Source: Isoetes taiwanensis (lineage: Eukaryota > Streptophyta > Lycopodiopsida > Isoetales > Isoetaceae). Taken from it: a DNA stretch of 64,000 bases. A program made the position numbers and the translations under genes. Below are positions 1-64,000 of this stretch, in pieces. Numbering within the stretch: the first letter of the stretch is position 1; each line of letters begins with the position of its first letter. The DNA is taken from assembly GCA_021234155.1 (NCBI GenBank), contig JAJEKV010000071.1, positions 2,465,246 through 2,529,245 of the forward strand, written 5' to 3'. The notes beneath the pieces were generated by a model that worked only from the letters and a program-made list of their open reading frames with translations, did no database searches and was not told the DNA's origin.

Positions 1-66
1 ACTCCAAGAGTGCACCAGGAGCATGTTAGGTTCAGACCTAATGGCCCTCTCGCGCACTCTTAGAGT
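1..66. repeat. 66-bp double-hairpin repeat, copy 1
   Basis: Outer inverted arms begin ACTCCAAGAGTGC and end GCACTCTTAGAGT, around an inner palindrome of the type TTAGGTxxxGACCTAA. This copy is the most diverged in the inner loop. It is the first of five; the next begins 214 bp downstream. Confidence 0.8.
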
Positions 67-214
67 AGTCACCCCATATGAACCCTAGAACTTGGCCTTA
101 AGAACCCCAAATGGTAAAATAAAAGATGAAATCCCAGTTAAAATGCTCGAAATAGCTAGAATTTTATCCTGAAACATCGAAAAACATTAAGTACAAGTCA
201 CTTTTGGAACAGTG

Positions 215-280
215 ACTCCAAGAGTGTGCCAGAGTATAGTTAGGTCCCGACCTAACCCCCCCCTCGCGCACTCTTAGAGT
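215..280. repeat. 66-bp double-hairpin repeat, copy 2
   Basis: Same outer arms as copy 1, with a perfect inner palindrome GTTAGGTC-CC-GACCTAAC closed by a C-rich run. It begins 211 bp before copy 3. Confidence 0.85.
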
Positions 281-425
281 CGTCCCTAAAAGTGACCTCA
301 AAAATTGATTATAAATTACTCAAAGGGTCAAAGTAATAATAGGATCTTGCTTAAAATGCTTAAAATAGTGGGTAACAACATGTAAATTGTGTAAATTGGA
401 TGTGTTGGAGCAGAGAAGGCCAACG

Positions 426-491
426 ACTCCAAGAGTGCGCCAGACCATAGTTAGGTCCCGACCTAACCCCATCCTCGCGCACTCTTAGAGC
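426..491. repeat. 66-bp double-hairpin repeat, copy 3
   Basis: Outer arms ACTCCAAGAGTGCGC and GCGCACTCTTAGAG (15 bp, one mismatch) plus the perfect inner palindrome. This is the copy nearest the H3-like gene, about 220 bp before its ATG. Confidence 0.85.
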
Positions 492-580
492 CATTCGAAG
501 AAGCAGGAGCAAACAAGACCCCAATTTCGCCCAAGATGAGGAGACTTTCGCCAGCAAACTAACCAGAAGACTAAATCGAT

Positions 581-639
581 CGAACCCTAAAAATTCAACC
601 CTAAAAATTACGGGACATAGGCTCATTTTTTTAGGGTTT
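581..639 (+). promoter_or_regulatory. Telobox-rich leader of the H3-like gene
   Basis: Two AACCCTAAA motifs lie at about 583-605, and the telobox complement TTAGGGTTT is at 631-639, about 75 bp before the ATG at 715. The string AACCCTAAAAATT..GGG.CATA resembles the leader of protein X (2390-2412). That suggests the two genes share a promoter module. I see no good TATA box here. The telobox (AAACCCTAA) is a known plant promoter element; its role here is inferred. Confidence 0.45.
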
Positions 640-714
640 CTCCCGTGCTTCCACGAGCTCCTTCTGATTAGCCGAACTTTTGGCGCCCTGCTCCAAATCA
701 GACGCTGTCATACA

Positions 715-1895
715 ATGGCTAGGACCAAACAAACCACCCGCAAGCCAAAGAAGGACGATAGACCCAGCGCCCAAGTGCTCGCCGCTGAACAGAAGCTCAA
801 AGATGCTAACGACAAACTGAAGGCTGACATGGAGAGGCGGCCTAGGTATTACAGGAATTTGGAAAAGAGGCGCAGGAAAGAAGAAAAGGCCAGGAAGAAA
901 GAAGAAAAGGCAAAGAGAAGAGAAGAAAGAGCCAAGAGAAAGGAGGAGAAAGCGAGAAGAAAAGCAGATGAGGAGGTTGCAGAAGCAGAAGACGACCAAT
1001 GGCGAGAGCAAAGAACCAAGAATAGAGAGGATCCCGACCCCAAAGGAAAAAGGGTAATGACTGAAGAACCCCCACCTAAGAAGAGGAGAACCTCGGTCGG
1101 CGTAACCATAAACGAACCAACCGAAGGCGAACAACCTCCAGCCTCGTCAGAAGACACCGATGATATAGCAGAACTCTTGAGGCAACCCTTCTCGGAATGG
1201 GAGAATCCTCACATCAGAAGCCTAACCCTCGTCCGGACACAGATGAAACGCCGGAGGAAGAACCACTCCCAGCTCAAGATGCAGCTGAGACGCAGATTGA
1301 CCTACCTCCGCCATTACCCCCACCATTTTTGGAATGGCAAGAAGCAAAGAAACTAGATGCAGAGAAAGCAGCTGGCAAGAAAGCAACCAAAATCGCCCGC
1401 GACTCGTACACCTTGGGGCCGGAGAGGAGGTACAAGAAAGAATTAGCAGATTACAAAGTATACAAGAAGATGCACGAGGAATACGTAGCCTATTACGAAG
1501 CAAACAGGGTCAAAGTTGTCGAAGGAGGGAGGCCAACTCGAGAAGCATTCCAGCTCAAACCTCCGCCAGAACTGCCAGAACCCCCCAAGAAGCCTATGAA
1601 GAGATCCCAAGACTCCCCTTTTGCGAGAGCCCTGCGAGAAATCAAACACTTCCAAAGGAGCTATGGATTCCTCATCCCGAGAGCAGCATTCCAGAGGTTC
1701 GTCCGAGAAATCTTGTGGGAGTTCGACCCCAACAAGCAAGTAACCAACGACATGTTACTCGCTTTACAAGAAGCAGTAGAGATGGAGGTCGTACATCATT
1801 TCGAGGATTCATTGGCATGCACTCTCCATGCAAAAAGAGTCACCCTTCAACCAAAGGATATGAAACTGGCTAAATACATCAAGAGGAGAGACTAA
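715..1895 (+). CDS. Extended histone H3-like protein, one frameshift
   Basis: The N-terminus is ARTKQTTRKPKK; after Met, eight of the first nine residues match H3, keeping R2, T3, K4, R8 and K9, while A7 is T and S10 is P. About 290 residues follow that H3 lacks: four seven-residue repeats of the type RKEEKAR (nt about 874-957), the NLS-like PPPKKRRTS, an acidic stretch and a proline-rich stretch. The C-terminus (nt about 1617-1892) is a complete H3 fold: ALREI, FQRFVREI, ALQEA, FED, HAKRVT and PKD align in order with canonical spacing. The Cys and His equivalent to H3 C110 and H113 are kept. Loop 1 has the H3 length, unlike the longer loop of CENH3. The reading frame changes once between about 1200 and 1235, by sequencing error or mutation. 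The total is about 393 aa against 135 for H3. It lies on the same strand as, and upstream of, X and gag-pol. Confidence 0.85.
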
Positions 1896-2039
1896 TAGAA
1901 GGGAAATTACCTTTTTGTAACTAACAGGGTTATATGTGATGTATGAAATTTTGAATAATAAAGATATATAGTCGTTTAAAAATGTGCATTCATTAGGTAC
2001 AGTATTAGTTTTTGAGCAATTGGGGTAATTTGACCAACG
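1896..2039 (+). other. 3' region of the H3-like gene
   Basis: AT-rich sequence after the TAA stop. It contains AATAAA at 1957-1962, a plausible polyadenylation signal about 62 bp past the stop. No histone-type 3' stem-loop was recognised. Confidence 0.4.
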
Positions 2040-2105
2040 ACTCCAAGAGTGCACCAGAGCATAGTTAGGTCCCGACCTAACCCTCTCCGCGCGGACTCTT
2101 AGAGT
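2040..2105. repeat. 66-bp double-hairpin repeat, copy 4
   Basis: Outer arms and inner GTTAGGTC-CC-GACCTAAC palindrome as in copies 2 and 3. The right arm is slightly altered (CGCGCGGACTCTTAGAGT). It lies between the H3-like gene and X. Confidence 0.85.
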
Positions 2106-2250
2106 TATCCAGCCAACTGGAACAGTCATTAGACCTACTTGCTCCAAACCGGGTAAATAAACAAAGAAACTCGCATTTAGGAAGAAAACTAAAAGGGAAT
2201 TACCCCTTCCACCGCATTTTTTGGATCCATTTGACAGCAATAGGCTAACG

Positions 2251-2316
2251 ACTCCAAGAGTGCGCCAGAGCATACTTAGGTCCCAACCTAACACCCCCCT
2301 CGCGCACTCTTAGAGT
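2251..2316. repeat. 66-bp double-hairpin repeat, copy 5
   Basis: Begins 211 bp after copy 4. Outer arms are intact; the inner palindrome has one change (TTAGGTCCCAACCTAA). It ends about 225 bp before the X start codon, similar to the distance of copy 3 from the H3-like ATG. Confidence 0.85.
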
Positions 2317-2363
2317 CGCCCAACCTTCCCAAGTTCATAACTTGAGCTAGACAAACTTTAGCC

Positions 2364-2540
2364 TTCATCCCAAATATCAGGAGTTTTAGAAACCCTAAAA
2401 ATTTTAGGGCATAAATTCCCTATATATACCCGTATAACCCCTAAACCTCAACCACAAAGATTGCTCCCCGCGATTGAGGCGATCTCCCGGCTTACTCAAA
2501 GGCTCCCGGTTCCGCTTGATATCGGCAAACAATTCTCGCC
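2364..2540 (+). promoter_or_regulatory. Promoter and leader of protein X, unit 1
   Basis: Contains the telobox AAACCCTAA (2390-2398) inside a near-palindrome CCCTAAAAATTTTAGGG, then TATATATA at 2421-2428 and a C/A-rich leader up to the ATG at 2541. The block recurs before X at 8984-9151 and 23121-23283. Upstream homology to those copies begins at CATCCCAAAT (about 2366). Confidence 0.6.
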
Positions 2541-4062
2541 ATGGCTACGTAATCTTTCATCGGTTGGTATAGCCCCCACGCTTTGAAGTAGATGTCAATA
2601 TAGTATTCCAAGTATTTCAAAAAGAATTTGACCTTTCAGCAACCCTGAACTCCAATCCTTTCTACCAGCAAGTCCTGCAAGAATTCCAAGAGAAAGTTAT
2701 CCCTAGCTTACAGAAGATACCGCCATGCATAGGGTACTTTGTACCAAGGACCCAGAATGATGCAAAGCGGCCCTCGGTCATGTACCCAATATTGCCAAAG
2801 TATTGCGGAACGTAACCAACCGCTTACCAGCCTACATGACCCTAACCAAAGAATGGAAAAGTTTTCTCCTCCTACAACACTGACCTTTAGCGATATATCT
2901 AGTATATAGGGTCAAACCATAATAGGCTTAACCATCAATTCAGCCACCGGAGGTCACACCCTTGGACGCAAAGTTGATTTAACGACTACCGCCGGAGTAT
3001 GAAGAGACCATAGCGTAAGCATCCGAGAGAGTGAAAACTCCGAAAGGTGAAAAGCGAGGATGACATAGAGGTGGACCCAGAGGGGGAACGCCGGGCGAAC
3101 AAGACATCACCCGCCTCGAAGCCGACAGACCACCCCGAGGATTGCACAACCAATCGGGTTGGGAATAACAAGTTTAGCACCAATCATAGTCGAAGGACAA
3201 GAATACTTGCCGCTAAATGACATCAAAACCTCCCCTAAATCAGGGGACAGAGGGCTACCGTTGTTGATCTAACTCCTTCACCATCTACGGAGACAGCCGG
3301 ATTTAGAAGACTTCATTGACCAAGAAACTGAAGATTTTCCGTGCAAACACGAAGCGCCTACTTACACAGATACACCATGCTCCGGACATTGAAGCTTACG
3401 GCGCTATCAGAGGTATGATGACGGAAGAACTCCCTACCGAGGAGGAGTTTAGAGCACTTCAAGAGCAGATGGGAATAAGGGGGAAGACAACAAGAGTACT
3501 TCAAGGGGAGTCTTCTTCCTCGCAAGAACAGTAGCAAAATTCCAAGGAGAGCCACAAACCCGACAAGTGTACCTAACGCTCTTCCGGGATTATAAGGAAT
3601 TAGTTCAAGTACCCATCGACAAGATTATCGCCAAGGCACGTGGGTACCTCAGAGCACGTGGAGGAGTACGAGAACAGCAAAGACTCAAATATTATCTTCC
3701 GCTCCTAATGCATCGGTAGAGTAATAATATTTCACAAGCGCCAGCCCACACGAGAGGAAGCCGCGGCAGATGCTAGTAGCACTTTCGGGATTTGGCATGC
3801 ACGCACGCTTATCAGAAAAAGTCGACCATGTTATTTTGGTGAAGCGGAAAATAGCCTTGGGCATTTTCGACTTTGCAGTACCACACCTTCGACAAGGTAG
3901 GTTAGTAAAGGACAAAGAGCTCATACCTCCCATAGACGGGTGGAAGAGCTAGCATCCGCCATCCGAGGGGGATCAGCAAGGGATATACTCAGGAACTTGG
4001 GAAGTACAGTAGGTACAGCCAAAGTAAAGAAGTTCCTTGAGGATCACCCAGACTATCAGTAA
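2541..4062 (+). pseudogene. Protein X, unit 1 (damaged copy)
   Basis: This aligns end to end with the cleaner copies at 9152 and 23284 but carries many small indels. The fourth codon area reads ACGTAATC where unit 3 has ACAGAATC, which creates an early stop. Readable pieces include 3316-3534 and 3770-3952. The stop TAA is at 4060-4062 after EDHPDYQ. Most differences from the other copies fall at CAG, CTG or CCGG, so the damage may be partly technical. Function is discussed under unit 3. Confidence 0.7.
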
Positions 4063-4220
4063 ATCAATGTAATGGAAATCATGACTACTGTATTAAGATA
4101 TATCGGCTATATATATTAATATAAGACCCTTTTTGAATTGCATTTCAAAATGTCTTTTTGGTATCGTTGTCTTAACAATCATATCATTTAAACACCTAAT
4201 GCAACCAACAAAAGGAACTC
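4063..4220 (+). other. Spacer between X and gag
   Basis: AT-rich spacer conserved in all three units (also 10680-10837 and about 24812-24967). It includes a TATATATATTAATATAAG run and TTTTTGGTATCG. Its near-constant length of about 158 bp ties X to gag as parts of one element. Confidence 0.6.
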
Positions 4221-7200
4221 ATGATAAATGGTGCCAATGTAATATGTGCAGTCAGAGCAGCTAGGAATGTCGACCTTGAGTTCCAAGCCCAAGGCGATCA
4301 GACACCTCTCAGACAATTCCAGCCTCGGGAACTATTCGAAGAGTATTACGCACCGACACCGGAAGAAGAAATCTCGCAGATGAGGTCAGATCTGCAAGAA
4401 ATCAAAGCCATGCTGGTAGGCAGAGGAAGAAACAAGCAGGACCAGAATGTACAGGTCCCAGAGGCCCGTTCTCAGCACAAAGGAAAGGAGAAAAAGAGGA
4501 ACCGACCCAGATCTTCTAGTTCCAGCTCTTCCGACAGCTCGGATTCAAGCTCGAAGTCCGAGGAGGAAACAAGAAGAACGGCCCGAAGGAAGAAAGAATA
4601 ACGGAGGCAGCAAGGCCAATCCGACTACCGTAAGAAGGTCGATTCGCTTTAAGTAATGTTTGAAAGCACGAAAATGGAACAGCTTTTCCGCTTAAAAACA
4701 GATCGTGGATGGAAGTCAAGCATGGCTAGACGAGATGAGTGAGTACGGAAATGCTTACGCATGAAAGATAAAGATAATGGCAGTGGTAGCCACCGCTAAC
4801 TTGAAAGGGGCAGCCCGTATTTGGTGGAGGGGTTATGCTAAAGCCCATGGAATGAGCAGAGACAAGTGCAGGTTCACAAAGTTCGCAAGGGCCTTCAAAA
4901 AGCACTATGTTCCAAGAGAACACAAGTGCCACCAGATGCAAGCATTCCACAGATTGCAACAGGGGAACAAATGCATTGAAATATACGGAAGAGTTCATGA
5001 GGTTGAGGCTATATGTGCCAAAACTCAGCGAGAGAAGAGCAGTGGAAGGCTATCTGGAGGGGTTGAATGAGGACCTATGGAAGATAGTCCGAGCCCTCAA
5101 CCCACGCCAAGATTCGGAGGCTTGAAGCTTAAGGCACCGAGCCTACAAGGGACAGGCCTCGTAAAAGTGAACCCAAGCAATTGGTATGACAAAGGAAAAG
5201 CATATGGAGGTCGAGCCCAAGAGCAAACAGTCCATCGCCTGCAAAGACACCATACACCGGAAATCAATGGAAACAGCCAGAGAAAAAGCAGGTCAGCTTC
5301 AAAGAGAAAGGACAAGGGGAGGCTCAAATTATTCAAAAGACAGTCAAGTAGTTCCTCAACTCCATCCCGAAAAGAAAAGCGGCAGGAATGTATAGAAAAA
5401 CAGTTGAAGCTTAGGTGTTTCCAAGTGGGGCATAGAACACACAACCGCCTGCTCAGTAATGAATGCAAAGACTTTATGAGATGGGAGGTTGGGAGACCCA
5501 AACATGTAAGAAGAGGAGGACTAAAGACGCTTAACTATATCCATGGTGAGTGTCACATCTTTGCCGCCATAGACACGTAAAAGCGCAGAGAGCCGCATAC
5601 CAAGTAATATCCACGATTGGTAAAATAGCCGCCAAATCTTTTATAGTCCTCATAGATCGTGGCGCTCCCACAATTTCGCCACCAAGGATGGCACAAATGC
5701 TAAAGTTGAAAACACTAAAGTCTAAGCCTGCACCAAGAGTAGTGTTAGCCGAGCCATCATAAGCACACGGGCCGGCAAGAGGGTGAATTTCAATCTAGAC
5801 TTACCGGGTATCAATATTGAAATGGGAGCAGAGATCATGAGCATAGGAAAATATGACCTCATCATAGGTATGGAATACCTCAATCCGGCGAAAGCACAAA
5901 TAGATTGTGGAGAGCGGAAGGTGAAGCTCACGGCGCCTAACGGGAAAATCATAGAAATCTCAGGTAAGCAAGTGACACCTATAATGCAATGCATGTCGAG
6001 TAAGAAATTACTTAGATGCATCAAAAGGAGCAAGTTGCATACATCTTCAAATTAGAACTTGCGAAGAAGAAGAGGCACCAGAAGATAAGGAAGATAAACC
6101 AAGAAGCAAACTTGTAGTAGCCAAGCTAATAGAGGAATTCCATGACTTGTTCCCCGATGAAATCAAGGAGCTTCCGCCATATAGGGGAGTAGAGTGCTAA
6201 ATTGCACTTTCGAACTGTGCACTAAGCCCACGCAGTAAGGCACCATATAGAATGACAGCTCACCTAACTATCGAGTTGAAGAAGCAATTGCAAGAGCTAT
6301 TAGACCTAGGGTTCATAAGACCTAGTGTCTCCGCTCGGAGCCCCCATATTATTCGGCCAAAAGAAAGATGGAAGCTTGAGGATGTGTATTGACTATCGCC
6401 AATTAAACAAACACACAATCAAGAACAAGTATGCCTTACCCTGAAGCGGATGACCCGATGGATCAATTACAAAGCGCCGTGGTCTTCCAAGATAGACTTA
6501 AGGTCCGGATATCATCAAATCAGAATCAAAGAGGAAGATATTCACAAGACGGCCTTCCAACAAGATACCACCACTATGAATTTGGCCATGCCATTTGGCC
6601 TATCAAATGCCTTCAAAGAACGTTCATGAGACTCATGAACGATATCTTTCGAGAATTCCTTGACACATTTGTTATCGTGTTCTTCGATGACATTTTGGTG
6701 TATAGCAAGTCCCTAGAGGAGCATATTCAGCACTTTAGAAGGGTACTTGAGAAGCTGAGAAGACACCAGCTTTATGCGAAGTTGTCGAAATGTCATTTCG
6801 CCACCGAAAGAGTGGAATACTTGGGGCATATCATATCAGCAGACGGCATCTCCACCGATCCGGCAAAGATCCAAGCAGTGATTGAATGGCCAGCACCAAA
6901 GAACATACACGAGGTGAGAAGTTTTTTGGGCTTAGCAGGATATTATAGAAAGTTCATCAAGAACTTTGCTAAGATAGCAGCACCCTTAACGGACCTTACC
7001 AAGGCAGAAAAGATAAAAGACTGGGTGGCACATTGGCAAAAGAAGGCTCAAGTAGGATTTGAGAAGTTAAAGGAGGCCTTAACAACCGCCCATGTCTTAA
7101 CATTGCATGATCCAGAGAAGGACAAGCTAGTCGCAACTGATGCGAGCAAGATTGCGACGGGAGCAGTCTTAATGCAAGAGGAAAGAGTCGTAGCATACGA

Positions 7201-9003
7201 TTCACGAAAGACGAATGACGCAGAGACTCGCTACCCGACACATGATCAGGAGCTATTGGCAGTAGTAAGAGCTTTAAAGATCTGGAGACACTATCTATTG
7301 GGAAGGAATTTCCAATTAGATACCGACCACCAGAGTCTGCAGTACATCTTCACGCAACCATTGTTGAATTTAAGACAAAGAAGATGGATGGAGTTCCTCG
7401 AAGAGTACGACTTCGAGATTGTATACAAGCCAGGGAAACTCAATGTGGTCGCAGACGCTCTATCAAGGCACCCCTTAACAACAAGGGTGCATTGCAATGT
7501 CATATCAACACTTACCAGTGAGTTTGGCAAGAAAATAGAAGAAACGCTGCCAACAGACAAGGACTTCCAGGAAGTATGGGCTAGCCTCTCTAAAGAGGCA
7601 AGAAGGGACAAAGAGAGAGAAGCCTTCAAACATTTTAAGAAGGAAGGAAAGCTCTTGTACCATAAAAATAAGTTGTGTGTGCCGGAATCATCCGGAGTCA
7701 GAAGGTTGATTCTCCATGACACCCACAACAACCCAATAGCCGGCCACGCAGTTTTTTTAAAACCTACTTCAAGATAAGAAGTAGTTACTATTGGCCGTGC
7801 ATGAAGAAGCAGATAGCAAGGTACATACGCGAAAGTGTCAGCTATGCCGCCCAGACCAAAGCGAACAACTACTAAATCCGTGAGCATTAGAGCCATTGCC
7901 GCACCAAACTCCAAGTGGGAGATAATAAGCATGGACTTCATTACAGTGGCTCCCTAGAACCATAAGGGGCAAAGATGCCTTAATGGTCGAGTCGACAAAT
8001 TGTCGAAGATGGCGACTTTGTGCCTTTGTAGGAGCACCGACACGGATTAGACAAATGGGTGCTATTCACTAAGGAGATTTTTTAGACTCCATGGGATGCC
8101 AAGAGAAATAATCTCTAATAGAGATTTGAAGTTCATGAGTGCATTCTGGCAGGATCTCTTCAGCACCATCGGAACGAAATTGTCAATGAGCACGGCTTAT
8201 CACCCTCGCATGATGGGTGACGGAGCGCACCAATTGGATACTCGAAGATATGGCGGAATTATGTCCGAACAAGAATCAAAGTGGGATGACTTCATTTACT
8301 TGGTTGAGTTTGCATACAATAGCACCAAGCAAGAGTCATCCCAAATGTCGCCGATTTATGATCAACTACGCTATCGATTGCTTGACACCGCACACTTGGC
8401 ACAACCCCATTGTCCAAGGTAGAAGTATCCCAGGATGATACCGTAGAGAGATGCAACAATTGGTTGAAGAGGTGCGAGGATACCTCCCAGCAGCAAGAAG
8501 CCGGCAAAAGAGCATAGCTGATCTAAGACCTAACAAAGAAGGGAGTTCCAAGTAGGGGACAATGTTTGGCTAAAAGATAAAAGTCAAACAAGCAAAGCTC
8601 GCGATCGGCCATTGCAAGAAGCTTGCTCCAAGGTGGGCTGGTCCATTTAAAATTGTCAAAAAGAGTAGGTAACCAAGCCTACAAATTGACTTACCAAAGA
8701 CACCCTCAAGATCCATAGAGTCTTTCACGTAAGTCTCCTAAAGAAACACACTCCTAATCCAGAGGAAGTATTGGAGACACCGAAGTTTATTGGAATTAAC
8801 GGACGATCAACTTGAGATTGTTCCCCAGGTTCTTCTCGAATCCATCTTATAAGAAGACGGTAGAAGATCTCAATTTCTCCAAAGACCTTGTGAAATGGAC
8901 GACTTACCAATGGAGGACGCCACTGGTACTACAATCGATCTTGAGAAGCATTACCCACAATGCAAGGGTCATGCAAGGGTCATCCCAAATGTCGAGTTTT
9001 AGA
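4221..9003 (+). pseudogene. Chromovirus gag-pol, unit 1 (frameshifted; RT-RNase H part intact)
   Basis: Ty3/gypsy order. Gag N-terminal part with a Ser/Lys/Arg-rich tract at 4221-4601. Retrotransposon gag core (AARIWWRGYAKAHG..., FARAFKKHYVP) at about 4777-5125. A decayed zinc knuckle lies near 5400, where one Cys is replaced, and a decayed protease near 5640. RT and RNase H follow at 6379-7700, integrase zinc-binding and core at about 7700-8420, and the chromodomain at about 8810-8985. Frameshifts and stops break every part except 6431-7777. The reading ends by running into the leader of the next unit, not at the natural stop seen at 37185-37187. Confidence 0.8.
6431..7777 (+). CDS. Intact RT palm, RNase H and integrase start of unit 1
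   Basis: Open for 448 codons. The RT active site reads [12 protein letters not shown] (FFDD at nt about 6680-6691), followed by the conserved thumb ([22 protein letters not shown]). RNase H acidic residues are visible in order: TDAS (residue 237), the E of HDQELLAVV (274), TDH (298) and ADALSR (342). The C-terminus reaches the first His residues of the integrase zinc-binding region before a frameshift. This is a fragment of a polyprotein, and its internal Met is not a natural start. It is the cleanest RT-RNase H segment of the three units. Confidence 0.9.
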
Positions 9004-9151
9004 AACCCTAAAAATTTTAGGGCATAAATTCCCTATATATACACGATAACCCCTAAACCTCAACCACAAAGATCGCTCCCGCAATTGAGGCGATCTCCCG
9101 GCTTACTCAAAGGCCCCGGGCCTGCTCGAGCATCGGCAACACAATTTCGCC
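8984..9151 (+). promoter_or_regulatory. Leader of protein X, unit 2, fused to the unit 1 pol end
   Basis: The chromodomain coding end runs directly into CATCCCAAATGTC and then the X leader. Telobox at 9003-9011, TATATAT at 9034-9041. No LTR, hairpin repeat or H3-like gene lies between the units. Confidence 0.6.
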
Positions 9152-10679
9152 ATGGTTACGTAATCTTTCATCGCTTGGTATAGCCTCCCCCGCTGTTGAA
9201 GTAGATGTCAATATAGTATTCCAAGTATTTCAAAAGAATTTGACCTTTCAAAGCAACCCCTCAACTCCAATCCTTTCTACCCGACAAGTCCCGCAAGAAT
9301 TCCAAGAGAAAGTTATCCCTAGCTTACGTAAGAAGATACCGCCATGCATAGGGTACTTTGTACCAAGGACCGCGAATGCAAACAAATTTCAGTCATGTAC
9401 CCAATATTGCCAAAGTATTATGGAATGAACCAACCGCTTACAGCCTACATGACCCTAACCAAAGCAATGGAAAAGTTTTCTTCCTCCAACAACAACCTTT
9501 AGCGATATATATCTAGTATATAGGGCCTAAAACCATAATAGGTGAACCATCAATTCAGCCACCGGAGGTCACACCCTTGGACGCCTTGTAGACCTAATCA
9601 AGCATCGGGCTTGAGTATGAAGAGACCATAGCGTAAGCATCCGGGAGAGAGTGAAGACTCCGAAAGCAGAAAGCGAGGATGACATAGAGGTGGACCCAGG
9701 AGGAGGAACGCCGCTTTGAACAAGACATCACCCGCTTGAAGCCGACGGGACCACCCCGAGGATTGCACAACCAATCGGCCTGGGAATAACAAGTTTAGCA
9801 CCAATCATAGTCGAAGGACAAGAATACTTGCTGCTAAATGACATCAAAAACCTCCCCGAATGCAGGGACAGAGGCTACCGCGTCGACGAACTCCTTCACC
9901 ATCTACGGAGACAGCCGGATTTAGAAGACTTCATTGACCAAGAAACTGAAGATTTTCCGGTGCAAATATGAGAAGCAGCTACTTACACAGGACACACCAT
10001 GTCGGACATTGAAGCTTACGGCGCTATCAGAGGTATGATGACGGAAGAACTCCCTACCGAGGAGGAGTTTAGAGCACTTCAAGAGCAGATGGGAATAAGG
10101 GGGAAGACAACAAGAGTACTTCAAGGGGAGTCTTCTTCCTCGCAAGAACAGGTAGCAAAATTCCAAGGGAGAGCCACAAACCTGACAAGTGTACGAACGC
10201 TCTTCCAGGATTATAAGGAATTAGTTCAAGTACCCATCGACCAGTATGCGTCAAGGCACAGGGGTACCTCAGGAGCACGTGGAGGAGTACCGGGAACAGC
10301 ACTCAAATATTATCTTCCGCTCCTAACAGACGGTAGAGTAATAATATTTCACAAGCGCTTCAGCCCACACGGAGAGGAAGCTGTGCAGATGCTAGTAGCA
10401 CTTTCGGGATTTGGCATGCACGCACGCTTATCAGAAAAAGTCGACCATGTTATTTTGGTGAAGCGGAAAACAGCCTTGGGCATTTTCGACTTTGCAGTAC
10501 CACACCTTCGACAAGGTAGGTTAGTAGTGACAGCAGCTCATACCTCCCATAGACGGGTGGAAGAGCTAGCATCCGCCATCCGAGGGGGATCAGCAAGGGA
10601 TATACTCAGGAACTTGGGAAGTACAGTAGGTACAACCAAAGTAAAGAAGTTCCTTGAGGATCACCCAGACTATCAGTAA
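9152..10679 (+). pseudogene. Protein X, unit 2 (C-terminal half clean)
   Basis: The N-terminal half is broken by indels. From 9999 the frame is open for 226 codons to TAA at 10677-10679, giving the best view of the X C-terminus. Residues about 137-212 of that frame (nt about 10407-10634) resemble an H2A fold: GFGMHARL against plant H2A VGRIARFL, and LASAIRGG...ILRNLGSTV against LQLAVRND..LSKLLGDVT. Spacing differs by about four residues. The match is weak and by eye. The region about 10230-10310 disagrees in frame with the other copies and is probably mis-called. Confidence 0.6.
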
Positions 10680-10837
10680 ATCAATGTAATGGAAATCATG
10701 ACTACTGTATTAAGATATATCGGCTATATATATTAATATAAGACCCTTTTTGAATTGCATTTCAAAATGTCTTTTTGGTATCGTTGTCTTAACAATCATA
10801 TCATTTAAACACCTAATGCAACTAACAAAAGGAACTC

Positions 10838-13800
10838 ATGATAAATGGTGCCAATGTAATATGTGCAAATGAGCAGCCTAGGAATGTCTAACCTTTGAGT
10901 TCCAAGCCCAAGGCGATCGACACCTTCTTCGCATTAATTCCAGCCTCGGGAACTATTCGAAGAGTATTACGCACCGACACCGGAAGAAGGAATCTCGCAG
11001 ATGAGGTCAGATCTGCAAGAAATCAAAGCCATGCTGGTAGGCAGAGGAAGAAACAGGCAGGACCAGAATGTACAGGTCCCAGAGGCCCGTTCTCAGCACA
11101 AAGGAAAGGAGAAAAAGAGGAACCGACCCAGATCTTCTAGTTCCAGCTCGACTGGCTGGATTCAAGCTCGAGTCCGAGGAGGAGGAAAAGAAGAACGACG
11201 GGAAGGAAGAAAGAATAACGGGAGGCAAAGAAGGCCAATCGACTACCGTAAGAAGGTCGATTCGACCTTAAGTAATGTTTGAAAGCACGCAGCCGGAACA
11301 GAAGCCCGCGAAAAACAGATCGTGGATGGAAGCGGGCTAGCATGGCTAGACGAGATGAGTGAGTACGGAAATGCTTACGGCATGAAAGATAAAGATAAAA
11401 GGTGGTAGCCACCGCTAACTTGAAAGGGGCAGCCCATATTTGGTGGAGGGTTATGCTAAAAGCCCATGGAATGAGCGAGAGACAAGCGCGTGTTCACAAA
11501 GTTCGCAAGGGCTTTCAAAAAGCACTATGTTCCAAGAGAACACAAGTGCCACCAGATGCAAGCGCCCACAGATTGCAACATGGGGAACAAACTCCCGACT
11601 GAAATATACACGAAGAGTTCATGAGGTTGAGGCTATATGTGCCAAAACTCAGCGAGAGAAGAGCAGTGGAAGGCTATGTGGAGGGGTTGAATGAGGACCT
11701 ACGGAAGATAGTCCGAGCCCTCAACCCACGCTCAGTATCGAAGGCGGAAGCGAAGGCACTGAGCCTACAAGGGACAGGGCCTCAGAAAAGTGAACCCAAG
11801 CAGTGGTATGACAAAGGAAAAGCATATGGAGGTCAGAGCCCAAGAGCAAACAGTCCATCGCCTGCAAAGACACCATACACCGGAAATCAATGGAAACAGC
11901 CAGAGAAAAAGCAGGTCAGCTTCAAAGATAAAGGACAAGGGGGAGGCTCAAATTATTCAAAGACAGTCAAGCAGTTCCTCAACTCCATCCCGAAAGAAAA
12001 GCGGCAGGAATGTATAGAAAAACAGTTGTGCTTCCGGTGTTTCCAGCTGGGGCATAGAACACACAACTGCCCGTTCGTAATGAATGCAGCACTTGCGGAG
12101 ATGGGAGGTTGGGAGACCCCGACAGAAGAAGAGGAGGACGAAGGACGCGACTATATCCATGGTGAGTGTCACATCTTTGCCGCCATAGACACAGAAAGCG
12201 CAGAGAGCCAGTACCAAGTAATATCCACGATTGGTAAAATAGCCGCCAAATCTTTTATAGTCCTCATAGACTGTGGCAGTTCCCACAATTTCGCGTCACC
12301 AAGGATGGCACAAATGCTAAAGTTGAAAACACTAAAGTCTAAGCCCAGACCAGTAGTGTTAGCTAGCGGAGCCATCAGGCACACGACCGGCAAGAGGGTG
12401 AATTTCAATATAGACTTACCGGGTATCAATATTGAAATGGGAGCAGAGATCATGAGCATAGGAAAATATGATCTCATCATAGGTATGGAATACCTCAATC
12501 CGGCGAAAGCACAAATAGATTGTGGAGAGCGGAAGGTGAAGCTCATGGCGCCTAACGGGAAAATCATAGAAATCTCAGGTAAGCAAGTGACACCTATAAT
12601 GCAATGCATGTCGAGTAAGAAATTACTTAGATGCATCAAAAGGGAGCAAGTTGCATACATCTTCAAATTAGAACTTGCCGAAGAAGAGGCACCAGAAGAT
12701 AAGGAAAATAAACCAGTAAGCAAACTACCCAAGCAGGTAGCCAAGCTAATATTCCATGACTTGTTCCCCAACGAAATCAAGGAGCTTCTGCCATATAGAG
12801 GAGTAGAGTGCGAAATTGCACTCGAACCAGGCACTAAGCCCACGAGTAAGGCACCATATAGAATGACAGCTCACGAACTATCAGAGTTGAAGAAGCAATT
12901 GCAAGTGCTATTAGACCTAGGGTTCATAAGACCTAGTGTCTCCTCGTTCGAGCCCCCATATTATTCGGTCAAAAGAAAGATGGAAGCTTGAGGATGTGTA
13001 TTGACTATCGTCAATTAAACAAACACACAATCAAGAACAAGTATGCCTTACCCGAGGCGGATGACCCGATGGATCAATTACAAGGCGCCAGTGGTCTTCT
13101 CGGTGATAGACTTAAGGTGCGGATATCATCAAGTCGAGAATCAAAGAGGAAGATATTCACAAGAAGAACAAGATCGGCCACTATGAATTCACGATCCATG
13201 CCATTTGGCCTATCAAATGAACAAAGAACGTTCATAAGACTCATGAACGATATCTTTCGAGAATTCCTTGACACATTTGTTATCGTGTTCTTCGATGACA
13301 TTTTGGTGTATAGCAAGTCCCTAGAGGAGCATATTCAGCACTTGAGAAGGGTACTTGAGAAGCCGAAGACACCCCTTTTATACGGTTGTCGAAATGTCAT
13401 TTCGCCAATCGAAAAGAGTGGAATACTTGGGGCATATCATATCGCCAGACGGGCATCTCAACCGATCCCAAGAAAGATCCAAGCAGTTGATTGAATGGCG
13501 GCCACCAAAGAACATACACGAGGTGAGAAGTTTTTTGGGCTTAGGATATTATAGAAAGTTCATCAAGAACTTTGCTAAGATAGCAGCACCCTTAACGGAC
13601 CTTACCAAGGCAGAAAAGATAAAAGACTGGGTGGCACATTGGCAAAAGAAGGCTCAAGTAGGATTTGAGAAGTTAAAGGAGGCCTTACACAACGCCCTGC
13701 CTTTAACATTGCATGATCCGAGAAGGACAAGCTAGTCGCGAATCGATGCGCAAGCAAGATTGCGTGGGAGCGCCTTAATGCAAGAGGAAAGAGTCGAAAG

Positions 13801-14498
13801 CATACCATTCACGAAAAGATGAATGACGTAGACTCTCGCTACCCGATACATGATCGTGAGCTATTGGCGTTAGTAAAGAGCTTTTAAAGATCCGGAGACA
13901 CTATCTATTGGGAAGGAATTTCCAATTAGATACCCACCACCGAGTCCGGCATTACATCTTCACGCTAACCATTGTTGAATTTAAGACAAAAAGATGGATG
14001 GAGTTCCTCGAAGAAAACGACTTGAGATTGTATACAAGCCGTGGAAAACTCAATGTGGTCGCAGACGCGCTCTATCAAAGGCACCCCCTTAACAACAAGG
14101 GTGCATTGCAATGCCATATCAACACTTACTAGTGAGTTTGGCAAAGAAAATAGAAGAAACGCCAACAAAGGACTTCCGTGAAGTATGGGCTAGCCTCTCT
14201 AAAGAGGCAAGAAGGGACAAAGAGAGAGAAGCCTTCAAACATTTTAAGAAGGAAGGAAAGCTCTTGTACCATAAAAATAAGTTGTGTGTGCCGGAATCAT
14301 CCGGAGTCAGAAGGTTGATTCTCCATGACACCCACAACAGCCCAATAGCCGGCCACGCAGGTTTTACGAAAACCTACTTCAAGATAAGAAGTAGTTACTA
14401 TTGGCCAGGCATGAAGAAGCAGATAGCAAGGTACATACGCGAGTGTCAGCTATGCCAGCAGACCAAAGCGGAACAACTACGAATTCCAGGAGCATTAG
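10838..14498 (+). pseudogene. Chromovirus gag-pol, unit 2, 5' part
   Basis: Best copy for gag C-terminus to protease: 11621-12991 is open for 456 codons. It shows a CX2CX4HX4C zinc knuckle (CFRCFQLGHRTHNC, nt about 12029-12070), the protease active site VLIDCGSSHNF (nt about 12260) and the N-terminal RT approach. RT then continues with frameshifts (12988-13494, 13355-13735), RNase H is broken, and the integrase zinc-binding H/H/C/C is readable at 14290-14470 (HDTHN...GHAGF...CQLCQQTK). Coding stops at 14498, where the TIR element is inserted, and resumes at 22014. Confidence 0.85.
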
Positions 14499-14524
14499 AA
14501 GCCTTATGCAATTAAATTGAGAGA
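14499..14524 (+). repeat. Left terminal inverted repeat
   Basis: Exact reverse complement of 21988-22013. The preceding TTAG (14495-14498) is the target duplication. Confidence 0.9.
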
Positions 14525-14887
14525 TATGACTCATTTTTGCAAGTGAGAAAATTGGTTCACGCATCAAATTAACATTATTTATAAAACAACTCATATTCAA
14601 TAAAAATTTGAAAAGGAATTTGATGTAGTAATCCATAACTAACAACTATCAAGTAGTACAGTGAATTGTAAATTTTATTCCAATGGACCCGGACCCATAC
14701 ATAACATCCGTCCAACATATTCCAACGTATCTTTCACAATATATCTTTCACAATGTCTAAAAATTCCGAGCTTTATTCACGAGTGGTTTTTAACCCTTTT
14801 TTTTTCTCCTTTTCAATTTGTGTTGTGATCCCTGCATGTAGAAAAACATTGAAACACAAAACGTTTTTAAGAAGCATTATGGAATAA

Positions 14888-17693
14888 CTAGTAAAGGTGC
14901 CCAGCGTTGCTGGGCATAAGTTGGGGGCATGTAAATATTATGGCCGCAATGATAAAAGCGAACCATTACAGACCATGACAAACTCTTCAAGCCCTTACCA
15001 ATCGTAATGGCATAAGGAGAAACAATTTCCTATGTAACCTTGTGGCCTAGGTATATGATCTCAAGCTTGTACATTTTAAATGTCCTTTTAAATGCAAAAA
15101 ATTATAATATTAGAGTTGACCCAACATTTAAAATGTCAAGGGTTGTTTGCTCTCACATAGCAAGGGTTCTTTGCTCTCACGTAGCTTTGGGCAATAATTT
15201 AGTCCATTAGTATTTTTGTACCGCTTTTAGTTTGTGTAAGCTTTGTACATAATCGATAAGACTTCGGGATGTTGCTTATGCATGCAAGAAAAAATATAAT
15301 GACTTCAGATGTTGCTTATGCATGCAAAGTATTTTGTAAGGTGTTATTATTTATTATCTATGATAATGTTTTTCTATTTTTGCCATTTCACCATGGCATT
15401 TCAAATAACACCATCAATGTTCTTAAATTTGGTTTTGCATTGGCAATTCAGCCAACATTCGAATCGAATAAAGAATTCCAAAAGTACAATAAGTGTATCA
15501 AGCTTCCAATAAGTACCTGTACAATAAGTGATGCAACCAACTGAACAATCAGATCCACATTTGAGTCACACCGGCATGGTTATATTGCCTTGTAAGAACT
15601 AACAATAACTGCAAGATGGAATGTATTATAAAGAATGAAGAGTACAATTCAAATACTATTGGATGTGCATAAATATCCATAATGTTACAGGAATCTCAAA
15701 TTTTTTACTTCCATGACCTTTTGCTGGATGATATAAGTAGGAATTTCTTTTGTATTGAACTTATGTGGCAGTAGACATAGACTGGCTTGTGCCAAACGCA
15801 CAAACTTCTATTTTTCGAAGATCATAGTGCAATTTCTATGAGGTATTCAACCAGACTAAATGATGCAATCCTGAAAAGAGAAACGTCTAGAGGTTAAATG
15901 TTGTACCACAACAGTAGAGAAAATTGTCCTATTCAAGCCCTAGCTTAGCTGTTCAAAAACAAATTAAAAAGCAAAGCAAAGCTTACCCCAATTTGCAGCT
16001 TCGGATTTAGATTCAGAATAGCTTTTTTTTCCAGTTCAAACATGAATTACTCAGCAAATGTAGGCGTCAATTTAATGTAGACGCCAATTTCTTTTGAAAC
16101 AACACAATTGGTTTGTACCGCTTATGGACAGACCTGCAAAGCAACCCACACTAATGATGTGCATCCTAAAAACACATGCATATTATTATGTTTGCATTAT
16201 TGATGTAGCACAACAGGCAGAAACTTATTTCAATTGGAAAGCAAACGCACAATAGTTAAACTCCGATAGCTTTATTTATAGTTCAAACATGGATTATTCA
16301 GATAGCTTTATTTATAGTTCAAACATGGATTATTCAGCAAAATGTAGACGTCAATTTCTCTTGAAACAACATAACTGGTTTGTAGCACTTTTGGATGGAC
16401 AGACCTGCAAATCAACCAAACACTAATGACAATTCCATGGCCAGTTTCCATCTCCTAAATAAGATCCCTGAACCTACACTTTTTGCATATTTACATCGAC
16501 ATGCTATAATGCCAGAAGAGATTGTATTTACCTTCACACGAAGCAGAAGAAAACTATGCACATGCTGCTGTTCTACACGTTTGCTGGTGATTTGCTGGCC
16601 TGGTGATTTGCTGGCCTGGTGGTTTGTTGGTTTGGTTTGTTTTGCTGCTTTTGTTATAAGAAAATGCAGCGTTAGTTGCTTCAACCTAACAAAGAAAAGC
16701 TTCCAAATCTCTTTATCACGATAGCAAATTACAGTCTAACAGTGGTAGAAATTGATGCATCCTACACAAAGCAAATTAAAAAAATACCTCATCTCAGATC
16801 CATCCAAGCCAGACATACACTTTCTTAGTCACTGCAGATCAACCCCAATAGGCCAATATTACATAGTGGTTTCCGCCTTTGAGAGACAGGGAGCCTATAC
16901 CACCAGCGGCAATTCTGAGATACGAAGGAGCATATACTTCCCCAACTCCAGTTTATCCAGACAATGCCCCACTAAGAAACGACACTGTTTTCTTCAACAA
17001 AACCCAAACGAAAATCAGGAGTCTGGATTCAGAAGATACCCAATCGAGGTTCCAGAGATAGTAGCCATGAATCTGTATTACATGATCTCGCTAAATATAA
17101 GGCCTTGCACTGTAGAAGACTTCGGCAGAATATATCCATGCTAAGTGCTGGACATGGCATCATGCCATTTTATACTTATAATAAGAAGCCAGAAACCACG
17201 CATTCCAGAATCCTGCTTTCTAGAACCATGAACAGAGGTTTTGAGAGATGAACCCTCATTATCAGTTTGTCTCTCCTCCGAATATCTACCTCAAAGCCAA
17301 TGACAGGCATGAAGCAACTTGCTTCTCTGGCGAGAAATCCTGAAAAGCCAAGCTAAAAAAAGGCATGAAGTCGCTTGCTTCTCCTCCGGAAAATCCTGCA
17401 AGCAAAAACGGCCATGGGGCAACTACATGAATCGATCAAGGCCTGGGTTGCTGTGCTCACAGCGGTAGCTAGGGCAAGGAAAAAAAAACGTGTTTACAGG
17501 CTGATGTGGTCATGGCCGTCAGACTCGGAAGGGCTTCGCAGAATAAAGGGCATTTGGACCATCGAAAAAAGAGATTATATTTAAAAAAAAGGGGCTTTGT
17601 TTGGACCCTTCGATCTGGTTAGGCCATCTGTGGCCGTCCGATCTAGGGCTGGATCCAAATCCAGGAATTACGACATAACATTATAATATAGGA
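14888..17693 (-). mobile_element. Helitron, non-autonomous, nested in the TIR element
   Basis: On the minus strand it begins TCCTATATTATAATG and ends with a GCCCAGCAACGCTGGGC stem-loop, a short spacer and CTAG. The flanking bases are A (14887) and T (17694), as expected for Helitron insertion between A and T. No Rep/helicase is encoded. The interior has no convincing gene. A diverged copy is at about 56060-58690. A 36-bp stretch (GATAGCTTTATTTATAG...) is duplicated at about 16265-16335. Confidence 0.8.
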
Positions 17694-18070
17694 TAGGATC
17701 CCAAATCAATGTGAAATTAGAAATCGCCCAAAATTGCAACTTTGTCTAAAGGCTAGCTGCAAGAGATATAGATAGAGATATAGATAAGGTCATTGTGCGC
17801 ATTATTTTATTGATGATTTCATGCTTAATCTTGTGAGGCAGACATGCCAAACAATGAATGGTCTCAAAATTCTGCAATTCAAATCACAGCAGTATTGGGC
17901 AAAAATCCACGTCCAATCTAATTAGAAAAAAACATGCTCCAAAGGAGGTCTGAACCTGGAATTGATCAAGATGAACATCTGGAGTTTCACAGGATATGTA
18001 GGCTGAGAGAATATATATCCCACATAATAAAAAAGATTGCAGGTTAGAAGGCAGAAGAAATCATGCAGAG

Positions 18071-18150
18071 GCAATCTTTCCAATTTTGAGCAAGCAATTT
18101 GGAGGACTTGCCAATCTTTCCAATTTTGAGCAAGCAATTTGGAGGACTTG
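18071..18150. repeat. Two tandem 40-bp repeats
   Basis: Near-identical units of the form CAATCTTTCCAATTTTGAGC... at 18071-18110 and 18111-18150, in otherwise unrecognised noncoding sequence. Confidence 0.85.
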
Positions 18151-19723
18151 GCACAAGTATCTACGCATCAGGAACCCCTTAAGAAGCAAGAGAGACTCAA
18201 ATCAATGTGAGGGCCGTGTATGGGAAGGAATCAACTGCTACTGAAGTGCCATTCTCTGAGTATTTCTAATTTCTACTTTGACCAGGTTCAAAAGATACAC
18301 AAGCATCTACCATATATTCTGCTCTTCCATTAAACATAGTCAAGGTAAAAAATTACCTGCAGTAGGTAAAGTAGGTAAAGCTGGAGAACGAACAACCAGA
18401 AAACGGCAAGATAGAGGCTCAAAAATCATCCCTGCAAATCCGCCAGTCACCAGAAATGTGGTGCATTGGATCGCGGACTCAAGTCCTTGCCATCAAGTTC
18501 ACTTTTTTTTTCTACCATCCCTGACAAGAAAACCCACTTCGTTTTCCACAGTAGATCATTTCTTATAGCATTACACGAACCCGTTCTCATGTTTTAGAGA
18601 TAGATTTGCTTCCCTTTTCTGAATTGGTAAAACCAGTCTGAAGATATTATTCTCAGTCAATTTTAGTCCGGATCTTGTTTTACAGATGAAAGGTAATCCC
18701 TTTCGAGAGTTCACATTTTTTTTTCTCATTGAAGCTTTTAGCAGGATCTGAGATACGTGCTTGAGAAACAAGAGATATGAAGCAAAAACACATCATCGTT
18801 TTTCAGAATCGAGTTAGTTAATATGCATAAGAAAGAACTCATGTAGAATGCGGCAAGATTTGGCAAGACCTACCTTGAACTGGTGCTATCTTGGACGGAT
18901 TTCTATAATACCTATCTGGAGATAGTATCCTACATGCCGAATCAGTAGCGCTCCCGCAGAATGACGACGTTTTATCCTTCCAAGAACCCGACCTGACATG
19001 CAAAAACGCCAAGAAGTTGGGATTCAAAAAATGTATGCTATTTTTAGTGCTTTTTTTGAATTCACAGTAACCTCCTGCGCCACGTACAGAGGCCCAGCAC
19101 ATGAAGACCGACACAGCGAACATGTATGCCTACACAAGCAGCGAACGCCGAAAAAGTTTTGGAAGCCGGTTTGCATTGGGACAGCCGTTTTGAATGCCCA
19201 GGAGAACTAGAAGCCAAGGACAAAATCTTCTATGGCGCCATCTCAACAGAGTTGAGATCTGTAGAAACTACAAATTTTGTAGTCGGGATTGCAATGTGGC
19301 GCAGGAAATTCCATAAAAAACCTAATGGAGATGGGCTCTAAGGCATCTCTTATATTGCGGAAAGGTGCTTCAAGACCATACGATGGCATAGAACAAAATA
19401 ACATCAGGCCGGATGCAAAAGGTAAACCCTCTCTTTATACTCTTGGGATGCTCTTTTCTTTTCATATTGAAATATTTTCCATGCATTTACCGTACATGTT
19501 TTACCCTTTCACCTTTCACTTGTTGTATTAGATTTGTGTGTGTGGTAATATAGTGGATATGGGCGAGTCAAAATATTTAAATACCATTGTTATTGTAATG
19601 GTGTCGATGGCTGGGTATAATCCTTCCTTCCATCCCTAGCAATATAAGTGTGACAATTTAGATTGAGTATGTAGCATGGCCAATTGTAGGGTTCATAGAT
19701 CATAGCTCGAGCTTATTATATAA

Positions 19724-20199
19724 TTGGCTCCTTATAGATCACGGACTTCAGTCCGTAGTCTCACAAACATTGGACTTGCTTATCACATAGTTGGCTCCTT
19801 ATAGATCACGGACTTGAGTCCGTAGTCTCACAAACATTGGACTTGCTTATCATATAGTTGGCTCCTTATAGATCACGGACTTGAGTCCGTAGTCTCACAA
19901 ACATTGGCCTTAAATCCATAGTTCAAAATAAATCTCTACACTATGGGACTAAGGTCAAATGATATTTTCGTTGGACTTTCTTGATGTGGATATGCTTATC
20001 TCCATTATTGTTGGCTCCATAAGATGCATTCATTTCCCCAAGTTCACGGACTTAAGTCCGTAATCTCAAGTTACAACTTATGCTCATTTTTAGTTGATTG
20101 GCTCCATAACATGCATTTGTTTTCTCTAGTTCACGGACTCAAGTCCGTAGCTCAAATTCATATTCTCAACTTGAGTCTAGTTTACGCACTTAAGTCCGT
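19724..20199. repeat. 67-bp tandem repeats with an ACGGACTTnAGTCCGT palindrome
   Basis: Three 67-bp units (19724, 19791, 19858) each contain the 16-bp palindrome (19741-19756, 19808-19823, 19875-19890). Three more palindromes lie without the rest of the unit at 20046-20061, 20133-20148 and 20184-20199 (one mismatch in the last). A decayed one is near 20630. Around 20 kb each palindrome is flanked by TTGGCTCC and CTCA-type motifs. Confidence 0.85.
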
Positions 20200-21788
20200 A
20201 CCTCAAGGTACCTCTTGTGCAGCCAAAGAACATGACTCAAACGAGTATGACTGACCTCACACATGATTCACAAACTGAACCTGTGGGTTAACGGTGCATT
20301 TCCATGACCCTGTTCCGGACCCAACCTGGCCTGACCATTTGCATCCAAGTCAGGGTGTTTTGAAGTGTCTATTTCCATGAGGCAAGACTCTTATTGCATA
20401 ACCTACAATGAAGAAGTAAGACTCTTACTCTGTTGCATAACCTACAATGAAGAAGCAACTTACTGTTTCTTCAGGAACAGGTCGGTGGAAGAACATGTAA
20501 GAATCTAGTGCAGGCTCATCTCATTGGCAGGAGCCTGGCCAGGGTAGCCACCAGTCTAGGTCAAACAGAGCATGGAAACGAGTTTTGGTGCACCCTGGCT
20601 TACAAGCCTCTAAGATGATCTCACGAAGTTCATGGACTTGAGTCTTTAGTGCCACGTTGCATGTATTTGTATCTTTTTCTGTTTCACTCCATATTGTCTA
20701 CTGACTTGAGGTCGTCGTTGAGATTCGGAACCTTTTAGTGTAACATTACATTGTGGTACCACTTTCTTATACCCACTCTTCCTTCCGCACTCAACCTTAG
20801 TTTGTGTCTATAATGGAATCATAGATATGAGACTATGGCTACAATTAGTTATAGTAATCTTAAAATATTATATGTTCTCTAGTAAGTTGAATAGTGAGAA
20901 TGGAAAATTGGGAACAAAGCTGGAGATGACAAGTAAACAAGAATATTAGTTGAGAGAATGCTTGGACGAGAGTAGACTTTTTTTCCTCAGCTAACTTGAT
21001 TTGTTCTTCGAGGCATTCAATGACAAGACCTCTAGTTTTGTCTTAACGTTTTCTAGCATGGTGCAAAATGAGCTTCATTATAGTGTTTATAGCTAAGTGA
21101 ATGTCCAATCAATAAAAAATTAAAACAACTAATTCGAGAGGTTGATTCCAAATGGAAGTTTTGCACACTTCACAGCTCTTAATGTACAAATGTAAATTAC
21201 CTCCATTTTTCTATGTATTATATAAATTACCCTTGTGGGCGAGGTGCATACCAATGCACGTGGGCGAGCATTGCGGAGGTGGCAATCCACTACCAAGACT
21301 TGCTTTAAACTCTTATGTGGCATAAAAGCCCACAAGGGCACTTTATAAAACATAAAATGGACTTGCTAAGTAGAAGTATCTCGTCAACATCCATTGGATG
21401 GGAATCATAGGTCAACTTGGATTTTCTCATGCTATTATTTATATGCCATTACATCGGCTTGTATCACATCTGGAGACAAACAGACTTGAACCACTAACAC
21501 AAGGATTTTCAGCCCTTCGTGATAATGCTGGAGAAGGACTTGAACCTACAATTGTTAGAGTATGAGCCTGATGAGCTAAACCATTCCTCTATCCTAGCAA
21601 GGACTACGTGCATGTTGGTAATTGTATTAGTTTTACATGATTTAAAAAAAAAACAGAAGTAATTTGGTAATAATTTCAATAAAACTCCCTTTACTAAGAT
21701 AGTAATACTTTTTGCAAGTAGGTTTCTCTTTTAAATGCATTATTCGTTCATCTGTATCTAATCCAGTGATTGTTCCAATTATTTATAA
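20200..21788. other. Interior of TIR element, nothing recognised
   Basis: Noncoding in all frames beyond short open stretches. No transposase motifs seen. Confidence 0.4.
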
Positions 21789-21848
21789 CCATGTGGGCCC
21801 GTTATCACGGACTAATATCCATGTGGGCCCGTTATCACGGACTAATAT
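21789..21848. repeat. Two tandem 30-bp repeats
   Basis: Two identical units containing ATGTGGGCCCGTTATCACGG at 21789-21818 and 21819-21848. The CACGGACT core echoes the palindrome repeats at 19.7-20.2 kb. Confidence 0.85.
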
Positions 21849-21987
21849 GTGTGTTTAGAATCATCTTTATCTTTGCATATAACTTTGAATGGTACATTAA
21901 GAAGATGATAAAGGATGCAACAAATGACTTCACGATGATAAAAGGACTTCAAAACTAGTCAATATGATTCAAAATGAGAAGTGGGAT

Positions 21988-22013
21988 TCTCTCAATTTAA
22001 TTGCATAAGGCTT
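21988..22013 (-). repeat. Right terminal inverted repeat
   Basis: Exact reverse complement of 14499-14524, followed by the target duplication TTAG (22014-22017). Confidence 0.9.
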
Positions 22014-23158
22014 TTAGAGCCATTGCCAGTATCAAACTCCAAGTGGGAGATAATAAGCATGGACTTCATTACAGGGCTCCCTAGAACCATAAGGGGCAAA
22101 GATGCCTTAATGGTCGTAGTCGACAAATTGTCGAAGATGGCGCACTTTGTGCCTTGTAGGAGCACCGACACGGCATTAGACACAGCGGTGCTATTCACAA
22201 AGGAGATTTTTAGACTCCATGGGATGCCAAGAGAAATAATCTCTAATAGAGATTTGAAGTTCATGAGTGCATTCTGGCAGGATCTCTTCAGCACCATCGG
22301 AACGAAATTGTCAATGAGCACGGCTTATCACCCTCGCATTTGGATGGGCGCATCGAGCGCAGCAACCAATCGATACTCAAGATATGTTGTGGAATTATGT
22401 CTCGAACAAGCAATCAAAGTGGGATGACTTCATTTACTTGGTTGAGTTTGCATACAATAGCACCAAGCAAGAGTCATCCCAAATGTCGCCATTTATGATC
22501 AACTACGCTATCGATGTTGACACCGCATTAATTTGGCACAACCCCCGTGTCCAAGGTAGAAGTATCCCGCCAGATGCTCGCCGAGATGCAACAATTGGTT
22601 GAAGAGGTGCGAGGATACCTCCTAGCAAAGAAGAAGCCGCAAAAGAGCATAGCTGATCTAAGACCAACAAGTAAGGGAGTTCCAAGTAGGGGACAATGTT
22701 TGGCTAAAGATAAAAGTCAAACAAGCAAAGCTCCGCATCGGCAATTGCAAGAAGCTTGCTCAAGGTGGGCTAGTCCATTTAAAATTGTCAAAAGAGTAGG
22801 TAACCAAGCCTACAAATTGGACTTACCAGCACACCTCAAGATCCATAGAGTCTTTCACGTAAGTCTCCTAAAGAAACACACTCCTAATCCAGAGGAAGTA
22901 TTGGAGACACCGAGTTTACTGGAATTAACGGACGATCAACTTGAGATTGTTCCTGAGGTTCTTCTCGACCGATCTTATAAGAAGACGAGAAGATCTCAAT
23001 TTCTCCAGTACCTTGTGAAATGGACGCACTTACCAGTGGAGGACGCTACCTGGGTACTACAATCAGATCTTGAGAAGCATTACCCACAATGCAAGGGTCA
23101 TGCAAGGGTCATCCCAAATGTCAGGAGTTTTAGAAACCCTAAAAATTTTAGGGCATAA
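22014..23158 (+). pseudogene. Chromovirus gag-pol, unit 2, 3' part: integrase core and chromodomain
   Basis: Resumes exactly where 14498 breaks off. The integrase core shows the first Asp in SMDFITGLP and the second in ISNRDLKFMSAFW. The Glu-containing region (near 22340) is disturbed by indels. From 22547 one frame is open to 23158 and covers the DNA-binding C-terminus and a chromodomain (nt about 22955-23095: VPEVLLDRSYKK..., QYLVKWTHLPVEDATW), which lacks some cage aromatics as in group II chromodomains. The frame then runs through the X leader and ends at a chance stop, so the natural pol C-terminus is missing. Confidence 0.85.
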
Positions 23159-23283
23159 ATTCCCTATATATACCCGTATAACCCCTAAACCTCAACCACA
23201 ACACTGCTCCTGCGATTGAGGCGATCTCCCAGCTTACTCAGGCGCTCCCAGTTCCGTTCGATATCGGCAACACAATTCTCGTC
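23121..23283 (+). promoter_or_regulatory. Leader of protein X, unit 3, fused to the unit 2 pol end
   Basis: Telobox AAACCCTAA at 23134-23142, the CCCTAAAAATTTTAGGG near-palindrome and TATATATA at 23165-23172, about 112 bp before the ATG. The junction with the chromodomain end is the same as at 8984. Confidence 0.6.
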
Positions 23284-24811
23284 ATGGTTACAGAATCTTT
23301 CATCAGTTGGTATAGCGCCTCCCCCCACGTTGCTGAAGTAGATGTCAATATAGTATTCCAAGTATTTCAAAAAGAATTTGACCTTTCAGCAACCCTGAAC
23401 TCCAATCCTTTCTACCAGCAAGTCCTGCAAGAATTCCAAGAGAAAGTTATCCCTAGCTTACAGAAGATACCGCCATGCATAGGGTACTTTGTACCAAGGA
23501 CCGCAATGCAAACAGCCCTCAGTCATGTACCCAATATTGCCAAAGTATTGCGGAACAGAACCAACCGCTTACCAGCCTACATGACCCTAACCAACAATGG
23601 AAAAGTTTTCTTCTCCTACAACACAGCCTTAGCGATATATCTAGTATATAGGGCCGAAACCATAATAGGCGAACCATCAATTCAGCCACTGGAGGTCACA
23701 CCCTTGGACGCAGCAGCAGACGAACGGCTACTGCTGGAGTATGAAGAGACCATAGCAGAAGCATCCGGAGAGAGTGAAAACTCCGAGCAGGAAAGCGAGG
23801 ATGACATAGAGGTGGACCCAGAGGAGGAACGCCACGAAGCGGAACAAGACATCACCCGCTTCGAAGCTGATAGGACCACCCCGAGGATTGCACAACCAAT
23901 CGGGCTGGGAATAACAAGTTTAGCACCAATCATAGTCGAAGGACAAGAATACTTGCTGCTAAATGACATCAAAAACCTCCCCGAATGCAGGGACAGAGGC
24001 TACCGCGTCGACGAACTCCTTCACCATCTACGGAGACAGCCGGATTTAGAAGACTTCATTGACCAAGAAACTGAAGATTTTCCGGTGCAAATACGAGAAG
24101 CAGCTACTTACACAGGACACACCATGTCGGACATTGAAGCTTACGGCGCTATCAGAGGTATGATGACGGAAGAACTCCCTACCGAGGAGGAGTTTAGAGC
24201 ACTTCAAGAGCAGATGGGAATAAGGGGGAAGACAACAAGAGTACTTCAAGGGGAGTCTTCTTCCTCGCAAGAACAGGTAGCAAAATTCCAAGGGAGAGCC
24301 ACAAACCTGACAAGTGTACCTAACGCGGCTTCCGTGATTATAAGGAATTAGTTCAAGTACCCATCGACCAGCCCAAGAGCGCCAAGGCAAGGGGGTACCT
24401 CGAGGGGCACGTGGGAGGAGTAAGGAACAAGACTCAAATATTATCTTCCGCTCCTAACAGACGGTAGAGTAATAATATTTCACAAGCGCTTCAGCCCACA
24501 CGAGGAGAGGAAGTCGCGGATGCTAGTAGCACTTTCGGATTTGGCATGCATGCACGCTTTATCAAAAAAGTCCACCATGTTATTTTGGTGAAGCGGAAAA
24601 CAGCCTTGGGCATTTTCGACTTTGCAGCACTACCACACCTTCGACAAGGTAGGTTATAAAGGACAAACAGCTCATACCTCCCATAGACGGGTGGAAGAGC
24701 TAGCATCCGCCATCCGAGGGGATCAGCAAGGATATACTGTGAACTTGGGAAGTACAAGAGGGTACGCCCAAAGTAAAGAAGTTTTTTGAGGATCACCCGC
24801 ACTATCAAGAA
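23284..24811 (+). CDS. Protein X, unit 3: possible multi-histone-fold protein (3' end damaged)
   Basis: Open for 355 codons (23284-24351), then frameshifted. The family length is about 505 aa by comparison with unit 2. Residues about 24-94 resemble H2B: VFQVFQKEFDL (IFKVLKQ.HPDI in H2B), VLQEFQEKVI (FINDIFEKLA) and MQTALSHVPNIAKVL (IQTAVRLVLPGELAKHAV). Residues about 270-291 resemble H4: IREAATYTGH against IRDAVTYTEH (7 of 10 identical), then MSDIEAYGAIRG against MDVVYALKRQG. Residues 145-195 are strongly acidic. The C-terminus (unit 2) is weakly H2A-like. No other family was recognised. X is on the gag-pol strand, about 158 bp upstream of gag in all three units. The histone reading is a by-eye inference; existence as a gene is much surer. 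Confidence 0.6.
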
Positions 24812-24967
24812 ATCAATGTAATGGAAATCATGACTATCAGATTAAGATATATCGCTATATATATTAATATAAGACCCTTTTGAATTGCATTTCAAAATGT
24901 CTTTTTGGTATCGTTGTCTTAACAATCATATCATTTAAACACCTAATGCAACCAACAAAAGGAACTC

Positions 24968-27477
24968 ATGATAAATGGTGCCAATGTAATATGTGCAAAT
25001 GAGCAGCTAGGAATGTCGACCTTGAGTTCCAAGCCCAAGGCTTATCGACACCTCTCGCACAATTCCAGCCTCTGAACTATTCAAGAGTATTACGACCGAC
25101 ACCGGAAGAAGAAATCTCGCAGATGAGGTCGATCTGCGCAAGAAATCAAAGCCATGCGGTAGGCGTAGGGAAGAAACAAAGCAGGACTAGAATGTATGTG
25201 TCCTGTGAGGCCCGCTCTCAAAGACAAAGGAAAGGAGAAAAAGAGGAACCCACCCCGCATCTTCTAGTTCCAGCTCTTCCCGGACTCCGATTCAAGCTCG
25301 AAGTCCGAGGAGGAAACAAGAAGAACGCCCGAAGGAAGAAAGAATAACTGGAGGGCAGCAAAGGCCAATCCGACTACCGTAAGAAGGTCGATTCGGCTTT
25401 AAGTAATGTTTGAAAGCACGCAAGCCGGAACAGTTTTCCGCGAAAAATAGATCGTGGATGGAAGTCAAGCATGGCTAGACGAGATGAGTGAGTACGGAAA
25501 TGCTTACGGCATGAAAGATAAAGATAAGGGCAGGGTAGCCACCGCTAACTTGAAAGGGGCAGCCCGTATTTGGTGGAGGGGTTATGCTAAAGCCCATGGA
25601 ATGAGCAGAGACAAGTGCAGGTTCACAAAGTTCGCAAGGGCTTTCAAAAAGCACTATGTTCCAAGAGAACACAAGTGCCACCAGATGCAAGCTGCCCACG
25701 ATTGGGTGGGGAACAAACCGCATTTAAAAATATACCGGAAGAGTTCATGAGGTTGAGGCTATATGTGCCAAAACTCAGCGAGAGAAGAGCAGTGGAAGGC
25801 TATGTGGAGGGGTTGAATGAGGACCTACGGAAGATAGTCCGAGCCCTCAACCCACGCTCAGTATCGGAGGCGGAAGCGAAGGCACTGAGCCTACAAGGGA
25901 CAGGGCCTCAGAAAAGTGAACCCAAGCAGTGGTATGACAAAGGAAAACCATATGGAGGTCGAGCCCAAGAGCAAAGGTCCATCACCGCAAAGACACCATA
26001 CACCGGAAATCAATGGAAACAGCCTGCCAGAAAAAAAAGCAGTCAGCTTCAAAGAGAAAGGACAAGGGGAGGCTCAAATTATTCAAAGACAGGGCCAAGC
26101 AGTTCCTCAACTCCATCCCGAAAAGAAAAGCTGGCAGGAATGTATAGAAAAACAGCTTGTGCTTCGGTGTTTCCACTGGGCATAGAACACACAACCGCCC
26201 GCTCAGAATGAATGCAAAGACTTATGAGAGATGGGAGGTTGGGAGACCCCGGCTGCAAGAAGAGGAGGACTAAAGACGCCGACTATATCCATGGTGAGTG
26301 TCACATCTTTGCCGCCATAGACACGTAAAGCGCAGAGAGCCGCATCAAGTAATATCCACGATTGGTAAAATAGCCGCCAAATCTTTTATAGTCCCATATA
26401 GACCGTGGCGCTCCCACAATTTCAGCGCCACCAAGGATGGCACAAATGCTAAAGTTGAAAACACTAAAGTCTAAGCCTGCATCAAGAGGTGTTAGCCACC
26501 GAGCCATCAGCACACGACAATCCAAAGAGGGTGAATTTCAATATAGACTTACGGGTATCAATATTGAAATGGGAGCAGAGATCATGAGCATAGAAAAAAT
26601 ATGACCTCATCATAGGTATGGAATACCTCAATCCGCGAAAGCACAAATAGATTGTGGAGAGCGTAAGGTGAAGCTCACTACCTAAAAAAAAAAATCATAG
26701 AAATCTGAGGTAAGCAAGTGACACCTATAATGCAATGCATGTCGAGTAAGAAATTACTTAGATGCATCAAAAGGGAGCAAGTTGCATACATCTTCAAATT
26801 AGAACTCTGTCAAGAAGAGGCACCGTAAGATAAGGAAGATAAACCAGTAAGCAAACTACCCAAGCAGGTAGCCAAGCTAATAGAGGAATAACATGACTTG
26901 TTCCCCGACGAAATCAAGGAGCTTCTGCCATATAGGGGAGTAGAGTGCGAAATTGCACTCGAACCAGGCACTAAGCCCACGAGTAAGGCACCATATAGAA
27001 TGACAGCCACTTAACCATCGAGAGTTGAAGAAGCAATTGCAAGAGCTATTAGACCTAGGGGTTCATAAGACCTAGTGTCTCTCCGTTCGGAGCCCCCATA
27101 TTATTCGTCAAAAAGAAAGATGGAAGCTTGAGGATGTGTATTGACTATCGTCAATTAAACAAACACACAATCAAGAACAAGTATGCCTTACCCAGAGCGG
27201 ATGACCCGATGGATCAATTACAAGGCGCCAGGGTCTTCTCCAAGATAGACTTAAGGTCTGGATATCATCAAATCAGAATCAAAGAGGAAGATATTCACAA
27301 GACGGCCTTCCGAACAAGATACGGCCACTATGAATTCACAGTCATGCCATTTGGCCTATCAAATGCCCCAGCAACGTTCATGAGACTCATGAACGATATC
27401 TTTCGAGAATTCCTTGACACATTTGTTATCGTGTTCTTCGATGACATTTTGGTGTATAGCAAGTCCTTAGAGGAGCA
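24968..27477 (+). pseudogene. Chromovirus gag-pol, unit 3, 5' part
   Basis: Gag start ATG at 24968. The gag core is readable at 25454-25860 (AARIWWRGYAKAHG). Zinc knuckle and protease are degraded. RT is clean at 27128-27477: [41 protein letters not shown] and [11 protein letters not shown]. Coding is cut at 27477 in SLEEH by a Helitron and resumes at 34260. Confidence 0.8.
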
Positions 27478-27779
27478 CTAGTAATGGTGCCCAGCGTTGC
27501 TGGGCTTATGTTGGGACCTTATAAATGTTTTGGCCGCAATGACGTTCTAGAGGTTTATGAACGCTGAAAACAAACATAGCTCTTTCATGTTACACACTGT
27601 TAATTTGGGAGGGAACACAAATTCGAAATAGCATTCAATACATTGCAAATGTTAAAAGAACTTAATCAATTGGTTCATGACTTGCATATGGGTTGTATGC
27701 TAGAAGCATAATTTCAAAACCAAAATAGTGTTAGCGCGGTCTGTGGTCCACGCCATCGAGACAAGCCATGAAGTCGCAT

Positions 27780-29814
27780 AGGTCAAAGACTGGCTACGGT
27801 GGTGTGCCAGGTGAACCCTCCGCCTTTTTCTCCTTAGGCGAGGGGTGCGCCGTGGGTGCCCTTTGGCCGCTTTTGTTTACGACAGGGCGAGGCAATCGCC
27901 TCGCTTGTTTTTTGCTGCAGTGGAGGAGGGAGTAGTGGATGGGCTTCGGATGCAGGATGGTAGCTAGCAAATTATTAACCAGTTTGCCGATGACACTTTC
28001 CTCTTCTTGGTGGCAGAAGAGAGGAATTTGCAGAATGTGAAGGGTTTGTTGGATACTTTCTCCTTGGCCTCGTGCATTCTTCTCAATTGGGGTAAGTGTT
28101 CCGCATTATGGACCCAAATGACCGCCCCCTTGTTTGGTTTCTATTCCCTTGGAAGGTGCTTCCCAAGTAATGTGTGTACCAAGCTATTGGGTATTCCCTT
28201 TGAGGATGTTTCCATGGGGAGGGTGTGGGATGAGATTTTGTGTGGATTGCGTAAAACACCTCAATTGGTGGAAGGGTAGCAAGTTGTCCATGGTGTAGGA
28301 TCACTATTGCCAAGTCAAGACTTTGTAGCACTCATGTGTATACAAAGATTCGCGATGCTAGCTCCCCGAGGGTAAGATGTGCTTTGGATAAGATTGTTCG
28401 AAATTTTGTGTGGGGCGGGATGATGAAGGGGCGGTCGTTAAAGTGGCGTTTGGTGGAAGTGTCCTCCGCCTGAGGATGGGGGCTTGGCCATTCTCGGATT
28501 TAGCCGCATAGTAAGGTGTTGGTCTCCCCAAGTTTGTTTGGAGCATTCTCGCAGATGTAGCATCTTCTCCCGGTGCGCAAGGCCGCTGTTGCGCTTCTTC
28601 TCGCCATTGTGTGGTGTTTGGGAAGCCGCCTGGCATGTGGAGTTGCCCCGGCATTATTGTATGGTCTCCCGCCTTTCCCACATGCATCCCCTTTTCTCAC
28701 GTGAGTGTTAAGTGGTTTGGGATCATGCGCGGTGCTCTTCCAGCTAGATTGCGCCTCAGTTTATCACCACTTCTCCTTTCTTGTGGGTTCCTTTTACCCC
28801 CGCGACTTGCTCTTTGGCTGCCACCGCATGCTCGACGCAGGCTCGCTGGAGGCGAAGCAATCGCGGCTCACCTTGGAGGATTGGTATTGGGGTGGTCACT
28901 AGCTTCGCGGGGAGTTCTTTTCGAAGCTCGCCACCGAGGGGCGCTGGACCGGGCTATCCGGGAGCACGCGGGCGGGAGTATTCCGCTACACATACCTATA
29001 GTCCTCGTGATGATGTGGTGGTGCGTGTTTGAAGGTTCATCCGATGTTGTGTCTTCTTGCTTTGTGCTGTCTTCTTATCGGTGCTGGCTATTCATGACAC
29101 ATCGCCCCTTCGTGCAAGTGGTCTCGCAGCTTCCGTGTTCTCGATGGCGCCGATTTGATCGGACATGGAGCTCACTTCCCCCACCGAAAAGTTAGGTGCT
29201 TCGCGGCGTGTGGTGCACCGCTGTATCGTGGTGAATGCCCTTGTGAGTCGGTTTAGGCCGGGTGTGAGCCCTCTCGCCCTTGTTGTGGCCTCTTCATCGT
29301 GAGACCGTGGAGCATTGTCCGGTTTTATGCCCTCACTTGCGTCAGCCTGGATTGTTAGGGCTCGCTTCGTGAGATTGACTAGCCGCCAGCTGTCGCTTCA
29401 TGTGTATCCCCGGTGCTTGGCCGCTTTTGTGGCAGCAAGCCTTGCATCCGGCGGCGGGTTTTGCTGGTGTGGCCGATTTGGGAAGCGGGCGCTAGGATCT
29501 TTCGTGGGGATTCAGCAGCCCCGGCAAATTCTCTCCGATTCCCTCGACTCGTGTACAAGCTATTTCAAAGCTTTCTCTCGGGTGTTCCTGAGTAGTAGAG
29601 CGGAAGTTTGCCATTTCCATGACTTCTTGGGTGTTGTAGATGGTGATGGTCGGCTTGTACAACAAAGAGAGTTGCGCTTTTTCCGTGAGTTTGTTGTGGA
29701 GTGTCGAGGTATCATTGCCTCTTTGGGGCAGTTCTCCTTCCTCCTCACTTGCTTTGTAACATTACCATTCTTTTAATATATTGATGACACAGTTCTTCAA
29801 AAAAAAAAAAAAAA
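27780..29814 (+). mobile_element. 5'-truncated L1-type LINE (ORF2 3' part)
   Basis: Frameshifted reading of a non-LTR RT. A GVRRGCPL block lies near 27840, then NQFADDTFLFLVAEE (FADD active site, nt about 27975-28015), and GKCSALW. A zinc-binding RVT-like region lies near 29230-29330 (PCCG...ET.EH-type). A run of 16 A at 29799-29814 marks the LINE 3' end. Truncated and inactive. Confidence 0.7.
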
Positions 29815-30251
29815 CCTTTGTAAAGTGAAGAATAGATGTGTATGCAATAAACGTTGAACTGGTGTAGTTGCAAGAAACAACTTGGAGTTCTTTCTTTCTT
29901 CACTTTCTATTATACTTGGCTTGACGTCTAACATGATATGAAAAATTCCCATTAGACTCTGTCTATCTTGCATAGCATCCATGTGCAAGATAGCACAATC
30001 CCATGCCATGACTAAAATCTCCATGTCAATATGAGTAAAAGCTCCATGTTTTGCATGAAGAATGTGGATGCCTGTATAATTGGAATTAAATTTAATATTA
30101 TGAGTGCAATTATATGGGCAACCTAACACCTCAGCTAGATATCTTTAGACATTTGCATGCATGCATGACAACATGCTGTTTGGTAGGATCAATCGACTCT
30201 GTATTTGAGTATCATTGCTCTAGCAAGACATCACAACATGACAAACCACAT

Positions 30252-30346
30252 AAACCCTTAACAATTACTTACTGATCACATAAACCAGCCAAACTAATTC
30301 CTCATAGAGGCATAAACCAGCCAAAGATGACGGCAAATATTACATA
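30252..30346. repeat. 95-bp direct repeat, copy 1
   Basis: AACCCTTAACAATTACTTAC... recurs at 33129-33223 with a few mismatches, bracketing the tandem repeats and the PPR fragment. Confidence 0.85.
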
Positions 30347-30375
30347 CGGACCACTGCCTGCTCCTAACAATTCCA

Positions 30376-30660
30376 TAACAACCCAAACAACCCTTTAGGG
30401 CGGGAGGGGGTTTTTCCCCCAAACAACCCTTTAGGGCGGGAGGGGTTTTTTTAACCCGGATAGTAATACGCTTGCTGCGCCTCCAATTTGGGTCCCATAG
30501 GCCAATTGGTCTCCGTGGACGATAAAAATTCTATTCTATTCTATTTTTTTTTTAACCCGGATAGTAATACGCTTGCTGCGCCTCCAATTTAGGTCCCATA
30601 GGCCAATTGGTCTTCGTGGACGATAAAAACCATTTTATTTTATTCTATTCTATTCTTTAT
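30376..30660. repeat. Tandem duplications with TAATACGCTTGCTGCG core
   Basis: A GGGCGGGAGGGG/TTTTT block is present twice (about 30376-30450). A unit of about 101 bp, starting AACCCGGATAGTAATACGC, is present twice (from 30453 and 30554), each ending in TTTTA/TTCTA-rich sequence. Confidence 0.75.
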
Positions 30661-31679
30661 TTTTATTTTTTTTTTGTTTAATAGTTTTTTCCATAAGGTT
30701 GCCTACCTTATAATTTATCTAATGTTTTAATTCAAATCATAAGTGTTCTTTTTGTCAAGATTTGTATCTGTGTTCGCATTTGTCTTCCTTTTATAAGTCC
30801 TCTGGGCTACACCCCTGAGCTTGTGCCATAACATTGTCTTTTTATATGATCTATCAAGAAGCACTTCATGCATGATCTCCACTTATTTCTCTGTCATTTC
30901 TAACAACTTTGGTGATTCCATAATTTCCTCTAGATTTGATGTGTACTTCAAGGCTTAAATAAAAAACTTTAAACCTTTAAGTGTGGAGGTAGATTCAATT
31001 TATAAGATTGAGTCCCCATTTCTTACTAATAGAAAATGGACATGCCCACCGTGAAGCTAGCTTCTTGAATTCTACCTCCGCTTACTTGACTTTAATCTTT
31101 AACCAAACTTGGTTTCAAATCTTGAATTCTTGCATATCTTGCCAAAAAGTTATTTACATATTTCTGTTTGAACACCAGGTTGACATGCGTCTAGTGTAAT
31201 AGTGTAAGACATTGATAGTTGTACTTAATCATAAAACAGAGCATCTTTGAAAGTCCACCAAGTGTATGTAGTTTCCCCACTTGGATTCACTACTGCAAAG
31301 TTTCAAGACATAGTTTCTCATGTTCTCAAGGATCCAATTGTTGTGCTTCCCCTGCGCTCCATCTGACCATATGTTTGAGGATGATATGTTTTCTGCATCC
31401 CATGAAGTCTAAAGATCTCCCCCACTTGAATTCACTACTAAAAAGTTTCAAGGCATAGTTTCTCAGCATGGATCCAATTGTTGTGCTCTGAGGATAATAT
31501 GTTTTCCGCATCCTATCAAGTCTAAAGATTTCGTAAATGAATAGCAAGCACTATCTAAGGCTGTATCAGTGGTTCTAAGATCAGATTTTTTATCACACAA
31601 AGCTTCATAGTGGTTTACTTACTCGGCCTAAAAGTACATTGAGGTTTTTTCTCTACCTCAAACTTTTGACATTTTAATG

Positions 31680-33110
31680 ATGCAGAACAAACCCATGAAG
31701 AGAAGCTTGCATCCTCTATGTTCAAAAGCTTGCATCTTCTAAGTTCAAAAGCCACCGAATCCCACAATTTAGAAGCATACTTTGCCACGTCAAGAATCTG
31801 CCAGCATGCCTCTAAGTACCACGTAGTCGGATTCAGCTCTCAATTGCTCATGCAAAACGTAGTTACTTAAGCTTTGGAAGGATTTGAGACATCCAATTTC
31901 CAAACCAAGGATAGAACAAAAGTTCCGTGATAGTTGGTTTTCAATCCAATTTATCATGCGTAACCAAGAATCTTAATACACATTTATTTTTCTGCAGGAA
32001 GATGTTAATCGCTTGATGCACACTCAAATGACCGTGATGCTCACCAATAGCCAAACCTTTAATGGGATCAAGTCGCATGAGTTCCTTCGCTCATTAGACA
32101 TCATGGTTGATGTTAGAGCTGTTAAAACCTATGTGGCTTGTAATCGACCATATAAACCCATCAGAAAATGATTTTCATTGTCTTATGTCCGTAGTCCTTC
32201 TCGCCTGTTATATAGCCTGGGACCAAATCATTTTTGCAAATCATTTTGTCAATCCATCTCGCAAGATTAGCATAGATTTTTGAAATAAGCATATGCCCCT
32301 AAAAAGAGAACCATAATCTAGATCAACAATCTTCATATAGCAATATCCCCAAGACAACATTCTTATACATAGTGTGCATTTAAGAGAGCCATCCAACCGA
32401 TAATATTGTGTTCTTTTGGTCGATCAAGTATTTTCCATGCTTCTTCGAAACAGCCGTCGTCCTTGTAAGGTTGACTATGCAATTATAATGCAATGCATTT
32501 GGTGCCACTCCATAAGCATTCGCCATAAGTCTAAAATGCCAAAGACCTTCATCCACCAAGCCTCGCATGATTGCAGCCATCCGTAATGCCAAGAAATGTC
32601 ACATCGCTTGGCCTTGATTCCATTTCACACGATAACCTCAAAATAACATGATAGCCAATGCCACGTAGCCATGTCGTTCCATACCCAAAGAATCATGGTG
32701 TTCCATGATGCTACATCTCGTTTGGCAGCTCATCAAAACTTCATGCGCTTCTAGCAAGCTTCCACGCCTAAGTACATGTTAATAAGAGTGCTCCCCAATA
32801 TAGCCCACTTCAAACTACCTTTAATAACTTCATTGTGGAGATACCTAGCCTCAAAGATTGCCTCGACAAAACACCACGCTTTGAAGTGCTCAAAAATGTT
32901 ATATTATCGTGCTTTATGCCTTCGCTTTTGCATCCTCCAAAAATACTCCAAGGCAAGAAAGCCTTCATTACACTCCAGCATATCCATCAATCATAGCAAT
33001 TTAAGAGACAATGTCGATCGTAATTTACCAAAGACTTTGCATGCCTCATCCATGTTTTCACACTTACATATCGATGAGTGCGTTCCCCAGAACAGGCTCC
33101 AATTGACAAT
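31680..33110 (-). pseudogene. Pentatricopeptide repeat (PPR) gene fragment
   Basis: Minus-strand reading over at least 32380-33000 shows PPR signatures: GSTLINMY, then EAHEVL, and the terminal-motif region GLVDEGLWHFRLMANAYGVAPNALHYNCIVNL, quoted here in part only. This pattern is typical of plant PLS-class organelle RNA-editing or processing factors. Frameshifts and stops break it. The limit toward 31680 is uncertain. It lies inside the Helitron and is probably captured. Confidence 0.65.
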
Positions 33111-33128
33111 CTCCCATTACAATTACTC

Positions 33129-33223
33129 AAACCCTTAACAATTACTTACTGATCACATAAACCAGCCAAACCAATTCCTCAGAGAGGCATAAACCAGCCA
33201 AAGATGATGGCAAATATTACATA
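33129..33223. repeat. 95-bp direct repeat, copy 2
   Basis: Partner of 30252-30346. Confidence 0.85.
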
Positions 33224-33233
33224 ATGACTAATT

Positions 33234-33789
33234 AATGTTGTTAGCACGCCAAAACCAGACGCGAAAAACGCTTTTTAAGATTTTTGAAGATTTTTAAAAT
33301 TTTTGAAAAAACTTTTAAAAACGATTTTTATATAAAAATACGTTAAAAATCTTTAAAATCCTTAAAAATCCTTAAAATCTTTAAAATCCTTAAAAATCCT
33401 TAGGCTATGATTTTTTTTTTAACCAAATATATGATATTCTTGAACTTATTTATCCTTGTATATAAAATTTTATATTCTTTAACCTCTATAATAGTGTTTT
33501 TCTAAACTTTCTTAAGAGTTGCATGGCAAAAACAAATTTATGATATCTATGTACTTGAACTTAATAGTTTCTAATAGCGTGATAAGTTTCGATGCATTTG
33601 TTGGCATGCTACGCCTTATAACTTGTAGCAAAATGTGCATTCTAACAGTAGCAAATATGTCCAATAAAGCAAAGGTAAAGAATGTGCACTTTTATTTTTA
33701 TTTTTGACTACAAATCATAAAATCCTTTAAAAAACGCGGAGGATTTTATAGAGGTACTTTAAAAAATAAAACGGGTTTTTAACAACATT
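33234..33789. mobile_element. MITE-like insert with 10-bp TIRs
   Basis: Ends AATGTTGTTA (33234-33243) and TAACAACATT (33780-33789). The interior is AT-rich with a run of AAAATCCTTAAAAATCC-type repeats near 33345-33405. No target duplication was recognised, so the boundaries are tentative. Confidence 0.4.
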
Positions 33790-34259
33790 GGGACCACCGG
33801 CCTTTCCTACTTCAGTAAGGGCCGATTGACCATCGCGATGTTCTTACTTCAATGTTGCTCGATTGGACCACATCGATAGCCAAATTTCCATGGGCCCAAA
33901 AATTATGTTAGCTGTCTATGGTGCCTCTGCCGGTCTTAGACGCTAAGCCCATGGCAAGCTTCATGCCTCTGCTTTTCGGATCTCATGAATACAGGAACGA
34001 AGCTTTGGCTCAGAATACGACTGCCTTGGCTTATTAGAACCGACCGCTTCCGCATAATACAAACCGCTCCCGGCAAAATCCGCCACCCCGCTTGCCCCTT
34101 TGCAACCCCTCGCAGCCCGCTGGCTCAATCCGGCCAAGCCTCGCTTTGGCTTTCGCTCTCTGCTTTCACATTATCTCTTCCATTGATTTCATCAAATCTG
34201 GGCCGTCGAAATTTTTAGGGTTTTATGCACGACATACACTAAAACTTTATAATAAAGGA

Positions 34260-36056
34260 TATTCAGCACTTGAGAAGGGTACTTGAGAAGCTGAGAAGAC
34301 ACCAGCTTTATATGGGTTGTTTAAATGTCATTTCGCCAACAAAGAGTGGAATACTTGGGGCATATCATATCGCCAGACGGCATCTTCCACCGATCCCGCA
34401 AAGATCCAAGTAAAGGATTGAATGGCCAGCACCAAAGAACATACATTTAGGTGAGAAGTTTTTTGGGCTTAGCAGATATTATAGAAAGTTCATCAAGAAC
34501 TTTGCTAAGATAAAGACTGTGAACTGACCTTTACCAAGGCGAAAAAGATAAAAGACCTGGTGGCACATTGGCAAAAGAAGGCTCAAGTAGGATTTGAGAA
34601 GTTAAAGGAGGCCTTAACAACCGCCTGCCTTTAACATTGCCTCGATCCGCAGAAGGATGCTTAGTCGAATCGATGCGAAGCAAGATTGCGACGGGAGCAG
34701 CCTTTAATGCAAGAGGAAAGAGTCGAGCATACGATTCAATGAAAGATGAATGACGTAGACCGCAACCCGACACATGATCAAAGAGCTATTGGCGTAGTAA
34801 GAGCTTTTAAAGATCCGATGGACACTATCTATTGGGAAGGAATTTCCACTAGATACCACCACCAGAGGTCGTATAGCATATCTTCACGCAACCATTGTTG
34901 AATTTAAGACAAAGAAGATGGATGGAGTTCCTCAAGAGTACGACTTCTAGGATTGTATACAAGCCGTGGAAACTCAATGTGGTCGCAGACGCTTTATCAA
35001 GGCACCCCTTAACAACAAGGGTGCATTGCAATGCTATATCAACACTTACCGTTGAGTTTGGCAAGAAAATAGAAGAAACGCCGCCAACGTATGACTTCTG
35101 TGAAGTATATAGCCTCTAAAGAGGCAAGAAGGGACAAAGAGAGAGAAGCCTTCAAACATTTTAAGAAGGAAGGAAAGCTTTTGTACCATAAAATAAGTTG
35201 TGTGTGCTCTAATCATCCTGAGTCAAGGTTGATTCTCCATGACACCCACAAATAGCCCAATAGCCGCCAATTTGTGTTTTTACTTTAAAACCTACTTCAA
35301 GATAAGAAGTAGTTACTATTGGCCGTGCATGAAGAAGCAGATAGCAAGGTAGGCGTGAGTGTCACCATGCCAAGAGACCAAAGTGGAACAACCACGACCC
35401 GTGAGCATTAGAGCCATTGCCAGCACTCAAACTCCAAGTGGGGAGATAATAAGCATGGACTTCACATGGGCCCCTAGAACCATAAGGCAAAGATGCCTTA
35501 TCGGTCGTGAGTCCACAAATTGTCGAAGATGGCGACTTTGTGCCTTGAGGAGCACCATTACACGCATTAGACACAGGGGGTGCTATTCTGTAAAGAGAGA
35601 TTTTTAGACTCCATGGGATGCCAAGAGAAATAATCTCTAATAGAGATTTGGAAGTTCATGAGTGCATTCCGCAGATCTCTTCAAGCACCATCGAAAACTA
35701 AATTAAGTCAATGAGCACGCTTATCACCCGCATGTGATGGGTAATTTGAGCGCCACTAATCGATACTCAAGATATATGTGAATTATGTCCGAACAAGCAA
35801 TCAAAGTGGGATGATTTCATTTACTTGGTTGAGTTTGTATACAATAGCACCAAGCAAAGAGTCATCCCAAATGTCGCCGCTTATGATCAACTACGCTATC
35901 GCTGCTTGACACTGCATTAACTTGGCACAACCCCCAGGTTCATTAAGGTAGAAGTATCCCAAACAGATGCTCGCCGATGCAAATAATTGTTGAAGAGCAG
36001 CGAGGATACCTCCTAGCCAGCAGCCCGCAAAAGCATAGCCGACGCAAGAAACAAAG
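34260..36056 (+). pseudogene. Chromovirus pol, unit 3, middle part
   Basis: Continues from 27477: RT thumb, RNase H (near 34650-35000), integrase zinc-binding and core (35150-35900). It is heavily broken by small indels; the only short readable pieces include 34895-35119. Damage relative to units 1 and 2 is densest at CAG/CTG sites. Interrupted at 36057-36064 by a MITE. Confidence 0.75.
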
Positions 36057-36064
36057 CTAAGGGA

Positions 36065-36257
36065 TGGATAGGTTCAATATCAGACGCTTTATACCTTTAA
36101 CACGATGAATTGAATGATACGGGTACAAATTTGCCGTGATAAAACCCAAAAAATACTAAGAAAAACAATTCCGAAAAATTTTCAGACGGGAACAACGGAA
36201 AGCCGTTTTAAAATTTTCCAAGACGCCAAAACAAAGGAAAACCGCTGCATGTAAGAA

Positions 36258-36296
<39 letters not shown>

Positions 36297-36307
36297 TTAA
36301 AACGCTG

Positions 36308-36345
<38 letters not shown>

Positions 36346-36433
36346 CTCACAAGAAAAAAAAAAAAAAAATTTTTTTTTTTGAATTTTTTCAAAAAAACGC
36401 CAGAATTGTAACACAAATTTTTTTCACAGACGC

Positions 36434-36516
<83 letters not shown>

Positions 36517-36719
36517 TGTCACAGACGCCAGCTTTTCCCTGTTTTTCAGACGCTGAAAAAATTTTCAAGCAGACGCCACGGCTTTTATGCGACGCCAAAT
36601 TTTTTTTCCGCCAAGCAGGTTTTAATATCGCTAAACACGTATTTTATTAAAAATACGATTTTTGACTTTATACGCCAGAATTTTAATTTTGAACGATAGA
36701 ACCTATCCCCTAAGGGAGT
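36065..36719. mobile_element. hAT-like MITE, 655 bp, with CAGACGCC repeats
   Basis: Target duplication CTAAGGGA (36057-36064 and 36720-36727; 8 bp, the hAT size). Ends TGGATAGGTTC and GAACCTATCCC (10 of 11 matching as inverted repeats). The interior has about eight scattered copies of CAGACGCC-like motifs, long A and T runs (about 36258-36450) and a (TA)n run at about 36461-36507. Noncoding. Confidence 0.7.
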
Positions 36720-37187
36720 TCCAAGTAGGGGACAATGTTTGCCAAAAGATAAAAGTCAACAAGCAAAGTTCAGATTCAAGAATTGCAAGAAGCTTGCTCC
36801 AAGGTGGGCCGTCCATTTAAAATTGTCAAAAGAGTTGGTAACCAAGCCTACAAATTGACTTACCTCAAAGACACCTCAAGATCTATAGAGTCTTTTCACG
36901 AAGTCTCCTAAAGAAACACACCCCTAATCCGCATGAAGTATTGACACCGAAGTTTACCGGAATTAACGGGATGATCAACTTGAGATTGTTCCCCGAGGTT
37001 CTTCTCGACCCATCTTATAAGAAGACGAGAAGATCTCACCTCTCCGCATCAGAAAATGGACGACTTTACCGCTGGAGGACGCCACGCGGGTACTACAATC
37101 GATCTTGAGAAGCATTACCCACAATTCATGGAGCAATGCAAGGGTGAGCTCAACACCCAAGTGGTCAATTCAACCAATGGGGAGTGA
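36720..37187 (+). pseudogene. Chromovirus pol, unit 3, C-terminus with natural end
   Basis: Integrase C-terminus and chromodomain as in unit 2, with indels. Unlike units 1 and 2, the reading goes beyond HYPQF into MEQCKGELNTQVVNSTNGE and a TGA at 37185-37187. This is taken as the genuine end of pol. Confidence 0.7.
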
Positions 37188-37854
37188 GGTAGGAGTCTAC
37201 TTCCATGCCACGAAGTAGCCTTTGAGAGAAAAGAGGTCATTCAGAATGCATTGATAGGAAAAAGCACCTCTAGCCCCATATATGTTTTGATAGGAGGAAT
37301 GGCCCTTCACGCCTATACAGAAGGACCCCATCCTCCACGATGGGCAACTAAAGGTGTAGGCATGAGCGCATATAGGCATGATAGGGGCTCACTGGGCCAC
37401 GCCAATGGAAGAAGCATCCTCTTCCTATGCCTGAGATTAGTCGCACATTCATTAGGTGGGTGGTCACCATATAACCAAAAAATTTTATTAATAATTAAAT
37501 GATACTAATGTAGTGTTGAACCGCAGCCAATAGAATGACAAACAAAGGAGGTTGCAGGACAAGACCCTTGTAGCATATGTACCTAATAAATGCTACAAGG
37601 GGACGAGAACCTTAAGAACACCTTTGTGTGATGTTCAATCTTGATAATTTAAACTTGATATTTTAATGTTGATATTTTTAACTAATGTTGAATTAAGGCA
37701 TAAATTAAATGTCTTATACCATGTGGTGATTATAAACATTGCAATTAGAATTTCAAGGATTATCTTAATTCCGTTAAATATGTACCATCCAAGCTTCCTT
37801 GTGCGTATCTTCCAAGGTGGGGAGACCTCGTGATGCCTTGACAAAGATCAATCC
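37188..37854 (+). other. 3' noncoding part of the chromovirus
   Basis: No convincing gene. Contains a first TCCAAGGTGGGGAGA block near 37811-37825 that resembles the polypurine tract 45 bp further on. Confidence 0.4.
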
Positions 37855-37867
37855 AAGGTGGGGAGAA
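37855..37867 (+). promoter_or_regulatory. Polypurine tract
   Basis: AAGGTGGGGAGAA directly before TGTGACG, the usual layout for plus-strand priming next to a plant Ty3/gypsy 3' LTR. Confidence 0.65.
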
Positions 37868-38663
37868 TGTGACGCTCCGTGATAATATACGGGTGATGAA
37901 TAATGATATTATAATCGACACGTCACTAGTACATGTCGACTTAGACGACATGTACGCACCGACCATAAAGGGGTAGTACCCTAGGGTACAACCTTGTGAC
38001 CTATTATATTGCACATGCTAAGGCCACATGTGAATATAATATCCTTTTGCCATGTGGCAATAGCCCATTGACCAATCAGAGCCCAGCCCCAAAGTCGGGG
38101 ATAAAGGGGCATAAACCCCAAAAAGGGAAACCCTTTCAGTCACAGCCCCCATAAGTCGGATTGGAGCAGCAAGCGGACGCTTTTCTCGCTGCGGAATGAG
38201 AGGGTGAGGAACCGATATTCCCTTAGTAGCAAACGATCCAAGCCAAGAATCTCGAGATTCAAGAAGCATGGATTTTTCAGAGGGTGGGAGCCAGCCAAGA
38301 AGCCTTGTTAGTGGTTGATCCGGGATAGTTAGATCCGGTTTCAGCCCTCATTCCATAGGATTAGTGGGTTCATTCTTAGCTATAGGCTTAACCCCTACAG
38401 CCTAAGAATGATAGATACTAACAAAGGAACCTAACCATGTATGATTAGGTAGATTAGAATAGATGTATTCTATTGTTTCAGCCTTTGTGATGATATTGTG
38501 ACATTCTATGCCACTTTTGTGTATTGGGAAGGGGGGTAGAGACCTGTGAGCCCAAGTAGTTGTATGATCATAGTTTTAGCCCATTAATTCCCCACCACGC
38601 GCCTGGGCTTGTCTAATCACTCGCTGATCCCATCGGGAAAAAGACTGCCGGGAGCCGTGTGAG
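37868..38663 (+). repeat. Chromovirus LTR (probably the 3' LTR; right end uncertain)
   Basis: Starts TGTGACGCTCCG after the polypurine tract. It has a perfect stem GTACATGTCG/CGACATGTAC near 37930-37960 and GGGGATAAAGGGGC (possible TATA region) near 38097. No second copy exists in the window, so a 5' LTR, if present, lies to the left of position 1. The right boundary is set only by the next Helitron end. Confidence 0.5.
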
Positions 38664-39406
38664 CTAGGTCTAATACCCGTGCACCGCGTGAGGGCACACT
38701 CTTCTTTTTTTTTTTTCAAGACACTCTTCCCTTTACCTCGTGGCCCTCTTCTCCCTTTTTTTTTCTTTTTCCTTTCTTCCATGCTCTTTTCCCCCTTCAC
38801 TTTTTCTTTTTTTCTCACTTTTCTTCTTCCCTTTTCAAGCCCTTTTTCTTTTCTCTCTCTCTTTTTTCATTTCCCTCGCTCCTCATTCCTCTTTCGGCTC
38901 CTTTTTCCCTTTCCACCTCCCTTTTTTCTTTTTCTTTCCCTTCCATTTTTTCATCCTTTCTCCTCTTCCCCCGTCCTTTTTCACTTTCTTTCCTCCTTTC
39001 CTTTTCCTTTTCTTTTTTCCTTCCCTTTCCCTTTTCCAATGTGGCATTCCCTTTCCCCTCCTAATCTGCTTTTCGCTTTTCTCCATCATTTTTCTTTTTT
39101 CCTCGCTGCTCCCTCTCCTTTTTTCTTTTTTTTTTTCCTTTTCCCTCTTTTTCACCCTTCCTTTTTTCCTTTTCTCCGGCCTCTTTTGCCCTTCCCATTT
39201 TCCATTTCCCTCTCCCCTTTTCCTTGTGCCCATTTTCCCTTCCTGTGTTCCCTTTCGCATTCCTTTTTTTCTCTCTTCCCCTTTCTCCCTTCTCTCCACC
39301 ATTTTCCTCTGCCCTTTTTTCCCTTCCCTTTTCCTCCTTTCCACACCCTTTCCTCTTCCCCTTTTCCCATTGCCTTTTTTTCCTTCCCATTCCTCCCTCC
39401 CTTTCT

Positions 39407-39437
<31 letters not shown>

Positions 39438-40274
39438 TCCCATGCCACTTATCCCTTTCCTCACCACTTCCTTCTTTCTCTCTTTCCCTCTTCTTCTCCT
39501 CGTGTCTCTTTGCCTTTTCTTTTTCACCTTTCCACCCTCTTTTTTTCTTTTTCCTTTCCCTAACCTCCCCCCTTTCTCGTGCCCTTTTTCTTTTTTCTCC
39601 CCTTTTTTCTTTTCCTTTCCTCTTTCCCTTTTCCATTGTGTCATTCCCTTTTCCCCACCTTTTCCATGCGCCCCTTTTCCTCCTTTCTCCATCCTCTTCT
39701 TCTTTTTCCTTTGTCCATTCCCCCTCCCTTTTCTTTTCTTTTTTCTTTTACTTTTTCCATGCTCTTTTTCCCTTCCTTTTTACCCTTTCTTCAATCTTTC
39801 CCTTTTGCACTTTTTCTCGTGCTCTTTTCCCATCTCCCTCTCCCCTTTTCCTCATGCCCTTTTTCCCTTCCCTTTTCCCCTTTTCGCATTGTTTTTTCTT
39901 TTTTCCTTCCCCTTTCGCTTTTTCGATGCCCCTATTCCCTTTAGTTTTCCTCCTTTACCTATTCTTTCCCATTGCCCTTTCTTCCTTCCCTTTCCTCTCT
40001 CCCCTCTTTGTTTTCCCTTTCTTTTTTCCCTTTTCCATGTCACTTTTCCTTTTCCTCACCATTTTCTTCTTCCCCTTTTTCCCATGCCCTTTTTCCCCTC
40101 TTCCCCTTTCCCTCATGCCTTTTTCCCTTCACTTTTCCTTTTTCGTCCTCCCTTTTCCTTAATCTTCGATATTGCAATAAAATAATCACCGTCCGATTAA
40201 GCCAATCAAATCCACACCATTAGATTTAGGGCTTGATGGAAAACGGACACACGGTAAAACATTATAATATAGGA
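38664..40274 (-). mobile_element. Helitron containing a 1.45-kb pyrimidine tract
   Basis: The minus-strand 5' end TCCTATATTATAATG is at 40274, followed by T. The left end shows CTAG (38664-38667) and an imperfect CCCGTGC...GCGTGAGGG stem. The base before CTAG is G, not the expected A, so the left end is less sure. Positions about 38700-40160 are almost only C and T, mostly CCTTTTCC-type units with CATG islands. The long apparent ORFs here are low-complexity and not genes. Confidence 0.5.
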
Positions 40275-42439
40275 TGTTATGTGCTCATGTTTTGTTTACG
40301 CCCGCTGTTAGGTTTATCTCGGAGGAGACGGATGAATGACACGCCCATTCTTCCCCGCCGGTTCTTGCCACCATCGAGGGCCCGGCGTTGTGGACGGCCT
40401 CACATCAGCGGGGCGATGCTCGCTTGAGGGATGATTCCGCTTGTATAATGACGGCATCGATAGCGAGGCGGTGGCCGCCACATTGCCCCCATCATGGCCT
40501 CCTTCTAGTCGCCTTTTGGCGCGGATTTGTACCTACCGCTAAGCCGCCTCCTCGGCCCTTTGGGTCCTATCCATTCGAAGTCTCGCGACTCCTTGGCTGG
40601 GACGAGTAAGGCCGCCCTTCCCTTTGGTTTCGAGGTGTTCCCGGTCCAGAATTCTTTTGTTCGAAAGCGTAATATTCTCCTCCCTGATCTTTGCCCCCTA
40701 ATGCCGATATAGGCCTTCAAGTTGAGATGTTCCTTCCTAATATGCGCCTTCCTCCCTTCATGGTCCCCTACTTTGGAACCAATGAAAGTTCTCCCGCTGG
40801 TGCACGGAGCTGAAGCTCGGCCCCCGTCAGCCGTAGGTGCTTTGTGGTTGCCTAGCTTGGTTCCTTTCTTTGTTGACGCTGTACGACATTCGCTTTGAGT
40901 TGCTAGGCTGCAAGGTCGGGTGGTCTTCCTCCGGTTTCACGCCTCCTATGTCGCCATGACTTCTCTCCCCGAGAAGATTATGCCCTCTGGCCTTAGGCAT
41001 GATGCTAACGCTGCATCGGCGTCTAACGCCTTCCCCGCACTCGTGATTTTGCTGCCTTGGCGCTTCTTCCATTTGAAACTCGCGTACGCCGAAGTTGGTG
41101 AAGGCGCTTGAGATCCTCTTCTGATGTGAGCTCGTGGACGGGTAGCTGGGAGGTTGACATCTAGAAACATTCTTGGTGCCGCTTGGTTACCAATATTCTT
41201 CCCATTTGATGAAGATTGATGATAGGCCGATGGTGTTCTTTTCTACTCATTTGTCGGTTGAGGTGTTTGTCGGTTTCCCTCTCTTGGTCCCCTTTTCGGT
41301 CTCCTCTCCCTTATCTGCCTACATCGGGTGGGACCTTGATGTCTTCAGCTAGTTAAGTGCCTCTAGCTCTTCTGGCAGGGCTCCTCGCCCTCAGACTAAC
41401 AGCAACGCCACAGATATCCTAGAGTCTAAGGGTCTACGGAAGGGCTCCTCCTACAACATTCGGGCTCTATAAGCAAAGCAAGATGGCTTTGAGCAAGATT
41501 ATCAAGACATATCTATAATCTACAAGTCTATGGACATTGGGACATGTGGTATGGGCATGAAAACGAGGTTTGTTTTGCAAAACCTCCATGATGTTTGAGA
41601 CATACCTAGGTCCTAGCAAGGTTGGTTTGGGGAGTCCGACCCTACACATGGAGTGATTCTGGGCAGCTCTAGACCCTAGCTCCTTTCTAGGTATCCCGGC
41701 AATAGGGAGGCCAATGTGGATGCTGTATAAGTCAAACTCTATTAGAAGGACACAAAATTAGGTCAAGGTTTATGCCTTGGGCATGTGCGAGGTGGTGTAC
41801 CAACAGCTTGGACTTGGGTTGCTATGCCGAGGTCTAGATGACTATAACAAAGGGGTGTTCCCGAAAGCACTTCTACCTAGGAGTAAGGCATCAGCTTCAG
41901 AGCAATACTTAGCAGGTACTAATGGGGTATGCTTCTATTTACAAACAAAACCACAGCTTTGGAAAAACAATTCAAGGGTTTGAGCAATTTTGGTCATTTT
42001 GGAGTCGGGTTTGACATTTCTAGCCTAATTTGAGGTCATAAATGGATTTTAGGCTGTCTAACGGTCCTATTGCAAATAATTTTGAGATCATTTGGACATG
42101 GCATTATGAAGAAAACTGTCAGAGGTCTCACATCGCTGCTCGCATCGATAATGGTGCTCATTTTCTGCTCGGGCGCCACGGCAGACATATGGTCAAATGG
42201 CTAAACATGATCGTACTGGGTGATTCCATGGGTCTAATCCTGCTTATCTCGCCGAAGTTAGGCAGAATGGACCCTATTTGGTCAATGTATGCTTTGGGCA
42301 CTTTGGGGCATGGTTCACAAAGATGGTTCCCACACGCCATGCATCGATAATGAACTTTTCATTGGCCCCGGCAAGCGATGTGTGAGACATCCTCTCAAAT
42401 GGATGTCCGCTTTTGGAAACAAAGCATTAATTTAATGTT
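40275..42439. other. Unrecognised, GC-rich then mixed
   Basis: 40.3-41.4 kb is GC-richer and looks coding-derived, with short interrupted open stretches, but I cannot assign a family. 41.5-42.4 kb shows nothing recognisable beyond GTCTCACATCGCTGCTCG-like strings that foreshadow the satellite. Confidence 0.3.
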
Positions 42440-43300
42440 TTAATCGAAATGAAAGTACCGTCTCGCCACGCAAGGCCCAGACTGGAAACAGCAATGTCTC
42501 ACATCGCTATGCCTTCAGATCGTGGGAAATATGCAATGCATCGCCATCGCATCGAAATATGAGTGTACACGCTATACTTAGACTGAATGAAGCAATGCTT
42601 CACACGCTGCTCAAAGACGGAAATGAGATCTTCATTATCTCAGTTCCCGGCTACGCGCAGACCATCCTATTTGTCTCACATTATCCGGCCCCGGCGCCAT
42701 TACGCGACTATCCTATTTGTCTCACACGCTGTACCAAGCCGAAATGAGATCTTCATTATCCGCCCGGCGCTGACGCGGTGAAAATGAGATCTTCATTATT
42801 CGCCCCGGCGCATTCTGTGAGACTATCCTATTTGTCTCCACGCTGCACCCGTGCTGAAATGAGACTTTGGCCATTCGTCCCGGCGCCACATGCAGCACTA
42901 TCCTACTTGTTCTGGCCACGCTAGCTCGTGCGCCGGAAATGAGATCTTCATTACCCGCCCCGCGACGCAGTATACCATCCCCATTTGTTCCCACACGCTG
43001 CTCGTGCCAAAATGAGATCTTCATTCGTCTGGAAATTGACACGCCGCCCAAGTTCTGGAAAGATTTCATTATCCGTCCCCGGGCGCGAAAATGAGATCTT
43101 CATTATCGTCCCCATACACGCGGTGGAGGAGATCTATTTGTTCGACGCGCGCCGAAGCAGAAATGAGATCTTATCCATCTCCGGGGCCCGGGACGGTGAG
43201 ACCATCCTATTTTGTCCCACTAAATGAGATCTTCATTATCATTCGCCTCCGGCGCGACGCAGGTGAGACCATCCTATTTGTCTCACCAATTTTTGTCTTT
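42440..43300. repeat. Degenerate satellite, period about 77 bp
   Basis: AAATGAGATCTTCATT recurs at 42621, 42742, 42782, 42857, 42937, 43009, 43088, 43161 and 43222, with some units altered. Each is followed by a GC-rich CGCCCCGGCGC-type stretch and ACCATCCTATTTGTCTCAC. Spacing is mostly 61-80 bp. Units vary mainly in the GC-rich half. Confidence 0.75.
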
Positions 43301-43449
43301 TTATGTTCTCATTCACTTTAATCCGCATTTTAGGCTTAGCATAACTACTTAAAATGAGAAAAATTTCCCCATTTTTTCGAGGTTTTCGGAGGTCGCTGCT
43401 TTCCGGGAGCACATGGTCAGCGGCTTTGCTCTTGGTCTCCAAGAACATT

Positions 43450-43460
43450 GCTCGATACCA
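43450..43460 (-). promoter_or_regulatory. Primer-binding-site-like sequence, minus strand
   Basis: Reverse complement reads TGGTATCGAGC, close to the initiator-tRNA-Met primer site TGGTATCAGAGC minus one base; the change is again at a CAG. Confidence 0.4.
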
Positions 43461-45096
43461 CCGTGATGTCCCCTTTTACGTGATACGATGCCCGCATAAG
43501 ATACAAACAGGGAGTTCATCCCCATACCGGCTCCACATCGGCGCGTGGCCCTCCACAATCACTGGCACCCCTGGGAAGAGTGAAGGGGTCATTTTACCCC
43601 GCCTCCCTCGTGGCCTACCTAGCTTTTGAAGTGTAAACATACATGTCAAGATACAAGAGCATCACATATCCACCTCTAGGGTGGGACGCCCAAGACCATA
43701 GACAATGATCAAAGACAATGCATAAGGGAAATCCTACCCAAGGTTCGACACATGTGATGGACCCACAAGCTTGGGTCTCCAGTTCACTGCGCATTTAATT
43801 CATGGCAATGGATTTGGCCGGCATAAGAACATGGGCATTGGGTTGTCCACTCCATCCCGCTTCTCCCCGGTACACTTTGCGTATAGGTCAAAAGTGTTGG
43901 GACCTCGATCAGAAGCTCGTGCATAGCCAAAGGGGCTATTCCCCGGGTTGCATCTCCCCAGTCCCGATGGAGCAGGTAGGGATCACTCCGCAGAAACTCC
44001 ATGCCCACTAAGGTGACCAGAGGGCCACCGCCCCTGACGGGACCTAACCCACCGGAAGGTGAACCCTACCCCACCTGTGTGCCCAGCCCATGCCTGCAGA
44101 CTCGCTGGCAGCCACACCTAGTCACAATGATCCCTGCAGCACTAACACACCATAGGACTCTGCTCAAGAGAGTCTAACACCTAACCCTCCTTCTTAGCCA
44201 GCCTGGGCCCTTCACCCACAACAGTGGTTCTGTACACAAAGTCAAATCTATAGTGTGCTAGAGAGGCTAATCTAGAGCATTTACTACCAAGCTTTAAGTC
44301 CTACCCCTCCCAATACAAGGAGTTCATAGAGATACACCATCCATATATCATGTGTAAGGAACTAAAGAACTATATCAATCTATATCATAGAGTTTAGGTT
44401 CTTTAGTTAGAGTCCCGCTATCTAGAGATCTAGAGGGTTGCCATGGGAATTTAATATGCTAAACCTAACCGATTCAATGACTAGAAGATGGTTTAGGGCT
44501 ATTAAATTGGCTTAAATACCTAATCTTTGAGTTCCTCCTCCTCGAATTTAGTTCGAATTCACCATCCCAACAAAATGCTCGAATCAAGGAAATTAATGGT
44601 GTAATTCTCTTCGTGACAGAAACCGGAGGATGATTTTAACCCCTTGGGGCAGCAAAACAGAGCTTTAAAACCCTAGAAACTAAATTGGGCAAGTTAGGGT
44701 TTCCTCCCAATAGACAAGGGGGTTTGTTAGGTTTCCAATTATCCCCATGTGGGATAATTGGGAATGGCCCCACTTGTCTTAAATGTCTAGGTGGCATAAA
44801 TACACCTACATGGAAAGGTGTGCACTTAAATAAATGTGCACATTGGTAAATGTGCACATTAATTGCACACTTAAGTATGGCCCACTTGGCATAAAGTGTC
44901 CACATGGGAAAATGTGCACATAGATAAATGTGCACATGGGTAAATGTGCACATTAATAAATGCACACTCCTTGCAAGTTGCCCCCTAGGCTACCACCGGT
45001 TATATCGCCTGCAGACACGCTACCGGGTGAGCGCGTACGGTGATCGGGCGACAAAGATACGCCCCGGGGACCGTGATAATGCGGCCGAACGTCACA
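43461..45096 (-). repeat. Possible LTR of a minus-strand retrotransposon
   Basis: On the minus strand it begins TGTGACGTTCGGCCGC (45096) and ends just before the primer-site-like sequence at 43450-43460. Noncoding. Contains the AAATGTGCACAT array at 44815-44968. No partner LTR was found in the window. Confidence 0.35.
44815..44968. repeat. AAATGTGCACAT short repeats
   Basis: About six spaced copies of a TGTGCACA palindrome in AAATGTGCACAT context, with TAA/GGG spacers. Confidence 0.8.
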
Positions 45097-46310
45097 ACTA
45101 CATTTTAAACCGAGGTCTACTGAAATCGCTATATCTAAGGCACAACTTACAACTTGCCTAACAGAACTGAAAAGAAATTTAAGATAACTACTTGGAGCAT
45201 GCTCTGACAATATGCATTATATGTGCAATACTCACTTGAAGAGGTACTCACTTGAATATGGATTAAAGAACGAGGATCCCTTTGAACATGGATTAAAGAA
45301 ATGGAGATTCCAACTTGAATATGAATCAAAGAATAAGGATCCCTTTGAACATGGATTAAAGATATAGGGATGTCTTTTTTGAGATGCTATCAGTCCATGA
45401 ACTTATATTATTCTTGATTATTTGAAACAACGCTCAATGGCTCGAGGGACTTCAAACTATACCATGTTTGTTTAATTTATGTTTGTTTGTGAGGTGCAAA
45501 ATATTGGGATAAGGCACCACTGATCACAATTTGTTTAAATTGTGTAACTTATACAAGGTGAGTTCCTTTATAGACAACAAACTACTTAGTATGTACTATT
45601 CATTTCAAATGCATGATTTGTAAGTGAATCTTCAAGTATCTAGATATAACATTCCATCACTATTACAAAACATGGGATAACATTCCAAGTCATAAATGGT
45701 GACTTAATTTTATCATTAACATATTTCCAACTTCGCCAAGGCAAACAATGCTCGAATTGATTGTAATATCCAAATGTAAGGCAACTTGGTTCTATATTAA
45801 GTGGTTTCCAACTTTGTCTAGGTAAACAAAGCTAGAAAAAATTGGACCATAACATCCAAATGTAAGAGGACATTACATATCCTAATAGTAGCCGCACTAT
45901 AACATTGACATTATTGACGTTCAACTTCATAACAATCCCATAGGATTCACATGTTATATTTCGAAATTAGTGTTTCACCACAACATTTTGATACGATCTC
46001 TATGCATACTGAGGATGATAATTCCAGTTAATCATTTACAATGTCCCACCATATGCCACGTCCTACAAAGAGCGATTATACACTCATTTAAATCAATCCA
46101 ACCCAAAACCCCGCATTTGCATTAAACTCTTTACTCACACTGACCAAAGCTTGCTATGAACAAGGACTGTTTTGTTCTACTCAAAGCTCTCAAAGATAAT
46201 GATACAACACTATCTAACGTGAAGGATCTAAGTTTCCTTTGAATGTTAAATCTTTAGATAGTTTTGTTAAAATAAAAAGTTATAAATTTTGAATTATTAC
46301 TGCATGCTTT
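45097..46310. other. Noncoding with tandem repeats at 45238-45362
   Basis: Three to four units of about 40 bp of the type ACTTGAATATGGATTAAAGA / CCTTTGAACATGGATTAAAG at 45238-45362. A looser duplication (CCAACTTxGxCxAGGxAAACAAxGCT) lies at about 45725 and 45805. Otherwise nothing recognised. Confidence 0.5.
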
Positions 46311-46344
46311 TTGTGGTCAAAACATTTACACAATCCCAACTTAT

Positions 46345-46372
46345 GCCCAGCAAGGCTGGGCACCCTTACTAG
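46345..46372 (+). mobile_element. Helitron 3' end, plus strand
   Basis: GCCCAGCAAGGCTGGGC stem-loop, CCCTTA spacer and CTAG, followed by T. It matches the ends at 14888 and 27478 in opposite orientation. The body lies to the left; its 5' end was not found. Confidence 0.65.
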
Positions 46373-47212
46373 TAATGAAAGTAAGATTCACATCATAAGA
46401 TACTCATGGACTCTCGTACTTTATTTTGCTTGTTCTCTAGTGACTTCAGAACTTTATCCTTCACGTAGATTGAATCTCTATGCACCCCTTTTCGGGATCC
46501 ACCCCTTGCCTTCAATTCCCATGACATCAACACGAGATTTTATTTCTACCCATTGGGCCCCTGGATCACTTGCATCATACTCTATTGGCCATTAAACACC
46601 TGTACGTTACCGACTCTTTCCACTTCCTCGACTACCATTCTATACACTATTTCGTTAGGTTATTAGCTTCCTACAAACATACTCGTAGATGGTATACCCT
46701 AACCAAATAGGATAAGTATCTTCATCCGGATAATGACGATCAAATATTACTCCTTTCCAACTATCTAGATCATATGGAGCAAGTCCATAATACTTGGGAC
46801 GCCTTTCTAGGTCCAACATATGCAGCTCTTCATCTCCACCCTCTTCTATTCCTTCCGCCATCAAGTGGATCTACCATCAAGTTGAATTGGTATTCCAGCC
46901 CCTCCATCGCACTTTGAGGTAGCCAACCCCTCTCGGCGACGCTACTACTTTCAGGTTCAAACTCCCTAAAAATTATATGAACTTCATTCCAATAATTTAC
47001 GGCGCTTCATTGCACGCCTCTTCTCTCAAAGCGCGGTTTATCTCATGATTCCGCGATTCATATTGCGGTGCATGCTGGTGTCTTCCATGGAGACTCAGAT
47101 CGAACGGTTGAGGATTTGATCGACTCGACGATAAGATGACATGTGCGCGGATTTCAACCAAAATTTCATCTTGGATCGCTGCTCAATAAGTTATCCATTC
47201 ACCAATCCCCGA
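46373..47212. other. Unrecognised sequence
   Basis: A 69-codon minus-strand open stretch (46655-46864) has coding-like composition but no recognised family. Confidence 0.3.
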
Positions 47213-47770
47213 CAGCGTTGAAGGGTAAAAGGGAAAGAAAACGGAAGCAGAGGGAAAATGAAGAAAAAAAGAAAAGGGAGGGTGCAAGGACAAAAGGAAA
47301 GCGAGGAAAGGAAAAGGGGAAATAAAATAAAAAAGAAATGGAAGGGGGAATGGAAGGAATGGAAAGGATGAAAGGAAGGAAGGAAGGAAAGGGAAAGGAA
47401 GGAATGGATGATCTGGAACGGAAGGAAGGAAGGAGGAACGGAAGGAATGAATGGAAGGAATGGAATATGAAGATGGAGGGAAGAATCTGAAAGGAAGGAA
47501 AGGAAGGATGGAAGGAAGGAAGGGACAAGGAAAGAGGAAGAAAAGAAAGAAGGAAATGGAAGGAATGGAAGGGAAGGAAAGGAATGGAAGGAAGAAAAGG
47601 AATGGAAGGAAGGAAGGACAAGGAAGGAAGGGATGGAAAGAAGGAAGGAATGGAAGGAAGGAAGGAAGGAATGGAGGGAATGGATGGAACGGGGCCGGAT
47701 GGAGAGAAAAAAGGGGAGAATAAAGAAAGCACGTAAGGAAAATGAGAAAGCAAAAAAAATGGAAGTGTAG
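47213..47770. repeat. Purine-rich tract (GGAAGGAAT type)
   Basis: About 550 bp almost purely A and G, made of AAGGAAGGAATGG-like units. It is compositionally the mirror of the pyrimidine tract at 38.7-40.2 kb. Open frames through it are low-complexity. Confidence 0.8.
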
Positions 47771-49465
47771 GAAAGAAAAAAGGGTAAACGCCAGAGAGCA
47801 ATGGCATAAGGACGAAAGAAACGACGTCATCGCTTTTAATAGTGGAGTTTTAGTTATTCTTTATTGCTACAATATATCATTTATAGATTCTCGAATTTTA
47901 CTCACAACGCCGGGCACCTGCTCCAGTAGTTTATATATAATCCGTCCATTATCCCTTCCATAGTCCGCTCAGTCCTTCACTTCCCTTCCTAATGGTTTCA
48001 TATAGCTTTAGGCTCCGTCGGCACTTATCGTCTTCAACACCCACATCCCTCTTTCCAAATCATTGGTCAATATCTTCCCGAAGTCATCAATGTGATCTCC
48101 ACCATCTTGTATTGCATTATGGGCTTTTCCATTCTTCACCCAAAACCCAAAATTGCAATGGAGCATCAGGCTCAATAAGGTCTCATGAGCATAACCCTTT
48201 ATCAACTCTTTCCACTCTGTGACTTTGTATCATAATGGAACCAATGGTGAGGTAACACCGCTAAATACCTCCAAAACCCTCGATAGATGTAGACGCCACT
48301 TTTCAAGTAATTTGATCCTATAATGCCCAACATTGCATCACAGTCTTCTGAGTGTGTGGCTGTGCATCAAGTAACCAACATAGACCATTTCAAATACTCC
48401 AACCCATGTAAAGGTAAGCAAGTATGCAAAACAAAGTCTATTTTATTCGCCACGCCACCGTCAGTTAAAAGGAGTAGCTTGGGTAGCTCATGTACCGTAT
48501 TGGGTTTGACATGAATTGAAGCATGCTAGCCCATTCATCCTTCCTATGGTCAGTCCTAGTTTCATGGGATCATCACAGGAATGCCTCCCGAAGCATGTTG
48601 CAATGTATTTACAAGCATCGAACATCTCTATTCAAAACCATGTTCCAAATCGACAATGCTTTTTGCAATGCTACCAACACGGAAGTTTGGACATCCCCAT
48701 GAACATCAAATGATCATGATACCGCCTCCCTCGCCACAGTTATGAATCTAGCTAGAGATATTTTGTAAATGGGAAAGACATGTATCCTGCTGGTAGAATT
48801 ATTGGATGGGACCACCAAATAAAATTGAAGGAGTACTTGGTGAGAATGAAGAACCCAAAGGTCTATTTATAGACTGGAGTTTTAGGGTTTCAATTCTAAT
48901 TTTCCCTTATAAATTCATTATTTAAAACATAAAGATGTTCCTTTTTAATAAAATTTATCCCCATCACACACACACAACAGGCAGAATTCGGAGCTCCTGT
49001 TTAATTCTTTAGTCAACGCATGCCCGTTAGCCTTCCAGTTCGCAACAATTCCAGTAGTGCCCGTCCTTGCCCCATTATCAGGTTTTCAGACACTCTTCTT
49101 TAGGCTATGACAGTTTCATCTTTTAAAAATCGCGAAATGTCGCTTATGCTATCGACACTCTTCAATTATGGATCTTCTGGTGAATGATTGTCAAACATCA
49201 CACCACAGAGCCAGCTAAATTTTTAGCTATATCCATACATCTCCCTCGGTGGGTCACTCGATGGGCCGTAATCACTTTCGTGTTTTAAGGTTTTAATTAT
49301 ACTTTTTCTAACTAATATTAACTTAGCTTATTATTCTAAGATGAGAAAAATTTCCACTTTTCGGTGCTCATGCTTGGCTTTGGCATCTCCAAGACTCAAG
49401 ATCTAAACTCCGTTAGTGTACTATTAGAGAATTGCTGCTCATCTTTGGTCGACTCTCAAGATCAT
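47771..49465. other. Unrecognised noncoding sequence
   Basis: Short interrupted open stretches only. AAxATGAGAAAAATTTCC occurs at about 43352 and 49338, suggesting two members of one retroelement family. Confidence 0.3.
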
Positions 49466-49472
49466 GATACCA
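49466..49472 (-). promoter_or_regulatory. Second primer-site-like sequence, minus strand
   Basis: GATACCA (TGGTATC on the minus strand) in the same context as 43450-43460, about 130 bp after the shared AAATTTCC block. Probably the internal edge of a second decayed minus-strand LTR element. Confidence 0.3.
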
Positions 49473-52400
49473 CTGATGCCCTTCATCCACTCTATGTTCT
49501 ATCATAGCAAACTGGAGTTCATCCCTTTGGCAACCAAGTTATAAGCAGTTTCATTAAAGTTGGAATTCCTCAAGCACGTTGAATAATTTATGATAGCATA
49601 CCCTTGAGGTTATGCATACCCCCAATGTACTATAAAGGTTATGTGACAGTGCTGGGCAATATGCATGACCGCCAGCTGTCAGTATACCCTCAATACACAT
49701 AGTATGGTTAAGTGTGTAATACAAAGGTTACGTATAATTGATAAACAATAAGATTGCCAATAAGATAAACAATGGGCATCGGCGAACCGACACAACAAGA
49801 TAACAACAAGGAATGGCAAACACATACAATAAGATAACAACAAGTACTATTATTCCTAATTATTGCTTCTATAGTACCTTCCAAGTATGTGTATTACAAA
49901 AGGTTATGTGGCACCGTTGTATACCAACACAACCGCATTACAATAAGATGGGTCAAGATTATTATCCACTATTACCCGCCAATGATCGTAACTTTTCAGT
50001 AGATACCCAGATCCTTCATCATGAACATTTGATACCCCTGTTCCACAGAGATGGATGATAACACCCAATGGATCGATAATAATGGCAAGGACGAGGACAA
50101 ATGTAGAGCCGGCCTTCGTTTTTATCTCGGCCACGCAAGACCGCTGAAGTCCTTCATGATTCATCTGCGCGATAGAATCACGTTCAATACGGCCATAGCT
50201 AGACTGAGCTTCAATGTTGTCGAGACTTGACAATTTGATGTATATTTATACCACCAAAATATCGATGGTACATAACCACCAAAATGGTTGATAAGAGCAA
50301 GATAGAATGCTGGATCATATACATACTTGTATGGTACTGCAGATAGCAGTACGAACACCAATTATTCACTTAATTTTACTTCACCATCTATCCCAAGGGT
50401 AGAGCTCATTCATCTCCCATGGTTTCGTTCCATCTCGCAGAACATCCTATCCTTCAAAAGCTACCTTAGCTATAATGATTCAGGTGAATGCCACGCAAAT
50501 GGTCAAACTTGGATCCATGGTCGCATTCAAAGCAGATGGTCCCATGAAGTGCTTGCAAGAAGCTCACTGCAGCTATGTCCACTTTTATTGGCTTCCCATC
50601 GAGATTCATATGAGTCAACAGCATCACGCGTTTTGATGTTGATGATGAGTGAATCATAAGGATATAATAATGACATGGCACGAACTTGGCAAGTCGCTTC
50701 ACTTCAATCACACCCATAGTCGGGCAAACAATGACGGCGAATCATCGATGATATGTATCCTTTGTATTATAAAGCTTAGCCTGTATCGTGCATGTAAACC
50801 CTTTTCTAAAATTTCCGACGTACGATTTCGGGATCTTTACTTAGTTCTGACCCGCCGAGCAGTCTGCTATGTTTTTCCTCCTTCGCCAGTCGCTTAGGGT
50901 TTCAATGGCTTTTCTCCCTTCACGCCTCTAGGGCCCGTATCAGTCATATGGATTGCATTCTGGCTAGAAAGGGCTTGGAGGAAGTTGTTTCTTGTTCGAG
51001 CTTTGGAGGCCACACCAAGACAACAGTTTTTTAAAGATTTATGCCTTCCTGGATTCTCCAAACGCTTTGTCGAGGCGGTATATTGAGCAAGTTACACCGA
51101 GTTCTCGCTTTATGGCTCTGGCAATAGCCAAGGGGAAAGCTTAGAGTTGATCCGCACCATCTTTGCCAGCAAAGTTAGAATCATTCATCTTAAGAATATG
51201 GTGTCCGGTGGGCAATTTGAAGGCCTATGATTTCAGTTGTGATTTAAACGTTGATTTGCCGCCGGCTGACATGATCTAGCATGTTGCAAATAAATGTGAA
51301 TACGGGCAACCGTTCAAATATGCCGTACCAAATCGTTATCATGATGAATGCCTCGGCGAAGGTCAACCGCAAAATAATATGCCATTATGTGAGCAAAGTC
51401 AGCCATTTTCCCCAGTATATCAAAAGCTCCATTGACGTGAGCAATGGAAGAGAATATGCCAGGGTATCCATTTTATGGCATTCAAATTTTGGCAATCGAG
51501 CATGCTAACACAACTGACCAAGATAAGATTTTCCGCTTCATATTAGAAAGCCGAAAAGCTCTATGAATCCTTTAGGGTGCTGCAAACGGCCGCGTATGGT
51601 TCAAATGCCAATTTCGCTGTTGCAGTTTGAGTTCGAGGGTAAAGCGGTGGAGTATTCTAGGCAAGCATGAATATAAGCTTTCAGACAACGGCATATGATC
51701 AGACCAGATTCAAGATGACGCCTCCTAAAAGGCCTTTACGCCTTTGAGGCAAATCTCCACTTAGGTCATGACTGCCAATGCCAAACTAATAGGGTAGTGC
51801 ATATTGGTTATGGGCCGATTTATTTTCCCCGTAGCGAATTTACCGCAATGAGAGTATACTTATAGGATCCATATATTTACGCCGTGGTTACAAAGTTCCA
51901 AGAAAGTAATGACTTTTTGGCATAATAATTCCAAGGATGCTGGTACAAAATGTGGAAATAACAATAATTATTGTGCGCTGAAATTTTCTTTTGCGCTTGA
52001 ACATTTGTTATGTTATCAGATAGAATCATGTTATTACAGATTCCGAATCTTTGATATCCCGTAATATGGATGTCCGAGAAGGACATGATGATCGTGATGT
52101 TCAATAATGTAACCAATGAACAATAGCGTAGAAGATAGCGTAAGACCAATGGTAGATGTATGCTTTATTTGCGCTTGTTGTGTATGTGTGCTATTTTATT
52201 CAAAGTGATTTAACTGCGAATGTTTTCGTAAAGTTTCACAATCGGGTGGTATTTTCTTTTGCCGCCACAGAGATTGACCGAAGTTGAAAAATGAGAAGGT
52301 CTTCTTTGTTGTTGTGGGAGTAACATCATTTTAATAGCTATAAAAGATGCAATCCTTTGTTCGAGAAATATGGATGCCCTGGGCTTTTTGCAAATTAAAT

Positions 52401-55400
52401 TGTATCATTACAATGCGTAGAAGTTCAACATGCTAGATTGAATATTTCTCCGTGGATGTTTGAACCAAACTATTCTCAACCTCGAAAGTTCGTGAATGTT
52501 TTTGCTATAGCGCTTTGGTGCAAGAGTGCATGCACTGACATTCCTTGGTACCGCTGCAAACCAGTATTAGAATTTTCTGCTAGCCTAGAGTCGCGGTATA
52601 TGCAGAGCTCTTCTGAGAGTCGAGAATCAGATTCTAAGTCATGGTTTTCAGTTCAACTAAGCAGAGGCAAAAACGTTCTTTCAGATGGTCAAGATAAACT
52701 CTGTTTTTAGTCATCTATTATTTTGCAATTGCCATAGAAGTCGAAGTTTTTACTTCTTTTCTTGTTCTCATTTGCGCGGTACTGGTGAGAGGATCAACGA
52801 AATATGCCTTGGCTCTATCGCTGCGGTAATACGTTAGGAAGACCAATATGGTGCTAGAAGACATGGTTCTAGAAGGCCATGGGGGCTATTCATGCGCCAT
52901 CGTCAACCACTTTGCGCATTCTTCTGCAGATGCGGTATAAAGCATCCGGTGTGGTGATATATCAAATGTCGGCTGGGACGGAAGCCGCCCGGTTGCGCGA
53001 TTCGGCTATTGTTAACACGTAAAACGATGGTACTGGCACTGACAGGTGCTCCGTTTCCGCACCCGTTTGAACATATTTGTTGAATGATAGTAAAACCACT
53101 GCTGGGTAATAGAATTTATATTTTATGATGAGTCACCTCAGCATATTTTTCTCGAAAGATAAATTGATCTGCCAAAGAACTTCTTCTTCTATTGATTTTG
53201 ATAATAAAGAAGGTAATCCATCTAAAGAAAGAAGAGAAGGCAAAGAAAGAAGAGAAGGCGGCAGCAGAAGCAAAAAAAGACTAGATGCCGGATTCTATGC
53301 CAACTTTATGATATGCTCTCCAGCCTTTTAGTAGCAGAAACCATGAGCTTTGATCTTATCAAAATCTTCATCACTGCGAAACGTTTGTGAACCTCTATTT
53401 TGTTACCTCATTTATGCAATGTCCTTTTGGTGTTCCGTATAGTTTCACTGCCACGGTACGGATGCAATTTGGGTTGCAAATCCTCGCGGACTGCTCTGCA
53501 ACTTCCTTATCCTAGAGAATTTGTTCATATTCTCAAGGATATGGCTCATGCGCTCCATAACTATTCTTAGCCCGCGTAAAGAGTCCATGCCAACGTCACT
53601 CACGCTATTCCTAAAATCTTCTTGGTTTTGTAAACCTATGCTAAGGTTTTTCAATCCATGCACATTCTTGAAAATCTTGGTTTTCTTATGATTATGACGC
53701 TATCTTCAATCATTTGGTATAATGGTCTTTCTTATATGTCGGTATTGATATATTTCTTTACATTACATGATGCAAAAATATTAATGATGCTACATCACAT
53801 GAGATGAAATGAAATTACAAACATAATAAGCCGTCTCTATCTTGAGTTAGCATGGAATCGCCCCTACAATATACTTTTACCATCATTCGCAAATTATTTG
53901 GAATTCATTTGTGCGCATGCATCATTTGAGAATAATAGATAATTGCTTAGCGCTTCATGTTCCCATGCGATAAAGAGCAACCAACCATAATAAGCAAAGA
54001 AATCAAGATTATCAATAGTGGTACTTATTATTAAAATTGAAAATCTTTGGCTTGTATATTGTATCCATTTCACATGCATCTCAAACCTAATAGTTGGTCA
54101 CTGAAATATGTATGAAATACACAATAAACATTCAAATACATACATATCCTTTTTTTCGCGGAACTTTGTGTATGAACTAATGATCATGTGCAAAAAACAA
54201 GCAATCATGATGTGTTAAGTATGCAAGGATGGAATTAAAATATGTGACACAATACGCACATCCTTTGGCAGATCATGTTTCAAAAGCAGGCATAAAAGGA
54301 CAGATAGCTTGTCATAGCAATGGTTAACAATCCCCGCGATGATATTCGCCGACATTTGTTGCAATATGACGCCTTCACATACAACGCTTTTAAGAGATAA
54401 ACATCAAAGAACGCCGGCACCATTACACATTAGTACCTATTAAGGATATAATAATATAAGCACTTATGATTTGTGTATCCTAAGGATATATATAATATAA
54501 GCATAGTGAATAATATTAGTTGATGTATAGAATCTCGAAGTAGATAGAATTCTGCATTTAGCATATGACATTCTCAGATACCGGGTATTTCAGAAAAGAA
54601 GATACTGTATACCAATGATGCATACGCTCACCCTAATAATTCACATCAATAATTTTATCATAAAAACAAACCCATTCGGGGCTAGAGGTCATTCATCTCC
54701 ATGGATTATTTGTCTTCTTCACCACATCGAGGTATGGACAAGCAGCCCAACGAGCGCAACCTCATCTTGTTGGTTGCCTAGACAGCATCTTCTTCTTGAT
54801 CCCACCGCTGAAGAAAAGCTTTGGGCCGGAGATCTACGTTCCACCAATTCACAGAAAGCAGGCTATGATCCATCACTTTTGGTTCTGTTAAAGGAAGGCG
54901 AGATATCGTGATCATCACTGGCGACCTCAAGATGGACGAATCACCAACATATAAGTACTTAACGATCTTTATCTATGAATCATGTATGCATTTATATATT
55001 AAAGATGTGCTATATATGATCACAAATATAGTAAATGCAGCAAGATCTTATGTATTAAGATGAAAGATATGTATTACAAGTACAAGATCTCATGTGGCTA
55101 CATGAACAATGCCCCTTCCGGCCAATACGTCTATGTAATAAGCTTCGCACTTGACTCTGCTGCCTCTGCCATTGGCATCCCGTGCATAAATGAAGGCATC
55201 TGGCTATCTTTGAAGGATCTAAGGATAGGTCGCCAACGCTTAGTCAGCAGTTTTGTAGTCCCCTCCTTAGGGCTTCCACCACAACAACACAAAAATATGG
55301 CCAAAATATGAAAGATCACCAAAAGATTCCCTCCATATCCTCTGGTCCAAGTGGCGGCAGCACTCGTGTCCGGACTAGAACAAACATACCCCTTGTCACA

Positions 55401-56059
55401 TGTAATGCGAGGATCAAACTTCTAAGAGGTAACACCGGATGTACCATCCGACTGCCACAATAAGATGGTGGGGTCGTGGTGGGTAAAGTACGTTAGGGTG
55501 TACCACTTTTTGAACCTCAAGTAAAGTACACATACCAGTATCTCTGAACCTGCACTTTCTCATTTTGCTTTTCATTAAAACCAAGACAAAAGTCCGCAAC
55601 AAAAGCTCTAAAGACGATTAATATTCAAAGTTAAGATAAAGATGCTAACAAATCAAAATATATGTATAAGCTCTGTAACGCATCTTTACTGAGTTATTAT
55701 CAGTACCCAAGATCGTTCCCCAAGTCTTTTAGTACTTTTGGTCACCAAATACTTTTAAGGGACACCTTTAACATGCAAATTCCCTCGCGGGATCATAGCG
55801 TATACGCCAACACCGGGAATACAAATGTCGCTTGTTCTAGAGGAGCTTGCCTGCGGGTCAAAAAATGCATCATTTTCAGACGCCCCGGAGCAACATCTCC
55901 AAAGAGATGGGCAGTCGGCCCAATGCCTCAACACTGAGTCATTGCCTTTGCAAATGCTACTTTCTTGATTCTCTACATACGCCTCCATAGGGAGATGTAT
56001 TATCTTCACGATTATCCTTCAACCTCAAAGATTTTAGGGCAAGGTGGTTTTCTATTAAT
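49473..56059. other. Long stretch without recognised features
   Basis: Many short open stretches on both strands (for example 50327-50659 plus, 50466-50717 minus, 52438-52710 plus, 55060-55311 plus), none with a family I recognise. Probably decayed repeats or captured gene fragments. Confidence 0.3.
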
Positions 56060-58690
56060 ATGGGTGACAAGTGTTTCAGTCATGTTTGGCATGCTGGGTT
56101 AAGTATTGGAATATTATGGTCAAGAATGATGTAAAAGTTTTAACCATTACGACCATGATGAACTCTTTCGCTTTTCCTACTAATCGGGGATGCTATGAGA
56201 AACAATTTCTGCAACTGTACCAGGTATATGATCTCAAGCTTCGTACATTTTAAATGTCCTTTTAAAATGCAAAAATTATAATATGAGTTGACCCGCAACA
56301 TTTAAAATGTCGAAGGGTTGTTTGTCAGGCACAGGCAAAGTGGTTCTTTTGCTCTCACGTAGCTTTGGGCAATAATTTAACTAGTATTTTTGTACCGCTT
56401 AGTTTGTGTGTTTCTCGAAATACAACGATAAGACTCTTCGATGTTGCTTATGCATGCAAGAAAAATATACCAATACCGATACGTTGCTTTCGCGGTAAAG
56501 TATTTGTAAGGTGTTATTATTATTTATTATCTGGCGATACTATTTTCTGCTTCACCATGCTATATTTTCAAAATAACACCTCATCGTTCTAATTTGTTTT
56601 GCATTGAATTCCAGCCATTCTAATCAATAAAGAATTCCAAAGAATAAGTGTATCAAGTTTGTCCCTGCCAATAAGATGCAACCAACTGAACAACACCGTA
56701 TCCACATTTCGGATCACACTGGCATGGTTACTTGTAAGAACTAACAATAACTGCAAGATGAAATGCATTATAAGAATGAAGAGTACACCAAATACCATTG
56801 ATGTGCATGTCCATAATGTTACAGGAATCTCAAATTTTTACTTCCATGACCTTTGCTGGACGATATAGAATTTCTTTTGTATTGAACTTGCGGCAAGTAG
56901 ACATAGACTGGCTTGTGCCAAACGCAAACTTATTTTTTCGAAGATCAAGGTGCAATTTAAGTGATATTCAACCAGACTAAATGATGCAATCCTGAAAAGA
57001 GAAACGCCTAGAGGTTAAATGTTGTACCACAACAGTAGAGAAAATTGTCCTATTCAAGCCCTAGCTTAGCTGTTCAAAACAAATTAAAAGCAGTACAAAA
57101 GCTTACCCCACCTACTGACGGTAGATTTGGTGCATACCAGCTTTTTTTTTTTTCCAGTTCAACATGAATTACCAGCGCTAAATGTAAGCGCCAATTTGTA
57201 GATCGCCAATTCCTTTTGTGAAACAACACAATTGTTTGTTCGCTTTATGACCCGCGCAACCGCACATCTAATGATGTGCATCCTAAAAAACACATGTATT
57301 ATTATGTTTGCATTATTGATGTGTAGCACAACAGGCAGAAACTTTATTTCAATTCAAGAAAGCAAACGCGACAATAGTTAACCCCATAGCTTTATTTATG
57401 TCTCAACATGATTATTCAGATTATTTATAGTTCAAACATGGATCATCCAGCCAAAATTGACGCCACTTCTCCGAACAACATTAACCGGTTTATAGCACTT
57501 TTGATGACAGACTCGGTAAATAATAAACACTAATGACACCCGCCGGCCAGTTTCATCTCCCTAAATAAGATCCTCTGAACCTACACTTTGCATGACATCG
57601 CACATGCTGGTAATGCCAGAAGAGATTTACTCACACTAAGAAGAAAACTATGCACATGCTGCTGTTCTACACGCTTGTTGGTGATTGCCGGTCTGGTGAT
57701 TTGCTGGCCTGGTGGTTTGTTGGTTTGGTTTTGTTTGCTGCTTTTGTTATGGAAAATGCAGCGTTAGCTACGTTTCAACCTAACAAATTTCTTTTATCAC
57801 GATAGCAAATTACAGTCTAACAGTGTAGAAATTACGCATCCCACACAAAGCAATTAAAAATACTCATCTCAGATCCATCCGCCAAGCCAGATATACATCG
57901 CGAACCCCGAATAGTCATATTTCGCATATGCAGCCCACGCCTTTGAGAGATTAGGAGCCACCGAAGCGGCAATTTTAGATACGAATATATATACTTCCCT
58001 TCAATCAGCTTTCATCTCGGTGACAATGCTCACTAAGAAACGACAATTGTTTTCTTCAACAAACCGAAAATCAGGCTCGATCTCGCAAGACACCAATCGA
58101 GGTTCCAGAGATAGTAGCCATGAATCTGCACATGATCTTGCCAACATAAGGCCTTGCACTGTAGAAGACTTCGGCGAATATATCCATGCCAGCGCTGACA
58201 TGGCATCATTTATACTTATATAGCTTGTTCACCACCAGAATCCGCTTTCTAGAACCATGAACAGAGGTTTTGGAGAGATGAACCTCATTTATCGTCATCT
58301 CCTCCGGAATATCTACCTCAAAGCCAATGACAGTTAAAACTTGCTTCTCTTGGCGAGAAATCCTTATGCCAAGTTAAAAGAAGTCGCTGCTTTTCCGAAA
58401 AAATCCTGCAAGCAAAAAACGGCCATGAAACTGCATGATCGATCAAGGCCTGCTACAAGCCCACAGCGGTAGCTAGGCGAAAACGTTACAGGCCGATGTG
58501 GTCATGGCTGCCAGATTCGAAGCGGCTTCGCAGAATAAAAGGGCATTTGACCATCGTCAAATGAAAAAAGTATTTGAGTATTTGGGTTTTGAGCTTTGGA
58601 CCTCTTCTGATCCAGCCAATAGGGTTATCTCTGTCATTCGATTCAGGGTTTGACCAAATCCACCATGACATGGGATTATTATAGAAGAGA
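56060..58690 (-). mobile_element. Diverged second copy of the 14.9-17.7 kb Helitron
   Basis: Aligns along its length with 14888-17693 in the same orientation (shared GTATATGATCTCAAGCTT, ACATTTTAAATGTCC and GGTTAAATGTTGTACC). Many small indels. The terminal CTAG hairpin and TATAATATAGGA end are not clean here, so the boundaries are approximate. Noncoding. Confidence 0.7.
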
Positions 58691-61600
58691 TTTACCATTT
58701 CATCTTCCAAAGGATAGCTTAATGTGCTACGAACAAGTTCGTTGGCCGGATAAATTACATGCCAACAGCCTTCCTTACATCAAGTCAACTCCACCCAACG
58801 AGAGTACACAAACCTTTGAAAGCTGCCACCCATTTCTTGAGCCTGTAAGTGATAATAAAAGCGCCAAGATATCGAAGGCCTCCAACGCCCTTCGTTGTTA
58901 GTATTTGAGTTTCATCAGTCGTAATTCCGGGTCAAAAGAGCTGCTGCGCTACTATTGAGCGTGCTCCCAAGCATAGCAAGTATTTCTGGAAATATTTTTC
59001 CATCCCTACCGCGATAAATCGGTAGAACCGAGCATCAGTGAGCTCCCCATATCTTCAGCGGGGCAGGTCATGCATTCCTGCCAGCCACCGCCGCATTGCC
59101 GGATTTACTGCATCCCACACTTTGCCGTGAACAAAAGACGTTTCAGATCAATAAAAGAATAAATCACCGCGGTAATATACTTTCATGTTGCGATGCTTCC
59201 GCTAGCAAGGAAAGAAGCAAAATGGACTTGAAGGTTTCTTCCCAAAAACAATGTATGATATTCTCATCGACTTGTATTATCCAAAGTTCTCTCTTTACAT
59301 AACTGAGCTTTCTATCCCCTTGCTTTAAAAATTCAACTATTGGCTGGCTGAACCGAGTAGGACATAGTGGGCATACAAATGTTAAAAAGAAGAGCATTCA
59401 CCCATAGCCATACTACCAAAGGAAGAGACGTTATATTGATGACTAAAACACCGCCGAGCCAGGCCGCCGTAGCGAGTGTGGATGGTTACATCGCGTACCA
59501 ACATCCGACGCGACTGCTTTTGAGAAGGAGGAATGGGCTCGGCTAGCACCGGCCATCGCTGAATACTTTCTGGTTCATATTCTATTGTTTGATAAATAGC
59601 AGCGGGAGGCCGTCACTTCTAGCTCGCCTCGTTTAACGCCACGCCGGACCATCCGGCCCCCGGAAGATCTTTCAATGTTGGTCTTAGCGATTTTGTGGCA
59701 CACCACTTCGTACTCATCGGGTCGACCATGTTCATCCTCTTTCCACATTTCTCCCAACTCCGAGTAACCGGAAGCCACTCTTTGCGTGTAGGGACGTGAT
59801 TTTGCATAACGCCAATCTCCCTATCCTAAATTTGAAGAGGTTCAAGATGCCCAGTTGGTCTCCATCGTGGATGAATCCTTCACAAAATCCTTCCAATTTG
59901 TAGAACTTCATCACGCAAGGGACTGGGGGATTTGCATTGTAATTTACAAACAAGTAAAAGTGAAGCCCGTAGTGTCAAAGCATTCCAACTAACTCATCAA
60001 GATTGAAAATTTCCATAAATAAAAGCATCAATATCATCAAGGGTGTATTTAATTATCATAAAGTTTCACTTGATCTCATCAAACATCTGTCAAATAAGAT
60101 AAGTATGAAAGACATACCTATTTTTGTTTTGCCCTCGGCCAAGATTATCAAGTTGCAATGAGATTTTCGGGAAGAGGTTGAACACCTCAGATTCGCTAAG
60201 AAGTTGAAGTATTTGCTATTCTCCCATGGAAGCAAGTTTGTTCTTCAAAGCGATTGATGTCCTGATCGCCGTCACCTACACGCAACAAACCCTCCATGCA
60301 ATATTCTAGGAAAAGGGAATCAATGGGAAGTTTGAATCATCTTCCATAAATCAAGTGAAAATGACCATAGTACCGCACCACCATGCCTTAGAGTCAAAGC
60401 CTCAACAACCGCTTTCAAGCTTATCACCTCTCCATACGATTTTAAGGATGATGACTTCTAGGCACTAAAAGTTCAACCCCATCAGACCGGTTGACAAATG
60501 CTCATAATGCCATTGATTCCTCGGCAGATGCTGCTGTTTTAGCATACATATATGAGACCGACGCTGAATTGCAAGATTTCGCCTCTCTTCAGCCTTTTGT
60601 TTTTCCAGCTCGCTAATTACGCACGCCATAGATGTTGCATTTAGAGAAGGCTCTTGCAATGCACACTTGTACCTTCTTTTCCATTATACTATAGAAAGAG
60701 TTCAAGGCTGCCCTCAAGCTCTTCAACGACCGCATTCAACTTCTTTTATGTATATAAGCTTTTATTAGTAGCTCTAAAGGAAGCCTGCGACATTTCTTTT
60801 TACATCATCTCTACCTTCCTATAAATACTGCAAGATTCTCCTAATGACCGGTTTTGTGCTACCACACGGGTGAAGAAGGAAGATCTAGGCTTTAGAGAGC
60901 CGGCGTGATTCAATCGCAGCGCCATAATGTGCCCGAGTGGATCGGGTTTAATCTATTTCCATACGTGAGGCCGCAGGTGGGTACACTACTTGGGGTGTAA
61001 ACTTTGTAACGGAAGGGGTCACCCTGCTCAAGAAATCGATACCGGTACCCACCCCACGACACATGGTACACCTTGTTTATAAGTGAACTCCCGCTTAGAG
61101 CCAGATACCATGTTCACATCTTTCCACCGCTTTCTCACCCCACAAGTCTTAATTGTGGGGTCGTTGATCGGACTGATAACTCTAAAGCTTACGCGCTTAC
61201 CCGCATTAATTCCATCCCTTTGAGCACTATCCTCGTCTCCTTTCTCTTCTCAGGTCACACTTCCAAGATGTCAAAAATATGGTGAACTTTTGTATCAGAT
61301 GGTTTGAGATAAAATTCTTTTCTTAATCTCTAATAATACTTCGATGCTGGTAAGTTTCTTGCCGTGCTACTCTTTGGTACAGCCTTTTTGTCTTCTGAAC
61401 TTATTGATTGAAGTTGTGGAGCATAGCTCGTTTCCTTTCCCTGGGTTGTTCAACCATGTGTGGCATACTTTTTCGCTTGAATTGCTTCCTCCCACTGTTG
61501 TCCTCAAATGATTCTTAATCCATATTCATTTTTAGCTTCTCGAGCTTCCAGATGTGCCAGAGATGCCTATCCCTAAAGATCACATCGCTATTTTCCCATT

Positions 61601-64000
61601 GTAAGTGCATTTTTTCTCGTCAGCTCGCACAAGATGACATTTGAGATCCTTCAGAATTAGTGCAGAAGGGTCTTTCCCTTGCCACGAGCTCCCACCTTTG
61701 AACTTAAAATTATCGTCAACGTTATCCTCGATCACCAAGACGTAATTATGGCCTCTACATATTTTACTTCTATCACACGTACGAAGAATGTGGCAATGTT
61801 ATCCGAAGAGATCGCATTTTGAGAAACGAGGGTGGTGGTTCAGTCATCGCATCCCTCATGTAGGAACGGTACCTAGATCCACCAGGATTCCACTTTCATT
61901 CTATTCCACACCTTCTTACAGCATTCTTGGCATCTCGAGGTCGATGAGCAAATCAATGGCATGATATCTTTATATCCCCACGAGTCAACGTGCCCACAAC
62001 CTCTTCACAATGTTGTCGTACCATCATTACGGAATCTATGTGGGTAGGCACCAGCTCTGCAGAAGGTAATCGCTACGCCAGAGGCCAACATTCTTCCCAT
62101 GGATGGAAAGTTCTATTCACCAAGACACTCCTTACCAACCACGCATTTTACACATCGACAAGGTTCACCATATTCTTGTGTCGCCATCGCTTGAAGGAGC
62201 TGGCAACACACCTCCAGTCCGGATGATGTTGTGGAGGGGAATGGCCAGGCAAGCTGAGGGTTTCAAGACGCATCGCTCCCCCATGACATATAGTTGCAGC
62301 TCCTTCACAAGAAGGCTTCACTCTGGATGGTGCCTGGCCCTACAATGTCTCACGGCCGCCATCACATCCGCTTCTCCCTCACACTTTAATGGGAAGCACA
62401 TGGGTGGGGCACTATGGTTTCAAGCAATCTCCACGCACTCACATTGCACCACATGGAATGTTCCCGCCATGCATGTATTCTACTTATGTCCCTCGGCAAC
62501 TACCACATCCCCATCAGACAAGGTTACAGGCCTCTTCCTCAGAGAATCAATACACATATATACTTGTTAAAGACATGCAACCCTCTACGACACATATACT
62601 TAGTAAAACAACGAGACAATGGCAAAGAATCGCAATTATTTACGGCTCATAGCCGCTGCTTTATTTTCTAGTCGTACCGCTGACATTTGACCGGTCAATG
62701 GGCCACTTTTAAATGGAGCGGTTGAATGTGCTGTCATTTTAACTATCTGGCGGGGAATGCTCCTTCAAGTGAAATGGGCCACCGCTCCATTTTGAAGGAA
62801 ACGCCCATTGACGTAAATGGCAATTTTGAATTCAAATGCTACTATGCAGTCGGCCAAGGTTTGCGAATTCACAAATTTATTGTAGAAATATATGAATGTA
62901 TAAGTTATTTTAGGAACATTCGTAGGTTTGTCAATGGTGCTTCTTGCTGTCATCCGTTGATGCTAGATTTAACAATCTCATTGAGTTGTCCTGTGGCAAC
63001 AATAGGAATCATAAGGAGTTGTGCAGTGTTGGTCCGAGGTAACGATGGTGCACGATAAGGTTGTCGCGGTATTGGCACGGTTTGATTGCAAGGAATTATA
63101 AAAACAGATATAGATCCGGTTGGCTGGTAAAATGTTGGTGTTGCACATCGGCCCCATACATGCAATTCACGAAATATTTTGAACCGGCATAGACCTCCAA
63201 CAATGCCAATTGGACAAAGCATATTGGTCTGAACAGCGGCATGTTTTTATTATTCTCAAAATCCACGAACAATGTCCACGAAGAATATGTAATGATGTCG
63301 CATTCTAGGACATCACGTCTCTCCCCGAAAATATCTGTTCGTTTAGGTTCTTCCATTTTAACAAAGCGTCCCACGGTGCTGGTCGCCGCATGAACATGCA
63401 CCCAAACATCGTATCGATGATGGATCGTTATAAACCCCGGCGCTTTATTGCATGCATTCTTCGTCGCATGCACAGACGCTACGTCCACTCAGCGTTGTTC
63501 TGTTTCTTCTGAACCTACCTGAACCTTGACAGTACTAAGTTTTGCTCATCATCGTGATTTGCCCATTTTTCATTTACTTCCTCGGGCGTAATAAGTCTTT
63601 CTAGATGTTCGCGGATATGTGACATGGCTCTATCGTTCATGATACATGTATATATTGAAGCATGCACTTCAATAAACCATTTCAAATAATTGTGTAACTC
63701 CTAATGTTATGTAGGCGTACAAATATACACATCGCTTTCTACTTCACAATTTCATCATAGTCTATTTTGCAATTTTATCCTAGTCTCCGCGAATATTCGT
63801 ACAATACCATATTGAAATTTTATTTTATCATTACATTATTCCATTTAGAAGAGATACCTTGAAGAATGTGGTTCATGCCACCCCATACCTGTTCGAGTGT
63901 GCGGATCAGGCGAACAATAGAAAATGAGAGGGCGACAAAATCTTCATATCCTGCGATATTCACATTTTTAGAGCAATACGTAACTGAACGAAGGCAATGA
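58691..64000. other. Unrecognised sequence to window end
   Basis: The longest open stretches are 62103-62570 (plus) and 63096-63488 (minus, 130 codons). The latter looks coding-like but matches no family I know. A perfect CCCCACAA/TTGTGGGG stem lies near 61139-61161. Nothing else is supported. Confidence 0.3.

Follow-up and report, generated by a model that had tools for sequence, protein, structure and literature searches.

Evidence for a Histone H3 Variant Encoded by a Ty3/gypsy Chromovirus Family in Isoetes taiwanensis

Introduction

Can a plant retrotransposon carry a core histone of its own, and what might such a protein do in the cell? This question is raised by a locus of Isoetes taiwanensis (Isoetales), which lies in contig JAJEKV010000071.1 of GenBank assembly GCA_021234155.1. 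The window referred to throughout this paper is the whole stretch of 64,000 nucleotides that was analyzed (positions 2,465,246 to 2,529,245 of the contig, forward strand). In an earlier sequence-only reading of the window, positions 715-1895 were described as a histone H3 with about 290 residues inserted between tail and fold, lying next to a retrotransposon.

Several observations from other elements provide the background. Extra open reading frames (ORFs) are known in plant Ty3 elements (PMC6317226, PMC3350952), and host-type domains have been reported in retrotransposons, including an AlkB domain captured in orchid Ty3 elements (PMC9289625) and a Tudor domain in a Gypsy element of Ectocarpus (PMC12477816). 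The orchid screen covered 121 angiosperm genomes and recovered 15 unusual domains, and no histone is among those named in its text (PMC9289625). In a search of the open-licence literature by title and start of abstract, no retrotransposon-encoded histone was found among the matches listed. Here, the H3-like ORF of the window (ORF1), the element that carries it, and its relatives in the same genome are described, and the possible functions of its product are weighed.

The H3-Like Reading Frame in the Window

The C-terminal part of ORF1 is an H3 fold, as the sequence-only reading had recognized. Residues 129-228 of the window ORF at 1197-1892 matched the Pfam Histone profile PF00125 (79.1 bits, E = 4.3e-22), which disposes of the reservation that this region might give no significant histone hit. 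H3s were the best solved-structure matches of the same ORF (E about 3e-19), and an alignment with H3 and CENH3/CENP-A rows gave loop 1 the H3 length. A single-sequence AF2 model of the ORF placed the helices in H3 order, with low confidence (pLDDT 55.7).

The N-terminal claim was only partly upheld. MARTKQTTRK indeed forms the first residues of the ORF at 715, but it lies in a different frame from the fold, and the single reading frame assumed for 715-1895 does not exist: frame 1 is open over 715-1356 and frame 3 is open to 1895 (Table 1). Comparison of the three window frames with the proteins of intact relatives located the frame change near 1165-1180. A codon-usage scan of 1163-1353 gave no clear switch point, with near-equal bests at 1204-1206 and 1315-1317. 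An intron in place of the frame change was rejected; several GT-AG pairs would restore a frame, but the 17 intact relatives described below have one continuous frame. Two residues of the window copy, T as residue 7 and Q in place of the loop-1 arginine, occur in none of these 17 relatives (0/17). The window copy is a frame-broken, decayed member of the ORF1 family.

Table 1. Positions of ORF1, the hairpins and the gag-pol units in the window.
Feature	Position	Strand	Details
Hairpin 1, upstream array	1-66	+	
Hairpin 2, upstream array	215-280	+	
Hairpin 3, upstream array	426-491	+	424-492 as single-stranded DNA, z -6.75 against shuffles
5' half of ORF1, MARTKQTTRK start and charged/coiled insert	715-1356	+	Frame 1
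3' half of ORF1, rest of insert and H3 fold	1197-1895	+	Frame 3, open from 1164
H3 fold (alphaN-alpha1-alpha2-alpha3, H3-length loop 1)	1611-1892	+	Pfam Histone and solved-structure matches
Hairpin 4, downstream array	2040-2105	+	
Hairpin 5, downstream array	2251-2316	+	
First ORF2-gag-pol unit of the same element, decayed	2365-8988	+	RT/RNase H ORF 6431-7774
Second gag-pol unit, interrupted	8980-23117	+	Pieces 8980-14499 and 22014-23117
Second unit, protease ORF	11621-12988	+	
Second unit, chromodomain ORF	22547-23155	+	
Third gag-pol unit	23109-37153	+	Pieces 23109-27477, 34256-36064 and 36711-37153
Third unit, ORF2 piece	23284-24351	+	

A Repeated Family under Purifying Selection

The Isoetes taiwanensis genome (1,658,258,908 bases in 1110 contigs) was searched with the window ORF, and at least 150 places matched at E <= 3.6e-63 (150 of 150 scored, the window included; 9470 loose candidates). 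Twenty of the 149 non-window places were fetched, and ORF1 was intact in 17 of them, a share that is biased by the picking of most loci for long open frames; it was broken or cut in L011, L014 and L016. The intact ORF1 has 393-400 residues (448 in L019, which has an upstream ATG) and consists of an H3 start, a charged insert of about 290 residues and an H3 fold. The start reads MARTKQTARK in 15 of the 17, MARRKQTARK in L020 and MARTKQTAPK in L026. The 17 ORFs fall into subfamily A (n = 12), to which the window copy belongs, and subfamily B (n = 5). Both retain only H3 residues 1-9, followed by the roughly 290 other residues, and the tail is not joined directly to the fold.

Selection was estimated by pairwise Nei-Gojobori counts over the 17 intact ORFs (66 pairs within A, 10 within B and 60 between A and B). 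The dN/dS values within A were 0.026 for residues 1-10, 0.064 for the fold, and 0.178 and 0.087 for the two insert parts; those within B were 0, 0.057, 0.196 and 0.081, respectively. Between A and B, synonymous sites were at or near saturation (pS 0.74-0.99; tail 0.74), while pN was 0.007 (tail), 0.20 (fold) and 0.46 (insert part 1). Identity between A and B was 98% over residues 1-10, 32% and 59% over insert parts 1 and 2, and 69% over the fold, and MARTKQTARK (residues 1-10) is the longest identical run between the A and B majorities. Choosing intact ORFs disfavors stops but does not favor synonymous over non-synonymous substitutions. The counting was checked on a pair of host H3 genes with a single residue difference between their folds, which gave pN 0.073 and pS 0.67; non-synonymous change between codon families is thus counted too high by the method, an error that runs counter to the selection reading. 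ORF1 is, as judged from these counts, maintained by purifying selection.

A one-off processed H3 pseudogene is ruled out by the at least 150 genomic places, by purifying selection, and by a fold about 44% identical to H3s. What the sequence-only reading had proposed, a retroelement-borne H3 with an H3-tail start and an insert of about 290 charged residues, proved to be real, repeated, and under selection in the relatives of the window copy. Its further view that tail start plus insert are unlike known H3 variants needs qualification: plant CENH3s also begin with MARTK (two sequences), and the distinguishing combination is an exact ARTKQTARK with an insert of this size. That part of the family bears exactly the first nine residues of the host H3 tail suggests an action on host chromatin from inside.

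The Host Element

ORF1 was said to lie next to a retrotransposon, which is too weak a statement, as the ORF sits inside the retrotransposon and the window starts within the same element. Its order is LTR, Met-tRNA primer site, hairpins around the H3 ORF, ORF2, gag-pol, chromodomain, and LTR. Loci were compared all against all (21 queries, with counts taken from the rows of five queries), and gag-pol was found downstream of ORF1 in 19 of 20 loci, with L026 as the exception. In L026, a 540-residue ORF that by eye resembles the gag of another retrotransposon lies 3' of the H3 ORF.

In 17 of 20 loci, a common 5' block has an abrupt start at TGTGACGTTCC, roughly 3 kb upstream of the reference point, and the flanks differ; the block was not seen in L013, L016 and L022. 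The LTR is about 1.6 kb long and is followed by the primer site TGGTATCAGAGC (Met-tRNA) in 15 of the 20; a purine-rich GGTGGGGAGAA precedes the 3' LTR. In A/B, the LTR start TGTGACGTTCC is followed by a near-palindromic ATAATATACG...CGTATATTAT and CACGTCAC stretch. The 3' piece was read for 12 loci, seven of which have near-full paired LTRs with TG...CA ends, 89-97% identical (L025 97.4%, L009 97.4%, L018 95.7%, L024 94.0%, L028 93.2%, L015 92.8% and L021 89.1%); no clean pair was present within the 3' piece read for L010, L012, L013, L023 and L027. Both ends were seen in six elements, and 5-bp target duplications were found in five of them (L025, L009, L018, L024 and L028); L015 has no target duplication, and L021 is cut.

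The coding domains follow the Ty3 order. Pfam matches were obtained for gag/Ty3_capsid with a CCHC zinc knuckle, protease, RT, RNase H, a Tf2-1-like integrase end and Chromo, and visual inspection of L031 identified the integrase core. ORF2, at most 506 residues long, gave neither a Pfam match nor a clear match among solved structures. The cage positions of the chromodomain, read by eye, are I, W and L, so that two of the three cage residues are missing (I and L); a link in which the element's integrase reads a K9-methylated tail of the element's own making is therefore unsupported. The identification of the window ORF1 as a decayed copy of an H3 variant ORF of a Ty3/gypsy chromovirus family is near certain.

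In the window, ORF1 is flanked by five 66-nt hairpins at intervals of about 211 nt, three on its 5' side and two on its 3' side (Table 1), and the same arrangement occurs in at least eight of 16 A loci (the window included). The B loci have two hairpins before ORF1 and two or three after, and L016 retains one. The hairpins belong to the element, by which an independent 211-bp satellite around an H3 gene is ruled out. From 106 raw matches, 73 had 66 letters and the outer motif, and 62 of these were distinct (41 A, 21 B). The pairing pattern is symmetric, with most of the outer-stem pairs present in nearly all copies. In four pairs (6-61, 27-40, 28-39 and 30-37) both partners have changed between A and B, although in B pair 27-40 forms in only 62% and pair 30-37 in only 52%; counter to covariation, several pairs, such as 5-62, 8-59, 16-51 and 18-49, form in one subfamily and are mostly mismatched in the other. 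The hairpins may act in translation or packaging, or as DNA palindromes.

The gag and the hairpins bear on one account of ORF1, namely that its protein condenses the element's own cDNA before integration in a nucleocapsid- or nucleosome-like manner. A basic repetitive insert and a histone fold would suit such a role, and virus-encoded histones exist, but the gag of the element is an ordinary one that matches capsid and zinc-knuckle profiles, and ORF1 stands as an ORF of its own, set off from ORF2 by hairpins, so that we regard cDNA packaging as improbable.

Tandem Units in the Rest of the Window

Window positions 2365-37153 hold three head-to-tail gag-pol units of about 6.6 kb each, 9-15% diverged. 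They are joined directly, with an overlap of about 9 bp and with neither an LTR nor an H3 ORF between them, while the element at L025 has a 3' UTR and an LTR at the equivalent joint point. A description of the H3 ORF as merely upstream of a repeated unit holds within the window and is misleading, since the tandem gag-pol units lack the H3 part.

Units 2 and 3 are split by insertions at 14500-22013 and 27478-34255, with a minus-strand tRNA-Met (CAT) gene at 21525-21599 inside the first. Another repeat pair lies at 14934-17572 and 56110-58564 (79% identical).

Two Further Lineages and Their Phylogeny

A second search of the genome, in which an Arabidopsis H3 was the query, returned at least 15 host H3 genes (96-98%) and at least 135 further scored places (71-86%), many of them in long open frames. 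Twelve of the 135 were fetched, chosen for long frames, and all 12 have an intact ORF of 409-538 residues with a C-terminal H3 fold; eleven constitute lineage C, and L052 represents lineage D. In C/D, a fold that is close to host H3 is fused to an N-terminal domain different from that of A/B, and terminal ARTKQTARK is absent in all 12 fetched loci; lineage C has only an internal ARKSG-like stretch. The C locus L055, read more widely, has an LTR start, a primer site, ORF1 and then ORF2. The second part of this ORF2 is homologous to the A/B ORF2 (hhalign E = 3.8e-6, 212 columns), and its first part gave no match. The N-terminal domain of C was also considered as a copy of ORF2, to which it shows no similarity.

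The LTR start of C elements is similar to the A/B start over its first 12 bases. L013 may be an inter-lineage recombinant: its A-type H3 ORF is preceded by a C-type LTR piece (84.8% over 1145 nt).

Within lineage C (55 pairs) the fold has a dN/dS of 0.034; against two host H3 genes, pS was 0.97 and pN 0.12. In a tree of 38 folds, C and D formed one group (98/97) within the canonical H3s (88/86), and A and B formed a group apart (100/99), whose placement is unsure owing to long branches. A single clade of all element H3s is neither shown nor rejected by the same tree (AU p = 0.173).

It might still be supposed that an H3 copy was captured by chance and has no function, and the broken window copy itself would fit. 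A functionless passenger is scarcely credible, however, given that A, B and C are all under strong purifying selection and that synonymous sites are close to saturated between lineages; as far as sequence goes, the selection refutes it for the family.

Conserved Fold Surfaces and the Comparison with CENH3

Six element rows, drawn from A, B, C and D, were inspected at H3 contact positions. The nine positions of the H3-H3 bundle are unchanged in each of the six rows (9/9). Of 14 DNA contacts, the C and D rows keep 12-13 and the A and B rows 6-7; of 26 positions in the H4-pairing core, C/D keep 23 and A/B 13-15, with polar residues among the replacements in A/B. By this comparison nucleosome competence looks retained in C and D; A and B appear to have drifted on the DNA and H4 surfaces with the bundle kept. 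Pairing with H4 is less sure for A/B, the lineage of the window, because fewer H4-core and DNA-contact positions are kept.

The window fold is 43-44% identical to the CENH3/CENP-A rows and 44% identical to the H3 rows, and a LIP.A.F stretch in its alpha1/loop region resembles the plant CENH3s in the alignment. This likeness, together with the equal identities, could point to a CENH3-like histone by which the element marks centromeres for insertion. Such a centromere device is very improbable: loop 1 has the H3 length and the longer CENH3-type loop is not present, the family occupies at least 150 places, many in one kind of retrotransposon, and A/B branch apart from the four CENH3/CENP-A rows in the tree, a weak placement as long branches meet there. 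A close-relative scan of IMG/VR with the window fold gave four stretches that matched a pattern, none of which was confirmed.

Possible Function of the ORF1 Protein

The fold is the feature common to A, B, C and D, and a histone function is therefore put first and tail mimicry second. The ORF1 protein would use its basic insert for nuclear entry, pair with host H4, self-associate by means of the retained four-helix bundle, and be incorporated into chromatin. At such sites the element's complex could be tethered by the insert, perhaps together with ORF2, gag or integrase, and in A/B the exposed H3 tail could engage host K4/K9 enzymes and readers. Integration would then be guided, or the local chromatin would take on a state tolerable to the element. 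We consider this tethering and sheltering mechanism possible, at somewhat less than an even chance; the statement that joins it to the identification comes nearer to an even call.

In A/B, the exact N-terminal ARTKQTARK, which is free at its N terminus after Met removal, strongly suggests that K4/K9 enzymes or readers would also be engaged. It counts against the chromatin mechanism that two of the 17 intact ORFs have a changed tail. In its most specific and more tentative form, which we hold rather doubtful, the proposal is that ORF1 and host H4 form element-specific nucleosomes, whose ARTKQTARK tail would be written and read by the K4/K9 machinery at the distance of the 290-residue insert and would serve as an integration address and a silencing shield, with at least two lineages (tail plus fold in A/B, fold only in C/D) side by side in one plant.

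The tail also permits another reading, in which the protein is a decoy: an H3-tail mimic that occupies H3K4/K9 enzymes or readers and so weakens silencing, the fold only bringing it to histone-handling sites. K4 readers require a free N-terminal alanine, and ARTKQTARK, the longest run common to A and B, stands at the exact N terminus and is carried letter for letter by 15 of the 17 intact ORFs. However, the 12 fetched C/D loci retain the fold without a terminal ARTKQTARK, under strong selection in C, and an H3-H3 bundle is not needed for a decoy. A decoy is the main rival reading but unlikely, and tethering or self-made chromatin is ranked above a pure decoy because C/D keep the fold without the terminal tail.

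Relation to Known Systems and Significance

In plant Ty3/gypsy chromoviruses, type II chromodomains without the first and third cage residues have been described (PMC3350952, PMC6317226), and the partner of the type II chromodomain is stated to be unidentified (PMC6317226). The Isoetes element agrees with the type II chromoviruses, as far as these sources describe them, in its LTRs, Met-tRNA primer site and gag-PR-RT-RNase H-INT-chromodomain order, and in a chromodomain without the first and third cage residues. It differs from the chromoviruses known from them in the H3-variant ORF upstream of gag, the structured hairpins, and an ORF2 without a Pfam match. With the AlkB and Tudor elements, as presented in their reports, it shares a host-type domain that is kept in a retrotransposon lineage, probably against or through host regulation; unlike in those elements, the captured domain is a core histone, whose N terminus in A/B is exactly that of H3.

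Two groups of histones outside retrotransposons are also comparable. Virus-encoded histones occur in giant viruses, and a bracovirus H4 carries an N-terminal extension. In Isoetes as in these viruses, the histone is encoded by a mobile genome and may target host chromatin or the mobile genome's own DNA, but the mobile genome of Isoetes is a retrotransposon and not a DNA virus, its histone is an H3 and not an H4 or a histone doublet, and tail and fold are about 290 residues apart. CENH3/CENP-A is likewise a diverged H3 variant with a long N-terminal part, a MARTK start in plants and a similar fold identity; ORF1 differs from it by its H3-length loop 1, its exact ARTKQTARK, and its many copies inside a retrotransposon.

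For work on this plant, the finding means that searches for H3 genes in the Isoetes taiwanensis genome return many element copies. ORF1 makes several questions testable: how type II chromodomain elements find chromatin, whether the tail mimic of a mobile element can engage the H3 K4/K9 enzymes, and what length of H3 tail has to be attached to the core. Chromatin reading by retrotransposons, through the chromodomain or the Tudor domain, is already known; an element that supplies the histone would add a new move to the silencing conflict.
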